NCBI RefSeq assembly: GCF_006715305.1
Contig: NZ_VFMY01000001.1
Coordinates: forward strand, 682,001 to 746,000
Reading direction: 5' to 3'
Length of the DNA stretch: 64,000 nucleotides
From: Arthrobacter sp. SLBN-100
GTDB taxonomy: Bacteria > Actinomycetota > Actinomycetes > Actinomycetales > Micrococcaceae
In this document: positions 1 through 64,000 of the stretch, piece by piece
How positions within the stretch are numbered: position 1 is the first letter of the stretch
Layout: each line of letters begins with the position of its first letter
Notes under the pieces: model-generated
Seen by the model: the letters and a program-made list of their open reading frames with translations, nothing else
Told to the model about the DNA's origin: nothing
Databases searched by the model: none
Translations under genes and position numbers: made by a program

Positions 1-780
1 GTGGCCGACCCCACTATCAAGGTGGTCACTGAGGGCAGCGGTGAATCAGTGAAGGCGAACCAGATCGCCAACATCTCGATCCTCGCCCTGAACGGCAGCG
101 ACGGGTCCACGCTGGAGGACACGTTCCCCAGTGAGCCCGAGCCCCTCGAACTGAACGAGGAACTGAAGACCGGCAGCGAGGTCATCTACAACGCGTTCGT
201 TGGCGCCAAGGTAGGTTCCAGCCTTGCACTGGCTGTCCCGGGCCAGCAGGGCGCAGCCGCCCCCAGCCCCTCCGACGGCACCAGCCCCAGCCCGGCCGCC
301 GCAGCCCAGCCCACACAGCTGCTGATCATCAAAATCCTTTCTGCCTCCGACGTGACACCAGCGCTGGAGAAGCCCGAAGGTGAAACGGTGACCCCGCCCG
401 CCGGGCTTCCGACCGTCACCGAAAAAGACGGCATCCCCGAGATCTCCGTCGAAGGTGTTGCGGCTCCCACCGCCCTCGTGTCCCAGGACCTGATCAAGGG
501 CACGGGCGCCACGGTGAAGGAAACCGACACCCTGACTGTGAACTACGTGGGCGTCACCCTGGTGGGCGGAACCAAGTTCGACTCGAGCTTCGACCGTGGG
601 GAACCCGCAACCTTCCCGCTCACCGGCGTGATCAAGGGCTGGACCCAGGGCCTGGCCGGCAAGACGGTGGGCTCGCGCGTCCTGCTGGTCATCCCCAAGG
701 ACCTGGCCTACGGCGACGCCGGCCAGGGCGAGGCCAAGGGCGATCTTGTCTTCGTAGTGGACATCCTTGGAGCCAAGTAG
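1..780 (+). CDS. FKBP-type peptidyl-prolyl isomerase, 5' partial
   Basis: The reading frame is already open at base 1, so the N-terminus, probably a lipoprotein signal, lies outside the window. The visible 259 residues hold two FKBP-like units. The first, about residues 5-112, is degenerate and ends in an Ala/Pro/Ser-rich stretch. The second, about residues 160-259, is canonical, with VNYVGVTLVGGTKFDSSF, a GVIKGWTQGL segment and a LAYGD turn. FKBPs catalyse cis-trans isomerisation of X-Pro bonds and, when exported, act as folding helpers. A second FKBP gene follows 77 bp downstream in the same direction, ahead of pafBC and tatAC, as in the Pup/proteasome neighbourhood of actinobacteria. The GTG at base 1 is not taken as the true start. 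Confidence 0.85.
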   Translation: MADPTIKVVTEGSGESVKANQIANISILALNGSDGSTLEDTFPSEPEPLELNEELKTGSEVIYNAFVGAKVGSSLALAVPGQQGAAAPSPSDGTSPSPAAAAQPTQLLIIKILSASDVTPALEKPEGETVTPPAGLPTVTEKDGIPEISVEGVAAPTALVSQDLIKGTGATVKETDTLTVNYVGVTLVGGTKFDSSFDRGEPATFPLTGVIKGWTQGLAGKTVGSRVLLVIPKDLAYGDAGQGEAKGDLVFVVDILGAK

Positions 781-857
781 CAACAATGGCAACAGGCCCG
801 GCCTTTGCCGCGGCATCCAACAGCAGCACACCATCTGCCAGACACCTAGGAGCAACC

Positions 858-1253
858 ATGTCTTTTGGACAGCGGGATTTTGACCGCCAGAAGCCCGAGA
901 TCGATTTTCCCGAGGGCGACGTCCCTACGGAACTCGTCATCACCGACCTCATTGAGGGAGACGGCCGCGAAGCCCAGGCCGGGGATACCGTATCCACGCA
1001 CTACGTGGGCGTCGCCTGGTCCACGGGCGAGGAATTCGACGCCTCATGGGGCCGCGGCGCCCCGCTGGACTTCCGCGTTGGCGTTGGCCAGGTCATCCAG
1101 GGCTGGGACCAGGGCCTCCTGGGCATGAAGGTGGGCGGCCGCCGCCGTCTGGAAATCCCCTCCGAACTGGCGTACGGCTCCCGTGGCGCCGGGGGAGCCA
1201 TCAAGCCCAATGAAGCCCTGATTTTCGTGGTTGACCTCGTGGGCGTTCGCTGA
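858..1253 (+). CDS. FKBP-type peptidyl-prolyl cis-trans isomerase, cytoplasmic
   Basis: A 131-residue single-domain FKBP without a signal peptide. After a short N-terminal extension the FKBP fold covers about residues 25-131, with THYVGVAWSTGEEFDASW, the QVIQGWDQGLLGMKVGG core and ELAYGSRGAGG before a final beta strand. The ATG at 858 was chosen because AGGAG lies just upstream at 848-852 and because the upstream extension to 786 has no recognisable homology. It is the second of a tandem FKBP pair; the first appears to be exported and this one cytosolic. A strong hairpin follows the stop, so it may end a transcription unit before pafBC. Confidence 0.9.
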   Translation: MSFGQRDFDRQKPEIDFPEGDVPTELVITDLIEGDGREAQAGDTVSTHYVGVAWSTGEEFDASWGRGAPLDFRVGVGQVIQGWDQGLLGMKVGGRRRLEIPSELAYGSRGAGGAIKPNEALIFVVDLVGVR

Positions 1254-1273
1254 CGCCAGGCTCTGCGAGCGTT

Positions 1274-1321
1274 GAAGCGCGGCAGTAACAGGACCCCGGT
1301 GCCCTGTTGCTGCCGCGCTTC
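1274..1321 (+). terminator. Long stem-loop after the second FKBP gene
   Basis: GAAGCGCGGCAGTAACAGG (1274-1292) pairs with CCTGTTGCTGCCGCGCTTC (1303-1321), a 19-bp stem with one wobble pair and a 10-nt loop. No clear T-run follows, so it may be a weak intrinsic terminator or an attenuating hairpin ahead of pafBC. Confidence 0.55.
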
Positions 1322-1357
1322 CTGCGTTCCGGCCCGGAGTTTAGTAACGTAACCTGA

Positions 1358-3352
1358 GTGTCCGCATCCCGTACTGAACGCCTCCTCAACCTGCTGATCG
1401 CACTGCTCAACACACGGTACGGCCTGCGCCGCAGCGAATTACGCGAAACGGTTTACCGCGGCATTCCCGGCAATGAGGCGTCGTTCGGAAGGATGTTCGA
1501 GCGGGACAAGGCGGATCTTCGCAATTTCGGCTTTGACTTGGAGACCTTGACCGACCTGGGCTGGAGCGAAGACGATCCCGCGACCACCAGGTACAGGATC
1601 GGCAAGGAGTCCAACCGCCTGCCGGACGTGGAACTGGGTCCGGAGGAGTGGACAGTCCTGCTCCTGGCCTCCCAACTCTGGGAGCGGGCCGCGCTGGGCA
1701 CCGCCGCCCAGAGCGCGCTGCGGAAGCTGCAGGCGTCCGGTGCGGTCGCGAACGTTCAACTGCCACCGGGGGTCCAGCCGCGGATCAAGCCCGCGGGCCA
1801 GGCCTTCGACGACCTCGTTGCGGCAATGCATGCCAGGCACCCCGTCACTTTCACCTACCTGGCTGGAAGTACGGGCACGGAAGAACAGCGGACTGTGGAG
1901 CCCTGGGGCCTCGGCAGCCGCTTCGGACACTGGTACCTCGTGGGCTATGACCGCGCCAGGCAGGCGGCCCGCCATTTCCGGCTCTCCCGCTTCACCAGTG
2001 CTGTGGCAACCCTGGAGCGGGAGCAATTTGCCCCTCCGCGTGACTTCAATATCAGGCAGGAACTGGGACGGCTGCCCGAACTGCCGCTGCGCACCGCCGT
2101 CGTGGACGTCCGTGCGGGCCGTCTCCTGGCACTGCGCCGCCGCGCTGTGGCACAGGACGCCCCGCCGGAAGGTGAACCTGCTCCCCAGCCCGGCCCCGGC
2201 TACGAGCGCCTCAGCCTGCAGTACAGGGACCCGGAGGTCCTTGCCGAAGAGCTCGCCTCCTACGGCCCGGACGCCCGGGCGGTGGCTCCAGCCGAACTCA
2301 CCAACGCTGTCCGGCGGAGGCTGCGCGCCGCAGCTGACTTCAGCGACGCGCCCGTTCCCACCTTCCGTTTTGCTGCCGCGCCTGCCCGGCCCGTCCGTGT
2401 GCGCACCTCAGAGGACCAGCTCAAACGCATGCTTCAGCTGGTGCCCTTCCTGGTGCACAACCAGGGCTTGCATATCCAGGACGTCGCACAGCATTTCGGC
2501 ATCAGCAGGAAGGAACTGGAGGACGACCTGCAAATCCTTATCTGCTCCGGGCTCCCCGAGGGATACCCCGACGATCTGCTGGACATCCAGTGGGAAAACG
2601 ACCACGTCTACATCAGCCAGGACCTGGACCTGAAGAAGCCGGTCCGTTTCACGGTCGAGGAAGCCTGCGCCCTCCTGACCGGGCTGGAATCGCTGAACGG
2701 GCTGCCCGGCGTGGCCGAGGGCGGCGCCCTTGAATCGGTGACCCTCAAACTGCTGGCAGCCGCCGGCGAGGAAGGGCTCCGGGCGGCCTCGCTGGCGGGA
2801 CCGGAAGTGGCACCCGCCGACGCCGCCACGCACGCGACGGTGCGGCAGGCGATCGAGTCCCGGTCCCAGCTGCGCCTGACGTACCTGTCCCCGCAGCGTG
2901 ACATTGTGTCGGAGCGGGACGTTGATCCGTTGCGCCTCTATTCGCTGGACAACATCTGGTATCTCGAGGCCTACTGCCACTCAGTTGAAGGCTTGAGGAA
3001 TTTCCGCCTGGACCGGGTCCAGGATGTCCACCCCAACGGCCTGCCGGTGCCTGCCGGAACCACGCCTTCAGAGGGCGTCCCGGCGAAGCTCTTCACCCCC
3101 AAGGACGACGACGTGGTGGTCACCGTCCAGCTCACCCGGCAGGGGAGGGGGCTCGCGGACGACTACTACGCGGAGCGTACTGCCGAACTCGACGACGGCG
3201 GGCTGGTGGCCGAAATCCGCTTCGGCAACACAGAGTGGCTGCCAATGTTCGTGGCCCAACATGGCGGTTCGGCCCGCATCCTGGCTCCGGCCGACCTGGC
3301 GGACGCGGCCCGCAACTGGCTCGCGGCGTCCCTGGCAAGGTACGGCGGCTAG
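1358..3352 (+). CDS. pafBC: Fused PafB-PafC, WYL-domain DNA-damage transcription regulator
   Basis: 664 residues, about twice the length of PafB or PafC alone. The N-terminal half (about 1-340) begins with a winged-helix segment, SRTERLLNLLIALLNTRYGL, followed by a WYL domain. The second half starts near residue 347 with another helix-turn-helix unit (DQLKRMLQLVPFLV and HFGISRKELEDDLQIL) and a second WYL domain (IWYLEAYCHSVEGLRNFRLD). In mycobacteria PafB and PafC are separate proteins that together activate the LexA/RecA-independent DNA-damage response; Arthrobacter is known to carry the fused form, and the architecture here matches it. The start is GTG with a weak ribosome-binding site. The neighbours are FKBP genes upstream and tatAC downstream. 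Confidence 0.9.
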   Translation: MSASRTERLLNLLIALLNTRYGLRRSELRETVYRGIPGNEASFGRMFERDKADLRNFGFDLETLTDLGWSEDDPATTRYRIGKESNRLPDVELGPEEWTVLLLASQLWERAALGTAAQSALRKLQASGAVANVQLPPGVQPRIKPAGQAFDDLVAAMHARHPVTFTYLAGSTGTEEQRTVEPWGLGSRFGHWYLVGYDRARQAARHFRLSRFTSAVATLEREQFAPPRDFNIRQELGRLPELPLRTAVVDVRAGRLLALRRRAVAQDAPPEGEPAPQPGPGYERLSLQYRDPEVLAEELASYGPDARAVAPAELTNAVRRRLRAAADFSDAPVPTFRFAAAPARPVRVRTSEDQLKRMLQLVPFLVHNQGLHIQDVAQHFGISRKELEDDLQILICSGLPEGYPDDLLDIQWENDHVYISQDLDLKKPVRFTVEEACALLTGLESLNGLPGVAEGGALESVTLKLLAAAGEEGLRAASLAGPEVAPADAATHATVRQAIESRSQLRLTYLSPQRDIVSERDVDPLRLYSLDNIWYLEAYCHSVEGLRNFRLDRVQDVHPNGLPVPAGTTPSEGVPAKLFTPKDDDVVVTVQLTRQGRGLADDYYAERTAELDDGGLVAEIRFGNTEWLPMFVAQHGGSARILAPADLADAARNWLAASLARYGG

Positions 3353-3362
3353 ACTTCTCAGC

Positions 3363-3710
3363 ATGCCTTGGTGGTCCTGGATCCTGATATGGGTGGCGCT
3401 CGTTGCGCTGTCGCTGCTTTTTTATGTCCTCCTGGGCATCCGGCTGTTCCGCCAGTTCATGGCGACCGTCAAGGATCTGAGCGCAGCAGGCGAAAAGTTG
3501 GGGCAGTTCGCCCCCGTTGAACAACCGGATGCCGGTGCGGACCCGGCGGGTCCGCGGCCGGGCTCAGCCGTTTTTGCCTCGCCCGCCCTCATGCGACATG
3601 ATTACGAGGCATCCAAGTCGTCCCGGCGGGAACAACGCCGCCTTCGGCGGGTACAGCGGAAGACGGACCGGGGCCAGCCGCAGGCGCTCGGCGATCTCGA
3701 CTTCACATAG
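3363..3710 (+). CDS. Small membrane-anchored hypothetical protein
   Basis: 115 residues. The first roughly 25 form one hydrophobic helix (WSWILIWVALVALSLLFYVL). A coiled-coil-like segment follows (FRQFMATVKDLSAAGEKL), then a Pro/Ala-rich linker and a very basic C-terminal tail (RREQRRLRRVQRKT). The ATG at 3363 is 10 bp after the pafBC stop; an upstream extension in the same frame lies inside pafBC and was dropped. The position between pafBC and tatA is typical for a conserved actinobacterial protein of unknown function. One membrane segment with a cytoplasmic basic tail is the likely topology; no function can be assigned. Confidence 0.75.
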   Translation: MPWWSWILIWVALVALSLLFYVLLGIRLFRQFMATVKDLSAAGEKLGQFAPVEQPDAGADPAGPRPGSAVFASPALMRHDYEASKSSRREQRRLRRVQRKTDRGQPQALGDLDFT

Positions 3711-3742
3711 AAGTAGGATGTATTTAGAGGAAAGGATTTCCC

Positions 3743-4015
3743 GTGGGAAGACTCTTTGATGGCCCCTGGCCCATCGTTATTATCATCATCGTCGCTTTGC
3801 TTCTCTTTGCCGCACCCAAACTTCCTGCCATGGCGCGCAGCCTTGGCCAGTCCATGCGGATCATCAAATCCGAGGTCAAGGAAATGAAGAACGACGGCAA
3901 GACTGACACCACCGACGCCTCAGGCCCGGTGGAAGGCACTATCGTCAACCACCCCCAGGCGAAGCCCGGCGAGCCGACAGACGGCACTGACGTTCCGCCG
4001 TCGAACCGCGCCTGA
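3743..4015 (+). CDS. tatA: Sec-independent protein translocase subunit TatA
   Basis: 90 residues with the TatA layout: one N-terminal membrane helix (about 9-24, PIVIIIIVALLLFAAPKLPA), a short hinge, an amphipathic helix with SLGQSMRIIKSEVKEMK, and an acidic, unstructured tail. TatA multimerises to form the passage for folded proteins carrying twin-arginine signals. The start is GTG with AGAGGAAAGG at 3726-3735. tatC follows after 5 bp, so the pair is co-transcribed. No tatB gene is seen, as is usual at this actinobacterial locus. One likely substrate in this window is the binding protein encoded at 36849-38168. Confidence 0.95.
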   Translation: MGRLFDGPWPIVIIIIVALLLFAAPKLPAMARSLGQSMRIIKSEVKEMKNDGKTDTTDASGPVEGTIVNHPQAKPGEPTDGTDVPPSNRA

Positions 4016-4020
4016 CCACA

Positions 4021-4857
4021 GTGGCACTGTCGCGGTCCCGTAAAGCCAACCCCGAAGGGCGGATGGCTCTTTGGGACCACCTCAAAGAGCTTAAGAACCG
4101 GCTGATCAAGTCGGCTATCGGCGTCGTCATTGGCGGCGTCGGAGGATGGATACTTTACGATCCGCTACTGAAGGCCCTGGCCGAACCGGTCAACCGCATC
4201 TCGGAGCAAACCGGCGGGCTTGCTGCAATCAACTTCGGGAGCATTGCTTCCCCGTTCGATTTCAAGCTCCAGATGTCACTCCTCATCGGCGTGGTTATTT
4301 CCAGTCCGATCTGGATTTACCAGCTGTGGGCTTTCATCACTCCGGGCCTTACGTCCAAGGAGCGCCGTTACACCTTGGGTTACATGGCGGCGGCGGTCCC
4401 GTTGTTCCTGGCCGGTATCTGGGCCGGCTGGCTCGTAGTGCCCCAGGTGGTCCACGCCCTGACGCAGTTCACGCCGGAGGGCTCGTCCAGCGTTATCGAC
4501 GCGCGGACGTACATTGAATTCGTGACCCGGATGGTGCTGGTGCTGGGTCTCGCCTTCCTGGTGCCCGTGGTGCTGGTGGGCATCAACATGGCCGGCATCA
4601 TCTCCGGCCGCACCATCCTCAGGGCCTGGCGAATCACGGTGTTCCTGGTGTTTGTCCTTGCCGCGATCGCAGCTCCGGGGGCAGATGCCATTTCGATGTT
4701 TATGCTGGCCGGCCCCCTGCTGGTGCTCTTTTTTGCCGCCATCGGCATCTGCCTGATGAATGACAAGCGCCGTGAGCGCCGCCAGGCGAAGCGGGTGGCC
4801 GAAACCGAGGCAACGGCGGACATCGCCACCCCGGGCACTGAGCTGAAGAACCTCTAG
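4021..4857 (+). CDS. tatC: Sec-independent protein translocase subunit TatC
   Basis: 278 residues, a polytopic membrane protein with about six hydrophobic segments. It has the N-terminal TatC signature (RMALWDHLKELKNRLIKSA), the segment ISSPIWIYQLWAFITPGLTS, and the conserved EFVTRMVLVLGLAFLVPVVL region. TatC is the receptor that recognises twin-arginine signal peptides and recruits TatA. The C-terminal tail is basic, then acidic, and is cytoplasmic. The GTG start lies 5 bp after the tatA stop. The helicase gene follows after 20 bp, which suggests one transcript. Confidence 0.96.
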   Translation: MALSRSRKANPEGRMALWDHLKELKNRLIKSAIGVVIGGVGGWILYDPLLKALAEPVNRISEQTGGLAAINFGSIASPFDFKLQMSLLIGVVISSPIWIYQLWAFITPGLTSKERRYTLGYMAAAVPLFLAGIWAGWLVVPQVVHALTQFTPEGSSSVIDARTYIEFVTRMVLVLGLAFLVPVVLVGINMAGIISGRTILRAWRITVFLVFVLAAIAAPGADAISMFMLAGPLLVLFFAAIGICLMNDKRRERRQAKRVAETEATADIATPGTELKNL

Positions 4858-4877
4858 GCGCCCGTTAGGCTTGGTGT

Positions 4878-7826
4878 ATGTCCTCCAATACCGGGCCGTT
4901 CTCCACTGGTCCATTCTCCGCCGGACCCAGCGATCCCGAGGAGCTTTCTCCCGCCGAGAGATACCGCGCCAGCGCCGAGAGAAGGGCAGAAGCAGCCACC
5001 TACCTGGGCTCCTTCATCCGGACCCTGGACTTTGAACTGGATGATTTCCAGCGGCAGGCGTGCAAATCCCTGCAGGAGGGCAGGGGAGTCCTGGTGGCGG
5101 CGCCCACCGGGGCCGGCAAAACCATTGTGGGCGAGTTCGCCATCTACCTCGCGCTGCAGCGTGGCCTCAAGGCGTTTTACACCACACCCATCAAGGCACT
5201 CAGCAACCAGAAATTCACGGAACTCACCGAAAAGTACGGTGCCGCGAAGGTAGGCCTGCTGACCGGGGACACCAGCATCAACGGTGACGCCCCCGTGGTG
5301 GTGATGACCACCGAAGTCCTGCGCAACATGCTCTACGCCGATTCGGCCACACTGGATGACCTGGGCTATGTGGTGATGGACGAGGTGCACTACCTGGCAG
5401 ACCGTTTCCGGGGCGCAGTCTGGGAGGAAGTCATCATCCACCTTCCCAGCGAAGTGCAGGTGGCCTCACTCAGCGCCACCGTCTCCAATGCCGAGGAGTT
5501 CGGCGCGTGGCTGGATACGGTCCGTGGCGACACGGACATCATTGTTTCCGAGCACCGGCCGGTGCCGCTGTGGCAGCACGTTATGGTCGGCCGGCAGATC
5601 ATGGACCTCTTTGCAGGGGAAACCACTTTCGATGAGATCGCTCCACCCGTCGACACCGAGCCCGGGGAACCGGCGGCCAGGGACGGCAGGAAAGACAACG
5701 CCAAGGGGCGCGGGTTTGATGTGAATCCGGACCTCCTGACTGTGGCGAGAAGCGAAAGCATGCAGAGTTTCCGCGCGAGGTCTGCTCCCGGTGGCCCCGG
5801 GGGCCGGGGACAGCGGGGCCGGCGCGGCAACGACCGGCCCGGCCGCGGCGGCGACGAACGGGGCGTGCGTCCGGCCAGCCGGCCCCAGGTGATCGCCAGC
5901 CTCGACAGGATGGACCTCCTGCCCGCCATCACGTTCATCTTTTCCCGGGCCGGGTGTGACGCCGCCGTCGCCCAATGCGTCGGCTCAGGCCTGTGGCTTA
6001 CCACTGAGAAAGAGCAGCGGATCATCGCCCAGCGCGTCGACGAGGCCGGCCAGGACATTCCGCCGGACGACCTGGACGTCCTGGGTTTCTGGACTTGGCG
6101 TGACGGGCTGCTGCGGGGTTTCGCCGCCCACCACGCCGGCATGCTGCCCACTTTCAAGGAAGTGGTGGAAAAACTCTTTGCGGACGGGCTCGCCAAGGCT
6201 GTCTTCGCCACCGAAACCCTGGCCCTGGGCGTCAACATGCCGGCCCGTTCGGTGGTGCTGGAGAAGCTGGACAAGTTCAACGGTGAAGCCCACGTGGACA
6301 TCACCGCGGGGGAGTATACCCAGCTGACCGGCCGCGCCGGCCGGCGAGGCATCGACGTCGAAGGCCACGCCGTGGTGCTCTGGCAGCCGGGTACGGACCC
6401 GACGGCGGTTGCGGGCCTCGCGTCCCGGCGCACGTACCCGCTGAACTCCAGCTTCCGGCCCACCTACAACATGAGCATCAACCTCCTGGCCCAGTTCGGC
6501 CGGGCCAGGGCCCGCGAAATCCTGGAATCCTCCTTTGCCCAGTTCCAGGCGGACCGTTCCGTGGTGGGCCTGGCAAAGCAGGTCCGCAGCAGGGAGGAAT
6601 CGCTGGCCGGGTACGCCAAGTCGATGACCTGCCACCTCGGGGACTTCACGGAATACGCCCGGTTGCGCCGTGAATTGTCCGACGCCGAGAATATGACCTC
6701 GCGGACCAAGTCACGCGCCCGGAAGTCGCTCAACGATGATTCGCTGGCCCGTTTGCTTCCCGGTGACGTAGTCAATGTCCCTGGCGGAAGGGCGCCCGGA
6801 CCGGCCGTTGTGCTCAGTTCGGACCACAGCAGCCGGGAGCCCCGCCCTGCTGTGCTGACGCTTGACAACCAGCTGCGGCGGATCGGGAACGATGACCTGG
6901 AAGGACCCATCACCCCGGTTACGCGCATCCGCATTCCCAAGTCTTTCAATGCGAAAGTCCCCAAGTCACGGCGGGACCTGGCGTCCTCGGCACGGAACGC
7001 GCTGCGCGAGAACCGTCCCCCTGCCCCGGGCAACAACCGCAACAACGATTTCGGGCTTGCAACTGCCCTGCCCAACCAGGAAAAGCGCATCGCAGGCCTC
7101 CGCAATGCCCTCCGCGCCCACCCTTGCCACGGGTGCAGCGAACGGGAAGACCATGCCCGCTGGTCTGAACGCTGGTGGAAGCTCCGGCGCGAAACCGATG
7201 GGCTGGTCCGGCAGATCCAGGGCCGCACCAACACCATCGCCAAGACATTTGACCGCGTCTGTGACGTCTTGTCCTCCTACGGTTACCTCGAGCCCGCGGG
7301 TGACGGCCAGTTGCACATCAGCCCCGACGGCCAGCGGCTGCGCCGGATCTACGGAGAAAAGGACCTGCTGATCTCCCAGTCCCTGCGGCTGGGCGCCTTT
7401 GATGACCTGGATGCCGCGGAAGTCGCTGCGCTTGCCAGCATCCTGGTCTACCAGGCCAAGCGCGAGGATCGGGGATTCCGCCCACGGATGCCCAGCATCT
7501 CCCTGGAGACCTCAGTGGACATCGTGGTCCGGGAATGGTCGGCACTGGAGGACGTGGAAGAGGACAACAAACTGCCCCTGACGGGCGAACCGGAACTGGG
7601 CCTCATGTGGCCGCTCTACAAGTGGGCCCGCGGCCGGCACCTGCAGGACGTCCTGAGCGGCACCGATCTTGCCGCCGGGGACTTTGTCCGCTGGGTGAAG
7701 CAGGTGATTGACCTGCTGGACCAGCTCGCGAAAATTCCCGGCCTCGATCCCCGCCTGGCGCGCCTGTGCTCGGATGCCATCTCACTGATCCGCCGCGGCG
7801 TCGTGGCCTATTCCTCCGTCCTCTGA
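4878..7826 (+). CDS. helY: HelY-type DEVH-box superfamily 2 RNA helicase
   Basis: 982 residues, the length of the mycobacterial HelY/Mtr4-Ski2-like family. Motifs in order: Walker A APTGAGKTIVGEFA (about residue 75), the DEVH box in VMDEVHYLADRF (about 168), SATVSN (about 200), and motif VI TGRAGRRGID (about 490). A Gly/Arg-rich insert (GGRGQRGRRGNDRPGRGG) at about 305-330 is probably disordered and may contact RNA. The C-terminal third is the Ski2/Mtr4-type helical region with an HPCHGCSEREDH segment. These ATP-dependent helicases unwind structured RNA; the physiological substrate is not known. The position directly after tatC is conserved in this group. Confidence 0.9.
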   Translation: MSSNTGPFSTGPFSAGPSDPEELSPAERYRASAERRAEAATYLGSFIRTLDFELDDFQRQACKSLQEGRGVLVAAPTGAGKTIVGEFAIYLALQRGLKAFYTTPIKALSNQKFTELTEKYGAAKVGLLTGDTSINGDAPVVVMTTEVLRNMLYADSATLDDLGYVVMDEVHYLADRFRGAVWEEVIIHLPSEVQVASLSATVSNAEEFGAWLDTVRGDTDIIVSEHRPVPLWQHVMVGRQIMDLFAGETTFDEIAPPVDTEPGEPAARDGRKDNAKGRGFDVNPDLLTVARSESMQSFRARSAPGGPGGRGQRGRRGNDRPGRGGDERGVRPASRPQVIASLDRMDLLPAITFIFSRAGCDAAVAQCVGSGLWLTTEKEQRIIAQRVDEAGQDIPPDDLDVLGFWTWRDGLLRGFAAHHAGMLPTFKEVVEKLFADGLAKAVFATETLALGVNMPARSVVLEKLDKFNGEAHVDITAGEYTQLTGRAGRRGIDVEGHAVVLWQPGTDPTAVAGLASRRTYPLNSSFRPTYNMSINLLAQFGRARAREILESSFAQFQADRSVVGLAKQVRSREESLAGYAKSMTCHLGDFTEYARLRRELSDAENMTSRTKSRARKSLNDDSLARLLPGDVVNVPGGRAPGPAVVLSSDHSSREPRPAVLTLDNQLRRIGNDDLEGPITPVTRIRIPKSFNAKVPKSRRDLASSARNALRENRPPAPGNNRNNDFGLATALPNQEKRIAGLRNALRAHPCHGCSEREDHARWSERWWKLRRETDGLVRQIQGRTNTIAKTFDRVCDVLSSYGYLEPAGDGQLHISPDGQRLRRIYGEKDLLISQSLRLGAFDDLDAAEVAALASILVYQAKREDRGFRPRMPSISLETSVDIVVREWSALEDVEEDNKLPLTGEPELGLMWPLYKWARGRHLQDVLSGTDLAAGDFVRWVKQVIDLLDQLAKIPGLDPRLARLCSDAISLIRRGVVAYSSVL

Positions 7827-7879
7827 CATTCCCTGCCGGCCGCCCGCCGGCCGCACGATCTCCAGGAGTCTGCCTTCCC

Positions 7880-9541
7880 ATGCCCAGCAATCAACCACTG
7901 CCCCAATCCCACCCCGCCACCAGTCCCGTGCTCTACCGCAACGGCTCCGTCTACACAGCAGCAGACCCCTTTGCCACCGCCATGCTGGTGGACGGTGACA
8001 CGGTGGCCTGGGTGGGGTCGGAGCAGGCGGCTTCATCCATCGCTGACAGCTCCATGGAGATCATCGACCTCCGCGGCGCCCTGGTCGCGCCGGGCTTTGT
8101 TGACTCCCACACCCACCTGACGGAAACCGGCATTGCCCTGGATTCCCTGGCGCTGCAGGGCGTTTCCTCGGCCAAGGAACTTCTGGACGCGGTGGCCGCA
8201 GCCCCCGGCGGCGGCCCCGTGCTCGGTCACGGCTGGGACGAAACCACCTGGGCTGACCCGGCCCTGCCGAGCGCGGAGGAACTGGAACGGGCTTCCGGCG
8301 GCCGGGCTGTCTATCTCTCCCGGGCTGACGTGCACTCCGCCCTGGTTTCGTCGTCGCTGGCCGGCAGTGCCGCGCTTCGCGGCGTTGAGGGTTACGACGG
8401 CGGTGCGCGGGTCAGCCGCTCGGCCCATGCAGCTGCCCGGCAGGCAACACGCCGGCTCCCCGAAGAGGTGCTCCGCCGCCACCAGGAGCGTGCCCTGGCC
8501 GAAGCCGCATCCCACGGCTACGTGGCGCTGGTGGAGATGGGCGCTCCGCAGATCGGCGGGCCCGACGACCTCCGCCTGGCGCAAACCTGGAACAACCGCA
8601 CCGGAGGGGGCAATCCAAGGCCTGAAGTACTGCCGTACTGGGGTGAACTGGCGTCATCCGAAGAACATGCCCGCAGCATCCTTGGCCGGCTTGGCCCAGG
8701 GATCCGAGGCCTGGCGGGGGACCTCAACATTGACGGCTCCATCGGCTCGCGGACGGCAGCCCTGAGGTCCGGCTACAGCGACGCTGCGGATGAAACCGGC
8801 AGCCTGTACCTTGGCGTGGAAGAGGCTGCCGCCCATCTGGCCGCCTGTTCGCTCGCCGGCATCCAGGGCGGCTTCCATGTCATTGGCGATGCCGGGCTGG
8901 ACGCCGCCCTGCAGGCTTTGGAACTTGCGGCTGCCGAGGTGGGGGAGCAGCGGATCAGGGCTGCCGGCCACCGTTTTGAACATGTGGAAATGGTGGACGC
9001 CGCGGCGGTGGAAACCCTTTCCCGTTACTCCGTCACCGTCAGTGCCCAGCCTGGATTTGATGCTGCCTGGGGTGGTGCCGGCGGCCTCTACGAGAAGCGG
9101 CTGGGGGAGCGGAGCAAAGCCATGAACCCCTTTGCGAGCCTGTACTCGGCCGGAGTTCCTGTCTGCTTCGGCAGTGACAGCCCTGTGACGCCGCTGCGGC
9201 CCTGGTCAAGCGTCCGGGCGTGCCTGGAGCACCACAATGAGGCTGAACGGATCTCGGCGCGCGCAGCGTTCCTGGGACACACCCGGGCAGGATGGCGGGC
9301 GGCCCGGTATTCCAACCCCATGGCGGGGCAGCTGGTGCCCGGCGCTCCGGCCAGCTTCGCCGTCTGGGAGGTTGAGGAACTGATGGTCCAGGTGGCCGAC
9401 GGCCGGGTCCAATCCTGGAGCACCGACCCGAGGGCGCGGACACCCCTGCTGCCTGCACTGGACACCGGTACGGACCCGGTATGCCTGCAGACCGTGCGGG
9501 ATGGCCTGGAGCTGTTCGCGAGTCCTGCCTTGCGTTCCTGA
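7880..9541 (+). CDS. YtcJ-type metal-dependent amidohydrolase
   Basis: 553 residues from the ATG at 7880, which has CCAGGAG at 7862-7868; the open frame extends upstream into helY, but that part is not homologous. Family features: the N-terminal beta-sandwich with LYRNGSVYTAADPF, the metal-binding entry VAPGFVDSHTHLTETG (about residue 75), GFHVIGDAGLDAAL (about 335), and the distal aspartate in FGSDSPVTPLRPW (about 435). Members are zinc- or iron-dependent hydrolases of cyclic amides, imides or related C-N bonds; the natural substrate of YtcJ-like enzymes is mostly undefined. It sits 53 bp after helY in the same direction. Confidence 0.87.
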   Translation: MPSNQPLPQSHPATSPVLYRNGSVYTAADPFATAMLVDGDTVAWVGSEQAASSIADSSMEIIDLRGALVAPGFVDSHTHLTETGIALDSLALQGVSSAKELLDAVAAAPGGGPVLGHGWDETTWADPALPSAEELERASGGRAVYLSRADVHSALVSSSLAGSAALRGVEGYDGGARVSRSAHAAARQATRRLPEEVLRRHQERALAEAASHGYVALVEMGAPQIGGPDDLRLAQTWNNRTGGGNPRPEVLPYWGELASSEEHARSILGRLGPGIRGLAGDLNIDGSIGSRTAALRSGYSDAADETGSLYLGVEEAAAHLAACSLAGIQGGFHVIGDAGLDAALQALELAAAEVGEQRIRAAGHRFEHVEMVDAAAVETLSRYSVTVSAQPGFDAAWGGAGGLYEKRLGERSKAMNPFASLYSAGVPVCFGSDSPVTPLRPWSSVRACLEHHNEAERISARAAFLGHTRAGWRAARYSNPMAGQLVPGAPASFAVWEVEELMVQVADGRVQSWSTDPRARTPLLPALDTGTDPVCLQTVRDGLELFASPALRS

Positions 9542-9636
9542 CCCCGTTGCCCGGCGCTCTATAATGGGTAGCTGCGCCCGCCGGCGGTTTCGCTGGCCAG
9601 CGGGTGCACCGACTGCTCCCCCCAGGAAGGCTTTCT

Positions 9637-10380
9637 GTGCGCGTCCTTACGATCATCCCTACCTACAACGAGCTGGAATCGCTGCCCATAACGTTGCAGC
9701 GGCTCCGTGCAGCGGTGCCGGCCTCGGACGTGCTGGTAGTGGATGACAACAGCCCTGACGGCACCGGCCAGCTCGCCGACGGGATCGCCGCCAAGGATTC
9801 CCAGGTCCACGTCCTGCACCGCAAGGGCAAGGAAGGCCTCGGCGCCGCCTACATCGCCGGCTTCAAGTGGGGCCTGGACGCCGGCTACGAAGTGCTGGTG
9901 GAGATGGACGCAGACGGTTCCCACCAGCCCGAACAGCTTCCCCAGCTCCTTGAAGCCATTGACCAGGGTGCCGACCTTGCCATGGGTTCGCGCTGGGTCC
10001 CGGGCGGCAGCGTGGTGAACTGGCCGCTTTACCGGCAGGCCATCTCACGGGTGGGCAGCACCTATGCCCGGCTGATGCTGGGCCTGAAGATCAAGGACGT
10101 CACCGGCGGCTACCGTGCCTTCCGCAGGACCACGCTCGAAAAGCTGAACCTGGACGAGGTGGACTCCGTGGGCTACGGCTTCCAGGTGGACCTCGCCTGG
10201 CGGGTGTCCCGGATGGGGCTGCGGATCGAGGAACGCCCCATCACCTTCGTGGAGCGCGAGCTCGGCGCCTCAAAAATGAGCGGCAACATCGTGGTGGAGG
10301 CAATGGTCAACGTTACGAGATGGGGACTCCAGGCACGCTGGAACACCCTCACCCGCAAGAAGGTGCCAGCCCGGCAATAG
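9637..10380 (+). CDS. Polyprenol monophosphomannose synthase (GT2)
   Basis: 247 residues from the GTG at 9637, with CAGGAAGG at 9623-9630; a longer GTG start at 9604 lacks this signal. GT2 motifs are clear: [30 protein letters not shown], the metal-binding [15 protein letters not shown], and GSRWVPGG. The enzyme transfers mannose from GDP-mannose to a polyprenyl phosphate. The lipid-linked sugar then serves lipoglycan synthesis and protein mannosylation at the membrane. There is no C-terminal acyltransferase domain of the kind fused in some mycobacterial Ppm1 proteins. A strong bidirectional terminator follows. Confidence 0.9.
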
Positions 10381-10410
10381 TCCTGTACTAAAAGCAGGTG
10401 TCCTTAACCC

Positions 10411-10449
10411 AAATGGGCCGTCCCGCATACTGTGCGGGACGGCCCATTT
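10411..10449. terminator. Bidirectional intrinsic terminator
   Basis: AAATGGGCCGTCCCGCA (10411-10427) pairs perfectly with TGCGGGACGGCCCATTT (10433-10449) around a 5-nt loop. It lies between two convergent genes, the mannosyltransferase and rbpA, and ends in T-rich sequence on both strands. Confidence 0.88.
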
Positions 10450-10465
10450 CCGTATTCAGGGTGTG

Positions 10466-10813
10466 TTACGCGGAGCGGCGTTCTCCGCGGCGTTCACGCA
10501 GGATGGTGAGGCGATCTTCGAGGATCTGCTCCAGTTCCGGCAGGGAGCGGCGTTCCAGCAGCATGTCCCAGTGAGTGCGGACTGCCTTATCGTTGCTGGT
10601 GTCCGGGCGTTCGCCGTCAACCAGGAGCGCTTCCTTGCCGGTCTTGGAAACCCACACCGGAGGAATCTCCGCTTCGGAGGAGAAGGTGACAAAGACCTGC
10701 TCGCCGTCTTCGCACCGGTACTCGACGCGCTGGCGCGGAGCCGGCTCGACTCCGGACTCGGTCTCCATGCTCTGCGCGCCAAGGCGCATGCCCCGCAGGC
10801 TGCGATCGCTCAT
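10466..10813 (-). CDS. rbpA: RNA polymerase-binding protein RbpA
   Basis: 115 residues matching RbpA through its length: the N-terminal SDRSLRGMRLGAQSMETE, the core YRCEDGEQVFVTFSSEAEIP followed by WVSKTGKEALLVDG, and the C-terminal sigma-interaction region with RTHWDMLLERRSLPELEQIL. RbpA is specific to actinobacteria. It binds RNA polymerase and the principal sigma factor, stabilises the open complex, and affects rifampicin sensitivity. The gene is monocistronic, with its own upstream region and a terminator shared with the convergent gene. Confidence 0.96.
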   Translation of the reverse strand: MSDRSLRGMRLGAQSMETESGVEPAPRQRVEYRCEDGEQVFVTFSSEAEIPPVWVSKTGKEALLVDGERPDTSNDKAVRTHWDMLLERRSLPELEQILEDRLTILRERRGERRSA

Positions 10814-11003
10814 GATTTCTCCCTCTGGTCGGTTCGCGGTGTAGAACCCGCGCTAGCCGTGGCGCAAGCGCCTCCGGACTATTCTGTGCACTGTGCTGCA
10901 TCTTTAGATTCAACGCATTGCGAAGCTTGGTTGTTCCGGCGGATCTACTCCTGCCAGACAAATACCCAATTATACGCGTGCCATGCCACGTCAGCCAAAA
11001 TGA

Positions 11004-11030
11004 AGGGATCCGCAGCTGCTGCGGATCCCT
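11004..11030 (-). terminator. Intrinsic terminator of the nfeD-SPFH operon
   Basis: AGGGATCCGCAGC (11004-11016) and GCTGCGGATCCCT (11018-11030) form a perfect hairpin. On the minus strand it is followed by TTCATTTTGG, giving a short T-rich tail just downstream of the SPFH gene stop at 11055. Confidence 0.8.
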
Positions 11031-11054
11031 CCATCGGCGTGGCCGGGCACCGGA

Positions 11055-11999
11055 TCAGGGCTCGGAGGGCTTGGCTCCCACCTCATCGAACAGTCCGGCA
11101 ACGCCGGTCTCAGTGGTGGTTCCGCCCAGGGCATTACCGATGCCTTTGAGGGCTTCGCCAACTTCGCTGGGGATGATCCACAGTTTGTTGGAGGAGCCTT
11201 CCGCCAGCTTGGGAAGGGTCTGCAGGTATTGGTAGGCCAGCAGTTTCTGGTCCGGGTTGCCTTTGTGGATGGCGTCAAAGACCTTCTGGATGGCCTGCGC
11301 TTCACCGTCAGCACGCAGGATGGCTGCCTTGGCATCGCCTTCCGCTGCCAGGATGGACGCCTGCCGCTGGCCCTCGGCGGTCAGGATGGCCGACTGCTTG
11401 GTGCCTTCGGCCGTCAGGATGGCGGCACGCCGGTCCCGCTCCGCGCGCATCTGCTTTTCCATTGAGTCCTGGATGGAGTGCGGCGGGTCGATGGCCTTGA
11501 GCTCCACGCGGGAAACGCGGATGCCCCAGCGGCCCGTTGCCTCATCCAGTACACCGCGCAGCTGGCCGTTGATCTGGTCCCGGGAGGTGAGTGCCTCTTC
11601 GAGGTTCAGGCCGCCCACCACGTTGCGCAGGGTGGTGGTGGTCAGCTGCTCCACTGCCTGGATGTAGTTGGCGATTTCGTAGGTGGCAGCCCGTGGATCG
11701 GTGACCTGGAAGTAGACCACGGTGTCGATGGAGACCACCAGGTTGTCCTCGGTGATGACCGGCTGCGGAGGGAATGACACCACCTGTTCGCGGAGGTCCA
11801 GCAGCGGCAGGAGCCGGTCCACAAACGGAATCAGGATGGTAAGTCCCGGGTTTAGCGTCCGCTGGTACTTGCCCAGCCGTTCCACGACGCCGGCGCGCGC
11901 TTGCGGAATGATCCGCACAGAACGGACCAGAACAATAATCACAAACACGATCAGGACTACCAGCACAATAGCCAATGCAGTTCCTCCGGCGTTATCCAT
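11055..11999 (-). CDS. SPFH/Band 7 (stomatin/QmcA-like) membrane protein
   Basis: 314 residues. One N-terminal membrane segment (about 8-26) precedes the Band 7 domain (about 30-190: IPQARAGVVERLGKYQRTLN, then LDLREQVVSFPPQPVITEDN). A long coiled coil follows, with repeated Ala-Ile-Leu-Thr-Ala-Glu-Gly units at about 200-235. SPFH proteins oligomerise in flotillin-like membrane domains and often modulate FtsH-type proteases. It is encoded 23 bp downstream of an NfeD-family gene, the classic partner, so the two are very likely co-transcribed and act together in membrane quality control. The specific client is unknown. Confidence 0.9.
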   Translation of the reverse strand: MDNAGGTALAIVLVVLIVFVIIVLVRSVRIIPQARAGVVERLGKYQRTLNPGLTILIPFVDRLLPLLDLREQVVSFPPQPVITEDNLVVSIDTVVYFQVTDPRAATYEIANYIQAVEQLTTTTLRNVVGGLNLEEALTSRDQINGQLRGVLDEATGRWGIRVSRVELKAIDPPHSIQDSMEKQMRAERDRRAAILTAEGTKQSAILTAEGQRQASILAAEGDAKAAILRADGEAQAIQKVFDAIHKGNPDQKLLAYQYLQTLPKLAEGSSNKLWIIPSEVGEALKGIGNALGGTTTETGVAGLFDEVGAKPSEP

Positions 12000-12022
12000 A
12001 CATCTCCTTGTTCCCCAATTGA

Positions 12023-12496
12023 TCAGGCTGTTTCAGGCTGGCCCGCAGCTTCGGGCGGGGCGGACACCACTGCCGTTGCCCCGTCGATGGCGGAAACCAC
12101 AACTCGTTGCCCGGCGGGAAGGACGCCGCCGGCACAACGGGCAGTCCAGATGTCACCGCCGATTTTGACCAGCCCGCCGTCAGACGACACAGGTTCCATC
12201 ACCAGGGCGTGTTCACCGATCAGCCGGTCCACGTTGGTCCGCTGGTCGGACGGGCCTAGCTTGAGGTGGGCGAGGGCCACGGGCCGGACGAAGGCGATCA
12301 TCAGCAGTGACACGACGCAGAAGACCAGGATCTGCAGCCAAAGGTCTGCGCCCGCGAAGTCGGCCACCAGCGCGGCCAAGGTTCCCCCACCGAGCATGAT
12401 AAAGAACAGGTCAAGTGTGATCATCTCGATCACTGCAAACGCCAGGAAAGCCGTGAGCCACAGGGCCCACCAGTTTTCCCCCAGCCATTCGAACAA
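12023..12496 (-). CDS. NfeD-family membrane protein
   Basis: 157 residues with the short NfeD layout: two or three membrane helices in the first 90 residues (WWALWLTAFLAFAVIEMITL and LQILVFCVVSLLMIAFV), then a soluble OB-fold domain (about 95-150) including GEHALVMEPVSSDGGLVKIGG and WTARC. NfeD proteins pair with SPFH proteins, and the SPFH gene follows immediately. This is the short form without the ClpP-like serine protease domain found in long NfeD proteins. It leads the two-gene operon; its 124-bp upstream region separates it from the methyltransferase gene. Confidence 0.88.
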   Translation of the reverse strand: MFEWLGENWWALWLTAFLAFAVIEMITLDLFFIMLGGGTLAALVADFAGADLWLQILVFCVVSLLMIAFVRPVALAHLKLGPSDQRTNVDRLIGEHALVMEPVSSDGGLVKIGGDIWTARCAGGVLPAGQRVVVSAIDGATAVVSAPPEAAGQPETA

Positions 12497-12620
12497 GTTC
12501 TCCCCCTTTGCTACGGGGAGCCGCGGACGCGCACCCGCCAGTAACTGTCCTTCAATCTTAGTGCTGCCCTGTCAGCTGTGGGCCGCTCATGCAGGCAGCC
12601 TGCGGATAGTAGCCAACTCG

Positions 12621-13511
12621 TTACGTGGCGGCACGTTTCCTGGGGCGGAAGACCAGCACCTGGAACTTCGCTTCCGTGATGATCGGCTCGGGCAGTCCCT
12701 CAAGGCGCGCAGAAACGGCATCGCGGTCCAGGTGGTGTCCTGCCGGTCCCATAAAGGCCAGGCCTGCTGCCTCCGCGCGGGTCAGTTTCAAGGGGATGTC
12801 GACGGCGGAGGCCGTTTCGGCGTCGAAATACCCACCCATCACTTCGGCCAGCCGCGCCTCCTTGCCCTCCTCGATGCCGAGCATTCCGGTGACCGCAGCA
12901 AGGGAGGCCAGATGCCCGCTCCGGGGCGTGACCACCACCAGCCGCCCGGACGGCCGCAGCACCCGGGCAAACTCCGGGGCGTTGCGGGGCGCAAAGATGA
13001 CGGTGACGGCGTCCACCGAGTCGTCCGCCAGCGGTAAGGGCTGCCAGATATCACAGACCAGGTTCACAGCCTCCGGATTGAGGCGCGCGGCACGGCGGAG
13101 GGCGAACTTTGAGATGTCCAGGCCAAGGGCAGCCACCTTCCGGTCCTGGGCTGCCGCAGCATCGAGCAGAACCCGAAGGTAGTGCCCGGTTCCCGTTCCC
13201 GAGTCCAGCACGGCGGCGCGGCCTGCCGGGAGGAAAGGTACGACGGCGGCTGCCACCGCGTCGGCAAGGGGCCGGTAATGGCCGTCCCCCAGAAAGTCGG
13301 AGCGGGCCTGGACCATGGCGGACGAGTCGGCCTCGAAGGCCGTCCCCTTACCCACCAGCAGGTTGAAATATCCCTGCCTGGCCGCATCGAAGCTATGGCC
13401 GGAAGGGCAGGTGAGGCGGTCCTGGCCCGAGGCCGTCCCCAGAAGGTCCAGCGGATTCGAGCACACCGGGCACAGCAGCGGAAGGTCGGTGGTGGAGGGC
13501 ATGGGAACCAT
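12621..13511 (-). CDS. RlmA-type 23S rRNA (guanine-N1) methyltransferase
   Basis: 296 residues. The N-terminal zinc-binding unit has LPLLCPVCSNPLDLL followed by RLTCPSGHSFDAARQGYFNL. It leads into a Rossmann methyltransferase domain with VLDSGTGTGHYLRVLLDA (about residue 100) and DAVTVIFAPRN. This is the architecture of RlmA/TlrB enzymes, which methylate N1 of G745 or G748 in helix 35 of 23S rRNA; in some actinobacteria this affects macrolide sensitivity. Which of the two guanines is modified cannot be told from sequence. A second in-frame ATG three codons in (13502) is an equally good start. Confidence 0.85.
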   Translation of the reverse strand: MVPMPSTTDLPLLCPVCSNPLDLLGTASGQDRLTCPSGHSFDAARQGYFNLLVGKGTAFEADSSAMVQARSDFLGDGHYRPLADAVAAAVVPFLPAGRAAVLDSGTGTGHYLRVLLDAAAAQDRKVAALGLDISKFALRRAARLNPEAVNLVCDIWQPLPLADDSVDAVTVIFAPRNAPEFARVLRPSGRLVVVTPRSGHLASLAAVTGMLGIEEGKEARLAEVMGGYFDAETASAVDIPLKLTRAEAAGLAFMGPAGHHLDRDAVSARLEGLPEPIITEAKFQVLVFRPRKRAAT

Positions 13512-13573
13512 CCTATGGGTGTGCTGTCCGGTGCTCTTAGCGGTGTTCTTTAGCGGTGTCCGGCACGGGAAGG

Positions 13574-14260
13574 TCAGGTGCCACTGATGCCCGCGGGGCC
13601 GGCGTCGAAACCCAGCCCCTGCTGCGCCTTGCGGATGCCTGCTTCCGCCCAGTGCGCCGCGTATTCGGCGTTGCTGCTCAGCGACCGCAGCTGGGCCTTG
13701 TCCACGTACAGCACACCATTGAGGTGGTCCGTCTCATGCTGGACAATGCGGGCCTGCCAGCCGGAAAACTCCCGCCGGGTGGACAGTCCGTCCGGAGTCT
13801 GGAATTCGAGGAGGACTGCTTCGTGGCGGGCAACCACTGCCTGCAGGCCATTGAGGGACAGACAGCCCTCATAGAACGAAACAAGCCCGGGGCCCAGCGG
13901 CGCATAGCGGGGGTTCACCACGGCAAGGAACTCCAGCGGGCTGCGGTGCCGCAGGGAAGCGGCCTCGGGATCGACGTCGAACTGATCCTCCAGGACAGCC
14001 AGCTGCAGCGGTATCCCCAGTTGGGGTGCTGCGAGGCCCACGCCGGGTGCCTCGTGCATCACCTCGCGCATGAGGTTGATCAACCGGGTGAGCAGCTCGG
14101 CGGACAGCTGCCCGTCAAACGCTGCCGCGCGCTGGCGGAGCGCGGGGTGGCCTGCCTGCACGATGGGCGGAAGGGTCCCGGCGGCGACGATCCGCTCCAC
14201 GGTTTCGCGGATCTGTTCGGCAGTGAGGTCTGTTCCGGGCGTGCTCTGGCTCATGGGCAA
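13574..14260 (-). CDS. def: Peptide deformylase
   Basis: 228 residues, with a roughly 35-residue N-terminal extension typical of some actinobacterial deformylases. All three family motifs are present: GVGLAAPQLG (motif 1), EGCLSLNG with the metal-binding cysteine (motif 2), and QHETDHLNGVLY with the two metal-binding histidines and the catalytic glutamate (motif 3). The enzyme removes the N-formyl group from nascent proteins at the ribosome. An alternative ATG lies two codons downstream (14254). It is transcribed in the same direction as the RlmA-type gene, 62 bp upstream of it. Confidence 0.95.
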   Translation of the reverse strand: MPMSQSTPGTDLTAEQIRETVERIVAAGTLPPIVQAGHPALRQRAAAFDGQLSAELLTRLINLMREVMHEAPGVGLAAPQLGIPLQLAVLEDQFDVDPEAASLRHRSPLEFLAVVNPRYAPLGPGLVSFYEGCLSLNGLQAVVARHEAVLLEFQTPDGLSTRREFSGWQARIVQHETDHLNGVLYVDKAQLRSLSSNAEYAAHWAEAGIRKAQQGLGFDAGPAGISGT

Positions 14261-14307
14261 AGCCTAACGGCAGGGCGGCGCCCGCACGCTCGGCTAGTGT
14301 CTATGTC

Positions 14308-14766
14308 ATGCCTGACCCTTCCTCCCTGCCCGACCCGGCACTGGACACCTCGGCAACGCACACCCCGGCACTGGCTGCCTCACCACTGGATTGCGTCCTG
14401 GGGTTTATCCGCGTCCTCGAAGCGGGCGGGGGAGCGGCCGGCATCAGGCCTTTCCTCGCGGACTCCTTTGTCCTGGTGGAGGCCCCGCACCTCCTGGCGC
14501 CCGAGGGCTCCACCCGAAGCCTGCCCGAAGTCCTGGCGGGAGCGGACCAAAGTTCAGATGTGGTCTCGGACCAGTCATTTGTCATCCGGCGGACCACCTG
14601 TGAGGGCGGCCGGGTGGCTGTCGAAGCCGACTGGTCTGCGACGCTGCGGATGGACCTCCGGTACTGGGACCGGGGCGAAGTGATCCGGGCCAGAACATCG
14701 TCGGTGTTTGAAGTGCGCGAGGGGTTAATCTTCAGCCAGGACAGTTACGACTGCTACTACCGGTAG
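14308..14766 (+). CDS. SnoaL-like/NTF2-fold protein
   Basis: 152 residues. After a disordered, Pro/Ser/Thr-rich start of about 25 residues, the rest fits a SnoaL-like cone: an N-terminal helix (LDCVLGFIRVLEAGGGAAGI), then alternating strands including VAVEADWSATLRM and the final GLIFSQDSYDCYY. NTF2-fold proteins are ligand-binding or isomerase-like; no catalytic set is obvious here. The gene stands alone, divergent from def and convergent with the polyketide cluster. A role in that cluster is possible but unsupported. Confidence 0.7.
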   Translation: MPDPSSLPDPALDTSATHTPALAASPLDCVLGFIRVLEAGGGAAGIRPFLADSFVLVEAPHLLAPEGSTRSLPEVLAGADQSSDVVSDQSFVIRRTTCEGGRVAVEADWSATLRMDLRYWDRGEVIRARTSSVFEVREGLIFSQDSYDCYYR

Positions 14767-14809
14767 GTACTGCGGACGAACTGGCGGCGCACCAGTTACT
14801 GCACACCGC

Positions 14810-15967
14810 TTACTGCATGGTGAAGCGCCGGGCCACCCAGCGGTTGACTGCCGGGGTGGCAGCCGCGGCGCTGATTCCCAGGTTTCGCAGCGTCAGCAGG
14901 GGCCTTGGCAGCGGGCGTCCCAGCATCATGTTGATTTCGGACTGCCGCCTGGCCAGCATTGCAGCTTGCCGCCGGTTGGCGTCGAATTCCTTGAACTGCC
15001 GGTCGGTCTGGTGTCTATCGCCGCCTGCCAACGCCGCGCGGATGAGGGGGGAGAGGGCCTGGGCATCCAGCCAGCCGAGGTTCATGCCCTGGCCGCCGAT
15101 GGGGCTGATCTCGTGGGCTGCATCCCCGATCAGGACAACCCGTCCGGCCGCCATCTGGCCGGTGAGGACGGACCGAACGCTGAAAGCGCTCACCATGGTG
15201 CTGGTATCCGGATCCGGAAGGATCCCGGTCCGTTCCCGCACCAGCTCTGCCAGCCGGGCCGACCCGGCACCGCCCGCGGGCCGGCCCAGCCGCACCACCC
15301 ACCGCCGGACACCGCCCGGCAGGGGGAAGGACTCAACGATTCCGCCCGGCTCAAGGAACAGGACGGCCCTTTCGCCGTAGGGCCCTGGGTCCTGGAAGTC
15401 GCCCATGAGGTAATGGTCAGGGTAGTTCCTGGTGTTCACGGGCACGCCCAGAAGGTTGCGCACCCGGGACCGCGCGCCGTCGGCTGCCACCACAAGGGAC
15501 GCGGCAAACTCCACCTCCCGGCCCTCGGCCTCCCCGCCGGCCTCCCCGACGACGGTGACCCGTCCGCCGTCGTCCGTGACCTGGGTGGCGCGCACATCGC
15601 GGATGATTGCATGGCGGTCGAGCTGGCAGACACGGTCCTCCAGGAGCTGCTCTGTCCGGAACTGCGGCAGTGCCAGCACGAACGGGAATGTATCGGAGAT
15701 TCCGCCAAAGGACATGGTGCCTACCGTCCTCCCGCCGCTGACCGCCATCCCGTCCCGGATCCGAACGCCGTCCCGGATCGCGGAATCGGCAATCTGAACC
15801 TTGTCCAACGCCTCAAGTGCGGGTGGATGGATGCCGATGGCGCGTGAGTGCAGGTTCCTTGTTGGCCGCTGTTCCAGCACCCTGACGCTCACGCCGTCCT
15901 GGAGCAGTAAAGCGGCAAGGTACAAGCCCACCGGACCCCCGCCAATGATCAGGACGTCCGTTGCCAC
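14810..15967 (-). CDS. FAD-dependent aromatic hydroxylase (UbiH/MhpA type) of the type III PKS cluster
   Basis: 385 residues with the three signatures of group A flavoprotein monooxygenases: the N-terminal dinucleotide fold DVLIIGGGPVGLYLAALLL, the DG motif in LVVAADGARSRVRNLLG (about residue 160), and the GD motif VVLIGDAAHEISPIGGQGMN (about 285). These enzymes hydroxylate electron-rich aromatic rings using NAD(P)H and oxygen. It is the last gene of a tight operon, 1 bp after the methyltransferase stop. By analogy with SrsC of the Streptomyces griseus phenolic-lipid pathway it may oxidise a resorcinol to a quinone; that role is inference. Confidence 0.85.
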   Translation of the reverse strand: MATDVLIIGGGPVGLYLAALLLQDGVSVRVLEQRPTRNLHSRAIGIHPPALEALDKVQIADSAIRDGVRIRDGMAVSGGRTVGTMSFGGISDTFPFVLALPQFRTEQLLEDRVCQLDRHAIIRDVRATQVTDDGGRVTVVGEAGGEAEGREVEFAASLVVAADGARSRVRNLLGVPVNTRNYPDHYLMGDFQDPGPYGERAVLFLEPGGIVESFPLPGGVRRWVVRLGRPAGGAGSARLAELVRERTGILPDPDTSTMVSAFSVRSVLTGQMAAGRVVLIGDAAHEISPIGGQGMNLGWLDAQALSPLIRAALAGGDRHQTDRQFKEFDANRRQAAMLARRQSEINMMLGRPLPRPLLTLRNLGISAAAATPAVNRWVARRFTMQ

Positions 15968-15968
15968 G

Positions 15969-16664
15969 TCAGCTCCTGCGCAGGGCGAGAAGCTGGTGGA
16001 ACGCCGCGGCAGGTTCCACTGTCCAGCCCGGCGGAGCGACTGCCGATAATTCTGCGGGGCTGTAACTCCTGCGGATGGACGTCAGGCCGTCAACGCGGAT
16101 GTAAGAATGCCGGAAAGGCAGTGCGGCAGCAGAGAAGAGGGCGTAGGCGGCACGGCTGCGACGCAGGTCGTTGTGGAGGACCTTCCGGCTGGCCAGGGCC
16201 GCGGAGTCGGAAAGGAGCTGTTGGAGTTCACCGGCCGAAAGATGGTGGAGCACGTGGTTTGAGATGACGAAGTCGAAGCTGCTTCCTTCCCGGACCAGGT
16301 CCGCGCTGTGTGCCTGGCGGAATTCAACCCCGGGCAGGGGCGGACGTCCACGGGCGAAGGCGGCGGCGCGGGCGTCCGGGTCTATGCCGGTGATCCTCAG
16401 GGCCAGCCCGTCACGGCGGGCCCATGCGGCGAGCCGGTACGCCAGGTCCCCGCCGCCGGAGCCTATGTCCAGCAGCGTGGCGGGAGCCGGGTTTTTCGCC
16501 AGCGTCGGACGAAGTTCCCGCACGTACAGCTTCCGCCAGCCGGAAAACACGCGGTTGACCAGTCCGAACTGGCGGTAGGTGTTGTCCAGGAGGCGGGCAT
16601 CGCAGTCCGGCCGGTCCATCAGTTCCACGGCGCCGACGGCCCGGTGCCGCATCAGTAGGTCCAC
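15969..16664 (-). CDS. Class I SAM-dependent methyltransferase of the type III PKS cluster
   Basis: 231 residues. It has SAM-binding motif I in LLDIGSGGGDLAYRLAAWA (about residue 62), motif II with ITGIDPDARAAAFA, and the post-core segment FDFVISNHVLHHLSAGELQQ. Such enzymes methylate O, C or N atoms of small molecules. The position between a type III polyketide synthase (5 bp upstream) and a flavin hydroxylase (1 bp downstream) suggests it methylates the PKS product. This family has a soluble Rossmann fold; the regiochemistry cannot be read from sequence. Confidence 0.85.
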   Translation of the reverse strand: MDLLMRHRAVGAVELMDRPDCDARLLDNTYRQFGLVNRVFSGWRKLYVRELRPTLAKNPAPATLLDIGSGGGDLAYRLAAWARRDGLALRITGIDPDARAAAFARGRPPLPGVEFRQAHSADLVREGSSFDFVISNHVLHHLSAGELQQLLSDSAALASRKVLHNDLRRSRAAYALFSAAALPFRHSYIRVDGLTSIRRSYSPAELSAVAPPGWTVEPAAAFHQLLALRRS

Positions 16665-16669
16665 GAGGT

Positions 16670-17863
16670 TCAGGAAACCGGAACTGTCGCCGCCGCATGC
16701 TCGGGCACCTGGCTCGGCTGCGCTGCGGCAGACGCCTGCCGCAGCTTGGTGAACAGCCCCGTCTCCACCGTGAGTCCGGGCCCGAACGCCATGGAGCAGA
16801 TCCGTTCGCCGCCGTCCTCGGGCGCCTGGTCCAGGATGTGCTTGAGCACAAACAGCACCGTCGAGCTGCTCATGTTGCCGTAATTGCGCAGCGTCTCCCG
16901 GGCAGGGACCAGCTGCTCGTCAGTGAGGCCGAGCCGGGACTGGACTTTGTCCAGGATGCTGCGGCCGCCCGGGTGGATGGCCCAGTGGCGGATGGACGTG
17001 TAGGGGAGCGCCGCCAGTTCCGGGTCCTTCGCCAGCAGGGGCTGAAGGGCGCCCACGATGTGGTCATCGATGATGTGCGGCACGTAATTCCCCAGGACCA
17101 TTTCAAACCCGTGGTCGCCGATGTTCCAGGCCATGGCGTCCTCGCCAACCGGTGTGAGGACGGTTTCGAAGTGGTCCAGCCGGAGCAGGGACTGTGCCTC
17201 CGAGCCGCTCCGGGCTGTGACGACGGCGGCCGCGGCACCATCGGCGAACAGGGCCGAACCCATAATGGTGTCAGGGTCGTTGGAGGTGCGCACGTGCAGG
17301 GAGCACAGCTCGGCGCAGACCACGAGGACAACCGCGTTCGGGTCCGCTTCGCAGAACAGTTTCGCTGCCCGGAGCGCGGGAAATGCCGCGTAGCAGCCCA
17401 TAAATCCGAGGTGGTAGCGCTGGACCGCCGGATCCAGGCCGAGCTCCCGGACGATCTTGTAGTCCGGGCCGGGGTTGAAGAACCCGGTGCACGAAACCGT
17501 GATGAGATGAGTTATGTCAAGTAAATCGAGCTCAGGGGCGGCAGCGACTGCAGCGCGCGCGGCTTCCACAAAGAGCTTGGTGGCCTCGCGGCCGAAAATC
17601 TCGTTGCGGACCTTTGTGCTGGGATTCAGCAGCAGGCCGGTCCCGGGATCGTAGAACTGCGGGCTGTCGGAGCGCAAATCGTTGGTGAGTTCTTCAACGG
17701 CGGTGAAACGGGTGTCGATGGCGGCCGAGTCAAAACAGGTGCTGACCAGCCGTGAACCAAGCCGGGTCAGACCTGGCTGGGCCGCAAACACGTCACGGGC
17801 TTGCGTCTGGATCAGCATCGTTTTCGGGACAGCAGTTTCAAGTGATCGCACATAGACCGTCAT
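16670..17863 (-). CDS. Type III polyketide synthase (chalcone synthase-like)
   Basis: 397 residues, the normal size for a homodimeric type III PKS. The catalytic triad is intact by alignment of motifs: Cys157 in HLGFMGCYAAFPAL, His297 in WAIHPGGRSILDK and Asn330 in LRNYGNMSSSTVLFVL. The enzyme condenses malonyl-CoA extenders on an acyl-CoA starter without an ACP; bacterial homologues make alkylresorcinols, alkylpyrones or tetrahydroxynaphthalene. The tailoring genes downstream favour a phenolic lipid or quinone product. The open frame extends 28 codons further upstream, but the ATG at 17863 begins the family-conserved sequence (TVYVRSLETAVPK). Confidence 0.92.
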   Translation of the reverse strand: MTVYVRSLETAVPKTMLIQTQARDVFAAQPGLTRLGSRLVSTCFDSAAIDTRFTAVEELTNDLRSDSPQFYDPGTGLLLNPSTKVRNEIFGREATKLFVEAARAAVAAAPELDLLDITHLITVSCTGFFNPGPDYKIVRELGLDPAVQRYHLGFMGCYAAFPALRAAKLFCEADPNAVVLVVCAELCSLHVRTSNDPDTIMGSALFADGAAAAVVTARSGSEAQSLLRLDHFETVLTPVGEDAMAWNIGDHGFEMVLGNYVPHIIDDHIVGALQPLLAKDPELAALPYTSIRHWAIHPGGRSILDKVQSRLGLTDEQLVPARETLRNYGNMSSSTVLFVLKHILDQAPEDGGERICSMAFGPGLTVETGLFTKLRQASAAAQPSQVPEHAAATVPVS

Positions 17864-18141
17864 TGACTCATTCTTAACGAGCAGCCGGTATATGACAATG
17901 CTGACCTGCGGATTTGTGTGCTGGAGCCTGCCTTTGCGCTGGTCCAAGTCACGGTGCCCGGATCACCGACAGGCCCCTTTCGCGATTCCTGGTAAAGCGC
18001 CGATAATCCACATTATGTCAAGCTGCACTCGGGGAATCGCATCTGATGCGAATTCGACGGACTTTGATACAGCGGGACGGTTGGCGCAATCAGCAGTTGA
18101 CAGTGGCCTCGCCCAAACACTGGGGCTGGCAGGATAGTGCT

Positions 18142-19539
18142 GTGACGATACGAAATCCAGATCCAGATTCCGGTGCGATGTTGCTGCGGATGAAAGTCTC
18201 CATCGCGGGCAGCGAGCCAGCCATCTGGCGGCTCCTTGAGATCGACCCTTCCCTAACCATGGACAGGGTGCATGAGATCCTGCAAACGGCCGTTGGCTGG
18301 CGGGATTCACACCTGCATTCCTTCACGGACATCGATCCCTATGTCCGTCTGCGTGCCGTCAACGGAATCGTGCGCGAACCGCGGCGCTGGGTCCCCCTGG
18401 ACCTGATGGAAGACTCTGACGATGACCTCCCGGAGACGGACTGGACCCTGGGCCAGATCTTAACCCCGGAGTCCGGTCCCCTGTTCTACGAATACGATTT
18501 CGGAGACGGCTGGATCCACCGCCTCGAACTCACCGGAAGCCTCCCCGCCCCGGCCAACACCCCAAGGGCACGGCTCCTGGACGGGGCGAGGCGGGCGCCG
18601 CTGGAAGATTCCGGCGGCATCGGTGGCTACCATGACCTCCTCGACGCCCTCGCGGACCCCGGCCACGAAGACCACAAAGACCTGAAGGCATGGGTCGCCT
18701 TGACAGCCGGGCCATGGCAGGAATTCGACCCGGAACAACTGGACATTAATACCGTGAACAACGAGCTCGACCTGCTGTTCCCTGCTCCCTCTGCCAACGA
18801 ACATGGCCCCGGAAGCGAGTCACTGACCCAGGAACTCACGAACCGGATGCCTCCCGGCCTGCGACGCGAATTCCGTTCATACCTGCACGCCGCCGGCCTC
18901 GACGGCCCCGCAACGGTCGAAGCAGACGTCGCCGAGACGATGACCGCCCCCTATCTCTGGCTCACCCGCCGCATCGGGCCTGACGGTCTATCCCTCACCG
19001 CTGCCGGCTGGCTACCGCCGACCGTGGTCCGCGAGGCAATGACCGAGCTCGGCTGGGCCAAGGACTGGATCGGCAAAGCCAACCGCGAGGACCAGACCCT
19101 GCCCGTCCTTCAGCTGCGCGAAAGCGCTCAACGACTCGGCCTGATCCGCAAAATCAAAGGCAAACTCGTCCTCACATCCGCCGCCAAACGGCTGCTCGAT
19201 GATCCCAAAGGCCTGTGGCTCTTCCTCGCACGATCCATCGCCCACCGGCACCGCCATGACTCCGAGCGCGACGCGACGCTGTTACTCCTGCTCGAAGTCG
19301 CGGCAGGGAAACGAACCAGCTGGGCCCACTACCTTGAAGCCGTCGCCTTCGGCCTCGGAGCACTCGGCTGGAGCACCCGCACCGGAGCCGAACTGGAACC
19401 GAACACCGTCCAAGCACTCCTCGTCGATGCCCACGAGGTCCTGCTGAACCTCGGCATCTTCAACGACCGCTTCGGGCTCAAAGCAAACACCGTCAAGGCG
19501 CCAGGGCAAGCCTTCGCCCGCGCAGCGCTTCATTCATAA
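18142..19539 (+). CDS. Plasmid pRiA4b ORF-3-like family protein
   Basis: 465 residues from the GTG at 18142, with AGGA at 18131; an ATG 36 bp further in is possible. The N-terminal part (about 12-195) is the pRiA4b ORF-3/IS1096 TnpR-like domain: AMLLRMKVSIAGSEPAIWR, HSFTDIDPYVRL, LFYEYDFGDGWIHRLELTGS and GIGGYHDLLDALADPGHEDH. The remaining 270 residues resemble a winged-helix-like region (LQLRESAQRLGLIRKIKGKL). The domain is common on plasmids and mobile DNA, but its biochemical role is unknown. It borders a decayed accessory segment and converges on a truncated monooxygenase pseudogene, overlapping its open frame by about 10 bp. Confidence 0.8.
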   Translation: MTIRNPDPDSGAMLLRMKVSIAGSEPAIWRLLEIDPSLTMDRVHEILQTAVGWRDSHLHSFTDIDPYVRLRAVNGIVREPRRWVPLDLMEDSDDDLPETDWTLGQILTPESGPLFYEYDFGDGWIHRLELTGSLPAPANTPRARLLDGARRAPLEDSGGIGGYHDLLDALADPGHEDHKDLKAWVALTAGPWQEFDPEQLDINTVNNELDLLFPAPSANEHGPGSESLTQELTNRMPPGLRREFRSYLHAAGLDGPATVEADVAETMTAPYLWLTRRIGPDGLSLTAAGWLPPTVVREAMTELGWAKDWIGKANREDQTLPVLQLRESAQRLGLIRKIKGKLVLTSAAKRLLDDPKGLWLFLARSIAHRHRHDSERDATLLLLLEVAAGKRTSWAHYLEAVAFGLGALGWSTRTGAELEPNTVQALLVDAHEVLLNLGIFNDRFGLKANTVKAPGQAFARAALHS

Positions 19540-20032
19540 CCACTCACACCAGCAATCACCGACCCCGCGGGGACCCACGCCCCGTTGGCGGGGGCGTGCT
19601 CAAAGCTGGCCAGAACGACGTCGCCTTCCTGCCTGAGCGCGGTGATCCGGTCTCCGAAGCGGTATCCGGTGCTGTCGGAGGTGGCCGCGACAAGGAGTTC
19701 GGCGAGGTCACCCCTCAAGATCTCCACCTCGGCGGTCACGCTCATACCGCTCGGGTCGCCGCGGGAAAACGGGCAAGCACCTGGCCGCGCGAGCCGATGA
19801 ACTCCACGCCCAACTCGCCGGGCTGCACGGCTCGGACCCGTTCCTCAAGCCCCATCCGGCGGATGACCTGCAGCCCTGCTCCCTTGAGGTCAACATTCTG
19901 CCCGCCCGTGCGCAAAGCCGGCGCCCGCTCCACCACCGTCGTGCGCCAGCCGGAGCGGTTAAGCCAATACGCCAGAGCCGGGCCCGCGATGCTCGCGCCT
20001 GCGATCAGGGCGGAAGGAACTGACATCTGCAC
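19530..20032 (-). pseudogene. FAD-binding monooxygenase remnant, frameshifted and truncated
   Basis: The N-terminal part of a PHBH-like FAD monooxygenase in two frames. The first piece (20032-19742) reads IAGASIAGPALAYWLNRSG then RTGGQNVDLKGAGLQVIRRM and stops after FPAATRAV. The second (19745-19530) continues the same protein with VTAEVEILRGDLAELLVAA and VVLASFEHAPANG. The frames overlap by an ATGA, so a single indel explains the break. After about 160 residues homology ends and the C-terminal half, including the GD motif, is missing. The break coincides with the end of the pRiA4b-type gene on the other strand. Confidence 0.75.
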
Positions 20033-20249
20033 AGGGTAGCCCAGTGATCACGGCTAGGAGAATCTTTCACCAGCGGGCGCGGGCAGTAGCGGCGCACGGG
20101 GAGACCGAATAGTTCCAGATCGAATAATCACCGTTACCAGTAGTAACTCTGCTATCTCATGAATGAATCATTCAGGCCCTCTCCCGCGGAGTTCTGCGGC
20201 CCGCGCTGGAGGCGCCTTGCGCCCGTGGCGTTCAGGGGTTTTTCCTGCT

Positions 20250-20504
20250 TCAGTCGATGTTCCCAGCCATGGCTGCGTGGGCCACCTGCTCCCAGCAGGA
20301 CGTGGACACCTGGCTCACGACCGGGCCGACCACCAGAAAAGCCATCCGGACCTTCTTCATCTTCGCGCACTGGACGAGCACCTCTCCGTCACGCCGCCAC
20401 CACTGGTCGCCGACGCACTCGGCTACAGCTACCAGGTCGCTCCCCCCACACCGATGCCGCAGGCGAAGCGTGGACGCGTTATGCCAGTGAGCGCACGTGA
20501 ATAG
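20250..20504 (+). pseudogene. Scattered remnants of a tyrosine recombinase/integrase-like gene
   Basis: Three short stretches in three frames look like parts of one integrase-type protein. The first is AAWATCSQQDVDTWLTTGPT followed by TRKAIRTFFIFAHW (frame of 20257). The second is PLVADALGYSYQVAP (frame of 20163). The third is DAAGEAWTRYASERT (frame of 20159, ending at 20500). The first resembles the linker before the catalytic domain of actinobacterial Xer-like integrases and the others resemble its C-terminal end. No catalytic Arg-His-Arg-Tyr set can be recovered. The family call rests on recognised phrasing, not a search. Confidence 0.45.
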
Positions 20505-20540
20505 GACACCAGTACGCGAGCTCGTGCCAGACTTCCAGGC

Positions 20541-21128
20541 ATGGTGACTGCCGCTTTCTACTTTGCGACCCTTGAGGACCAAGCGACGCTGCTCGACTAC
20601 CTGGGAGAACCGGACAAAGTCACCTTGCATCCGTGGCCAGTTGTTCGAAATCCCCTGGATGCCCTCACTCGCGGGGGCGCGCTCGCCAGCCCCCAGGTAA
20701 TGGTAGTCAATCAGGACCTCGGCCCACCGGTGCCGATCCGTCCGGGAGACGGGGCGCTGGATCAGCCGACGAAAGCTGGCTTCTTCAACAAGCTCAATTG
20801 GGGCCGGTTACACCCTGCCCACGACGAGGCCCTGGTGGACTCGAATGCCTCCCCGGTGCTTCTCTGGGTCCCCGCCGAAATCGGCAGTGAAGTCATAGGC
20901 GTTAGCCAGCTCGGATCGCAGGCCGACGCAATGGCAGCAATATCGGCGGATTATGAACGCTGGGTCAACCGGACGACCGGCTGGATACGACGCAAGGGGA
21001 CGAAAGTCTGGGGCCTTGAGCAAGGGACGCTTCGGCCCGATCTCAACATTCAGCTCGGCTTCATCAACAGTGTCTACGCGCTTCCCGCAGCTCTTCGAGC
21101 ACTCGAGCAAGGCGCGGCCGGACGCTGA
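20541..21128 (+). CDS. Hypothetical protein
   Basis: 195 residues with balanced composition and no signal peptide or membrane segment. It starts MVTAAFYFATLEDQATLLDY and carries GEPDKVTLHPWPVVRNPLDA and IQLGFINSVYALPAALRALE near the ends. I do not recognise a family. The ATG at 20541 has only a weak purine-rich upstream signal. Codon use resembles the flanking chromosome and the frame is uninterrupted, unlike the decayed DNA just upstream. It may be a passenger of the accessory segment between 18 and 21 kb. Confidence 0.6.
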   Translation: MVTAAFYFATLEDQATLLDYLGEPDKVTLHPWPVVRNPLDALTRGGALASPQVMVVNQDLGPPVPIRPGDGALDQPTKAGFFNKLNWGRLHPAHDEALVDSNASPVLLWVPAEIGSEVIGVSQLGSQADAMAAISADYERWVNRTTGWIRRKGTKVWGLEQGTLRPDLNIQLGFINSVYALPAALRALEQGAAGR

Positions 21129-21252
21129 CGAATCGCAGCGACACCCAGAATGAGCGCCTGTGCGGAGGAGAATACGCACCAACTCGATACGCAGGGGTGC
21201 CAGTAGATTGTCGCAGACCACACTGTTTGTGCCTTTGGGCTGGCGTCTCTGT

Positions 21253-21435
21253 CTAAGGAACGCCGAGGGTTGTCGAGGGTGCCGGGACCAGGGGCAATTG
21301 GGTTTCCAGCTGCTGCGGGCCGGTTGCAGGTTCCGCTAGTTCCATCGGTATGGACAAGTAGCCTTGAGCCATTGCCGCCAGGGCGAGAACACGGACTAAA
21401 GTTCCGGGACCGGCGACCTTTTTTGATGCTTCCAT
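21253..21435 (-). CDS. Small hypothetical protein under a LacI-type operator
   Basis: 60 residues starting MEASKKVAGPGTLVRVLALA, with a hydrophobic stretch at about 13-29 and a Pro/Thr/Gln-rich tail. No family is recognised. The case for a real gene is its excellent ribosome-binding site: AAGGAGGAG ends 5 nt before the ATG at 21435. The near-palindromic LacI operator at 21470-21489, 35 bp upstream, supports it further. It is divergent from the first LacI gene, so both share one control region. It could be a small membrane peptide or the stump of a lost sugar gene; the sequence does not decide. Confidence 0.45.
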   Translation of the reverse strand: MEASKKVAGPGTLVRVLALAAMAQGYLSIPMELAEPATGPQQLETQLPLVPAPSTTLGVP

Positions 21436-21469
21436 AGAGCACTCCTCCTTGAGTGAGGTGAAGCAGGCA

Positions 21470-21489
21470 AAACGTTTACGCAAACGTTT
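21470..21489. promoter_or_regulatory. LacI-family operator A
   Basis: AAACGTTTACGCAAACGTTT is palindromic except at one symmetric pair. It lies 35 bp upstream of the divergent 60-aa gene and about 115 bp upstream of the first LacI gene. The central CG and the AAACGTTT arms fit the operator style of LacI-family sugar repressors. Confidence 0.75.
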
Positions 21490-21567
21490 GTAGGAGTAAA
21501 CGCGGTATGAGCCAGTGCTGTCAATATGCCGGCAGCCCTCAATCTGTAAACTGTCGGAGGTTGTGCG

Positions 21568-21587
21568 AAACGTTCGCGTAAACGATT
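21568..21587. promoter_or_regulatory. LacI-family operator B, imperfect
   Basis: AAACGTTCGCGTAAACGATT resembles operators A and C and lies 17 bp upstream of the first LacI start codon, where bound repressor would block its own transcription. Confidence 0.6.
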
Positions 21588-21604
21588 CTCCAAAGGCGGC
21601 GACG

Positions 21605-22609
21605 ATGACGACGATGGTAAAAGTGGCCAAACTTGCCGGCGTGTCCATCTCGACAGTCTCACACGTCCTGAACGGCACCCGGCACGTCAACGATGAGACG
21701 CGTCAAAGAGTACTGAAGGCCATCGAGGAAACCTCCTATCGCCAGGATGCCCTGGCCCGGGCTATGCGCCGGTCCCGGACGGACAGCATCGGACTGATCG
21801 TTTCCGACGGCGGCGAGCCGGCCTTCGCGGAGATGATCCGCGGTGTGGAAGAAACTGCCGCCAACCAGGGAATCACCCTGCTGCTGGCCAATTCCGCGGA
21901 GGACCCGGAACGTGAGGCTCGCGCCGTCCAGGCCCTCCTGGAGCGCAGGGTGGACGGCCTCATCCTGGCCCGCGCCGCGGGCTCCGGCCCGGAGGCCTTG
22001 ACGGACTTCGCCGACCAGGACACTCCGCTAGTGCTGATGGACCGGCTATCCGATGACCCGTTCGACCAAGTGGGGGTGGAAAACCGTGCGCCCATCAAGG
22101 AACTGGTGGAGCACTTGGCGTCCCAGGGGCATCAGCGGATTCTGTTGATTGCCGGGGATACAAGGGTTGCCACTCTCCGGGAACGGCACGACGCCTTCCA
22201 GGAGGCGATGGCGAGGGCAGGCATCCCGGTGACGGACCAGCTGACCGTTATCGCCGGGGAGCCCGAGGAAACCGACACCGGAATCTCGAAGGCGCTGTCG
22301 GCAGCGCAGCCCCCTACCGCCGCCATAGCCTGCAGTACTGTGCTGGCCGCGGCAGCACTTCGCCACATCCAGCAGCGGGCCTTGCGGATGCCAGAAGACA
22401 TCGCCTTCGCCACTTTCGACGGCTTCGCCTATGCAGACCTGTTTGAGCCCCAGCTCACCACCGTCCGCCAACCCGCCTTCCAAGTCGGCGCAACAGCAGC
22501 CAAGCTGCTGGCCAAGAGGATCGCCGACAAATCTGTTCAGCCGACCACTGTAAGACTGGCACCCACCATCGAATACCGCGCCTCCTCCTCCGCAGGACCA
22601 CGCTCCTAG
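21605..22609 (+). CDS. LacI-family transcriptional repressor 1
   Basis: 334 residues. The N-terminal helix-turn-helix reads VAKLAGVSISTVSHVLNGTR, with the hinge helix RQDALARAMRRSRTDSIGL. The periplasmic-binding-protein-like effector domain (about 60-330) includes ILLIAGDTRVATLRERHDAF and DIAFATFDGFAYADLFEPQL. The ATG at 21605 was chosen because it opens the DNA-binding domain and follows AAAGGCGG; the longer upstream frame runs through operator B. It closely resembles the second LacI protein 190 bp downstream, so the pair looks like a tandem duplication. The gene context suggests a fructo-oligosaccharide or difructose effector; that is inference. Confidence 0.92.
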   Translation: MTTMVKVAKLAGVSISTVSHVLNGTRHVNDETRQRVLKAIEETSYRQDALARAMRRSRTDSIGLIVSDGGEPAFAEMIRGVEETAANQGITLLLANSAEDPEREARAVQALLERRVDGLILARAAGSGPEALTDFADQDTPLVLMDRLSDDPFDQVGVENRAPIKELVEHLASQGHQRILLIAGDTRVATLRERHDAFQEAMARAGIPVTDQLTVIAGEPEETDTGISKALSAAQPPTAAIACSTVLAAAALRHIQQRALRMPEDIAFATFDGFAYADLFEPQLTTVRQPAFQVGATAAKLLAKRIADKSVQPTTVRLAPTIEYRASSSAGPRS

Positions 22610-22759
22610 CTCCCCTGGCCTGCGCCATCGCCATCTGTTGTTGGCAAGGCCATTGGCAACACCGGAATAGTCACTTCCGTTTTTCCTCCTCCGGTCTTTG
22701 AAGAACCGGAAGACAACTTTGTGACCTATTGCACATCGAAACGTTTGTCTCTACTATCG

Positions 22760-22779
22760 AAACGTTCGCGCAATCGTTT
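22760..22779. promoter_or_regulatory. LacI-family operator C in front of the second repressor and the transporter operon
   Basis: AAACGTTCGCGCAATCGTTT lies 17 bp before the GTG start of the second LacI gene, and a half-site AAACGTTTGT occurs at 22739-22748. No other operator is seen before the binding-protein gene, so this site probably controls the whole downstream operon. Confidence 0.65.
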
Positions 22780-22796
22780 CGCTAGAAGGAGTCGCA

Positions 22797-23840
22797 GTGG
22801 CAACCATCGTCGATGTCGCATCACTTGCAGGCGTTTCGACGTCCACTGTGTCGCACGTGCTCAACGAAACGCGGCACGTGGAACCGGAGACCAAAGAGCG
22901 GGTGATGAGTGCGGTGCAGGCCACCGGATATCGGCGCGATGTGCTGGCCCGCTCGATGCGCCGGGCCAGGACTGACTCCGTCGGCCTGGTGGTTTCGGAC
23001 GCCGGGGAGCCGGCCTTCGCGGACATGGTGCACGGGGTGGAAGAAGCCGCCGCACAGAACGGCCTGTCCCTGCTGCTGGCAAACTCGGCGGAAGATCCCG
23101 CCAGGGAACGCGCGGCAGTGGAGACACTTCTGGACCGCCGGGTTGATGGCCTCATCATTGCCCGGGCTGCCGGTTCGGCGGCCGGCTTGCTGGAGCGTAT
23201 CCGTGCGCACAAAAAGCCGCTGGTCCTCTTGGACCGGCTCGCGGGCCTGGACGTGGACCAAGTAGGCGTCAACAACACCTCCGCGATGGCGGCCCTGGTT
23301 GAACACCTCACCGCCCAGGGTCATGAACGGATCCTTCTGGTCTCAGGGGACCTGCGGGTCTCGTCCCTCCGCGAACGCTATGACGGTTTCCGCGCCGCCA
23401 TGGAGGAGCGAGGCTTTGAGGTCCCCGCCGCCTTGCTCTGCGAAGGAACCGTAACAGCGGCGGCCACCTTTGACAGTGTCCGGGCAGCGCTGCGCACCTC
23501 CGGTCCGAACCAGGAACGTCCGACGGCGGTCCTCGCCTGCAGCACGCTGCTGGCGGCTGGTGCCTTGCGGGCGGTGCAGCACGAAGGCCTGCGGGTGCCC
23601 GAAACGATGGCGTTCGCAACCTTCGACGGGTTTACGTACTCGGACCTGTTTCAACCCCAGATCACTACGGTCCGCCAACCGGCTTTCCAGCTCGGTGAAA
23701 GCGCCGTGAGTCTACTTCTGCGACGCCTGGAGAACCCTTCCGCTCCAACCAAAATCCTTCGACTCGACTCCGACATCGAATTCCGCCGCTCCACCAGTAG
23801 CTTCCCCTTAAATACCTCGACATCACATCCCGTCAGCTAG
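22797..23840 (+). CDS. LacI-family transcriptional repressor 2
   Basis: 347 residues, colinear with the first LacI protein (shared phrases STVSHVLN, VVSDAGEPAFADMVHGVEEA, LLLANSAEDP, RRVDGLIIARAAGS). The helix-turn-helix is VASLAGVSTSTVSHVLNETR; the effector domain has ILLVSGDLRVSSLRERYDGF and FATFDGFTYSDLFQPQITTV. The GTG start has GAAGGAG at 22785-22791. The binding-protein gene begins 63 bp after its stop with no intervening operator, so this repressor probably heads and autoregulates the operon. Sequence differences in the recognition helix suggest overlapping but perhaps not identical operator preference to repressor 1. Confidence 0.92.
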   Translation: MATIVDVASLAGVSTSTVSHVLNETRHVEPETKERVMSAVQATGYRRDVLARSMRRARTDSVGLVVSDAGEPAFADMVHGVEEAAAQNGLSLLLANSAEDPARERAAVETLLDRRVDGLIIARAAGSAAGLLERIRAHKKPLVLLDRLAGLDVDQVGVNNTSAMAALVEHLTAQGHERILLVSGDLRVSSLRERYDGFRAAMEERGFEVPAALLCEGTVTAAATFDSVRAALRTSGPNQERPTAVLACSTLLAAGALRAVQHEGLRVPETMAFATFDGFTYSDLFQPQITTVRQPAFQLGESAVSLLLRRLENPSAPTKILRLDSDIEFRRSTSSFPLNTSTSHPVS

Positions 23841-23903
23841 GCAACCAGCCATCGCATCCCATCAGCGCACCTTCTCCGGGTGCAGCAGGCAAAGGAGCAT
23901 CAC

Positions 23904-25208
23904 ATGAGAAAAACAGTCCGCACCACCCTCGCCGCGGCGGCAACTGCCGCCCTGCTGGCCCTGACCGCATGCGGGAGCTCCACGGACACGGCAACACCCG
24001 CAGCGGACGGCCCCTACTCCGCCCCAGCCAAGGACGTCACCGCCACCATCTCCGTCTCCAACTGGGGAGATCCTGGAGACAAAGCCGTGTACGACAGCGT
24101 GGCCGAGCGCTTCAAGGAGAAGTATCCGAACGTGACGGTGAACAACAACTTCACCCCCATCACCACTTGGACCGAATACGTCAATAAGCTGGTGACCCAG
24201 GCAGCCGCCGGGCAGGCGCCGGACGTCATTAACATCGCTACCGAGGGTGTGGAACTTGGCCTGACCAATGAGCTTTTCGCTCCCCTGGACGGCTTTCTGA
24301 AGAACGATCCTGAGGCCAAGTCCCTGCGGGAGGACATCGACCCGAAATTGCTGGAGGGGTTCAGTAAGGAGGGCTCGACCTACCTGATGCCCAACACGTT
24401 CAACACCATGGTGATCTACTACAACACCAAGATGTTCGATGCGGCCGGCATCGAGCGGCCCGGCGATGACTGGACCTGGGACGAGTTCCTGGAGATCTCC
24501 AAGAAGCTGACCACCGGTTCCGGGCCGGACAAGGTGTACGGGTTCGCCATGCCGTATTACTCCTTCGGCATCACCCCGTGGCTTTACTCCAATGGCACGT
24601 CCATGATGAGTGAGGACCTCAAAACGGCCCAGCTGACCGACGAAAAGGTCAAGGAAACCGTGGGCTGGGTCCGGGACCTCGTCACCGAGCATGGTGTGGC
24701 GCCGCAGCCGAAGGGCTCGGACCCCTACCAGCTGTTTCCCGCCGGTAAGGCGGCCATGACTGGTGCCGGACACTTCGTCACCGGCGGTTTCGAAAAGGCC
24801 GGCTTCGCCGACTACGACATCCTCCCCTGGCCGCAGCAGGCCACGAAGTCCACTGTTTTCGGCGCCGGCGCCTTCGCCGTCTCCAAGGCCTCGAAGAACA
24901 AGGAACTGTCCTGGGAGTTCATCAAGATGCTCACCGACCAGCAGACCCAGAAGCAGTGGGCCGACGCCGGCGCCGCCGTTCCGTCCACAAAGACCGCCGC
25001 TTCATCACCGGAATTCCTGGCCTCCCCTGAGCACGGTGAAGAGTTCTACAACTCCCTCTCCTACGCCAAGCCGGTGGCGGCGCCCCGCGCCTACAATGTG
25101 CTGGATCCGGCGTTCATGCGCGCAATGGACGAGATCATGTCCGGCCAGGACATCGGTTCTTCCCTTCAGAAGGCCCAGAAGGATGTTGAGGAGGCGTTGC
25201 AGCAGTGA
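23904..25208 (+). CDS. ABC transporter sugar-binding lipoprotein, family 1
   Basis: 434 residues. A Sec lipoprotein signal (RKTVRTTLAAAATAALLALT followed by the lipobox cysteine in LTACGSS) is followed by a family 1 solute-binding fold with WGDPGDKAVYDSVAERFKEK, the hinge IYYNTKMFDAAGIERPGDDW and a C-terminal KPVAAPRAYNVLDPAFMRAM. Such proteins capture oligosaccharides outside the membrane and deliver them to a two-permease importer, encoded next. The ATG at 23904 has AAAGGAG at 23891-23897. The downstream GH172 and GH32 genes point to a fructose-containing oligosaccharide as ligand; this is inference. Confidence 0.9.
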   Translation: MRKTVRTTLAAAATAALLALTACGSSTDTATPAADGPYSAPAKDVTATISVSNWGDPGDKAVYDSVAERFKEKYPNVTVNNNFTPITTWTEYVNKLVTQAAAGQAPDVINIATEGVELGLTNELFAPLDGFLKNDPEAKSLREDIDPKLLEGFSKEGSTYLMPNTFNTMVIYYNTKMFDAAGIERPGDDWTWDEFLEISKKLTTGSGPDKVYGFAMPYYSFGITPWLYSNGTSMMSEDLKTAQLTDEKVKETVGWVRDLVTEHGVAPQPKGSDPYQLFPAGKAAMTGAGHFVTGGFEKAGFADYDILPWPQQATKSTVFGAGAFAVSKASKNKELSWEFIKMLTDQQTQKQWADAGAAVPSTKTAASSPEFLASPEHGEEFYNSLSYAKPVAAPRAYNVLDPAFMRAMDEIMSGQDIGSSLQKAQKDVEEALQQ

Positions 25209-26161
25209 CCTTGACTGCCTCCAAAAGCACGCTGCCGCCCGTGGCCCTTCCGGGTCACGGGGGGCGGCCCGGCCGCCAAAGCGCCACCCGCCGTCGGGAA
25301 GCCCTCACCGGCTACCTTTTCACGGCACCCACGATCATCGGCTTCCTGGTCTTCGTCCTCGGCCCGCTCATCGCGGCCTTGTACCTGAGCCTCACCAAGT
25401 ACAACATCCTCACCGCACCCAAATTCATCGGCTTCGACAACTACGCCCGGATGTTCCGGGACGAGCGCCTGGCCACCACCTACGGCAACACCGTCCTGTA
25501 CGTCGTGGCTGCCGTGGTCCTGATCAACGGGTTTGCGCTCCTGTTCGCAGTGCTCATCAACCAGCGGCTCCCCCGGGCACTCACCTACGTGTTCCGCTCC
25601 GCCTACTTCTTCCCGTACCTGGTGGCGCTGGTGTACGTGTCCATCATCTGGCAGGCACTCTTCCAAAAAGACACGGGGATCCTGAATTACTACCTCACCG
25701 CACTGGGCGGGGAGCGGATCGACTGGCTCAACAGCTCGGAGTTCTCCAGGCTCTCGGTGATCATCGTGGATACCTGGCGGAACGTCGGCTTCGCCATGCT
25801 GATCTTCGTGGCGGCCCTGCAGGAAGTCCCCAAGGACATGGTGGAGGCCGCCCGGATGGACGGCGCCAACGAGTGGCAGATTTTCCGCCGCATCATCCTG
25901 CCGATGATCAGCCAGGCGACGTTCTTCAACATCACCATCACCATCATCGGCGCGTTCCAGATCTATGAATCGATCATTGTGCTCACCCGCGGCGGCCCCG
26001 GCGATGCCAGCCGCAGCGTGGTGATGTACATCGCCGAAGTGGCCTTCAACAAGTTCGACATGGGCTACGCCTCAGCCATCGCGGTGACCCTGTTCCTGAT
26101 CATCATGCTGGTAACCATGGTGCAGTTCCGCCTAAGGAAGTCCTGGGTGAACAATGAGTAA
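25205..26161 (+). CDS. ABC sugar transporter permease (MalF/UgpA type)
   Basis: 318 residues with six predicted membrane helices, beginning with LTGYLFTAPTIIGFLVFVLG. The EAA loop that docks the ATPase reads EVPKDMVEAARMDGANEWQI, followed by FRRIILPMI. The GTG start overlaps the binding-protein stop (GTGA), indicating translational coupling. It forms the membrane channel together with the next gene's product. No ATPase gene is present in the operon, as is common for actinobacterial CUT1 importers that share one MsiK/UgpC-like ATPase. Confidence 0.92.
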   Translation: MTLTASKSTLPPVALPGHGGRPGRQSATRRREALTGYLFTAPTIIGFLVFVLGPLIAALYLSLTKYNILTAPKFIGFDNYARMFRDERLATTYGNTVLYVVAAVVLINGFALLFAVLINQRLPRALTYVFRSAYFFPYLVALVYVSIIWQALFQKDTGILNYYLTALGGERIDWLNSSEFSRLSVIIVDTWRNVGFAMLIFVAALQEVPKDMVEAARMDGANEWQIFRRIILPMISQATFFNITITIIGAFQIYESIIVLTRGGPGDASRSVVMYIAEVAFNKFDMGYASAIAVTLFLIIMLVTMVQFRLRKSWVNNE

Positions 26162-27059
26162 CTACAACGCGGTCTTCCTGTCCAGGCCAGAAGCCGGAAC
26201 ACCTGACGCACGAACAAATTTGCGACGGCGGCCCCTCCCCGGCGTCGGAAAGAGCATTTCCGTCTCGCTCCTGATCCTCGGAGCCATCGGAATGATCGCC
26301 CCCTTCCTGTGGATGTTCACGACCTCACTCCGGGACGCCAGCCAGGCCTATGATCTGCCGCCGCAGTGGCTGCCCACCGAGTGGGACTGGTCCAACTACG
26401 CCGCGGCGGTCAGCGGGCCGGTACCCATCCTGCGGAACATGCTTAACAGCGCCGTCATCGCCATCGCGGTCAGCATTGGCATGATCATCACCGCACCCAT
26501 GGCCGGTTACGCCTTCGCCAAGCTGGAATTCCCGGGTCGTAACTCGATCTTCGTCGGACTGCTGTCCTCGCTGATGGTGCCGGCACAGGTGACCATCATT
26601 CCGTTGTTCCTCCTGATGCGGACCTTTGGCCTGCTGGACAACCCGCTCAGCCTGATCCTGCCCGGCATCACCGGAGCCCTGGGAGTATTCCTCCTGCGCC
26701 AGTTCTTCCTGGGCCTGCCGCAGGAAATCATCGACGCCGCCCGCATGGACGGAGCAACTGCCTGGCAAACCTACCGGCTGATCGCACTGCCACTGGCCAA
26801 AAACGCCGTCAGCACCCTCGGAGTCATCACGTTCCTCGGCAGCTGGAACGCCTACTTCGCCCCGTCCATCTTCCTCAACAGCACCGACACCGCCACCCTC
26901 CCGCTGGGCCTGGTCCTGATGCTTGGCCCCTACGGCGCCGGCAACGTGGCCCAGGTGATGGCAGCCACCACCATCGCCATCGCCCCGGCACTGATCGTCT
27001 TCCTTGTGGCCCAGCGCTGGATCATCGCCAGCCTCACCCAGTCAGCCGTCAAGGGCTAA
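26154..27059 (+). CDS. ABC sugar transporter permease (MalG/UgpE type)
   Basis: 301 residues, a second CUT1 permease. The N-terminus is cytoplasmic and polar; the first helix begins at about residue 36 (SVSLLILGAIGMIAPFLWMF). The EAA loop is LPQEIIDAARMDGATAWQTY, followed by RLIALPLAKNAV. The ATG overlaps the upstream permease stop by 8 bp, so the two are coupled. It pairs with the preceding permease and binding protein to import an oligosaccharide for the GH172 and GH32 enzymes encoded next. Confidence 0.92.
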   Translation: MSNYNAVFLSRPEAGTPDARTNLRRRPLPGVGKSISVSLLILGAIGMIAPFLWMFTTSLRDASQAYDLPPQWLPTEWDWSNYAAAVSGPVPILRNMLNSAVIAIAVSIGMIITAPMAGYAFAKLEFPGRNSIFVGLLSSLMVPAQVTIIPLFLLMRTFGLLDNPLSLILPGITGALGVFLLRQFFLGLPQEIIDAARMDGATAWQTYRLIALPLAKNAVSTLGVITFLGSWNAYFAPSIFLNSTDTATLPLGLVLMLGPYGAGNVAQVMAATTIAIAPALIVFLVAQRWIIASLTQSAVKG

Positions 27060-27089
27060 CCCCCCAACTCCTTGAAAGGTACATCCACC

Positions 27090-28454
27090 ATGGCAACATC
27101 CACGCGCTCCGGCCTGCTCTCAAGCCTGACCAAGCTCTCCACCGCCCGCACCGCCCGCGCCTCCAGCTGGGACCAGACCGGCCGCAACCGCGACAACTGG
27201 ATCATCATGCCCGGCGAAGAACGGGTCCTGGCAGATATCGAGGGCCCCGGCGCCATCACCCACATCTGGATGACCCAGTCCTGCCGGATCCAGCCGGGCC
27301 CGGGCCAGATCTCCCCCGAACTGGTAGGCGTGCCCATGCTCGAAATCCACAACGCCCTCGGCGTCAGCTGGGAGGTCGTTGACCCGGACTACTACCGAAA
27401 AATCGTCCTCAAAATGTACTGGGACGACCAGGAAACCCCAAGCGTCATCGCACCCCTGGGTGACTTCTTCGGTCTGATGAACTCGCTCTCCGGTTCCTAC
27501 GACTCCCTGCCGCTCTCGGTCTCCGCCAAGGAACCGGAACTAAACACCTTCGGCGGCAGCGCGGCCTTCAACAGCTACTTCGAAATGCCTTTCAACTCCC
27601 GGGCCCGGATCATCGTCGAAAACCAGAACGACATCCCCTACCTGCAGTACTTCTACATCGACTACGAGCTCTACACAGAGGCCCTGCCCGAAGACACCGC
27701 CTACTTCCACGCCCACTGGCGCCGGCAGAAGCCGAACGCCGGCTGGGGCCCTGACCTGCAGACCAACAGCATCGAGGTGGCCATCCCCAACCTCACCGGC
27801 GAGGACAACTACGTGGTGCTGGAGACCGAAGGCCAGGGCCACTACGTAGGCTGCAACCTCGCCGTCCGCCACTTCCAGGGCTCCTGGTGGGGCGAGGGCG
27901 ACGACATGATCTTCATCGACGACGACACCTGGCCGCCCAGCCTCCACGGCACCGGGATGGAAGACTACTTCGGCCATGCCTGGGGCATGCAGCACAACGC
28001 CTTCCTTATGAACGGCACCATGGTCCACGAGGAAAACGTGCCCGGCTTCCACCACAGCTACCGCTTCCACATGACCGATCCCATCCGGTTCCAGACACGC
28101 ATCAAGGTCACCTTCGAGCATGGCCACGCCAACCACCTCTCCGATGACTGGTCCTCCACCGCCTACTGGTACCAGACCCTCCCCTCCCCCAGCCTGGACA
28201 TCGATGCCGTGGAGGACCGCCTGCCGCTGCGGCCCCGCGACCAGGTGGAAGAGATCCCGCTGCCCAATCTCACACCGGCCCAGCAGGCTGCCCGCGACGC
28301 CTCCGCCGAGCGGATGAAGAAATTCACGGAGGCACGCGATGCCGTTCGGAACGAACGCAAGGCAGAGATCGACGAATGGGAGAAGGCTAACGCGACGCAG
28401 GCACGTGAAGTCCGCCAGCGGTTTCTGGCCGCGAACAGCGTCCCGGTCCCCTAA
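27090..28454 (+). CDS. GH172 (DUF2961) enzyme, probable difructose-dianhydride or fructoside hydrolase
   Basis: 454 residues without a signal peptide, so intracellular. Conserved DUF2961 features include SSWDQTGRNRDNWIIMPGEE near the N-terminus, GPGAITHIWMT, LPYxF-type core strands, and the signature GTGMEDYFGHAWGMQ at about residues 287-301, with DPIRFQTRIKVTFEHGHAN after it. GH172 is known from Bifidobacterium alpha-fructofuranosidase/difructose dianhydride I synthase-hydrolase and from actinobacterial D-arabinan-degrading enzymes. The GH32 partner and sugar importer here favour a fructan or difructose-anhydride substrate. The ATG at 27090 follows GAAAGG. The C-terminal 50 residues are charged and helical. 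Confidence 0.85.
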   Translation: MATSTRSGLLSSLTKLSTARTARASSWDQTGRNRDNWIIMPGEERVLADIEGPGAITHIWMTQSCRIQPGPGQISPELVGVPMLEIHNALGVSWEVVDPDYYRKIVLKMYWDDQETPSVIAPLGDFFGLMNSLSGSYDSLPLSVSAKEPELNTFGGSAAFNSYFEMPFNSRARIIVENQNDIPYLQYFYIDYELYTEALPEDTAYFHAHWRRQKPNAGWGPDLQTNSIEVAIPNLTGEDNYVVLETEGQGHYVGCNLAVRHFQGSWWGEGDDMIFIDDDTWPPSLHGTGMEDYFGHAWGMQHNAFLMNGTMVHEENVPGFHHSYRFHMTDPIRFQTRIKVTFEHGHANHLSDDWSSTAYWYQTLPSPSLDIDAVEDRLPLRPRDQVEEIPLPNLTPAQQAARDASAERMKKFTEARDAVRNERKAEIDEWEKANATQAREVRQRFLAANSVPVP

Positions 28455-28503
28455 CCCGGCCAGTAACTCCGCCGCCTCGATAAGTCATCACAAAAGGACC
28501 AGC

Positions 28504-29853
28504 ATGAACGCGCACGAACTACGGCCCGCCTTCCACTTCACCGCATGCGAAGGATGGATTAACGATCCCCTCGGTGTGACCTGGAAGGACGGCCAGTACC
28601 ACCTCTTCTACCAGTACGTCCCCGGCCGAACGACGTGGGCCTCCAACTGCCACTGGGGCCATGCCACCTCCCCGGACATGATCGCTTGGAGCGAGCAGGG
28701 CATCGCGGTTGCCCCCGGCGAAGGGGACGACGGCGTCTGGTCCGGTTCCATCGCCACCGGCGCCGATGGTGCCGCGACCATGTTCTACACCTCTGTCACC
28801 GAGCCGGACATCGGTATCGGGACCGTCCGGGCAGCCACCCCCGATGACGAGAACTGGAACAGCTGGACCAAGGGCGAAAAGCTGATGACCGCGCCCGACC
28901 CGAGCGTCGCGGCCTACCGGGACCCGTTCGTCTTTCGGGACGGCGAACAGTGGCGCATGTTTGTTGGCGCCGGCCTGACGGGCGGCACCGCCGCCGCGGT
29001 CTCCTACAGCTCCCCCGACCTTTCCGAGTGGACCCTGGACGGCATCGCCGCCCAGCGCAGCGGAACCGAAACAGACCCCGTCTGGACCGGCACCATGTGG
29101 GAGTGCCCCCAGCTGTTCGAAATCGACGGCTCCCATATCTTGGTCACCTCCATCTGGGAAGACGACGTGCTGCACTACGTCGCCTACGGCGTCGGCACTT
29201 ACGCCGACGGCAAGTTCGCCGCCCGATCCTGGGGCCAGCTCAGCTACGGCAAGAGCTACTACGCCCCCTCCTTCTTCACGGACAAAGACGGCGCCCCCTC
29301 GCTGATCTTCTGGGTCCGCGGCGTGATCAGCCCCAAAGGACAATGGGCCAGCGCCCTGAGCATCCCCCACACACTGACCCTCGACGGCGACACCCTGGTG
29401 GCCACCCCGCACACCGACCTTGCCGCCTACTCGCAGCCCGTCCAGCTGGAGCAGGTGGACGGCAACCTCTTCGAGGCAGAGCTCAGCAACGGCGCGGACC
29501 TGCGCTGCACCGTCGGCGCCGGGACGGTCATCAGCCTGGCCACCCTGGACGAGGCTTTGGTAACCCTCCGCCATGATGGGGACAGCCTCGCAGTGACCGC
29601 AGCCGGTAACCCAGACTTCGCTGATGCGCTTTTCCCTGTCGATGCGGGAAGCGAAGTGCGGGTCATTATCGACGCCGGCGTGGTGGAGATTTCCGGCCGG
29701 CAAGGCATCATGGCGGTTCCACTGCCCATCGTGGACTCACCTGTGACACTGAGCGTTGCCAACGCTTCCGCCCAGCAGCTGTTCACGATCCAACGGCCGC
29801 CAGCAAGCAGCGCGGGCAGCGGCCGGAAGGCTGCCTTGGCAGGACAGCCATGA
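28504..29853 (+). CDS. GH32 beta-fructosidase, intracellular
   Basis: 449 residues, no signal peptide. The three GH32 catalytic motifs are present: nucleophile Asp21 in EGWINDPLG, transition-state Asp140 in AYRDPFVF, and acid/base Glu200 in MWECPQLF. The beta-propeller is followed by a C-terminal beta-sandwich (about 330-435). GH32 enzymes release fructose from sucrose, inulin, levan or inulobiose with retention. ATG 28504 follows AAAGGACC. The longer in-frame extension upstream lies inside the GH172 gene and was rejected. It probably cleaves the inulobiose-like product of GH172; that coupling is inference. The stop overlaps the start of the fructokinase pseudogene. Confidence 0.93.
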   Translation: MNAHELRPAFHFTACEGWINDPLGVTWKDGQYHLFYQYVPGRTTWASNCHWGHATSPDMIAWSEQGIAVAPGEGDDGVWSGSIATGADGAATMFYTSVTEPDIGIGTVRAATPDDENWNSWTKGEKLMTAPDPSVAAYRDPFVFRDGEQWRMFVGAGLTGGTAAAVSYSSPDLSEWTLDGIAAQRSGTETDPVWTGTMWECPQLFEIDGSHILVTSIWEDDVLHYVAYGVGTYADGKFAARSWGQLSYGKSYYAPSFFTDKDGAPSLIFWVRGVISPKGQWASALSIPHTLTLDGDTLVATPHTDLAAYSQPVQLEQVDGNLFEAELSNGADLRCTVGAGTVISLATLDEALVTLRHDGDSLAVTAAGNPDFADALFPVDAGSEVRVIIDAGVVEISGRQGIMAVPLPIVDSPVTLSVANASAQQLFTIQRPPASSAGSGRKAALAGQP

Positions 29854-30521
29854 CCATCACCTCTGCTTCCCAGCGTCCGAACCCGGACGTTGTCGTCATC
29901 GGGAATCCCTGGTCGACGTGATCAGCACGGCGGACGGACCCATCGATTTTGCGGATCGGGCCTGAACGTTGCCTTCGGCCTCGGCCGCCTTGGGCCAACC
30001 CCGGGCTGCTGACCATCTTCGGCGCAGACCAGCGGGGCGAAGCAATCCGGCAGCACCTGGCCTCAGCCGGGGTCCAGCTGCTGCCGGGTGCGGTGCGCCT
30101 GGACCGGACCTCCACGGCCACGGCGTCCCTGGACAGCTCCGGCTCAGCCCAATACACCTTTGACATCGAGTGGACGCTGCCACGGGCCACACCCGCGTTC
30201 GTACCCAAAGTGCTGCACACGGGATCCCTCGCCACCTTCGTCTAACCTGGCGCCACCCACGTCCGGGCCCTGCTGCAGTTCTTTCCGGCAGGTGCCGCCT
30301 GATCACCTACGACCCAACATCCGCTCCGACGTCATCGGCAACCACCACCAGGCACTGCAAACCTTCGAGGCCACGGCGCGCTTCGCGCGACATTGGTGAA
30401 GCTCAGCGACGAAGATGGCGGCTGGCCGTACCCGGGGCTCTCAACACCTGAAGTGGCCTCCCGGGTGTTCTTGCATGTTGGAGTACTGGTGGCTGCCTCA
30501 TGTATGGGCGATGGCGGCGCG
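29850..30521 (+). pseudogene. PfkB-family fructokinase, decayed by several frameshifts
   Basis: The ATG overlaps the GH32 stop (ATGA), so this was the next operon gene. Across three frames the protein can be followed: PDVVVIG and SLVDVISTADGPIDFA, SGLNVAFGLGRLG, PGLLTIFGADQRGEAIRQHL, ATASLDSSGSAQYTFDIEWT, VPKVLHTGSLATF, an in-frame TAA, then LITYDPNIRSDVIG-like sequence, and VKLSDEDGGWPYPGLSTPEV to about 30521. Apparent single-base losses near 29902, 29950 and 29992 break the frame, and the C-terminal ATP-binding GAGD region is gone. Fructokinases phosphorylate free fructose, so the locus has lost its dedicated kinase. Confidence 0.85.
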
Positions 30522-30566
30522 CACAAGTTTAAGTGCCCTGCTCTGGAGGGCCTCGAGCATACGGAA

Positions 30567-30593
30567 AAGCCCCGGACGTACAGTCCGGGGCTT
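30567..30593 (-). terminator. Intrinsic terminator
   Basis: AAGCCCCGGAC (30567-30577) pairs with GTCCGGGGCTT (30583-30593) over a 5-nt loop. On the minus strand it is followed by TTCC after a TT run, so it suits the gene at 30609-30884. It can also stop leftover transcription from the fructan operon. Confidence 0.75.
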
Positions 30594-30608
30594 ACGTTGG
30601 CGCGTCTG

Positions 30609-30884
30609 CTACCTCTGGATACTGACCGTTAGATCCAAGTGGATGTCTTTGTCGGTGACAAGGCGGTCCTTAAGGTACTGGGCAAGGGTCGCGTCGCTGG
30701 CGGTGTGAACGCTTTTCGGAACCGCCCCCCGCAGCAGAGCGTGAGTGTCGTTGGACTTCACGACGTCAAGGGGGGCCCAACCACGATGGCCGGAGGTGAG
30801 ACGTTCTATGTCTGTGCGGAAGGAAGGCTTGTGGTCTTCGCGGACCGTAGCGCGCATGGTGAACGGGATAAAGGTAATGGGCAA
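30609..30884 (-). CDS. Small hypothetical protein
   Basis: 91 residues with a TTG start at 30884 preceded by GAAAGGA at a good distance; an internal ATG at 30857 is the alternative. The protein starts MPITFIPFTMRATVREDHKP and ends LVTDKDIHLDLTVSIQR, soluble and slightly basic. A terminator follows directly. I recognise no family. It lies between the decayed fructokinase and the cold-shock gene and has its own signals, so it is probably an independent gene. Confidence 0.5.
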   Translation of the reverse strand: MPITFIPFTMRATVREDHKPSFRTDIERLTSGHRGWAPLDVVKSNDTHALLRGAVPKSVHTASDATLAQYLKDRLVTDKDIHLDLTVSIQR

Positions 30885-31037
30885 GGAGGTCCTTTCGCGG
30901 AGGGCAACCGGTCGTCGACGCCCCAGTTAGAACAAGGGTCATGCAGCCTGTCCTATTCCGCTGAAGCAGGCAAGGAGTCCGAAGTCACGGAGCTCGGACA
31001 CTGGTTCTGGATGCGTCGGCTATGGATGCCCAGACCC

Positions 31038-31055
31038 GCTGCTGCTGCTGCTGCT
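31038..31055. repeat. (GCT)6 trinucleotide run
   Basis: Six perfect GCT units followed by GAATTG. It is in non-coding sequence, so length change would have no coding effect here. Confidence 0.6.
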
Positions 31056-31157
31056 GAATTGTTGGACATTCAGAACAGTTGCCTTTTGGCTGGCGGGCCC
31101 TTCGTTGTGGTCATGCCACTATGCGTACGGCAAAGGGGTGCCGGGGTTAAAACAGAA

Positions 31158-31186
31158 AAGCTGGCCGGCTTGCAGCCGGCCAGCTT
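31158..31186 (-). terminator. Intrinsic terminator of the cold-shock gene
   Basis: AAGCTGGCCGGCT (31158-31170) and AGCCGGCCAGCTT (31174-31186) form a perfect 13-bp stem with a 3-nt loop. On the minus strand it is followed by TTCTGTTTTAACC. Confidence 0.88.
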
Positions 31187-31199
31187 CCCGAGAACCACT

Positions 31200-31403
31200 T
31201 TAGAGCGGCTGGATGTTCTCCGCCTGCGGACCCTTAGGGCCCTGGGTGATGTCGAACTGAACCTTCTGGTTTTCGTCCAGGGAGCGGTAACCGCTGGATG
31301 CGATTGCTGAAAAGTGTGCGAACACGTCAGCGCTTCCGTCGTCGGGGGCGATGAATCCGAAGCCCTTTTCGGCGTTGAACCATTTGACCGTACCTGTTGC
31401 CAT
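31200..31403 (-). CDS. Cold-shock protein, CspA family
   Basis: 67 residues, the usual size. The nucleic-acid-binding motifs are intact: RNP1 in [11 protein letters not shown] and RNP2 in VFAHFSAI, after the N-terminal [17 protein letters not shown]. CspA proteins bind single-stranded RNA and DNA and melt secondary structure, especially during cold shock or growth changes. The ATG at 31403 is preceded by AAGGAAAAAAG; a five-codon longer start is less likely. The gene is monocistronic, with a terminator right after its stop and a probably long 5' leader upstream, as is usual for csp genes. Confidence 0.95.
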
Positions 31404-31934
31404 GCTTTTTTCCTTCACGGTCGCGGGCCGGATCCGCTTGTCGGATTGCCGTCCCCGCCACTCACATGTTGAGCCTATGTGTCAGTGCCGATGCGGGCAA
31501 CAGATTGGTCAAAAGCGGAACCTGGATGAAGCGGTCTGCCCCACTGTCCACGGTAGTCGACCAGCTCCGCGCGAGCCTCTGGGATCGAGACGTGTCCAAC
31601 CGCGATCCCAACCTTGGAGTGTGTCACCTCCGATCACAATCATGGGCTTGTCCGGTCGAGGCACGTTGACGGAAGGTCCATTATCCGCCCTTCCAAATGA
31701 GCGGGGAGTGGGTGCGTTTTCGCTGGCGGTGTGAGTGAATAGCTCGGCCCCGCTAACGGTGTGCTGGTTTCGGATGTCCGGTACCGATGATGGCGAGGGT
31801 CCCACCCTGTTCATGCCAGGCTGGGCCCGGGGCCCTGCTTCGGCAGGGCCCCAAGCCTCTTCTCCGACTACTGTCGGTGCTCAGTAGTCCGGGACCTCGC
31901 TCTTAGGTATTGGCACGGCAGGACTTTACGTGCA
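31404..31934. other. Gene-poor stretch with a csp leader and a hairpin
   Basis: Next to the cold-shock gene lies its probable long 5' leader. The rest has only short frames on both strands, none with a family, a good ribosome-binding site and consistent codon use. A 101-aa minus-strand frame (31509-31814) is not convincing. A strong hairpin sits at 31829-31852, followed by the end of the alpha-glucosidase gene. Confidence 0.5.
31829..31852. terminator. GC-rich hairpin with a TTCG loop, downstream of the alpha-glucosidase gene
   Basis: GGGGCCCTGC (31829-31838) pairs with GCAGGGCCCC (31843-31852) over a TTCG tetraloop. It lies about 80 bp past the stop of the minus-strand alpha-glucosidase gene and could end that operon. 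The T-run is weak. Confidence 0.6.
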
Positions 31935-33677
31935 TCAACGCAGCCAAACGGTGGTGTTGGCCGCCAGATTGCCGTCCTCTATGGGTGCGCTGCTGACGAG
32001 CACGGTGCCTGTCGGAAGGTCGATGGGGGTGTACCCGAAGTTGGTTATGGACTGCCAGCCGCCGGGGCGGCGGAAGTGCAAGACGTCCGGGTTGCCGGTC
32101 TCGATCCATTCGAGGTCTTCGTCGGACTGGAGCTCACGGCGCAGCCGCAGGGCGGTGCGGTAGAGCTCCAGGGTTGAGTCTTCCATGCCGTTCTGTGCCT
32201 CTACGGCGTACTTGCTGAACCACTCCGGCTGGGGCAGGTGTGCGCCGCCGTCGCAGAAGCCGAAGGAGGTACCTTCCACCGTCCACGGCAGGGGCACGCG
32301 GCAGCCGTCGCGGCCGATTTCCACGCCCTTGTTGCGGAAGAATGCAGGGTCTTGCCGCTCCGAGTCTGGAATTTCCGCGACTTCCTGCAGGCCAAGTTCC
32401 TCGCCCTGGTACAGGTAGGCCGAACCGGGGAGGGCGAACATCAGCAGGGATGCGGCGCGGGCGCGGCGCAGTCCAAGCTCCACGTCGAGTTCCTCGGCCG
32501 GTCCGCCCGCGAGCAGCCAGGCTTTGCCGTCCTGGCCCTTGGGCTCGTTCGCCGTGACGTCCTGGGCGGCGTTGGTTCCCTGGGCTGCTGTGGCGTTGCC
32601 CTTGGGTAGACCGTAGCGGGTGGCGTGGCGGACGACGTCGTGGTTGGAGAACACCCAGGTGGAGGATGCCCCGGTTTCCTTTGCTGCGATGAGGTTGTCC
32701 GTGATGATTTTCTTGAACTGCGGCGCCTCGAAGTCGGTCTGAAGGAGGTCGAAGTTGAAGGCCTGGCCCAGCCCTTCGGGGCTGGCGTAGCGGGCGCGGC
32801 GCGTTTCGTGGACCCATGCTTCTGCGACGGCTGTGCGTGGCGGGTTGTACTCGTTGAAGAGTTTGCGCCATTCGGCGTAGACCTCGTGGACCTCGTCGCG
32901 GTCCCAGAAGGGGTGTGAACCATCGTTGAACCCGTCAGGGCCGGCTTTGGCTTCCAGCTCCGCCTTCAACGGCAACGGCTCAGAGAGGTCCTTTGCCATG
33001 CCGTGGGCGACGTCTATGCGGAAGCCGTCCACGCCGCGGTCGGACCAGAAACGCAGGGTTTTCAGGAAGTCTTCGCGGACCTCGGGGTTGTCCCAGTTGA
33101 AGTCCGGCTGCTCCTTGGCGAAGATGTGCATGTACCACTGACCGGTGCCGTCCGGTTCGGTGATGCGTTCCCAGACCGGTCCGCCGAACACCGAGTCCCA
33201 GTCCGACGGCGGCAGCTCGCCGTTTTTGCCCTTGCCGTCACGGAAGATGTAGCGGTCGCGGGCAGCGGAGCCCTTCGGGGAGGCGAGTGCTTCCTTGAAC
33301 CATTCGTGCCGGTCAGATGAGTGGTTGGGCACAATGTCGGCGATCAGCTTGATGCCTGCGGCGTGCAGGGCAGCCACCATCTCGTCGAAGTCTTCGAGCG
33401 TGCCCAGTTTCGGGTCCACGTCGCGGTAGTCATCCACGTCGTAGCCGCCGTCTGCCAATGCGGAGGGGTAGAAGGGACTCAGCCAGACAGCGTCAATTCC
33501 CAATGACTTCAGGTAGGGGACCTTTGCGGTGATGCCTTTGATGTCGCCGATGCCGTCGCCGTTCGAATCGGCGAAGCTGCGGGGGTAGATCTGATAGACC
33601 GCGGCCTGGCGCCACCAGTTCGGATCGGCCATGCGCTCGGCCTCGGTTCTGTCTGCCTCAGTGACGATGGTGCTCAC
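31935..33677 (-). CDS. GH13 alpha-glucosidase (oligo-1,6/alpha-1,4-glucosidase type)
   Basis: 580 residues, intracellular. GH13 regions are visible: AAVYQIYPRSFADSNGDGIG at the N-terminus, region I DIVPNHSS, region II DGFRIDVAHG with the nucleophile Asp, region III containing AVAEAWV with the acid Glu, and region IV in VFSNHDVVRH. The enzyme releases glucose from imported malto- or isomalto-oligosaccharides. The start at 33677 has AAGGAG four bases upstream. It is the last gene of the minus-strand order: binding protein, two permeases, ROK kinase, alpha-glucosidase. A 180-bp gap from the kinase gene may hold a separate promoter. Confidence 0.93.
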   Translation of the reverse strand: MSTIVTEADRTEAERMADPNWWRQAAVYQIYPRSFADSNGDGIGDIKGITAKVPYLKSLGIDAVWLSPFYPSALADGGYDVDDYRDVDPKLGTLEDFDEMVAALHAAGIKLIADIVPNHSSDRHEWFKEALASPKGSAARDRYIFRDGKGKNGELPPSDWDSVFGGPVWERITEPDGTGQWYMHIFAKEQPDFNWDNPEVREDFLKTLRFWSDRGVDGFRIDVAHGMAKDLSEPLPLKAELEAKAGPDGFNDGSHPFWDRDEVHEVYAEWRKLFNEYNPPRTAVAEAWVHETRRARYASPEGLGQAFNFDLLQTDFEAPQFKKIITDNLIAAKETGASSTWVFSNHDVVRHATRYGLPKGNATAAQGTNAAQDVTANEPKGQDGKAWLLAGGPAEELDVELGLRRARAASLLMFALPGSAYLYQGEELGLQEVAEIPDSERQDPAFFRNKGVEIGRDGCRVPLPWTVEGTSFGFCDGGAHLPQPEWFSKYAVEAQNGMEDSTLELYRTALRLRRELQSDEDLEWIETGNPDVLHFRRPGGWQSITNFGYTPIDLPTGTVLVSSAPIEDGNLAANTTVWLR

Positions 33678-33857
33678 GCTACTCCTTCATTTGGAATCTG
33701 AATTGAACTTACGGATTGCGTGTGATGGCGGGCATGCCGGGACAGCTTTACCCAGTGTTCTGGCGGTCTGCTGCATCCGGTTTCCGCCGGCGCTTGCTGC
33801 TCCGCGCCAAAATTTGTGAAAGCAAGCAGCAGGGGTCACAACGCGACGGGCGTGGTT

Positions 33858-34847
33858 TTATGCGTAATTCGGGACCTGCGGGATGATGCCGCTGAGGTGG
33901 ACCTTGTCCGCTGAGTTCGTCCCTGTTCTTGAAGCTTCTGGTTCTGTCTTTTGATCAGCCGGTTCCAGGGAAAGATCGGCGGCCCCGATCGCCCCGGCGA
34001 GGGGGCCCAGAACGGCGGTCCTGAGTTGGGGGCGGGAACGTGGCGGGGTCACTTCAGCACCTGCCAGTGCTTCTTGTGCGATCGCCAGGAAGCGTCGGTC
34101 ACTTCCAAGTCCTCCGCCGAGGATCACCAGGGAAGGGTCCAAGGCGGAGGAAAGAAGGAGTATGCCCCGTGTGAGGTCGCGGGCCACACCTTCAACGACT
34201 TGGTGGGCAGCAGGATGAGTTCCCGCGGCCGACAGGACGTCCTGGCCCGCGGTGGGGTTGTCCCAACCGGCGGCGACCGATGCCCGCTGGAGAGCGCTGC
34301 CGCTGGCGTATCGTTCCCAGCAGCCACGTGATCCGCAGGGACAGCTGTCACCGCCGGGAACCAGTGCTAAGTGGCCGATCTCACCTGCTGCGCCGGTCGC
34401 CCCGCGCAGGAGACGCCCATTGATAACGAACCCACCCCCCAGGCCGGTACCCACGGTGATCATCGCGAACGAGTCCGTGCGGGGATGTCCGCCAAACCGG
34501 TATTCCGCCCACGCGGCCGCGTTCGCGTCGTTGTCCACCCGGACCGCAGCCTCTGCCGGCAGGAGTGCCCGCACGTGCTCGACAATATCCAGATCAGTCC
34601 ATCCGATGTTCGGGGCGGATCTGATGATGCCTGTGATTGGGTTGACGTCCCCAGGAACGGCGATACCGATACCTGGCAGGTCGTACTTCCCCGCGAAACC
34701 GTCGACGATTGCGGCGATCTGCTCAAGGATCAAGTCCCCACCGCGGGCGGTTGGAGTTGTCTCGACATCCATGACAGTGCCGTCATGGTCAAGGACTGCA
34801 CTGGCAATCTTCGTGCCGCCTATATCGATCCCTAGAGAACGTGTCAT
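33858..34847 (-). CDS. ROK-family sugar kinase (glucokinase-like)
   Basis: 329 residues. It has the phosphate-binding start SLGIDIGGTKIASAVLDHDG, the catalytic and sugar-binding GTGLGGGFVINGRLLRG, AAGEIGH, and the zinc motif CPCGSRGCWERYAS typical of ROK kinases; the C-terminal LVILGGGLGSDRRF completes the fold. There is no DNA-binding domain, so this is a kinase, probably phosphorylating glucose freed by the alpha-glucosidase encoded next. The ATG at 34847 was preferred over an upstream in-frame start because AGAAGG precedes it and the ROK fold begins there. It lies 170 bp after the permease gene. Confidence 0.9.
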   Translation of the reverse strand: MTRSLGIDIGGTKIASAVLDHDGTVMDVETTPTARGGDLILEQIAAIVDGFAGKYDLPGIGIAVPGDVNPITGIIRSAPNIGWTDLDIVEHVRALLPAEAAVRVDNDANAAAWAEYRFGGHPRTDSFAMITVGTGLGGGFVINGRLLRGATGAAGEIGHLALVPGGDSCPCGSRGCWERYASGSALQRASVAAGWDNPTAGQDVLSAAGTHPAAHQVVEGVARDLTRGILLLSSALDPSLVILGGGLGSDRRFLAIAQEALAGAEVTPPRSRPQLRTAVLGPLAGAIGAADLSLEPADQKTEPEASRTGTNSADKVHLSGIIPQVPNYA

Positions 34848-35017
34848 CGTTGGACCTTCTGAATAATGGCCAAGCCGGGGGCCCCGGAGCATGCCCAAAT
34901 TTCGGTTGGCCTGGGGAAGAATCGGTCAATATCGTGGGCAGTCACGTTGTCTCGCTTTGGTGATGGGTGCTGGATATTTGGTTTCGACTTCAAGGGCAGC
35001 GTAGGCCGATGAAGTTA

Positions 35018-35914
35018 TTAGGACTTGGATCCGGAGAGGGCGATCCCGTCGACGATCCGGCGTTGGGCGACTCCGAACAGGACCAGCAATGGCCCTGCAG
35101 CCAGGGTCGTGGCAGCCATGAGGGCGGTCCAGTCAGCGCCGTACTGGCCTTTGAACTGGTTCACCAGCAGCGGGAGCGTGAAGTTCGCGTCGCTGTTGAG
35201 GAAGATCAGCGGCCCGAAGAAGTTGTTCCACTGGCCCAGGAAGGTGAAGATTCCGAGCGCGGTGAGGGGGGTGCGCAGCAGCGGCAGGATCATGGTGGTG
35301 AAGATCCGGAAACGGCTGGCACCGTCCAGTTCGGCGGCTTCCTCCAGCTCTTTCGGGATGCCCTTGACGTACTGTCGCATGAGGAACACGCCGAAAGCGT
35401 TGAAGAGTGCGGCGGGCACGATGAGTGCGGCGTGGGTGTCTATCCAGCCGAACCAGCCCATGATGATGTAGAGCGGGATGATGGTCAGCTGGGCCGGAAC
35501 CATCATCGTGGCGAGGAACACCATGAACAGGGGCTTGCTTCCGCGGAATTCGATTCTGGCGAAGGCGTAGGCGGCCATGGATGAGGTGAGCAGGGAGATC
35601 GCGGTGACGGTTACTGCAATGTAGGTGCTGTTCCAGAATCCGCGGACGAAGTCGGCACCTGTGAAGGCTTTTTCATAACCCTCTGTGGTCCATTCGAGCG
35701 GGAACAAGGCCGGGGGGTGCGCGAAGATCTCGGTCACCGGTTTGAACGAGGACAGCAGCATCCACAGGAATGGCAGGGCCATCAGGACTGCGCAGGCAGC
35801 CAGGGCAGCGTGGAGAATGGTTCGGCCCGCAAGACGCTGGGGGTTCAACCCCCGGCGCTCCGATGCCTCGGGCATGCTCCGGTGGTTATTTCGGGTAGTG
35901 GTGGGAGTGCTCAT
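35018..35914 (-). CDS. ABC sugar transporter permease (MalG type)
   Basis: 298 residues, six predicted membrane helices, the first at about residue 35 (ILHAALAACAVLMALPFLWM). The EAA loop is IPKELEEAAELDGASRFRIF. The ATG at 35914 overlaps the stop of the upstream permease (ATGA); a start six codons further upstream would extend the overlap. With its partner it forms the channel of the alpha-glucoside importer. As in the fructan locus, no ATPase gene accompanies the operon. Confidence 0.92.
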   Translation of the reverse strand: MSTPTTTRNNHRSMPEASERRGLNPQRLAGRTILHAALAACAVLMALPFLWMLLSSFKPVTEIFAHPPALFPLEWTTEGYEKAFTGADFVRGFWNSTYIAVTVTAISLLTSSMAAYAFARIEFRGSKPLFMVFLATMMVPAQLTIIPLYIIMGWFGWIDTHAALIVPAALFNAFGVFLMRQYVKGIPKELEEAAELDGASRFRIFTTMILPLLRTPLTALGIFTFLGQWNNFFGPLIFLNSDANFTLPLLVNQFKGQYGADWTALMAATTLAAGPLLVLFGVAQRRIVDGIALSGSKS

Positions 35915-36852
35915 TCTGCGTAGTGGACCCATCTCTTCTGAGCCGCCAGCTGCAGGGCGGTCACACCGAGCAGGGACAGCAGGAGCAGGAATGCCAGGGC
36001 CGAGGCCTGGCCGAAATTGAATTCGCGGAAGGCGATCTGGACGACTTCGTACACGATGGTGCGGGCAGCTTCAGGAGCATTGCTGTCCATGAAGACATAG
36101 ATGTAGTCGAAGATCTGAAAGGAGCCGATGATCGAGGTGATCGAGAGAAACAGGATGGTGGGAGACAGCAGCGGAATAGTGACGTGCACAAGCTTCTGCC
36201 ACCCGCTGCAGCCGTCCAGCTCGGCCGCTTCCAGGTAGGAAGAGCCGATGCTCTGCAGTCCGGCCATGAACATCACCAGCTGGTAGCCCAGGCCCTGCCA
36301 GATTGCCACAATAGCGAAGGCCGGAATGATGAAATTGGGGTCCTGCAGCCAGTCCGGGGCCTGGATGCCGATGCTGCGCAACGCGCTGCTGACCGGGCTG
36401 ATTTCAGGGTTGAACAGCCACAACCAGATCGCAGCAACCGCCACGGAAGAGGTCACCACCGGTGCTACGAAGCAAAGCCGGTAGACCGATGTCATCTTGC
36501 CCGCCTTCTGCATCAGCAGGGCAAAGATGAAACTTGAGATCATCAAGCCGGGCACCTGCAGCACCGTGAACCACAGGGTATTCAAGGCCGAGCGCTGGAT
36601 CCGTGGGTTGGACAGTACGTCAGTGAAGTTCCCGAACCCGGCAAACGTCGCCGCGCCGAAGCCATCCCAGTCACTGAACGCCAATACCAGGGCAAAGACC
36701 AGCGGTCCGACCATGAAGGCTGCCAGCCCCACGAGTTGCGGCGACAGGAAGACCAGCGCGGCGATTGTGTCCTTGCGCCTGCGCCGGGACGGGCCGCGTC
36801 GAGGTGGTTCGGTCGACCGTGCCGGTGCAGGGGTGGCGGTCAGCGTGCTCAC
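35911..36852 (-). CDS. ABC sugar transporter permease (MalF type)
   Basis: 313 residues. After a basic, proline-rich cytoplasmic start (PPRRGPSRRRRKDTI) there are six membrane helices, from IAALVFLSPQLVGLAAFMVG onward. The EAA loop is SSYLEAAELDGCSGWQKLVH. The GTG start overlaps the binding-protein stop (GTGA), and its own stop overlaps the next permease start, so the three transporter genes are translationally coupled. Confidence 0.92.
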   Translation of the reverse strand: MSTLTATPAPARSTEPPRRGPSRRRRKDTIAALVFLSPQLVGLAAFMVGPLVFALVLAFSDWDGFGAATFAGFGNFTDVLSNPRIQRSALNTLWFTVLQVPGLMISSFIFALLMQKAGKMTSVYRLCFVAPVVTSSVAVAAIWLWLFNPEISPVSSALRSIGIQAPDWLQDPNFIIPAFAIVAIWQGLGYQLVMFMAGLQSIGSSYLEAAELDGCSGWQKLVHVTIPLLSPTILFLSITSIIGSFQIFDYIYVFMDSNAPEAARTIVYEVVQIAFREFNFGQASALAFLLLLSLLGVTALQLAAQKRWVHYAE

Positions 36853-38168
36853 TTCGTTGACTCCACCAGCTGGGTAACGGCGGAGCTGAACGACGCCGCA
36901 GTCGTAGTAGAGGGATCTTTAAACAGCTTGTCGACCAGGAGGGGCAGTTCGGTAGCGGTTTTCGGATTGCCGACGAACGCGCGGGGGATGGCGTAGCCCT
37001 TGGCCACGACATCGTTGAACCACTTGCCGTGAGCCGGAACGCCGCCTTCAGTGGCCACCTCGTCCAGGCCCTTGATCGACGGCACGGCGTTGCCGCCACC
37101 GGAGAGCCGGAATTTCTGCCCGTCACGGCTGACGTAGTTGCCGATCAGCCGGAGTGCCTTGTCGGGGTTCTTGGCCTTTGCGTTGAGGGCTATAGCCGCA
37201 GTAGCGACGGGTGCCGGAAGAATGTCCTTGCCCGAGGGTGAGGGGACAGGGGCGATGTCATAACCGAACTTGACATCCTTGAGCGTTGGCAGCGCCCAGC
37301 GGCCGACGTTGTTCAATGCAAGTTGTCCGGCCAGGAAAAGGGCGTCTCCGCTTTGGCCCTTGGGCAGGGAGCCGGCATAGGTGATGTTGCCGGACTTGAA
37401 CTGCTCAAGCAGCCATTCCAGTCCCTCCTGGGACTTGGGGTCATCGGCAAGAACGAGCTTGCCGGACTCGTCGGTCAGTTGACCTCCGAACATGGTGGTG
37501 GCGGAGCACCAGTTGAACCACCAGTTGGACAGGATCAAGCCCTTCTTGCCGGAGGCACGCACCTTGCCCAGCAGATCCTCCAGCGCGTCCGGCGTCCAAG
37601 TGCCGGCCTCGAAAAGCTGGGCAGGATCCTGGGAAACGCCTGCCGCGGAGAGAACGTCCTTGTTGAACCAGAACACCGAGGGATTGCAGTCCACCGGAAT
37701 GCCGAAAATCCCCGCGCTGCCGTCTGCGGGCTTGCACCACTGGTAGAGATCCTCCGGGAAGTCCTCCAGCGTGACCGGGGACGTACCGCCCTTGAGGTAG
37801 TCGCTGAGGTCTGTAATCTGCTTTGCTTCAATCATTTTGGCCATGTCGGCATCCCCCACGTAGAACGCATCGGGAGCGGAGCCGCCTGCGAGCTGTGAGA
37901 GCAGCTTGGCCTGGTAGTCGCCGACGACGGCCTGGAAGCTGACTTTGGCGTCAATTTTCTTGCCGAGCTCGGTCGCGAACTGCTTGTAGCGTTCGTCCTC
38001 GCCAGGGTTGGCCCATGCTGCCCAGGAAACGTTGCCCCCGGCGCTGGTGCCGGAACCGCCGCCGCAGGCTGCCACGGCCGGAGCGGCCGCCAACCCCAGC
38101 GCACCCAGCATGCCGCTGCGCAGCACAGCCCGCCGGTCCACAGTACGTGAGAAGAGAGAGTTAGACAT
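36849..38168 (-). CDS. ABC transporter sugar-binding lipoprotein with a Tat-like signal
   Basis: 439 residues. The N-terminus reads SRTVDRRAVLRSGMLGALGL and continues to a lipobox AVAACGGGSG; the double arginine before the hydrophobic core suggests export through TatAC as a lipoprotein. The mature part is a family 1 binding protein, with LYQWCKPADGSAGIFGIPVD and WFNKDVLSAAGVSQDPAQLF. The ATG at 38168 has AAAGGA at a spacing of nine bases; an ATG three codons upstream is too close to it. It leads the importer operon; the alpha-glucosidase and pullulanase neighbours suggest a malto- or isomalto-oligosaccharide ligand (inference). Confidence 0.9.
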   Translation of the reverse strand: MSNSLFSRTVDRRAVLRSGMLGALGLAAAPAVAACGGGSGTSAGGNVSWAAWANPGEDERYKQFATELGKKIDAKVSFQAVVGDYQAKLLSQLAGGSAPDAFYVGDADMAKMIEAKQITDLSDYLKGGTSPVTLEDFPEDLYQWCKPADGSAGIFGIPVDCNPSVFWFNKDVLSAAGVSQDPAQLFEAGTWTPDALEDLLGKVRASGKKGLILSNWWFNWCSATTMFGGQLTDESGKLVLADDPKSQEGLEWLLEQFKSGNITYAGSLPKGQSGDALFLAGQLALNNVGRWALPTLKDVKFGYDIAPVPSPSGKDILPAPVATAAIALNAKAKNPDKALRLIGNYVSRDGQKFRLSGGGNAVPSIKGLDEVATEGGVPAHGKWFNDVVAKGYAIPRAFVGNPKTATELPLLVDKLFKDPSTTTAASFSSAVTQLVESTK

Positions 38169-38702
38169 CGATGTCATTCCTTTGAGTAGATGGCGGCCTA
38201 GGGTGGCATGCCGGAAAACCAATTGATACAAGAATTAAATTTATAACCCGTATAAATTATGAAGTGTGTTAGATCACACGGTCAAGGCGGTGGGGCTACA
38301 TGACTTTTCAAGTGAAGTTGCACTCGAGAACACACTGCCTGGAAGTCCCCCGTACCGATTCGGGACAGGGGCATGTGGAAGACAGCCGGCAGGTCAACTA
38401 ATGCGTACGGGTTGCCAGTGGGTATGAATGCCGACTCGCATCTGAACCTTGGAGTCACAGACCAAAGGGTCTGCATACCGTTATTCCGTCAGGGACGGGA
38501 CTCCCTCGTCCTAGCCGCCGGCTGTATTCCCGGTTGCTGCAGCGGCCGGGGAGTTTTGAGGGAAGGAATCGCTGTCGGAGGTCGGGCACAAGGGTGCGAC
38601 TGGCGGCTGCTGGGTGGTGGGGGTGTTTATGTCCGGGTGCGGGCGGGCTGCCGGTTTCCAACGCCTGTTCCACCATCCGTCCCCGGTTTGGAGGAGTTGT
38701 CG
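38169..38702. other. Control region of the alpha-glucoside operon and non-coding DNA
   Basis: The part next to the binding-protein gene (to about 38300) is strikingly AT-rich for this genome and holds the inverted repeat at 38238-38258. The rest, to the 82-aa gene, has only overlapping frames with no recognisable protein. Confidence 0.55.
38238..38258. promoter_or_regulatory. AT-rich inverted repeat, probable repressor operator
   Basis: AATTTATA (38238-38245), spacer ACCCG, TATAAATT (38251-38258): a perfect 8-bp inverted repeat, 70-90 bp before the binding-protein start. The arms resemble the AT-rich operators of ROK-type repressors, and a ROK repressor is encoded at 42246. It overlaps a likely promoter. 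Confidence 0.6.
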
Positions 38703-38951
38703 TTACTCCTTCTGTTCCGGGCGGGACAAACGGCGTTGCTCGAGTGCAGTCATAAGGTCGATTTCTCTTACCTGCCCGTAGGGGACTTCGGGGGTGATGG
38801 CAACGGTGAAGTGCGCAGGGGCGTGCCTGGTAATCAGGATCCCCCCGGCGCGATCCTTTGTCGCGATGCTCATGGCGCTGTCGATTGCTGCATTGAGCCG
38901 AATGTCTCTTTCCGGGCTGGTTTGGGAAGAGAGGTGAATGACCTGTTGCAT
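38703..38951 (-). CDS. Small hypothetical protein
   Basis: 82 residues starting MQQVIHLSSQTSPERDIRLN and containing AGGILITRHAPAHFTVAITP then EVPYGQVREIDLM. It has the composition of a folded alpha/beta protein, no membrane segment, and a polar C-terminal tail. The ribosome-binding site is weak. It sits between the importer operon and the pullulanase gene, in the same direction as both, 67 bp beyond the pullulanase stop, so it may be transcribed with the pullulanase. No family is recognised. Confidence 0.55.
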   Translation of the reverse strand: MQQVIHLSSQTSPERDIRLNAAIDSAMSIATKDRAGGILITRHAPAHFTVAITPEVPYGQVREIDLMTALEQRRLSRPEQKE

Positions 38952-39018
38952 GGGTGTGTACTTTCACGCTTTTAAGGTTCAGGGGCCGGCGGAGCCGTGC
39001 CAGCCGGCCCCTGGGGGC

Positions 39019-42000
39019 TTACTTGGCTTGGAAAACCGCTACTGTGCGGGCCGGGACTGTGAATGAACCGCTGGAAGGATCATTCACGGCAGTTTTCACG
39101 AGGGGGTCGGAGCCATTGGCCTGGACGGGATGAAGGCTGTGCTGCAGGCCTGCCGTGCCCGGAACGGTCTGAACGGTCGCTTCGTCGGATGCGTTGAAAA
39201 CAACGATCATGCCCTTGAGGTCCTTGTCCATGTCGGAGCCCACGGTGTCGTCCAGGCGCATGACCACAACCCCGGGAGCCTGGTCAGGGCCGGCTGAGGG
39301 GAAGGAGAGTTTTTGCTGGATGAGTTTGGCGTCCCCGAGGTGGAACAGGGGGGAGCTCTTGCGGATTTCGAGGAGCTCTTTGGCGCGCTCACGGGAAGCG
39401 GCGATATGTGCCGGTTGTGGGTTTAGGGCCGGGTCTGCGAGCAGGGTTTTCATGTAGGGGTATTTGTCCCTGTTGTCCCGCTCTGGCGGTAGACCCCGGG
39501 CAAAGCCGTTTGTGGTGCCGGTGTGATCCAGCACGTTGTACCAGTCGCCGGAGTCGTAACTGTTTCGGTCCAGTGACTTGCTGCGCAGGTTTTCTGTGCC
39601 TGCATGCCAGAACGATACGCCTTGGCCGAAGGCCGTGGTGCTCAGGGCGAGGGTGTTCATCCTGATGCGATCCTCCATGGGGGTCCCCTGGGGAAGCTTC
39701 AGCGTCAGTGCGTCGAAGAGGGTTTCATTGTCGTGCGCGTCCACATAGGTGATGACTTCAGAGGGGTCGGCGGTGTAGCCAGCGGGATTGCCCCTATAGT
39801 CGACGTCCGATCCCTTGACGGTGACTCCGGTTCGGTCGATGAATGAGTAGTCCTTGAGGTTTCCGGTGAGGCCGACTTTGAGTTGGTCCTGGGCGAGCAG
39901 GAGCGTGGCGCGTTGTTCCTCGGGGCTACCGTTGGCCGGGGACAGGTTCGGGTCGGTAAAGAGCCCGGAGGCGAAGCCTTGGACACCCGGGTCTTCGTCA
40001 AAGGGGGTGCCTCCGCGGACGGCATCGCGGAGACGGTCGCTGAAGGTGCCGATTCCTGTGCCGGCCATGTTCTGCTGGGTGGCCTGCACGAAGCGTGCGT
40101 CGTTAGCTACTTCCCCGAATTCCCAGCCTTCCCCGTAGAGGTAGATGTTCTTGCCGTCCACTCCGTCCCTCTGAAGTGTCAGCTTGTCCAGCGCTGCCCT
40201 GGCATCGAGGAGGTTCTGCTTGGTGTGGTGTCCCATCAGGTCGAAGCGGAAGCCGTCCAGTTTATATGTCTTGGCCAGCGTGACGAGGGAATCGACCATG
40301 AGTTTTCCCATCATGGTGTTTTCCGTTGCAGTGTTGGCGCAGCAGGTCGAAGTCTCCAAGGCGCCGGTGGTTGGGTTGAGCCTGTGGTAGTAGCCCGGGA
40401 CGATGCGGTCCAGGTTGTGAGTGGAGTTCTGTCCGGCGCCGGAGGTGTGGTTGTAGACCACATCCTGGATCACGCGGGCCCCTGCCGTGTTTAGCCCTGC
40501 GACCATTTGGCGGAATTCGAGGGTCCTGAGGGCGCCATCGGGGTTGGTCGAGTATGACCCCTCGGGGGTTGTGTAGTGCAGGGGATCGTAGCCCCAGTTG
40601 AACCCGTCCTTGGCAGCAATGGCGCCTACGCAGGCCTGCTGTTCTTCGCCGTCCGGGGGAAGGGCCGGCAGATCACATTGCGGTTCCTGGTGCAGTCCGC
40701 GGTGTTCTTCTATGGTGGCGATGTCGTTCACCGGGAGGAGATGAACGGCGTTGAGGCCGGACTTGGTCATTTCCTGAATGTGGCGCATGCCGTCACTGCC
40801 TTGGTGGGTGAAGGCCTTGTAGGTTCCACGGTCCGAGGACGGGACGGTCTTGTCTGCTATTGAGAAGTCGCGCACGTGCAGTTCGTAGATGGAGAGGTCC
40901 TCGGGTTTTTCGACGACCGGTTTGGCAATTTTCTCCCAGCCGGCGGGAGCCAGGGCCGGGTCGGACAGGTTCACGAGCAGACTGCGCTCGGAATTCGCTG
41001 ACAAACCCACACTGTAAGGATCGGTGACAAAGTTCTTCTCGACTTTGCCCGTCTCTGGAACGAAAACTTCCACTTCGAAGAGATAGTAGTCACCCTCCCA
41101 GCCCTTGTCGCCCAGGACAGACCACACGCCGTCCTGGCCGTTCTTCGTAGGGATGCTGGCTTTGGGCTTACCACCGGATCCGTCGTTATAGATATGCAGT
41201 GTTACGTTGCGTGCGGTGGGCGCCCACAGGGAAAGCTCCGGCCGATCGCCCTTCCAGCGCAGTCCGAGGTCCTGCTTTGCAGCAGAAGCATATACCTCGT
41301 CCAGGACGCCTGGGATCTGAACACCGGTCGTTGCGACGGTGTTGCCTGCCGCATCATGGGCTGCCAGAATCAGCTGGCCCTTGAGAAGTTCCCGCGCTTC
41401 CCGTGCCGCCTCCGCGGACAGTTTCAGGACTGTAGACCCGGCCAGGTGTGGATATTTCCCGGCCAGCGCGCCGTCAAGTCCGCCGGCCTTGAGGGTCAGC
41501 GGCCTGGCTGTTCCGCCGAGTACCTTCCCGTCAGAGACTGTCAGGCCGCCGTTGCCGGCAGCGTAGAGCTGGAAGGAAGCCGCTCGGGCCGGGTCAAGCC
41601 CCCTCCACGCGATCGTGTCCGTCGTGAGCCAATGCCCCGCAGAGGGACCACCCACGGACTCAGGCAAATCGTCACTTAAACGGTGCGTGCTGTGGTCGTA
41701 GGTAAACGTGACCGGACCTCCCGGTGCCTTGACCAGGATATTCGCCCCGCCGGCAACTCCGTCCGCACCGTAGTTCTCTGCCCACGAATCGTTCAAGGCA
41801 GCCTTGACTTCATAACTACCTGCCGGGATGTCGAAGGTGGCCCTGTAAAGACCTTCAGCGCCGGAGACGGGCTGAAGCCGAGTAGCAGGGCATGGCGGCT
41901 GCCATTCCCCTGCACAGCCCAGTTCATCCTGAAGCGACCCCACAAGGGTCACGGAGCTGGGCAACTCCGTATGCGCCGCAAATGCAGGTAAGGCCGGACC

Positions 42001-42084
42001 GGCGAGTGCAGCGGAAATACTGGTGCCGATGGCAGCCGTTATCAGCGCTTTTCGGCTGTGGCCGCTTGAGACATATTGGATCAT
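39019..42084 (-). CDS. Secreted pullulanase-type alpha-1,6-glucosidase
   Basis: 1021 residues from the ATG at 42084, preceded by CAGGAG; an upstream in-frame start 26 codons earlier is unsupported. A signal peptide (RKALITAAIGTSISAALAGP, ending at PAFA) is followed by an X25-type starch-binding module (SLQDELGCAGEWQPPCPATR, ALNDSWAENYGADG). Next come an N-terminal pullulanase domain and the GH13 barrel, with NWGYDPLHYTTPEGSY, DVVYNHTSG (region I), GFRFDLMGHH (II), YLYGEGWEFG (III) and YVDAHDNETL (IV). It hydrolyses alpha-1,6 branches of pullulan and starch outside the cell, supplying oligosaccharides to the adjacent importer. Confidence 0.95.
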   Translation of the reverse strand: MIQYVSSGHSRKALITAAIGTSISAALAGPALPAFAAHTELPSSVTLVGSLQDELGCAGEWQPPCPATRLQPVSGAEGLYRATFDIPAGSYEVKAALNDSWAENYGADGVAGGANILVKAPGGPVTFTYDHSTHRLSDDLPESVGGPSAGHWLTTDTIAWRGLDPARAASFQLYAAGNGGLTVSDGKVLGGTARPLTLKAGGLDGALAGKYPHLAGSTVLKLSAEAAREARELLKGQLILAAHDAAGNTVATTGVQIPGVLDEVYASAAKQDLGLRWKGDRPELSLWAPTARNVTLHIYNDGSGGKPKASIPTKNGQDGVWSVLGDKGWEGDYYLFEVEVFVPETGKVEKNFVTDPYSVGLSANSERSLLVNLSDPALAPAGWEKIAKPVVEKPEDLSIYELHVRDFSIADKTVPSSDRGTYKAFTHQGSDGMRHIQEMTKSGLNAVHLLPVNDIATIEEHRGLHQEPQCDLPALPPDGEEQQACVGAIAAKDGFNWGYDPLHYTTPEGSYSTNPDGALRTLEFRQMVAGLNTAGARVIQDVVYNHTSGAGQNSTHNLDRIVPGYYHRLNPTTGALETSTCCANTATENTMMGKLMVDSLVTLAKTYKLDGFRFDLMGHHTKQNLLDARAALDKLTLQRDGVDGKNIYLYGEGWEFGEVANDARFVQATQQNMAGTGIGTFSDRLRDAVRGGTPFDEDPGVQGFASGLFTDPNLSPANGSPEEQRATLLLAQDQLKVGLTGNLKDYSFIDRTGVTVKGSDVDYRGNPAGYTADPSEVITYVDAHDNETLFDALTLKLPQGTPMEDRIRMNTLALSTTAFGQGVSFWHAGTENLRSKSLDRNSYDSGDWYNVLDHTGTTNGFARGLPPERDNRDKYPYMKTLLADPALNPQPAHIAASRERAKELLEIRKSSPLFHLGDAKLIQQKLSFPSAGPDQAPGVVVMRLDDTVGSDMDKDLKGMIVVFNASDEATVQTVPGTAGLQHSLHPVQANGSDPLVKTAVNDPSSGSFTVPARTVAVFQAK

Positions 42085-42187
42085 CGTTGACTCCTGACCA
42101 GGCCCACGGGCGCCCGGAAGATGTGAGTAAGAGAAACCGTAGGAAATACGGCAATGCTCCAAAGGAGGAGCTGAGCATAAAATTTGA

Positions 42188-42202
42188 GACTAAAATTTAG
42201 TC
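42188..42202. promoter_or_regulatory. Palindrome in the pullulanase/ROK-repressor divergent promoter region
   Basis: GACTAAAATTTAGTC is a perfect 7-1-7 palindrome between the two start codons (104 bp from the pullulanase, 44 bp from the ROK gene). Another AAAATTT lies just beside it. It is a candidate site for the ROK repressor. Confidence 0.6.
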
Positions 42203-42245
42203 GTTCAAGTATTATGGAAGTTAACTCAAGGAGAGGTCAATACCT

Positions 42246-43502
42246 GTGTCTTCTGTGATCTCAACACCCGGGCCCCAGCTGCTGCGCAGAGCAAGTGCCA
42301 GTGCTGTTCTGGACTACATCCGGGCTTCGCCTGCTGTGACGGTCACCGAAGTCATGCAGGCCACTGGACTCGCGCGGGCCACTGCCCTGTCGGTGTGCGA
42401 GGAACTGATGGAACGGGGCTGGATCAGGGAACTGGAGAACCAGCGGGCTTTTGGCCAGTACCAGAAAGGGCGGCCGGGCCGTAGGTTCGAGCTCAATGAA
42501 AGTGCCGGTTACGTCATGGGCGTGGACGTGGGAATCGCCAAGGCCACTGCCGTAGTGTCAAATCTTCGGGGGGAAACTGTGGGAAGGTCCAGCCTGCCAT
42601 TCCCCGGCGTCCAGATCAGGGCCGAGGATCGCATCCCGGGGGAGCAGATGACTTCCAAGGAACGTCTTGCCTTCATCGATCGGACGGCGATGGAGGCCCT
42701 TCAAAATGCTGGTGCTTCTGCGAACAAGGTGCTTGCTGTGAGCATCGGAATAGCAGCACCCGTTGACCGAAACGGCGAAGTATTGGCCACCCAACGCTTC
42801 TGGGAGCTATTTGACGTAGACCTCAGAGCCACCTTCCAGGAACTCCACGGCTGGAAGGTGCTACTGGAAAACGATGCAAACCTTGCCGCCTTGGGTGAAC
42901 GTTGGCGCGGCGCATCGGCCGGAGTGGACGACGTCGTGGTTATCCTCTCCAGCGAACGCTTCGGTTCGGGAGTGATCGACGGCGGGCGGCTCCTCCATGG
43001 CAGCCAGGGCGGCGCCGGCGAGTTGGCGTTCTTGAAGCACGTCCAGGGAGTCGGTGATACCTTCGGCATCGCTCTCATGGCGAAGACCTGGGCCACCGAA
43101 GCTCTCGCCGGCAAAGCAAAGACCTCCCTCCGAAAGCATGCGCAGGAGGGCATCGAGGCCGAGCATGTTTTCGCCGCAGCAGCAGATGGGGACGATGTGG
43201 CCGTCAACATCATGGACCGGCTCGCCGACAGGATGGCCAGGGTCATCGGAGCTGTAGCCACCATCTTTAACCCGGAACTAGTCGTCATCGGCGGCGCTGT
43301 GGCAAAGTCCGCCGCAGTGCTGGTCGAACCCATCGCAGGGCTACTTGCAGAATTTACGGCGACCCCACCACGGATCGCCGTTTCTCCGCTGGGAGATTCG
43401 ATAGTTGCTGTCGGAGCCACAAGGAGCGCACTGGACTACGTCGAGAAAAACAGCCTTGACCTGGAGTTACGCGGGGCGAGCCGGGCAGATAAGGGAACAT
43501 GA
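42246..43502 (+). CDS. ROK-family transcriptional repressor (NagC/XylR type)
   Basis: 418 residues. An N-terminal winged helix (RASASAVLDYIRASPAVTVT, then MQATGLARATALSVCEELM) is followed by a ROK fold with YVMGVDVGIAKATAVVSNLR, VLLENDANLAALGERWRGAS and ELVVIGGAVAKSAAVLV. The zinc motif usual in ROK proteins (CxCGxxGCxE) is absent: the segment after GAGELAFLKH continues VQGVGDTFGIALM without cysteines. GTG start with AGGAGAGG at 42228-42235. Divergent from the pullulanase gene, it probably represses that gene and the importer operon and responds to a sugar; the target assignment is inference. Confidence 0.9.
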   Translation: MSSVISTPGPQLLRRASASAVLDYIRASPAVTVTEVMQATGLARATALSVCEELMERGWIRELENQRAFGQYQKGRPGRRFELNESAGYVMGVDVGIAKATAVVSNLRGETVGRSSLPFPGVQIRAEDRIPGEQMTSKERLAFIDRTAMEALQNAGASANKVLAVSIGIAAPVDRNGEVLATQRFWELFDVDLRATFQELHGWKVLLENDANLAALGERWRGASAGVDDVVVILSSERFGSGVIDGGRLLHGSQGGAGELAFLKHVQGVGDTFGIALMAKTWATEALAGKAKTSLRKHAQEGIEAEHVFAAAADGDDVAVNIMDRLADRMARVIGAVATIFNPELVVIGGAVAKSAAVLVEPIAGLLAEFTATPPRIAVSPLGDSIVAVGATRSALDYVEKNSLDLELRGASRADKGT

Positions 43503-43984
43503 ACCTTGCCCATAAGGGCCAAAGTCCACTCCATACGGAATAGGCTCACTCCGAGACGCTCCAGTCCCGTCAAGCAAATCTCCAGATCGAGGACTAAATG
43601 TCCTGCTTCTCCCAGCTGGCAATAGTTCCATGACTCGTCCCTGGTCAAGAGCCCGATCGAAATCGTTTGAATCACACCCTCGCTTTAGAAGCGGTCATTT
43701 AGGGCTGATGGGCAACCCTCTTGCACGGAGTCCGATCAGGTTTGAAGTACCCCCAACCTGACGTCCAGTGACGGCTCGAACACCGTCAGATTAGGGTCCA
43801 ATAGGGGTTCCCCTACTCCTTTGGGGAAGGATCCCAGATTCCAATCTGACAGAAGCCGCGAAAAGGCAACGGGCTTACTGGAAGCCACCTTCTGCCAAAA
43901 GCTTCGCCTCGTGGAGATTCTTGGCGGCGTTCATGAAAGCAGGGTCTTTGACCGCCCGGGGCTCAGGTCGAAGGGGACGTTTGC
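43503..43984. other. Intergenic DNA without a clear gene
   Basis: Only short, low-quality frames occur. There is a small hairpin TAGGGG-TT-CCCCTA at 43802-43815 and a separated repeat pair GTCAGATT/AATCTGAC flanking it. A 35-codon minus-strand stretch ending at 43875 (VKDPAFMNAAKNLHEAKLLA) reads protein-like but has no start signal; it could be gene debris. Confidence 0.45.
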
Positions 43985-44287
43985 TTAGCCTTCGCACTCG
44001 ATGCAGTAGGAACGGCCGTTGCTCTCGCGGGCCAGTTGGGACCGGTGCCTGACCAGGAAACAGGAATAGCAGGTGAACTCATCCGCCGCTTGGGGAATGA
44101 CCTGGACGATGAGCTCTTCGGAGACAATCTCTCCCCCGGGGGTCAACCCGTTATCGAGGGCATCGGCTTCATCCAGTTCGGTGACGACGCTGCGGGCATC
44201 CGGAGCGTTCGCAGACTGCAATGCCTCCAGGGAGCGGTCCTGGGATTCCTTGACGTCGGAACGAACTTCGTCGTAATCAGTTGCCAC
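43985..44287 (-). CDS. DUF4193 family protein
   Basis: 100 residues from the GTG at 44287 (VATDYDEVRSDV), which matches the usual DUF4193 start and length; an ATG five codons upstream (44302) is the alternative. The protein is acidic up to about residue 65, then has TCYSCFLVRHRSQLA and SYCIECEG, giving two CxxC pairs that suggest a zinc ribbon. DUF4193 is conserved in actinobacteria; its function is unknown. The gene stands alone among decayed sequence. Confidence 0.82.
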   Translation of the reverse strand: MATDYDEVRSDVKESQDRSLEALQSANAPDARSVVTELDEADALDNGLTPGGEIVSEELIVQVIPQAADEFTCYSCFLVRHRSQLARESNGRSYCIECEG

Positions 44288-44910
44288 TTGGGTGATTCTC
44301 ATTTCTGACGTTTTGTCTGATGTTCTTTTCTGACGAGACTGCAACGCACACCAATGGGCCATTATTCCCGTGGCTGAGCCGGATGGACCGGCGCTGCCAA
44401 GGCAGGCTGCTGCACCCGCAGCTGTTACTCCGGGCGGCGGTTAAGCCGCAGCGTGAAATGGTTGGTTTGGCATTGATCGAAACCTGCAATCGTGGCCAGT
44501 CGTTGGCCCCCGCCCTGTGGGCAGGCTCATTCAGAGCCGTGCATTTCCCTTCTCCGGGACCGCTGCCCTGAGCCTTGAGCGCAGCGGTTGTGATTCCTGC
44601 TTTGCCAAGCGGTGGCACTGCTCGGCCGCCGCGGCCACATCGACTGCCTCGCCCGCCCCGAGACCCTCGAACGAGCAAACGTGAAAACCGTTCTGGCCCA
44701 ACTCCAGGCCATCACAGCCAAACTCACCTCGCCCACGCCTTCTTCCTGAGAGACGGTGCCGACGTTCGTCCCGGCGCCTAAGTCAGCACGACGCCGTTCC
44801 GCAGGGGCGTTAGCCTCCGGCCCCGGTAAAGTGCTCGCGATGATATCGACTTGTGAGTGCAGCCACCTCAGTTCAAAAGGCATCTGGCGCCACCGGTCCC
44901 GGCCCCTGTC
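44288..44910. other. Mostly non-coding, with a coding remnant near 44606-44749
   Basis: Plus-strand 44606-44749 reads QAVALLGRRGHIDCLARPET followed by LERANVKTVLAQLQAITAKL and a stop at 44747. It looks like the C-terminal end of a real protein but has no start or upstream continuation in frame. The remainder holds the DUF4193 promoter region and nothing else I can support. Confidence 0.4.
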
Positions 44911-45757
44911 ATGACGGCCGACGACCTGTACTACACCTCACCGGCCCGGGAGTGGCTGCAGGGTCTTCCCCTGGGCAACGGCCGCCTCTGCGCCATGGTG
45001 CTGGCCGGCCATACCCGGGTCCGGCTGCAAATCAACGACAGCACTGCGTGGTCAGGAAGCCCGCGTGAGCACCGGCGCGGAAGGCTGGACGCCGGAACTG
45101 CCGCCGCAGCCCTTGCCCGCGCGCGGGCAGCCATTGACCAGGGCAGGCCCGGTACTCGCAGGCATACCTTCCGTTTGTGAACGTGCTGAGGAAATCCCGG
45201 GATCCGGCGGCCTGGCGGAACGCGGCCTGTCGCTTGGAACGGCGTCACACAGAAGCCTGCATGCGGCCCCGGGCAACGGCATCCGGCAGAAGACGTTCGT
45301 CAGCGCCCCGGACGAGGTCCTGGTGCACCGCCTCCGCTCCGAATCCCCCACCGACGTCATCCTCCGCCTCCAGACTCCCCTGCGCCAGGCGCACTGCACC
45401 TCGGAACCAAGCTGCATCTGCCCGCGGTCCACCCGCCCTTCCAGATCGATGCCAACCTCGGGTTCACTGGGGCGGTGGCTGAAATGCTCGTACAAAGCGA
45501 CACAAAGGGGCTCCGAATACTGCCGGCGTTGCCGGCGGAGCTGGCCTCAGGAAGGGTGAGTGGACTGGCGGCCGGCCCCGGAGTCACCGTTGGCCTTCGC
45601 TGGGAGCATGGCAACGTCGTCGAACTTTCCCTCGCGCCGCGGAACAGCGCAGCCGAAGGCATACATCAGGAGCGCATCGGAAACTGGACCGGTTCAGTAG
45701 AGTTGCGGCCGGGCTACCTGACCCGGCTGGTTCCCGCCGGGAACGGCTTCCCCGCCA
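44911..45757 (+). pseudogene. GH95 (alpha-L-fucosidase family) pseudogene with internal deletion
   Basis: The N-terminal domain starts normally (LYYTSPAREWLQGLPLGNGR, LQINDSTAWSGSP). A frameshift before 45153 is followed by YSQAYLPF in another frame. A third frame then carries RGLSLGTASHRSLHAAPGNG and PDEVLVHRLRSESPTDVILR up to about 45390. Immediately after comes the far C-terminal part, HPPFQIDANLGFTGAVAEML and RILPALPAELASGRVSGLAA. The roughly 400-residue helical catalytic barrel between them is missing. GH95 enzymes hydrolyse alpha-L-fucosides or alpha-L-galactosides; this copy cannot. The pieces and their order match the family, so it is a decayed single gene. Confidence 0.82.
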
Positions 45758-45759
45758 GC

Positions 45760-45909
45760 CTAGTGCCGCTGCCCAATGCCGGCGCCCACCACTGCGCCGA
45801 CGCCCAGACCCAAGGCGAAGCCGATGAAGGGGCTGTCAAAGGCAGCGAGCCCCACGGCTAATCCGACGGCGGCGCCCACCAGGCAGCAGATCCACAGCGG
45901 TTTGTTCAT
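45760..45909 (-). CDS. 49-aa glycine-rich small membrane protein
   Basis: An ATG at 45909 opens a 49-residue protein starting MNKPLWICCLVGAAVGLAVG and continuing with FIGFALGLGVGAVVGAGIGQ to a stop at 45760. It is two hydrophobic segments with glycine-zipper spacing (GxxxG repeats) and a short loop, typical of small helical-hairpin membrane proteins. The ribosome-binding site is only fair. It is convergent with the tail of the GH95 pseudogene. No family name can be given. Confidence 0.55.
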   Translation of the reverse strand: MNKPLWICCLVGAAVGLAVGLAAFDSPFIGFALGLGVGAVVGAGIGQRH

Positions 45910-45987
45910 CGGGACTGATGCTACCTGCCGTTCCGGCCGGCACAGGGATCCCCCTGCCCCGCGGCCGCCGGTGCCTCAAGGTACACG

Positions 45988-46458
<471 letters not shown>

Positions 46459-46611
46459 AGGTTGCTCCCTTCCGGCTTGAGCCTAGTGGCGGTACCCGAA
46501 GGGCACAATGCTCCCACCTGCCGTCAGGGTTCCGGCGGTGCCGGCAGCTGGCTGACAAGCCCTACCGTGTTGCCCTCAACGGTGCAGCCGCGAATTGCTA
46601 GGCTCGAAATC

Positions 46612-47013
46612 ATGACCCCTCCACTTCAGCGGCCCGTGCAGGCCGCTTCCAGCCGTCGGATTGCAGCCGCAGCGATCACGGACGCCGCCTTGATCCTGGT
46701 GTTCGCCGCAGTGGGCCGGGAGGCCCACCAACGGGGAGATGTGGTGGCCGGCGTGTTCCTGACAGCGTGGCCGTTCCTGGCCGGGGCAGCCCTTGGCTGG
46801 GTGGCCTCCAAGGGATGGCGGAACCCGCTCTCCGTGCGCCGGACCGGACTCTCCGTCTGGCTCGGGGCGCTGGCCGGCGGCATGGTGCTCCGGCTGCTCA
46901 CAAACCAGACCGTAGTGCTGCCGTTCATTATCGTTGCCTTGCTCAGCCTGGGGCTGTTGCTGGTGGGCTGGCGGCTGGCGTGGGCAGGTGCGCGGCGGCT
47001 CCGCAAGACCTGA
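46612..47013 (+). CDS. DUF3054 family membrane protein
   Basis: 133 residues from the ATG at 46612. Four hydrophobic helices are visible: IAAAAITDAALILVFAAVGR, VFLTAWPFLAGAALGWV, VWLGALAGGMVLRLLT and PFIIVALLSLGLLLVGWRLA. DUF3054 proteins are small actinobacterial and archaeal membrane proteins of unknown role. The start lies where the conserved region begins; the longer upstream frame has no support. It is followed by an AsnC-type gene in the same direction. Confidence 0.8.
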   Translation: MTPPLQRPVQAASSRRIAAAAITDAALILVFAAVGREAHQRGDVVAGVFLTAWPFLAGAALGWVASKGWRNPLSVRRTGLSVWLGALAGGMVLRLLTNQTVVLPFIIVALLSLGLLLVGWRLAWAGARRLRKT

Positions 47014-47122
47014 CGCGCGCCGCGGAAGGTCCCGCCGGCTCCAGGGCCGGATGTAATAGGCTGGCAGCACCGAGAAGCTTGCCGGGCCCTGCTACGGCGC
47101 AACAGATCCGAAAGGATTAAAC

Positions 47123-47401
47123 GTGATCACCGCATTCGTTCTGATCAAGACCGACGCTGCCCGCATTCCTGAAACCGCCGAGGAAATCTCAGCGATCGAG
47201 GGCATCAGCGAGGTCTACTCAGTGACGGGCGAATGGGACCTGATCGCCGTCGCCCGGGTGCGGCGGCACGAGGACCTTGCCGACGTCATCGCAGACCGGC
47301 TCTCCAAGGTGCCTGCAGTGGTCCACACCACGACGCATATTGCGTTCCGGGCTTACTCCCAGCATGACCTGGACGCAGCGTTCGCCCTCGGTTTCGAGTA
47401 G
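47123..47401 (+). CDS. Stand-alone Lrp/AsnC effector (RAM) domain protein
   Basis: 92 residues that are only the ligand-binding domain of Lrp/AsnC regulators, without a helix-turn-helix: ITAFVLIKTDAARIPETAEE, EVYSVTGEWDLIAVARVRRH and VVHTTTHIAFRAYSQHDLDA. Such short proteins form dimers or higher rings that bind amino acids and may modulate full-length relatives. The GTG start is preceded by GAAAGG. It is convergent with trpD; a functional link to tryptophan biosynthesis is only a positional hint. Confidence 0.88.
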   Translation: MITAFVLIKTDAARIPETAEEISAIEGISEVYSVTGEWDLIAVARVRRHEDLADVIADRLSKVPAVVHTTTHIAFRAYSQHDLDAAFALGFE

Positions 47402-47414
47402 TAGAGCAGACCCC

Positions 47415-48473
47415 TCAGGGACGGGTCAGCGACACCCATTTTTCCAGGACCGCCGCGGCAGCGCCCGACCCGATGGATTCAGCCGCGCGCGCATAGGCGG
47501 CCCGCATCCGCTCGACCAATGGGCCTTCCGCGCCCAGGTCAAAAGCAACCAGGCCGGCGGCGGCGTTGAGGAGGACGGCGTCCCTCGCAGCGCCTTCCTT
47601 GCCCGCGAGGACTTCGCGGACCACGGCGGCGTTGGCCTGGGCGTCTCCGCCGCGAAGCTGCTCCACGGTGGCCCGCTTGATGCCGAGGTCCTCCGGGGAG
47701 AAAGACTGCTCCACTACGGTGCCGTTGCGGATCTCCCACACGGTCGAGGGCCCCGTGGTGGTGAGTTCGTCCAAACCGTCATTGCCGCGGAACACCAGGC
47801 CCCGGCTCCCCCGCTGTGCAAGGACGCCTGCCACGAGCGGCGCCATCCTGGCGTTGGCGACGCCGACTGCCGAAGCCTGCACCCTTGCAGGGTTGGTCAG
47901 CGGGCCCAGGAAGTTGAAGGCCGTAGGTATGGCCAGTTCCTTCCGCGGCACGGCCGTATGCCGAAAGGACGGATGGAATACCTGGGCGAAGCAGAAGGTG
48001 ATTCCTGCCTCCTCCGCGTTGCGTGCCACCTGTTCGATGGACAGGTCCAGCCGGACTCCAAGGGCCTCCAGCACGTCAGCGGATCCGGACGACGACGACG
48101 CCGCGCGGTTGCCGTGCTTCACCACCTTCGCGCCGGCCCCGGCAGCGACCAGCGCCGCCATGGTGGAGATGTTCACGGTGTTGAGTTGGTCACCACCTGT
48201 ACCAACAATGTCCAGCTTTTCTCCGGAGATTGATACCGGGTTGGCGTGCGCAAGCATCGCATCCACAAGGCCGGACAGCTCCTCCACGGTTTCGCCCTTG
48301 GCGCTGAGGGCAACCAGGAATCCGGCGATCTGGGCCGGCGTCGCTTCCCCGGACATGATGGTGTCCATGGCCCACGCGGTGCTGTCCGCCGTGAGGTCCT
48401 TGCCGTTGATCAGTGCCGAAATCAGCCGCGGCCAGGTGTTGCCTGCCAATGCTGCAGATGCCTGTGAAGTCAC
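47415..48473 (-). CDS. trpD: Anthranilate phosphoribosyltransferase
   Basis: 352 residues. Clear TrpD features are the PRPP-binding glycine loop in [20 protein letters not shown], the [20 protein letters not shown] segment, and [20 protein letters not shown]. The enzyme joins anthranilate and PRPP in the second step of tryptophan synthesis. It is separated here from any other trp gene and lies divergent from ctaE, an arrangement common in Arthrobacter relatives. The start used gives a short non-conserved leader before [13 protein letters not shown]. Confidence 0.95.
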
Positions 48474-48621
48474 CTGCTGATGCTACCGAGGGAAGGCAGG
48501 GACTGACCAATATGAACGGGCAGGGGAAGTTTTCCGGCCGATTTCGCGTCTTTGTAGAAAAAGTCCCCCGAAAAGCCGGTTTGCGTTGGGCAGCACGGAG
48601 TTTTACAGACATAATGTCTAT

Positions 48622-49260
48622 GTGACATCTGCGACCCATGCCCCCAGTACCCCGGCGCACCCCACGCTGAACCGCCCCAATATGGTTTCCGTTGGAACCG
48701 TTGTGTGGCTCTCCAGCGAGTTGATGTTCTTCGCCGGTCTCTTTGCCATGTACTTCACGCTGCGCTCCACGAGCGGCGAGATGTGGGCCGAAGAGACAGC
48801 CAAGCTCAACTTCCCCTTTGCGCTCGTCAACACGATCGTCCTTGTGGCCAGTTCCTTTACTTGCCAGATGGGCGTCTTCGCCGCCGAGCGGCTGCAGCCG
48901 CGCAAAACAGGGGGCGCCTTCCAGTTCGCCCGCTGGGGAATGAACGAGTGGTTCACCCTCACGTTCCTGATGGGTGCATTCTTCGTCGCCGGCCAGGCCA
49001 CTGAATACGCGATGCTGGTTTCCGAGCACGTCTCGCTCTCTTCCAACGCCTACGGTTCGGCCTTCTACATGACCACCGGGTTCCACGGCCTCCACGTGAT
49101 CGGCGGACTGGTTGCCTTCCTCCTGATCATGGGCCGGTCCTTTGCCGCGAAGAAGTTCGGGCACTTCGAAGCAACATCTGCGATCGTCACCTCGTACTAC
49201 TGGCACTTTGTGGACGTCGTCTGGATCGGCCTCTTCCTGGTCATCTACGTCCTCAAGTAG
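48622..49260 (+). CDS. ctaE: Cytochrome c oxidase subunit III
   Basis: 212 residues from the GTG at 48622, with five membrane helices. Motifs are [20 protein letters not shown], the [20 protein letters not shown] helix, [20 protein letters not shown] and the closing [20 protein letters not shown]. It is a subunit of the aa3-type terminal oxidase; in actinobacteria the gene is co-located with qcrCAB, and the oxidase forms a supercomplex with the bcc complex. Start choice follows the conserved N-terminus; the ribosome-binding site is weak, and a TTG twelve codons upstream is a less likely start. Confidence 0.95.
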
Positions 49261-49346
49261 CCAGCTTTGATTCTTTTTCTACAAGAGGCAGAATTTCAGG
49301 TAGCGGCTCCCGGAGCCCGCCCAGGATCGAATAAAGGAACCACCAC

Positions 49347-50135
49347 GTGAAGGCACTCTCGCAAAAGCGGCGACACCCACTGGCAGCAATTGCCCTGCTA
49401 CTGATGGGACTCCTCATCACTGGCGGGCTGTACGCAGTGGCCACCACCGTCAACGAGGCCAAGGCTTCCACCACCAAGTCCAGCACAAGTGACATCGAGG
49501 AAGGCGGAAAGCTCTTCGCCGCCAACTGCGCCACCTGCCACGGCATGGGTGGCAGCGGTTCCCAGAGCGGCCCGTCCCTCGTGGGCGTCGGCGCTGCAGC
49601 TGTTGATTTCCAGGTTGGAACGGGCCGCATGCCCATGCAGATGAACGGCCCCCAGGCGCTGAAGAAGCCTGTGCAGTTCAACGACGAACAGACCCACCAG
49701 CTTGCAGCCTACGTCGCGTCCCTGGGCGCCGGCCCGGCACTGCCTGAAGAAGGACTGCTCGACGAAAAAGGCGATGCTGCCGCTGGCGGCGAACTCTTCC
49801 GCACCAACTGCGCCATGTGCCATAACGCTGCTGCTGCCGGCGGCGCTTTGACCCGCGGCAAGTTCGCACCGGCCCTCGAAGGCGTTTCCGGTAAGCACAT
49901 CTACGAGGCCATGGCCACCGGTCCGCAGAACATGCCCGTCTTCAGCGACTCCAACATCACCCCTGAAGGCAAGCGGGACATCATCACCTTCCTGAAGCAG
50001 ATCGAAACCAGCGGCTCCCCCGGCGGCGCTGAACTGGGCTCACTGGGTCCTGTTGCAGAAGGCCTTTTTGTCTGGGTCGCAGGCCTTGGCGTCATCATCG
50101 CCTTCACCATCTGGCTGACCTCCCGGACGTCCTAG
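49347..50135 (+). CDS. qcrC: Diheme cytochrome c subunit of the bcc complex
   Basis: 262 residues. An N-terminal anchor (HPLAAIALLLMGLLITGGLY) precedes two cytochrome c domains with heme-attachment sites NCATCHG (about residue 66) and NCAMCHN (about 158), each with a following methionine region (GRMPMQM and QNMPVFS). A second hydrophobic helix closes the protein (LFVWVAGLGVIIAFTIWL). QcrC carries electrons from the bcc core directly to the aa3 oxidase, replacing soluble cytochrome c. The gene lies 86 bp after ctaE and 101 bp before qcrA. Confidence 0.95.
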   Translation: MKALSQKRRHPLAAIALLLMGLLITGGLYAVATTVNEAKASTTKSSTSDIEEGGKLFAANCATCHGMGGSGSQSGPSLVGVGAAAVDFQVGTGRMPMQMNGPQALKKPVQFNDEQTHQLAAYVASLGAGPALPEEGLLDEKGDAAAGGELFRTNCAMCHNAAAAGGALTRGKFAPALEGVSGKHIYEAMATGPQNMPVFSDSNITPEGKRDIITFLKQIETSGSPGGAELGSLGPVAEGLFVWVAGLGVIIAFTIWLTSRTS

Positions 50136-50161
50136 GACGTCCGGAAACCACTCCGCAACTT

Positions 50162-50179
50162 CTGCTGATTCGTCAGCAG
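50162..50179 (+). promoter_or_regulatory. Small hairpin in the qcrC-qcrA gap
   Basis: CTGCTGA and TCAGCAG form a 7-bp stem with a TTCG loop. There is no T-run, so it is more likely an RNA-processing or stability element inside the operon than a terminator. Confidence 0.4.
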
Positions 50180-50236
50180 CTTGATATTAGAAACTAACCC
50201 GGCACCCGCCGGGACGAGAGAAGGATGAGGCGAATT

Positions 50237-51310
50237 ATGGGCAACCATAGTGACGGCAGTCCGAACCGCTCGGGCACCGTAGCTACGGCTGGTCAGAATG
50301 AGGTGGAGAAGTTCCAGGACCCTGGAATTCCTCCACACCGTTTGCGCCTGGCTGACACGGACCCGAAGGCCGCAAAGCGGGCAGAACGGCAGGTCGCCTT
50401 ACTATTTGGCATCTCTGTTGTTGGAACCCTGATCTTCCTGGTGGCGTACTTTGCCATTGATCTGGGGGCCGGAGAATCAACTATTGAAAAAATCCGGCTC
50501 CAGAACATGCTCCTGGGTATTGGAACAGCGTTCGCGATGCTCGGCATCGGTACCGGCATTGTGCACTGGGCCAAGGCCCTGATGCCGGACCACGAAGTCT
50601 CCGAAGAGCGCCACGCCATCCGCTACGAAGAAGACCGCCAGGCTGCAGTCCGCATCGTCGATGACATCGTGGAAGAGACGGGCATCAAGCGCCGTCCGCT
50701 GATCCGGAACACGTTGCTCGGTGCTGTTGCTCTTGCGCCGCTGCCGGCGGTTGCCATCTTCGGCGACCTCGGACCGCGCCCGGACGACAAGCTGGCCCAC
50801 ACCATGTGGGCACCCACGGACGGCAAGCTCAAGCGCCTCGCCCGCGACCCTGACGGAACGCCCATCAAGGCCTCCGACGTCACCATCGGTTCAGCCTTCC
50901 ACGTCATCCCGGAAGGCCTGAATGAACTTCACGAGGGCAAGCTCAACGAGAAGGCCAAGGCCGTTGTGCTGCTCATGCGCCTGGATCCCGCATCGCTGAA
51001 CCCCTCCGCCGGCCGCGAGAACTGGGGTTACAACGGCATCGTTGCCTACTCCAAGATCTGCACCCACGTCGGTTGCCCCGTTGCTCTCTACGAGCAGCAG
51101 ACGCACCATCTGCTGTGCCCGTGCCATCAGTCCACCTTTGACCTCACGCAAGAGTGCAAGGTGATTTTCGGCCCGGCCAGCCGGCCGCTCCCGCAGCTGC
51201 CCATCGCAGTTGATGACGAGGGCTACCTGGTCGCCACCAGCGACTTCGAAGAACCTGTAGGACCAAGTTACTGGGAGCGTGATATGCATGAGCGCAGCAT
51301 CAACAGCTGA
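50237..51310 (+). CDS. qcrA: Rieske iron-sulfur subunit of the bcc complex
   Basis: 357 residues from the ATG at 50237 (GATGAGG six bases upstream); an ATG four codons earlier sits too close to its ribosome-binding site. The N-terminal part has three membrane helices (FGISVVGTLIFLVAYFAIDL, then MLLGIGTAFAMLGIGTGIVH, then a third near residue 160), as in actinobacterial QcrA. The Rieske 2Fe-2S ligands are in CTHVGCPVALYE and CPCHQSTFDL. It passes electrons from menaquinol to cytochrome c. Its end overlaps the qcrB start. Confidence 0.95.
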   Translation: MGNHSDGSPNRSGTVATAGQNEVEKFQDPGIPPHRLRLADTDPKAAKRAERQVALLFGISVVGTLIFLVAYFAIDLGAGESTIEKIRLQNMLLGIGTAFAMLGIGTGIVHWAKALMPDHEVSEERHAIRYEEDRQAAVRIVDDIVEETGIKRRPLIRNTLLGAVALAPLPAVAIFGDLGPRPDDKLAHTMWAPTDGKLKRLARDPDGTPIKASDVTIGSAFHVIPEGLNELHEGKLNEKAKAVVLLMRLDPASLNPSAGRENWGYNGIVAYSKICTHVGCPVALYEQQTHHLLCPCHQSTFDLTQECKVIFGPASRPLPQLPIAVDDEGYLVATSDFEEPVGPSYWERDMHERSINS

Positions 51311-52958
51311 GCCCGCTTTCGTCGCCAAAACCAAGACAGGCCGGTTTACCGACTTTGTCGACTCACGTGTTGGCGGTTCTGGAATCCTCCGCGAATTCGG
51401 CCGCAAGGTCTTTCCGGACCACTGGTCCTTCATGTTCGGTGAAGTGGCACTGTACTCCTTTGTCATCCTGCTGCTTTCCGGCACCTTCCTGACATTCTTC
51501 TTCGATCCGTCCATGGCGGAGACGCACTACGACGGTTCCTACGTGCCCCTCTCGGGCGTCGAGATGTCAGTCGCCTACAGCTCATCCCTGGACATCTCCT
51601 TCGACGTCCGCGGCGGACTGTTCATGCGCCAGGTCCACCACTGGGCGGCACTGCTGTTCGTGGCTTCCATCGCCGTGCACATGCTGAGGGTCTTCTTTAC
51701 AGGAGCCTTCCGCAGGCCCCGCGAAATGAACTGGGTTGTCGGCAGCGTCCTCCTGATCCTCGCCATGGCCGCGGGCTTCACCGGCTACTCGCTCCCCGAC
51801 GACCTGCTCTCCGGCAACGGCCTGCGCATTATCGACGGCGTGATCAAGTCCATCCCCGTCGTCGGCACGTACATCTCGTTCTTCCTCTTCGGCGGAGAGT
51901 TCCCGGGCACTGCCATCATCGGCCGCCTGTACATGCTGCACATCCTGCTGGTGCCGGCGCTGATCCTGTTGATGATTGTCCTGCACCTCTTCATGGTGGT
52001 CGTGCACAAGCACACCCAGTACCCCGGCCCGGGCCGCAACGACAACAACGTGGTCGGTTACCCGCTGGGTCCTGTCTACGCTGCGAAGGCCGGTGGCTTC
52101 TTCTTCATCGTCTTCGGTGTGCTGGCACTGATGGCAGGCTTCTTCACGATCAACCCGATCTGGAACTATGGCCCCTACGACCCCTCCCCCGTTTCGGCCG
52201 GTACCCAGCCTGACTGGTACATCGGTTTCGTCGACGGCGCGCTGCGCCTGATGCCCGGTACATTGGGAAACTGGCAGGTAGAGCAGGACTGGTTCGGTTA
52301 CGTCTTCAGTTTCAACGTCCTGCTGCCGGCCCTTGTGCCGGCCGGCATTCTGTTCACGGTCATGTTCATGTACCCGTGGATCGAGCGGTGGATTACCAAG
52401 GACGACCGCGAGCACCACGTACTGGACCGTCCCCGCAACGCGCCGACCCGCACCGCGATCGGCATGGCAGGTTTTGTCTGGTACTGCGTGATGTGGGCTG
52501 CTGCCGGCTCCGACCTCATCGCTACGCACTTCGGTGTGTCGCTGAACGACGTCACGTACTGGCTGCGCACCCTGTTCTTCATCGGACCGATCATTGCGTT
52601 CATCGTCACCAAGCGTGTGGCCCTGGCCCTTCAGCGCAAGGACCGCGAGATCGCCCTCCACGGCCGCGAGACCGGGCGTATCGTCCGCCTCCCGCACGGA
52701 GAGTTCATCGAGGTGCACGCACCACTGGACGAGTACAAGCGCTACAAGCTCGTGGGCTTTGAGTCGCCTGAGGTCCTCCCCGCCGTACCCAACGAACACG
52801 GCGTGGTGACCCGCAAGGAGAAGCGCCGTGCCTTCCTCTCCCGCTGGTTCTTCGAGGACCGGGTGGCGCCGGCAACCCCGGCGGAGCTGGAGGCCGCGCA
52901 CGGCCACGGCCATGCGGCAGTTGAAGCACCCGAGGAAGCCAAGAGCCTGAGCCACTAG
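51288..52958 (+). CDS. qcrB: Cytochrome b subunit of the bcc complex
   Basis: 556 residues with eight or more membrane helices. The N-terminal part contains the heme-b histidine regions RQVHHWAALLFVASIAVHML and IVLHLFMVVVHKHTQYPGPG, with the quinol-site region TGYSLPDDLLSGNGLRI. The C-terminal extension of about 130 soluble residues, ending in a His/Ala-rich tail (AHGHGHAAVEAPEEAKSLSH), is typical of actinobacteria. QcrB is the menaquinol-oxidising core. The ATG at 51288 overlaps qcrA by 23 bp, so the two are translationally linked. Confidence 0.95.
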   Translation: MSAASTAEPAFVAKTKTGRFTDFVDSRVGGSGILREFGRKVFPDHWSFMFGEVALYSFVILLLSGTFLTFFFDPSMAETHYDGSYVPLSGVEMSVAYSSSLDISFDVRGGLFMRQVHHWAALLFVASIAVHMLRVFFTGAFRRPREMNWVVGSVLLILAMAAGFTGYSLPDDLLSGNGLRIIDGVIKSIPVVGTYISFFLFGGEFPGTAIIGRLYMLHILLVPALILLMIVLHLFMVVVHKHTQYPGPGRNDNNVVGYPLGPVYAAKAGGFFFIVFGVLALMAGFFTINPIWNYGPYDPSPVSAGTQPDWYIGFVDGALRLMPGTLGNWQVEQDWFGYVFSFNVLLPALVPAGILFTVMFMYPWIERWITKDDREHHVLDRPRNAPTRTAIGMAGFVWYCVMWAAAGSDLIATHFGVSLNDVTYWLRTLFFIGPIIAFIVTKRVALALQRKDREIALHGRETGRIVRLPHGEFIEVHAPLDEYKRYKLVGFESPEVLPAVPNEHGVVTRKEKRRAFLSRWFFEDRVAPATPAELEAAHGHGHAAVEAPEEAKSLSH

Positions 52959-52979
52959 GCCCAGTCGCTTCCCACACAG

Positions 52980-53011
52980 AGAAGGCCCGGTCCGCAAGGA
53001 CCGGGCCTTCT
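52980..53011. terminator. Intrinsic terminator after qcrB
   Basis: AGAAGGCCCGGTCC (52980-52993) and GGACCGGGCCTTCT (52998-53011) form a perfect 14-bp stem with a GCAA loop between convergent qcrB and the GntR gene. Confidence 0.9.
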
Positions 53012-53103
53012 CTGTGTTCGGCTGCCTGATGCGCGCCAGCGCCTGCATTCCCAGGCACAGCACCTCCCCCGCGTTGCGGAGTAGCTCCCTGCGTGCGGTG
53101 CCT

Positions 53104-53874
53104 TCAGTGGGTTCGGGACCGGCGTGCGCCCGGGCGCTGCAGCGGAACCCACAGCTTGTACCGGTCGGCCCTGTAGTAGGACACGGAATAGTCCACCATG
53201 GTCCGGGACACGAACGCGTGGCGCTGGATTTTCAGCAAGGGAGCACCTACCTCGACATTCAGCAGCCGGGCCGTGGAGGGTGAGGCAGCAGTAGCTTCGA
53301 TCATGTCCTCCCCCCACTCCATCACCAGGCCGTACTGCTCACTGAGGACGTTGTACAGCGAGGTAGGCGGCTCTCCATCCAGCAGCCCCGGGACACGGTG
53401 GGCCGGAATAAAGTTCTCGTCAACGCTCATGGGCTCACCATCAGCCAGCAGCAGGCGCCGGAACCGCACCAGCGGTGTCCCTTCGTCCAACTGGAGCTCA
53501 CGGGCAAGGAAAGCACTGGCACCGATCTGTTCGAAGCTCAGGACCTTCGCGGCCGGGACCATCCCGCGGCGCTGCATCTCTTCGCTGTACGAGGTCAGCT
53601 TGACCTGCAGGTCCAGCTTTGGCCTGCGCACAAAAGTCCCCAGCCCCACTACCCGCTCAATTACTTCTTCGCCCACCAAGGCGTCGATTGCCTGCCGCAC
53701 GGTCATCCTGGCGAGGCCGAACCGCTCCGCCAGGTCACGTTCCGAGGGCAGCGCCGATCCCGGCCGGCACGACTCGGCGATGTAGGTCCGGAGGATTTCC
53801 CGCAGCTGGACGTAGATGGCCGTCCCGCTGGTCCGGTCGATTTCCCCCAGGATGGCTGCAGCGTTACCGGCCAC
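53104..53874 (-). CDS. GntR/HutC-family regulator, DasR-like
   Basis: 256 residues. A winged helix-turn-helix (about 18-85: SALPSERDLAERFGLARMTV, then RQAIDALVGEEVIERVVGLG) is followed by a UTRA effector domain (about 95-245: LTSYSEEMQRRGMVPAAKVL, then SYYRADRYKLWVPLQRPGA). This is the architecture of DasR/NagR, which sense phosphorylated amino sugars and control PTS and chitin genes. The assignment is strengthened by a near-consensus dre site 43 bp upstream and by the divergent HPr gene. The GTG start is used. It is probably autoregulated. Confidence 0.85.
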   Translation of the reverse strand: MAGNAAAILGEIDRTSGTAIYVQLREILRTYIAESCRPGSALPSERDLAERFGLARMTVRQAIDALVGEEVIERVVGLGTFVRRPKLDLQVKLTSYSEEMQRRGMVPAAKVLSFEQIGASAFLARELQLDEGTPLVRFRRLLLADGEPMSVDENFIPAHRVPGLLDGEPPTSLYNVLSEQYGLVMEWGEDMIEATAASPSTARLLNVEVGAPLLKIQRHAFVSRTMVDYSVSYYRADRYKLWVPLQRPGARRSRTH

Positions 53875-53916
53875 GGCACACTGCGCTTTGGATAAGGTTC
53901 ACCTAGCCATTTTAGG

Positions 53917-53932
53917 ACGGGTCTAGACCACT
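53917..53932. promoter_or_regulatory. dre-like operator for a DasR/NagR-type regulator
   Basis: ACGGGTCTAGACCACT differs from the published Streptomyces dre consensus ACTGGTCTAGACCACT at a single position. It lies between the GntR gene (43 bp from its start) and the HPr gene (109 bp from its start), so it can control both. Confidence 0.8.
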
Positions 53933-54040
53933 GCGCGCCACAGCACGGGAGCATTTCGTTGGGCAGGAAGGAGTGCCGCTATATTGGACAGGAAAAATTC
54001 GATAACCGACGGAGGGGGCCGTCATACAGAAGGAGTCCCG

Positions 54041-54334
54041 TTGCCAACACAAAAGGCCGTGGTCACAGCCTCGATCGGGCTGCACGCGCGCCCGGCCGCG
54101 GTATTTGTCCGGGCAGTCACGGAAACCGGGCTTCCAGTGACCATCACCAAGGCGGGAACCAGGGACGTTGACGCCAGTTCGCTGCTGCAGGTCATGACCG
54201 CCGACTTCCATCATGGTTGCGAAGTGGAACTGGCGATTGCGGATTCGGCCCTGCAAGGCCCGCTGAGCCGGGAAAAGGCTAAGGAAACCCTCCGCACCCT
54301 GGGCATGCTGCTGGAGTCACAGGGCGCCGGATAA
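54041..54334 (+). CDS. ptsH: PTS phosphocarrier protein HPr
   Basis: 97 residues from a TTG start at 54041 with AGAAGGAG at 54029-54034. The phosphorylated histidine is in ASIGLHARPAAVFVRAV, and the regulatory-serine helix region is DASSLLQVMTADFHHG. HPr relays phosphate from enzyme I to the sugar-specific PTS permeases. Divergent from the DasR-like regulator and next to a dre site, so expression probably responds to amino sugars. The upstream in-frame ATG at 53984 is rejected because the HPr fold starts just after the TTG. Confidence 0.92.
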   Translation: MPTQKAVVTASIGLHARPAAVFVRAVTETGLPVTITKAGTRDVDASSLLQVMTADFHHGCEVELAIADSALQGPLSREKAKETLRTLGMLLESQGAG

Positions 54335-54399
54335 CGGCTCTGGCAGTGGCACGTCCTGCGGCGTCCGCGGGCACTGCTGCAACGCCACGCAAGTGATAC

Positions 54400-54449
54400 A
54401 ACAACGACGGCGGGCCTCACCTTTTCAGGTGAGGCCCGCCATCGTTGTT
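54400..54449. terminator. Bidirectional terminator between ptsH and ctaF
   Basis: AACAACGACGGCGGGCCTCA pairs with the mirror-image sequence ending ATCGTTGTT, with one mismatch and a T-rich loop. T-rich sequence follows on the plus strand. Confidence 0.85.
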
Positions 54450-54462
54450 TACTGCTTGATGC

Positions 54463-54864
54463 CTAGTGGGCGTGGTCGCCGCGGCTGTACTCGTAAACCC
54501 AGCCGACGAGTGCCACAACGGCCAGGCCTGCTGCGATAAAGACAATCCAGAAGCCTACTGCCAGACCCAGGAACCCTGTAGCACAGGAGATGCCCAGAAC
54601 CAGCGGCCACCAGCTCCAGGGGCTGAAATGGCCCTGTTCGCCGGCACCCTCGTGGATCTCGGCGTCACTGCGGTCCTCCGGGCGCATTCCAACACGCTTG
54701 CCGGTGAAGCCGAGGTAGCCGCCGATCATGCCGGCGAGGCCACCGACCAGGAGGATCCCCAGGATACCGACCCACTCACCCCAACCAGTGAGGAACCCGT
54801 ACACCATCGAGACAGGTACGAAGAAGAAGACTCCGGAACCAAAGATCCATGACTCAATTTTCAC
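54463..54864 (-). CDS. ctaF: Cytochrome c oxidase subunit IV (actinobacterial CtaF)
   Basis: 133 residues with four membrane helices: [40 protein letters not shown], then after a polar loop ([20 protein letters not shown]) [20 protein letters not shown] and [20 protein letters not shown]. This small subunit is specific to actinobacterial aa3 oxidase. Its ATG overlaps the ctaD stop by four bases, so the two are translationally coupled; it is the last gene of the ctaC-ctaD-ctaF operon. Confidence 0.94.
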
Positions 54865-56588
54865 TGTGCAGTGTCCTTCTGGTCGGCGTTACCGAGCGTC
54901 TGGGCTGCGGGAGCCGGCGACTCGACGGTGTGGACCTGTCGAAGCTCGGGGTGGTGCAGGTCAAGGGCGGGACGCTCCGAACGGATCCGGGGCAGCGAGG
55001 TGAAGTTGTGCCGCGGGGGCGGGCAGGACGTGGCCCACTCGAGCGAGGCACCGAAGCCCCACGGGTCATCAACCTGCACCCTCTCGGCGCTGCGCCAGGT
55101 GATGTAGACGTTCCAGAAGAACGGAATCAGCGACGCACCCAGGACAAATGAGGCCACGGTGGAGAACTGGTTCATCCAGGTGAAGTTGTCCTCCACCAGG
55201 TAGTCCGCATAGCGGCGCGGCATACCCTCGACACCCAGCCAGTGCTGGATGAGGAAGGTGCCGTGGAAGCCGAGGAACAGGAGCCAGAAGTGGATCTTGC
55301 CGAGGCGCTCGTTGAGCATCTTGCCGGTCCACTTGGGCCACCAGAAGTAAAACCCTGCGAACATCGCGAACACCACGGTGCCGAACACCACGTAGTGGAA
55401 GTGCGCCACCACGAAGTAAGAGTCGGAGACGTGGAAGTCCAGCGGCGGGGAGGCCAGGATGATGCCGGTGAGGCCGCCGAAGAGGAACGTGATCAGGAAG
55501 CCGATGCTCCACAGCATGGGCGTCTCGAACGTCAGCGAGCCGCGCCACATGGTGCCGATCCAGTTGAAGAACTTCACGCCGGTGGGCACTGCGATGAGCA
55601 TGGTCATGAACGCGAAGAACGGCAGCAGCACCGCGCCGGTGACGTACATGTGGTGGGCCCACACGGTCACGGACAGGGCAGCAATCGCGATGGTCGCGTA
55701 TACCAGGCCCTTGTAGCCGAAGATCGGCTTCCGGCTGAAGACCGGGAAGATCTCCGAGACGATGCCGAAGAACGGCAGCGCGATGATGTAGACCTCCGGG
55801 TGGCCGAAGAACCAGAACAGGTGCTGCCACAGGACGGCACCGCCGTTTTCGGGGTCGAAGATGTGGGCACCGAAGCGGCGGTCGGCACCCAGGGCGAACA
55901 GCGCGGCGGCCAGCGGCGGGAAGGCCATGAGCACCAGGATGGCGGTGACCAGGGTGTTCCAGGTGAAGATGGGCATCCGCCACATGGTCATGCCCGGAGC
56001 GCGCATGCAGATGATGGTGGTGATGAAGTTGACTGCACCGAGGATGGTGCCGAAACCGGACAGCGCCAGGCCGAACACCCACAGGTCACCACCGATGCCG
56101 GGGCTGAAGGTGGTGTTGGAGAGCGGTGCGTAGGCAAACCAGCCGAAGGATGCAGCACCCTGCGGGGTGATGAAGCCGGACACCGCAATGGTGGAGCCGA
56201 AGAGGAAGAACCAGAACGCCAGGGCATTCAGGCGGGGGAACGCGACGTCGGGGGCACCGATCTGCAGCGGCATGATGACATTCGCGAAACCTGCGAACAG
56301 CGGGGTGGCGAACATCAGGAGCATCACGGTGCCGTGCATGGTGAACAGCTGGTTGTACTGCTCCTTGGTCTGCAGGATCTGCATGCCGGGTTCGAACAGC
56401 TCGGCGCGGATCAGCAGCGCCATGACGCCACCGAGGCAGAAGAAGACAAACGAGGCGATCAGGTACATGTACCCGATGGTCTTGTGGTCTGTGGAGGTGA
56501 TCCAGTTGACGACGATGCGCCCCTTGGATTTGGGAACCACGGGAGCTGTGAGAACTCCGGTGGGTGCGGATTGAGTGTACGTAGCCAC
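54861..56588 (-). CDS. ctaD: Cytochrome c oxidase subunit I
   Basis: 575 residues, twelve membrane helices. Heme and copper features include [36 protein letters not shown] with the cross-linked His-Tyr pair region, [10 protein letters not shown] and [20 protein letters not shown]. It is the catalytic core of aa3 oxidase: heme a, heme a3 and CuB reduce oxygen and pump protons. The gene begins 10 bp after ctaC and ends overlapping ctaF. Note that the three oxidase subunits here are separated from ctaE, about 5.6 kb away on the other strand. Confidence 0.97.
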
Positions 56589-56598
56589 GTCGCTCCCC

Positions 56599-57471
56599 TT
56601 ACTTAATTTCGTTCAGGTTCGGGTTGCGGTCGTATTCCACACCGAGGAGGCCTGTGTTGCCGGCTGCCTTGAGCTCTTCCATGTGTGCCTGGAATTCAGC
56701 TTCCGACACCACCTTGACGCGGAACAGCATTTCGGAGTGGTACTCGCCGCAAAGTTCGGCGCACTTGCCGTCGTACGTGCCCTCTGCAGTGGGGGTGAAC
56801 CGGATGTAGTTGGTCTTGCCCGGGATCATGTCGCGCTTCTGCAGGAAGGCGGGAACCCAGAAGGAGTGGATCACGTCGCGGGAGTTGAGCTCAAGGTCAA
56901 CGGACTTGTTGACGGGCAGGTACAGCGTTGGAAGCTGTTCCTTGTCGATCGTGTTGCCGGTGAGGTGCGCCTGGACGCCAGCCTCGTGGACGTCTTCTTC
57001 GATGACGTCGCCGGACTTGTAGTTGAAGTCCCAGGCCCACTGCTTGCCGCGGACGTCGACAACGACGTCGGCGGGCTGCGACCGGTCATCAATGGCCTGC
57101 TGGTCACGGTCGGTGAAGTAGAAGAACACCAGGACCATAAACAGCGGAATGGTCAGGTAGAAGACTTCCAGGGGGAGGTTGAAGCTGGTCTGCCGCGGGA
57201 ACCCGACGGTGCCTTTACGGCGCCGGTAGGCGACAAGGCACCAGACGATCAAGCCCCAGGTAATGATGCCCACAGCAAGGGCGGCAATCCATGAGTTGAC
57301 CCAGAGGTCCATGATGCGGTCGCTGTTGCTGGTGGTGCCACGTTCTGTGGGCAGCCACCCCTTCTCTACCTCTGGCGAACATCCGGTCAAAACCAACGCG
57401 CCGGCAATTGCCAAGCTTGTGATCGTGGTGATCGTTTTGCGTCGGCTGCCGGTTCGGTTCTGCGAACTCAC
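56599..57471 (-). CDS. ctaC: Cytochrome c oxidase subunit II
   Basis: 290 residues. A lipoprotein-type signal ([20 protein letters not shown]) precedes two membrane helices ([20 protein letters not shown], then [20 protein letters not shown]). The extracellular domain has the CuA ligands in [14 protein letters not shown] and the upstream [10 protein letters not shown]. It accepts electrons from the bcc complex and passes them to subunit I. It heads the ctaC-ctaD-ctaF operon. The processed N-terminal cysteine would be lipid-modified, as known for actinobacterial CtaC. Confidence 0.96.
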
Positions 57472-57589
57472 AGACGGCCCTTCCTACTTGTTGCTGTTGT
57501 CCGGGCAGCCATCGGCGCCGCGGGCACACTAAAAGTTTTACTACTCGGTGTAGAGCTTACCGCTCCCCCGGGCGTTTCGCCCACATGTC

Positions 57590-57634
57590 GGCGCCGTGGC
57601 TCCTGCAGTTGTTGACTGCGGGAGCCACGGCGCC
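57590..57634 (-). terminator. Hairpin in the ctaC-erpA gap
   Basis: GGCGCCGTGGCTCC (57590-57603) pairs perfectly with GGAGCCACGGCGCC (57621-57634), with further pairing in the loop. It lies just downstream of the minus-strand Fe-S gene stop and upstream of ctaC. Confidence 0.7.
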
Positions 57635-57657
57635 GGCACCAGGCGAATCAACCGGTC

Positions 57658-58047
57658 CTAGTGGAACGAATCTCCACAGGCGCAGGAGCCACCGGCGTTC
57701 GGGTTGTCGATGGTGAAGCCCTGCTTCGAAATGGTGTCTTCGAAGTCGATGCTGGCGCCACTGAGGTACGGAACGCTCATCTTGTCCACCACTACTTCAA
57801 CGCCGTCGTAGTCGCGGACGGCATCTCCCTCAAGGAGTCGCTCGTCGAAGTAGAGCTGGTAGATGAGCCCTGAGCAGCCGCCTGGCTGCACGGCGACGCG
57901 GAGGCGGAGGTCCGTGCGGCCTTCCTGCTCAAGGAGGCTGCGGACCTTGCCTGCGGCGACGTCGGTCAGGTTGACCTCGTGGACGGGCAGCTCATCAGTG
58001 GCAGCGCTGGTGGTCTCGGTGCTGTTCTCATTGGTTGCGGTGCTCAT
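57658..58047 (-). CDS. erpA: Iron-sulfur cluster insertion protein, ErpA/HesB family
   Basis: 129 residues. After a Ser/Thr-rich, variable N-terminus of about 25 residues the A-type carrier domain is complete, with LTDVAAGKVRSLLEQEGRTD and the three cluster-binding cysteines, one in VQPGGCSGLIYQLYFDE and two in GGSCACGDSFH at the end. Such proteins pass Fe-S clusters from the scaffold to client enzymes. Placement next to respiratory-chain genes fits; the Rieske subunit of this window is a plausible client (inference). Confidence 0.92.
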   Translation of the reverse strand: MSTATNENSTETTSAATDELPVHEVNLTDVAAGKVRSLLEQEGRTDLRLRVAVQPGGCSGLIYQLYFDERLLEGDAVRDYDGVEVVVDKMSVPYLSGASIDFEDTISKQGFTIDNPNAGGSCACGDSFH

Positions 58048-58221
58048 TGGCCTACCTTCTTAGGACGGTCTGGCGGCCCCGCGCTAACGGTGCCTGCCCC
58101 TACGGATACGGTATGGGCTATAGCTACATGCTACGCGGGGCGCACCTGTAGCTCTAACTCCTGACGTAACCATGGGAGAGCCGCTCTTGTTCCCGCGGAG
58201 CCTGTCCTCGAGCGCTGATTG

Positions 58222-59664
58222 CTAGAGCCCGCCGCTGTTTAACCGGGCCAGCAGCAGCGCTTCGGCGAGGATGGCTTTCCGGAAGTCACCAAGATGCAGG
58301 GACTCGTTGGCGCTGTGTGCGCGCGAGTCCGGGTCCTCCACACCGGTCACCAGGATCTGGACTTCCGGGTATAGCTCCGTGAGGTCGGCGATGAACGGAA
58401 TGGAACCGCCGATTCCTGTCTCCACTGCCGGCACGCCCCACGCCTCTCCCAACGCCCACATCGCTATGGCTGCAGCCGCTGAGGAAGTGTCCGTCTGGAA
58501 CGGGTTGCCGCTCTCCCCCGGCGTGAAGGTGACCTTCGCACCGAACGGAGCGTTGGCCTCAACGTGCTTGCGGACTGCCTCCATCGCTTCTTCGGGCGCC
58601 TGCCCGGGTGCCAACCGCAGGCTGAACTTGGCCCGCGCCTTGGGCAGCAGCGTATTGGATGCCACATCCACGGCCGGTGCGTCAAAACCGATGATTGACA
58701 GCGCGGGCTTGGTCCAGAGCCGCGACGCGATACTGCCCGTGCCGGCCAGGCGGACACCGTCGAGCACTGAGGCATCGGCCCGGTAATCGGCCTCGGGGAA
58801 ATCCACTGAGGTGGTATCGGAGGCGACGAGCCCCGCGATGGCGACGTTGCCGTCGTCGTCATGGAGGGTGGCGATCAGGCGCGCGAGCAGCGTGGGGGCA
58901 TCCAGCACCGGGCCACCAAACATCCCTGAGTGCACGGCGTGCTCCAGGACCTGGACTTCGATGGTCCCGTCCACAAGCCCCCGGAGGCTCGTTGTCAGGG
59001 CGGGAACACCCACCTTCCAGTTGCTGGAATCGGCGACGACGATGACGTCGGCACGGAGCAGTTCCCGGTTTGCCTCCAGGAAAGGCCGGAAGGTGGGAGA
59101 GCCGGCTTCCTCTTCACCTTCGATGAAGAAGGTAACTCCCAGGCCAAGCCCGGCCCCGAGGACTTCAGCGACAGCAGCGTAGGCGGCGATGTGGGCCATG
59201 ATGCCGGCTTTGTCGTCCGCGGCGCCGCGGCCGTAGAGCCGCCCGTCCTTCTCGACTGCGGTGAACGGCTCCGTGTCCCACAACGACTCGTCGCCTGCGG
59301 GCTGGACATCATGGTGCGCGTACAGCAGGATGGTCGGCTTGCCTTCAAAGGCGGGACGGCGGGCGACGACGGCGGGACCGCCGGGGGTGCCGTCCGGCTT
59401 GTCACAGCCCAGGATCCGGACGTCCTCGAGACCCGAATCCCGCAGCAGCACCGCCACGGCTTCTGCACTGCGTTCCAGGGGCGACCTGTCAAAGCTGGGC
59501 CAGGCGATACCGGGAATCGCGACGAGTTCCTTGAGGCGGGCAAGGGTCTGCTCGAAGGTGCGGTCTATGGCGGCCCGGAGGTCTTCCCTGCCTGGGCCTG
59601 CGCCGGAGCCGGCGGGTCGGGCTCCGGCAATACTGTCCGGGGTTGCCTGTGAGGGTGAAGTCAT
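58222..59664 (-). CDS. M20-family dipeptidase
   Basis: 480 residues. Zinc-site features: ILLYAHHDVQPAGDESLWDT (His and following Asp), GRGAADDKAGIMAHIAAYA (bridging Asp), FFIEGEEEAGSP (catalytic Glu pair) and a C-terminal IGGSIPFIADLTELYPEVQI with the conserved region before the last His in DSRAHSANESLHLG. The lid domain (about 205-370) gives dimerisation. It resembles PepV/carnosinase-type dipeptidases that cleave a broad range of dipeptides. Monocistronic; divergent from the DUF3043 gene. Confidence 0.92.
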   Translation of the reverse strand: MTSPSQATPDSIAGARPAGSGAGPGREDLRAAIDRTFEQTLARLKELVAIPGIAWPSFDRSPLERSAEAVAVLLRDSGLEDVRILGCDKPDGTPGGPAVVARRPAFEGKPTILLYAHHDVQPAGDESLWDTEPFTAVEKDGRLYGRGAADDKAGIMAHIAAYAAVAEVLGAGLGLGVTFFIEGEEEAGSPTFRPFLEANRELLRADVIVVADSSNWKVGVPALTTSLRGLVDGTIEVQVLEHAVHSGMFGGPVLDAPTLLARLIATLHDDDGNVAIAGLVASDTTSVDFPEADYRADASVLDGVRLAGTGSIASRLWTKPALSIIGFDAPAVDVASNTLLPKARAKFSLRLAPGQAPEEAMEAVRKHVEANAPFGAKVTFTPGESGNPFQTDTSSAAAAIAMWALGEAWGVPAVETGIGGSIPFIADLTELYPEVQILVTGVEDPDSRAHSANESLHLGDFRKAILAEALLLARLNSGGL

Positions 59665-59755
59665 GGAAAAAACATTACCCTCGTCACATTGGCCGTCACC
59701 GCAGGCATGTCCGGGGACAGGAAACCGGGGCCGTCCCGCAGGGTATTCTGTTCAG

Positions 59756-60358
59756 GTGTTCGGACGTAAAAAGGAAGCGCCCTCGGCGCAGGAATCAATA
59801 GACCAGCAGGCCTCGGATGCTGCGGCGGGGCAGGCCGGCGTAGCCGGCAAGGGAGCCCCCACCCCGACGCGCAAGGCGCAGGAAGCGGCCCGCAGGCGCC
59901 CGCTGGTGCCGGAGGACCGGAAAGCCTCGAAGGCTGCCGAGCGCCAGGCTGTGCAGGACCAGCGGCTCAAGATGCGCCAGGCGCTGGACACCGGCGACGA
60001 GAAGTTCCTGCCGCTGCGGGACAAAGGCCCGCAGAAGCGCTTTGCCCGCGACTACGTGGACGCCCGGTTCAGCCTCGGCGAATACCTGATGTTCGGTGCG
60101 CTGGTCTTTGTGCTCGTTTCACTCGTGGTGCCGGCATCAAGCGACATGATGATTTATGTCCTGGGCGGGTTCTGGGTGATGTTCCTGGCCGTTTTCGTGG
60201 ATGTGTTCATCCTTTCCCGCCAGCTCCGCAAGCGGCTGGCCGCGAAATTCGGCGAGGTGGAGCGGGGAACCGTCTGGTACGGCTCCATGCGCTCCCTGCA
60301 GTTCCGCAAGCTGCGCCTGCCCAAACCCCAGGTTAAGCGCGGGCAGTACCCGGCCTGA
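59756..60358 (+). CDS. DUF3043 family membrane protein
   Basis: 200 residues from the GTG at 59756. The N-terminal 110 residues are highly charged and probably disordered or coiled (RKAQEAARRRPLVPEDRKAS, ERQAVQDQRLKMRQALDTGD). Two close membrane helices follow (LMFGALVFVLVSLVVPASSD and MMIYVLGGFWVMFLAVFVDV), then a basic tail (FRKLRLPKPQVKRGQYPA). DUF3043 is an actinobacterial family of unknown function. The very long upstream frame lies antisense to the dipeptidase gene and is not used. Confidence 0.85.
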   Translation: MFGRKKEAPSAQESIDQQASDAAAGQAGVAGKGAPTPTRKAQEAARRRPLVPEDRKASKAAERQAVQDQRLKMRQALDTGDEKFLPLRDKGPQKRFARDYVDARFSLGEYLMFGALVFVLVSLVVPASSDMMIYVLGGFWVMFLAVFVDVFILSRQLRKRLAAKFGEVERGTVWYGSMRSLQFRKLRLPKPQVKRGQYPA

Positions 60359-60392
60359 CGCGGCCCGCAGGACTCAAGCTGCCTAAGACAAG

Positions 60393-60427
60393 AGATAACC
60401 CCGGCGGGATGACCGCCGGGGTTATCT
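60393..60427. terminator. Bidirectional intrinsic terminator
   Basis: AGATAACCCCGGCGG (60393-60407) pairs perfectly with CCGCCGGGGTTATCT (60413-60427) over a 5-nt loop, between the convergent DUF3043 gene and pyrD. Confidence 0.9.
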
Positions 60428-60464
60428 GCTTAAGCATTGAATCGGTACGAATTAAACCGGCAGC

Positions 60465-61535
60465 TCAGGCGCGGCGGTTCTTCGCCAGCTGGCGGTTGAT
60501 ACGGGCGGCCCAGAACGGTCCTTCATAGAGGAAGGCCGTGTACCCCTGCACCAGGGTTGCTCCGGCGTCGAGCCTGTCCTGGACATCCTGGGCAGTCTCC
60601 ACGCCGCCAACTGCCACCAGGGCCAGGGAATCGCCCGTGACCTTTTTGAGCCGCCGAAGCACTTCGAGGGAGCGTTGTTTCAGCGGTGCGCCGGAAAGCC
60701 CGCCTGCCCCGCATCTTTCCACCTGTTCCGCGGGGGAAGCCAGCCCGGTGCGGGCAATGGTGGTGTTGGTGGCGATGATGCCGTCCAGCTTCAGGTCCAG
60801 CGCAAGGCGGGCGACGTCGTCGATATCCTCGTCGCTCAGGTCAGGGGCGATCTTCACCAGCAACGGAACGTGGCGGCCTGCTGCACGGTCTGCTTCTCCG
60901 CCCACGGCGGTGAGCAGCGGGCGGAGGCTTTCCACATCCTGCAGGAGCCGGAGCCCAGGCGTGTTGGGCGAACTGACGTTGACCACCAGGTAATCCGCGG
61001 CGGGTGCGAGGCTGCGCGCACTGGCCAGGTAGTCTTCCACGGCATCCCCCAGTTCCACCGCTTTGGTCTTGCCGATGTTGACGCCGATGACGGGGCGCAC
61101 CGAAGGGTGCCTGCGCTGAAGCGCGGCACGCGCAGCCGCCAGCCGCGGGGCCACGGTGGTGGCGCCGTCGTTATTGAATCCCATCCGGTTGATGACAGCG
61201 CGGTCCTCAACCAGGCGGAACAGGCGCGGCTTTTCGTTGCCGGGCTGGGCCTGCCCGGTGATGGTTCCCACCTCGACGTGGCCGAAGCCGAGTTCCGTGA
61301 GGGCTTCAATGCCATGGCCTTCCTTGTCGAAGCCGGCGGCAAGCCCGAAGGGTGACGGAAAAGTGATGCCAAACGCCGTTGTCTGCAGCGATGGTGCCGG
61401 CGCTGTCAGTTTTGCCAGGATTTTTCCTGCGCCGGAGCGGTGCGCAAGCCTGATGCCCTTGAACCCGATTGTGTGGGCGCGCTCGGCGTCCATCCATGAA
61501 AAGGCCAGCTTGAAGAAGGTGGGATAAATGCGCAT
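60465..61535 (-). CDS. pyrD: Dihydroorotate dehydrogenase, class 2 (quinone-dependent)
   Basis: 356 residues from the ATG at 61535 (start MRIYPTFFKLAFSWMDAERA). The N-terminal amphipathic helices of class 2 enzymes are present, followed by the FMN barrel: FGITFPSPFGLAAGFDKEGH, VGTITGQAQPGNEKPRLFRL, DYLVVNVSSPNTPGLRLLQD with the catalytic Ser, and GIIATNTTIARTGL. It oxidises dihydroorotate to orotate in pyrimidine synthesis, feeding electrons to the menaquinone pool used by the bcc-aa3 chain encoded nearby. An 18-codon longer start is unsupported. Confidence 0.96.
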   Translation of the reverse strand: MRIYPTFFKLAFSWMDAERAHTIGFKGIRLAHRSGAGKILAKLTAPAPSLQTTAFGITFPSPFGLAAGFDKEGHGIEALTELGFGHVEVGTITGQAQPGNEKPRLFRLVEDRAVINRMGFNNDGATTVAPRLAAARAALQRRHPSVRPVIGVNIGKTKAVELGDAVEDYLASARSLAPAADYLVVNVSSPNTPGLRLLQDVESLRPLLTAVGGEADRAAGRHVPLLVKIAPDLSDEDIDDVARLALDLKLDGIIATNTTIARTGLASPAEQVERCGAGGLSGAPLKQRSLEVLRRLKKVTGDSLALVAVGGVETAQDVQDRLDAGATLVQGYTAFLYEGPFWAARINRQLAKNRRA

Positions 61536-61656
61536 GCCTTCCAGTTTTCCGCCTTGGCGGCGCCACACCAAAACGAACCTCCGCCACAAGGGCTGGGCTA
61601 CCGCGGATCCGGACCTGGCCAGCCGCGCCGACGGGCAGTCGGATTAGCATAAAGCC

Positions 61657-62670
61657 ATGGCATGGCAGCGGGACATCCTGGGCGACGAGTTCGAGTCCCA
61701 TACCTTTTCGGCCGCCGGACACGACGGCGTGGAAAGGACCGCCACCCTGGTCCGGTTCCGGCCCGTCCTGAAGGAACCAGGCCAGCAGGAACCAGGCCAG
61801 CAGGAGTCCGGCGGGGAACCCGTGCGCTTCCCGAAGCCACGCAGGGCTGTGCTTTTCCTGCACGGCTGGAGTGACTATTTCTTCAACGTTGACCTGGCGC
61901 GTTTCTGGTCCTCCGCTGGTTACGAGTTTTACGCCCTGGATATGCACAACCACGGGCGGAGCCTACGCCCGGGGTCGCCGGGCGGCTATGTGTCCGACCT
62001 GGCCGATTATGACGCCGAAATTGAGACGGCGTCCCGGCTTATCAGCCAGGAAGGCGCTGCCCTGCCGCTGACCCTGATGGGGCATTCGACGGGCGGGCTG
62101 ATTGCGGTTCTGTGGGCAAGCCGGCACCCCGGGGCCGTCTCGCAGCTCATCCTCAACAGCCCGTGGCTGGAAATGCATGGGAGCGCCCTGGTGCGTCGGG
62201 CAGCATCCGGCATGGTGGGGCCGGTGGCGCGTTTCCGGCCGGAGGCGGTGCTGCGGCTGCCGCCGCGCGGTTTCTACTGGCGCACCATCAGCAGCGCGGC
62301 GGACGGCGAATGGGCCCTTGATGACCAGTACCGCCCGCCGATGGCGTTTCCCGTCCGGGCGGGTTGGCTCAGCGCGGTGCTCGCCGGCCACGGGAAGGTA
62401 GCCCGCGGCCTCAATATCGAAGTTCCCGTCCTGGTGCTGCTGTCCCGCGGAAGCGCCAACGGACTCTTCTGGTCAGAAGAAATGCGGCGGACGGATGCGG
62501 TACTTGACGTCAACGTTATTGCCGCACGGGCCCTCACCCTGGGCCGCACTGTGACGGTTGAAAGGATCGACGGAGCCCTGCACGATGTGTTTCTCTCCCC
62601 GGCCAACGTCCGCGCCGACGCCTATGCAAGGCTGGCGCGCTGGCTTCGGGGGTATGCCGGGCCCGCCTAA
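61657..62670 (+). CDS. Alpha/beta hydrolase (serine aminopeptidase S33-like)
   Basis: 337 residues. It has LFLHGWSDYFFNVDLARFWS (oxyanion region), LDMHNHGRSLRPG, and the nucleophile elbow in LMGHSTGGLIAVLWA. The acid residue is likely in VLVLLSRGSANGLFWSEEMR, and the final histidine in IDGALHDVFLSP. The fold matches monoacylglycerol lipase/lysophospholipase-type hydrolases; the substrate is not predictable. Near the N-terminus two copies of a 15-bp unit give EPGQQEPGQQ. It is divergent from pyrD and convergent with the isoprenyl transferase gene. Confidence 0.88.
   Translation: MAWQRDILGDEFESHTFSAAGHDGVERTATLVRFRPVLKEPGQQEPGQQESGGEPVRFPKPRRAVLFLHGWSDYFFNVDLARFWSSAGYEFYALDMHNHGRSLRPGSPGGYVSDLADYDAEIETASRLISQEGAALPLTLMGHSTGGLIAVLWASRHPGAVSQLILNSPWLEMHGSALVRRAASGMVGPVARFRPEAVLRLPPRGFYWRTISSAADGEWALDDQYRPPMAFPVRAGWLSAVLAGHGKVARGLNIEVPVLVLLSRGSANGLFWSEEMRRTDAVLDVNVIAARALTLGRTVTVERIDGALHDVFLSPANVRADAYARLARWLRGYAGPA
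61773..61802 (+). repeat. 15-bp tandem repeat inside the hydrolase gene
   Basis: Two perfect copies of GGAACCAGGCCAGCA, followed by a third partial copy GGAGTCC, encode a Glu-Pro-Gly-Gln-Gln repeat in a surface loop. The unit is a multiple of three, so changes in copy number stay in frame. Confidence 0.65.
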
Positions 62671-62716
62671 CGGGAACCCGGCGGAAGGGAAGTTATTCCG
62701 GACAGGCCTGACAGGT

Positions 62717-63556
62717 CTACCGGGTGGAATCCACGTCTGAGGGCTTGGCGGCATCAACGGCGCCTCCGTACCGGCGGTCCCGCCGGGCGTACTCTTCCAC
62801 TGCAGCCCACAGGGTCCGTCGGTCGACGTCGGGCCACAGCGTGTCCATAAACACGAACTCGGCGTAAGCGGACTGCCAGAGCAGGAAGTTGGACAGCCGC
62901 TGCTCCCCCGAGCTGCGCAGGAAAAGGTCGACGTCCGGAAGGTCCGGTTCGTCCAGGTATTTCTGGATGGTCCGCTCAGTGATGGCGCCGGGCTTCAGCC
63001 TGCCCGCTGCCACGTCGGCGGCGATGGCCGAGACCGCATCGGTGATCTCCGCGCGGCCGCCGTAATTAACGCACATGGTCAACGTACAGGTGCTGTTGCC
63101 GGCGGTGAACTGCTCGGCCTCTTCGAGTTCGCGGATCACCGAGCCCCAAAGCCGCGGCCGGCGGCCGGACCAGCGGACCCGTACACCCCATTCGTCGAGC
63201 TGGTTCCGCTGCCTGCGCAGCACATCCTTGTTAAATCCCATGAGGAAGCGCACTTCCTCCGGGGAACGCCGCCAGTTTTCGGTGGAAAAGGCGTAGACGC
63301 TGACATACTCAATACCGAGCTCGATGGCCCCGGCCATAACGTCCAGGAGTGCGGGCTCCCCGGCTTTATGCCCTTCGATCCTCGGCAATCCACGCTGGTT
63401 GGCCCAGCGGCCATTTCCGTCCATCACGATAGCCACGTGGCGTGGAATGAACTCCGCTGGAATGGACGGCGCCACAGCCCCCGAGGGGTGCGGGTAGGGG
63501 GCGGCCACGGGGTGCGTCCGCTGAGGGGATGTGTTCTTCTTTTTTCCCAAGGCCAC
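62717..63556 (-). CDS. uppS: Cis-prenyltransferase (isoprenyl transferase, UppS-like)
   Basis: 279 residues. Features of the undecaprenyl/decaprenyl diphosphate synthase family are the catalytic Asp and phosphate loop in [57 protein letters not shown] and [20 protein letters not shown]. It condenses isopentenyl units into the lipid carrier used for cell-wall and mannose transfer, including by the mannosyltransferase at 9637-10380. A Pro/His-rich leader of 35 residues precedes the fold. The GTG start is 2 bp after the recO stop, so the genes are co-transcribed. Confidence 0.95.
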
Positions 63557-63558
63557 TG

Positions 63559-64000
63559 TCAGCTGCGCTCCACATGTTTGAGGGACTTCAGTACGCGTTC
63601 AAGATGCCATTGCAGGTAAGCGGCCACCAGGCCGCCGGCTTCCTTGCGGTGCACGGGCAGCGAGGCGTCCGCCGTTGCCCAGTCCCCGGTCAGCAGCGCG
63701 GCCAGCAACCTCACTGTTTCCGCCGCCGGCGCCGGCGAGCCCGGCGGCCTGCACCCGGCGCACACCATCCCGCCAAGGGGCGCGGAGAAGGCGTTGTGCG
63801 GGCCGGGCAGTCCGCAGCGGGCACAATCCGTGAAGCTCGGAGCCCAGCCCCCGGTGGCGAGTGCCCGCAGCAGGTAGGAGTCCAGGATCAGCCCCGCGGC
63901 GTGTTCGTCCCGGCTAAGCGAAGCAAGCGCCCCGACCAGCAGGTTGTACTGCGCGGTTCCCGACTCGCCGTCAACGTCGGTGAGTTTCTCGGCCGTTTCC
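63559..64000 (-). CDS. recO: DNA repair protein RecO, C-terminal part (cut by window edge)
   Basis: The frame reads through the right edge; about 146 C-terminal residues are inside. They contain [40 protein letters not shown] and a four-cysteine zinc site ([10 protein letters not shown] and [11 protein letters not shown]), then a helical end [19 protein letters not shown]. RecO helps load RecA onto SSB-coated single-stranded DNA in gap repair. The recO-uppS order is conserved in actinobacteria. The start codon lies beyond the window. Confidence 0.9.

Follow-up and report, generated by a model that had tools for sequence, protein, structure and literature searches.

A GH172-GH32 operon with paired LacI regulators, probably serving DFA I catabolism, in Arthrobacter

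Judged from its sequence, the locus described here, which lies in a window of 64,000 nucleotides (the whole stretch of DNA that was analysed), is very probably a LacI-controlled catabolic operon for difructose dianhydride I (DFA I), a rare, ring-shaped fructose dianhydride. It is a well-supported further example of the kind of operon reported from a mouth bacterium in 2021, and not a new system; new here are the conservation of gene order, of two LacI genes and of operator-like sites in Arthrobacter, and a host without detectable GH91. It adds Arthrobacter, a genus with a long record as a maker of difructose anhydrides, to the bacteria credited with the αFFase1 pathway, which was described in Bifidobacterium and has also been suggested for Streptomyces davawensis. 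The preliminary description had proposed that an imported fructose dianhydride is opened by GH172 and then cut by GH32, and this is supported by the αFFase1 score, the clade, the active-site residues and the GH32 neighbourhood; where that description named a difructose anhydride or an inulin fragment as substrate, DFA I (or its relative diheterolevulosan II) can now be given more narrowly.

Gene content and conservation of the locus

Seven genes stand head to tail and are followed by a broken PfkB gene (Table 1). The two LacI genes, the binding protein, the two permeases, DUF2961/GH172, GH32 and the decayed PfkB were found in the order first described, with strong Pfam matches. The span first given, 21253..30521, holds for the gene content, but its first part (21253-21604) contains no operon gene and only an operator-like site; the start of LacI1 is most likely at 21605. 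Neither enzyme shows a signal peptide in translations read by eye, again as first described. In 14 close Arthrobacter relatives the genes follow the same order, LacI is likewise present twice and the operator-like sites are conserved; one more locus with an Arthrobacter name, L098 (80% identity), carries a single LacI gene, is arranged differently and does not count among these 14.

Table 1. Features of the locus (positions in the window)
Feature	Coordinates	Strand	Evidence
Operator-like site GCGAAACGTTCG, 5' of LacI1	21565..21576	+	pattern match, one mismatch
LacI-family regulator 1	21605..22609	+	Pfam LacI and Peripla_BP_3
Conserved control region, hexamers and operator-like sites	22729..22781	+	conservation in close Arthrobacter relatives
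LacI-family regulator 2, paralogue of regulator 1	22797..23840	+	Pfam
ABC-transporter sugar-binding lipoprotein (SBP)	23904..25208	+	Pfam SBP_bac_8/SBP_bac_1; lipobox by eye
ABC-transporter permease 1	25205..26161	+	Pfam BPD_transp_1
ABC-transporter permease 2	26154..27059	+	Pfam BPD_transp_1
DUF2961/GH172 enzyme, αFFase1 type (DFA I synthase/hydrolase)	27090..28454	+	Pfam E 8e-84; 7v1v E 1.6e-163; active-site residues; tree
GH32 beta-fructofuranosidase	28501..29853	+	Pfam Glyco_hydro_32N E 2e-61; 1uyp match
PfkB-family sugar kinase remnant	29850..30521	+	broken relative of intact 309-residue kinases at the corresponding position in G260 and G217

The SBP has the lipobox LTAC (by eye), and its best solved relatives are Lmo0181 (110 bits) and an arabino-oligosaccharide-binding protein (88 bits). 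With the two permeases it would form a CUT1-type importer; no ATPase is found among the seven genes, and the importer presumably relies on a shared ATP-hydrolysing subunit encoded at another place in the genome.

The GH172 protein and its relatives

Among the solved GH172 proteins, αFFase1 of Bifidobacterium dentium (7v1v) matched the window protein with 548 bits and the other three with 200, 181 and 108 bits; 241 of the 441 residues aligned with αFFase1 are identical (55%). Kashima et al. (2021, PMC8605356) selected the αFFase1 group by more than 47% identity and retention of the catalytic-pocket residues, and the window protein, 55% identical over 441 residues with its pocket residues kept, falls within that selection. 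Both catalytic glutamates are present (Glu269 and Glu291, corresponding to Glu270 and Glu291 in αFFase1), and 11 of the 12 residues around the sugar and the calcium ion named in that paper are identical, the exception being Asn272, replaced by Asp in the window protein and in most of the αFFase1 clade.

The +1-subsite pair Glu85/Lys147 is also present. αFFase1 requires this pair for inulobiose: when either residue is mutated, the aryl-arabinofuranosidase activity stays and less than 5% of the activity on inulobiose is left (PMC8605356). Among the GH172 matches from named genomes, 282 in number, the best 80 all have Glu85, and 76 of these 80 have Lys147; five more clade paralogues in the same alignment, outside these 80, comprise four with both residues and one that is truncated. 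Neither residue was seen in 24 aligned GH172 sequences outside the αFFase1 clade, a set that includes two sequences of only 24% identity (L079_13640 and L077_14426). The solved proteins entered this comparison as the parts printed by HMMER, with letters not known bridged by X for 4kq7, 8ah3 and 8ic8, so that the absence of Glu85 in solved GH172 proteins is based on a much shorter segment and not on letters read.

In the phylogenetic tree, the window protein and 7v1v fell into one αFFase1 clade of 85 of the 108 sequences (support 0.98), which contained none of the other three solved GH172 proteins; the window protein did not group with the solved arabinofuranosidases 8ah3 and 8ic8. Three sequences (L079_13640, L077_14426 and L113_13891) had been dropped before the tree was built, and L110_9896, one of the 80 clade loci, is placed just outside the clade of 85. 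Clustering with arabinan enzymes had been named at the outset as the result that would speak against the proposal; scores and clade came out for a fructose dianhydride enzyme.

Neighbourhood of the GH172 genes

The nearest solved relative of the GH32 protein is the beta-fructosidase 1uyp (141 bits), and the GH32 motifs WINDP, RDP and EC were recognized by eye in its translation. A GH32 gene lies near GH172 in 71 of the 80 αFFase1-clade loci (the best 80 of 282, with many from Arthrobacter and with some loci cut short) vs. 2 of 33 other GH172 loci, and a GH91 gene in 23 of the same 80 vs. 1 of 33, both counted with profiles built from the αFFase1-clade loci themselves. No GH32 was seen in the DNA covered around the remaining 9 of the 80, which counts against the DFA I reading. 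The control set consisted of 11 + 23 loci less L157, an αFFase1-clade member (62% identity) with a GH32; matches from G455:C16, G722 and G473 were left out, and the set includes short loci (L170, 3.1 kb; L171, 5.4 kb; L172, 8.2 kb).

It is very improbable that the window GH172 is an exo-alpha-D-arabinofuranosidase acting on fragments of mycobacterial-type D-arabinan: the scores against solved proteins, the placement in the tree, the +1-subsite pair and the GH32 neighbour counts all point away from it, and the arabinan reading was set aside, even though other characterized GH172 members are D-arabinofuranosidases (PMC10115798) and αFFase1 itself cleaves alpha-D-arabinofuranosides as a side activity. 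Within GH172, Glu85/Lys147 together with a neighbouring GH32 give a sequence signature by which probable DFA I enzymes can be told from D-arabinanases.

GH91 and the origin of DFA I

No GH91 was found in the host genome with either PF18835 or the GH91 profile, the latter giving matches in 7 of the 12 genomes searched together, two of these (G086 and G217) having no row in the profile alignment. A beta-helix protein (G000:C1:769874-770647) was rejected as a GH91 candidate, since it matched no solved protein at E 0.01 and its genome has no PF18835 match. In the three-stage DFA I pathway, an extracellular GH91 inulin fructotransferase makes the anhydride from inulin, and after import GH172 and GH32 act on it inside the cell. 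The GH91 that this pathway places in the same genome was not found here, and synthesis of the anhydride from inulin by the same cell is not supported. As the host has no detectable GH91, it would take up DFA I made elsewhere, probably by other microbes or by heating.

The closest types of the 23 GH91 proteins at clade loci (among the best 80 of 282) were 8hsn in 15 cases, DFA III hydrolase in 7 and a DFA III-forming enzyme in 1. The 8hsn type is probably DFA I-forming, an assignment that draws on its length, on the absence of a signal peptide and on its identity of about 50% with the DFA III enzyme, as described for A. globiformis S14-3. The PDB entry 8hsn is named just "Fructotransferase"; a source paper for 8hsn/8hui was not found in our literature search, which returned only a passing mention in PMC12648331.

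A natural substrate other than DFA I, i.e., another alpha-fructofuranoside (such as diheterolevulosan II or a different disaccharide of caramel) or else inulobiose, with DFA I being incidental, is unlikely. It would fit the conversion of fructopyranosyl-fructose into diheterolevulosan II by αFFase1, as well as the occurrence of DFA III hydrolase, an enzyme whose product is inulobiose (PMC11538131), in 13 of the 14 further operon-bearing Arthrobacter genomes searched. The lack of a detectable GH91 in the host counts against DFA I, as does the presence of a clearly DFA I-like GH91 in only 1 of these 14, and 2 of the 14 carry a GH91 about equidistant from the DFA I-like and the DFA III-forming references. 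However, GH32 suffices for inulobiose, and the probably DFA I-forming 8hsn-type GH91 lies near 15 of the 80 clade loci.

The LacI pair and its control sites

LacI1 and LacI2 each formed a clade of 15 of 15 sequences with support 1.0. The site CGAAACGTT is located 37-39 bases before the LacI1 start in 13 of 14 upstream regions (the window included; L074 is the exception and L069 was left out). In the gap before LacI2, the control region is nearly invariant in the window and all 14 close Arthrobacter relatives, and the remaining gap sequence varies. It contains the hexamers TTGCAC and TACTAT, picked by eye 17 nt apart, and operator-like sites at 22736-22747, 22757-22768 and 22772-22781 (the third by eye). 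The operator pattern has three matches in the window, a number reached by none of 100 shuffles. A consensus promoter scan made no call at the conserved region, and by hand count the hexamers share 3 of 6 and 4 of 6 letters with the consensus; the putative promoter placed here rests on conservation and weak hexamers. The paralogous LacI proteins probably bind [GT]CGAAACGTTYG-type operators before each LacI gene, and would thereby regulate their own genes and the operon.

Proposed pathway

In the DFA I pathway that we propose, the lipoprotein and the two permeases would bring DFA I into the cell, where the cytoplasmic GH172 would open the alpha-fructofuranosyl bond to give inulobiose, retaining configuration as αFFase1 does, with Glu291 as nucleophile and Glu269 as acid/base, and the adjoining GH32 would cut inulobiose into two fructoses. 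Removal of inulobiose would pull the opening reaction, the equilibrium of which otherwise lies about 9:1 towards DFA I. Tentatively, the host may be a dedicated DFA I scavenger, which produces none from inulin and yet retains an importer and a GH172 opener. Its two divergent LacI sensors would then respond to different ligands (e.g., DFA I on the one hand and inulobiose or fructose on the other), and the thermodynamically unfavourable opening would be turned on only while supply and pull were both present. In that case the host would be cheating on other soil actinobacteria, which make this sugar for their own exclusive use. The predicted operators and the predicted cross-feeding relation can be tested in soil strains.

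Comparison with known systems

The operon resembles BBDE_2039-2043 of B. dentium (Kashima et al., 2021, PMC8605356) in combining LacI, GH32, GH172 and an ABC importer, in having both enzymes without a signal sequence and in the absence of GH91 from the genome; according to an unpublished result quoted in that paper, B. dentium grows on DFA I. It differs in having two LacI genes where one is named in B. dentium, in the kinase remnant, in its soil-type actinobacterial host and in a GH172 of 55% identity. The proposed DFA I route of S. davawensis (BN159_0187, 0193 and 0194; PMC8605356) likewise has GH172 and GH32 in one genome, which also encodes a DFA I-forming GH91, whereas none was detected in the window's genome. 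With the DFA III route of Arthrobacter and Blautia (PMC11538131), the locus would share intracellular opening of an anhydride to inulobiose followed by a GH32 cut, but the opener there is a GH91 DFA III hydrolase and here a GH172. The exo-alpha-D-arabinofuranosidases of Dysgonomonas and Nocardia (PMC10115798) share Pfam DUF2961 and the conserved catalytic glutamates, whereas the solved ones lack Glu85/Lys147, as far as the printed letters go, and are placed separately in the tree; beyond the αFFase1 clade, GH172 genes seldom have a GH32 nearby. Our literature search on GH172 in Arthrobacter found nothing beyond PMC8605356 and PMC11538131, and that on LacI-linked difructose operons nothing beyond PMC8605356.

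The PfkB remnant

The remnant aligns with the intact kinases of two relatives, G260 and G217, up to residue 224 in a gapped alignment; ungapped pieces, which extend to residue 207, show six frame changes and a stop in one piece, with one more weak piece beyond, bearing out the decay noticed at first. That the whole operon is decaying and no longer works is barely credible: the several frame changes and stops in PfkB would suit such a state, but the other seven genes have open frames with 73-97% identity to those of the 14 close relatives, 12 of which have no PfkB after GH32 and retain the rest of the operon. Since the kinase gene, which closes the operon in some relatives, is broken here, phosphorylation of fructose must fall to another kinase.

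Gene content of the operon

The genome of Arthrobacter sp. SLBN-100 comprises 4.94 Mb in two contigs. Translation and Pfam searches confirmed all genes that the preliminary description had listed for the operon, seven of them as open frames lying head to tail, although the first LacI gene starts later than the interval proposed there. The PfkB-type kinase gene after GH32 is interrupted by several frame changes and stops, and about its last third is missing. An intact PfkB gene follows GH32 in genome G260 and in two of the 14 close Arthrobacter loci (L067 and L068, the latter probably from the same genome as G217), and none follows it in the other 12; the kinase gene of the window is in the process of loss.

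Coordinates of the features in the window and in other contigs
Sequence	Position	Strand	Feature
Window	16670-17947	-	Type III polyketide synthase (chalcone synthase family)
Window	21469-21490		AAAACGTTTACGCAAACGTTTG, containing two additional operator-like half sites before LacI1 (identified by eye)
Window	21605-29853	+	LacI (LacI1), LacI (LacI2), binding protein, permease, permease, GH172 (DUF2961), GH32, in this order
Window	29850-30521		Remnant of PfkB-type kinase gene
Window	31935-43499		Adjoining alpha-glucan set: GH13 enzyme, ROK kinase, two permeases, binding protein, pullulanase, ROK-family regulator
Window	33858-34853		ROK-family protein (Pfam), which might replace the lost kinase
G000:C2 (second host contig, 326 kb)	100327-108496		Three GH32 frames plus one weak GH32 frame (21-26 bits) within ~8 kb
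L049 (G225:C37)	6900-16500		GH172 that falls outside the αFFase1 clade (43% identity), next to GH91, GH32 and a PfkB-type gene
L050 (G260:C2, 61,990 bases)	1-3353		Operon on a small contig beside genes resembling conjugation ATPases by eye

Relationship of the GH172 protein to αFFase1

Among all solved structures, the GH172 protein best matches αFFase1 of Bifidobacterium dentium (7v1v), with 548 bits and identity at 241 of 441 aligned positions, compared with 200, 181 and 108 bits for the other solved GH172 proteins 4kq7, 8ah3 and 8ic8. The available text of Kashima et al. (2021, PMC8605356) assigns Glu270 as acid/base, Glu291 as nucleophile, and Glu85 and Lys147 to the +1 subsite of αFFase1; mutants of the latter two retained aryl-arabinofuranosidase activity and lost >95% of the activity on inulobiose. 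All four residues align with identical residues in the window protein. Among the best 80 of 282 matches in named genomes, Glu85 is present in 80 and Lys147 in 76 (Arg in L110, L136 and L141; Thr in L112), and neither occurs in the 24 sequences of this alignment that lie outside the αFFase1 clade. A tree built from 108 sequences places the window protein and 7v1v together in one clade of 85 (support 0.98). The solved proteins 4kq7, 8ah3 and 8ic8 all lie outside this clade. The outcome that the preliminary description had named as refuting its fructose-anhydride reading, clustering with arabinan-degrading enzymes, was therefore not observed. We are confident that the enzyme is an alpha-fructofuranosidase of the DFA I (difructose dianhydride I) type serving catabolism.

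The best account of the operon is that DFA I would be imported and opened by GH172, the product would be cleaved by GH32, and LacI repression would be relieved. The reported equilibrium of αFFase1 lies at a 9:1 ratio of DFA I to inulobiose (PMC8605356), and therefore a GH32 partner would be required to pull the reaction. The operon is of an already published kind, its main parts being the same as those of the B. dentium operon as described in 2021 in the available text (PMC8605356).

GH172 neighbourhoods in other genomes

Named genomes were scanned for GH172, and the neighbourhoods (at most 10 kb to either side of the gene) of the best 80 of 282 relatives were compared with 33 loci outside the αFFase1 clade. 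GH32 was found near GH172 in 71 of the 80 vs. 2 of the 33, and GH91, a family described as converting inulin to difructose anhydrides (PMC8605356, available text) and also opening DFA III (PMC11538131, likewise), in 23 vs. 1. By closest reference, 15 of the 23 GH91 proteins were of the 8hsn type (named after a solved GH91 structure), 7 of the DFA III hydrolase type and 1 closest to a DFA III-forming enzyme. The 8hsn-type reference has 394 residues, lacks a signal peptide by eye, and is 42-51% identical to the other GH91 proteins compared. This would fit the enzyme with which A. globiformis S14-3 forms DFA I, reported to have 392 residues and no signal peptide and to be 49.8% identical to the enzyme forming DFA III (PMC5448860, available text), and suggests that 8hsn-type proteins may form DFA I.

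The GH172 of L049 possibly represents another specificity for difructose anhydrides. Five loci carry an αFFase1-like GH172 without GH32 in the flanking DNA examined (L102, L106, L108 and L110 from Chloroflexota bins, L112 from an Actinobacteria bin), and L106, L108 and L110 have a second GH172 paralogue in its place. In Ensifer, Sinorhizobium, Martelella and a Hyphomicrobiales bin (L100, L101, L103, L104, L107, L111), GH172 is 59-62%, the binding protein 41-44% and the permeases 46-54% identical to those of the window; DFA III hydrolase-type GH91 lies nearby in L103, L104, L107 and L111.

Possible source of DFA I

No GH91 was found in the host genome with PF18835 or with a GH91 profile. The empty result is meaningful, because 7 of 12 genomes searched jointly with this profile gave a match, including G086 and G217, neither of which is a row of its alignment. 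The profile search was likewise empty for G260, which has the operon on a 62-kb contig. Contrary to a simple rule, each of the 14 named Arthrobacter genomes that carry the operon has a GH91. By comparison, the family sample includes 35 genomes of the genus (among them the host), and PF18835 detected GH91 in 16 of these. The operon is often found in genomes that also handle DFA III and rarely with a clear DFA I maker, since 13 of the 14 have the DFA III hydrolase type and one a clearly DFA I-like protein; in four, the DFA III-forming reference is the nearest one for a GH91 protein, by a narrow margin in G748 and G751 (53-54% vs. 50-51% to the DFA I-like reference). The simplest reading is that DFA I is acquired from neighbours, e.g., members of Streptomyces, Microbacterium and Nocardioides in which a related GH172 is paired with 8hsn-type GH91; heated plant matter is an alternative source.

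Distribution and the Arthrobacter form

The closest GH172 relatives among named genomes are from Arthrobacter species. Some match to the GH172 protein was found in 14 of 345 genomes of the family, but only four reached at least 80% identity (the host, G260, G217 and G216, the last with GH172 ~8 kb from an 8hsn-type GH91). The gene order of the window from the first LacI to GH32 recurs in the 14 named Arthrobacter loci (L063-L076; GH172 93-96% identical), the deviating order of two frames listed for L071 being caused by sorting by stop-to-stop frame. The fifteenth Arthrobacter-named locus (L098, GH172 80%) has a single LacI on the opposite strand and a different arrangement, which resembles most non-Arthrobacter actinobacterial loci. 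In G260 the operon may be plasmid-borne.

Paired repressors and operator-like sites

LacI1 and LacI2 of the Arthrobacter form split into separate clades of 15 each (support 1.0), and the pair therefore predates the split of these strains. Within the otherwise variable gap between them, ~50 bases are almost unchanged across all 15 loci and include TCGAAACGTTTG, TCGAAACGTTCG and, as a third copy in inverted orientation, AATCGTTTCG. Upstream of LacI1, at a distance of 37-39 bases, the window has a related site, GCGAAACGTTCG, which is shared by 12 of the 13 further loci compared (L069 was left out of this comparison) and differs by one base in L074. The exact 13-mer ATCGAAACGTTYG occurs twice genome-wide, both times at this locus; allowing one mismatch gave 13 further occurrences vs. 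2 for the reversed pattern. In the gap between the LacI genes, the hexamers TTGCAC and TACTAT, spaced by 17 bases, flank the first site, whose successor starts at the last base of TACTAT. Such a layout would allow a LacI repressor to block a promoter, but these hexamers are weak and a promoter scan made no call at them. Regulation would involve two repressors; both this and the identity of the inducer are inferred. The half sites in AAAACGTTTACGCAAACGTTTG were not seen in the 13 relatives compared upstream of LacI1. A literature search covering few subscription journals found no paper on the paired LacI genes, the operator-like sites or on how rare DFA I makers are in Arthrobacter.

In the host genome as a whole, GH32 gave 11 match rows, of which two fall within a single frame of 912 residues, and this complement is a large fructan-degrading set.
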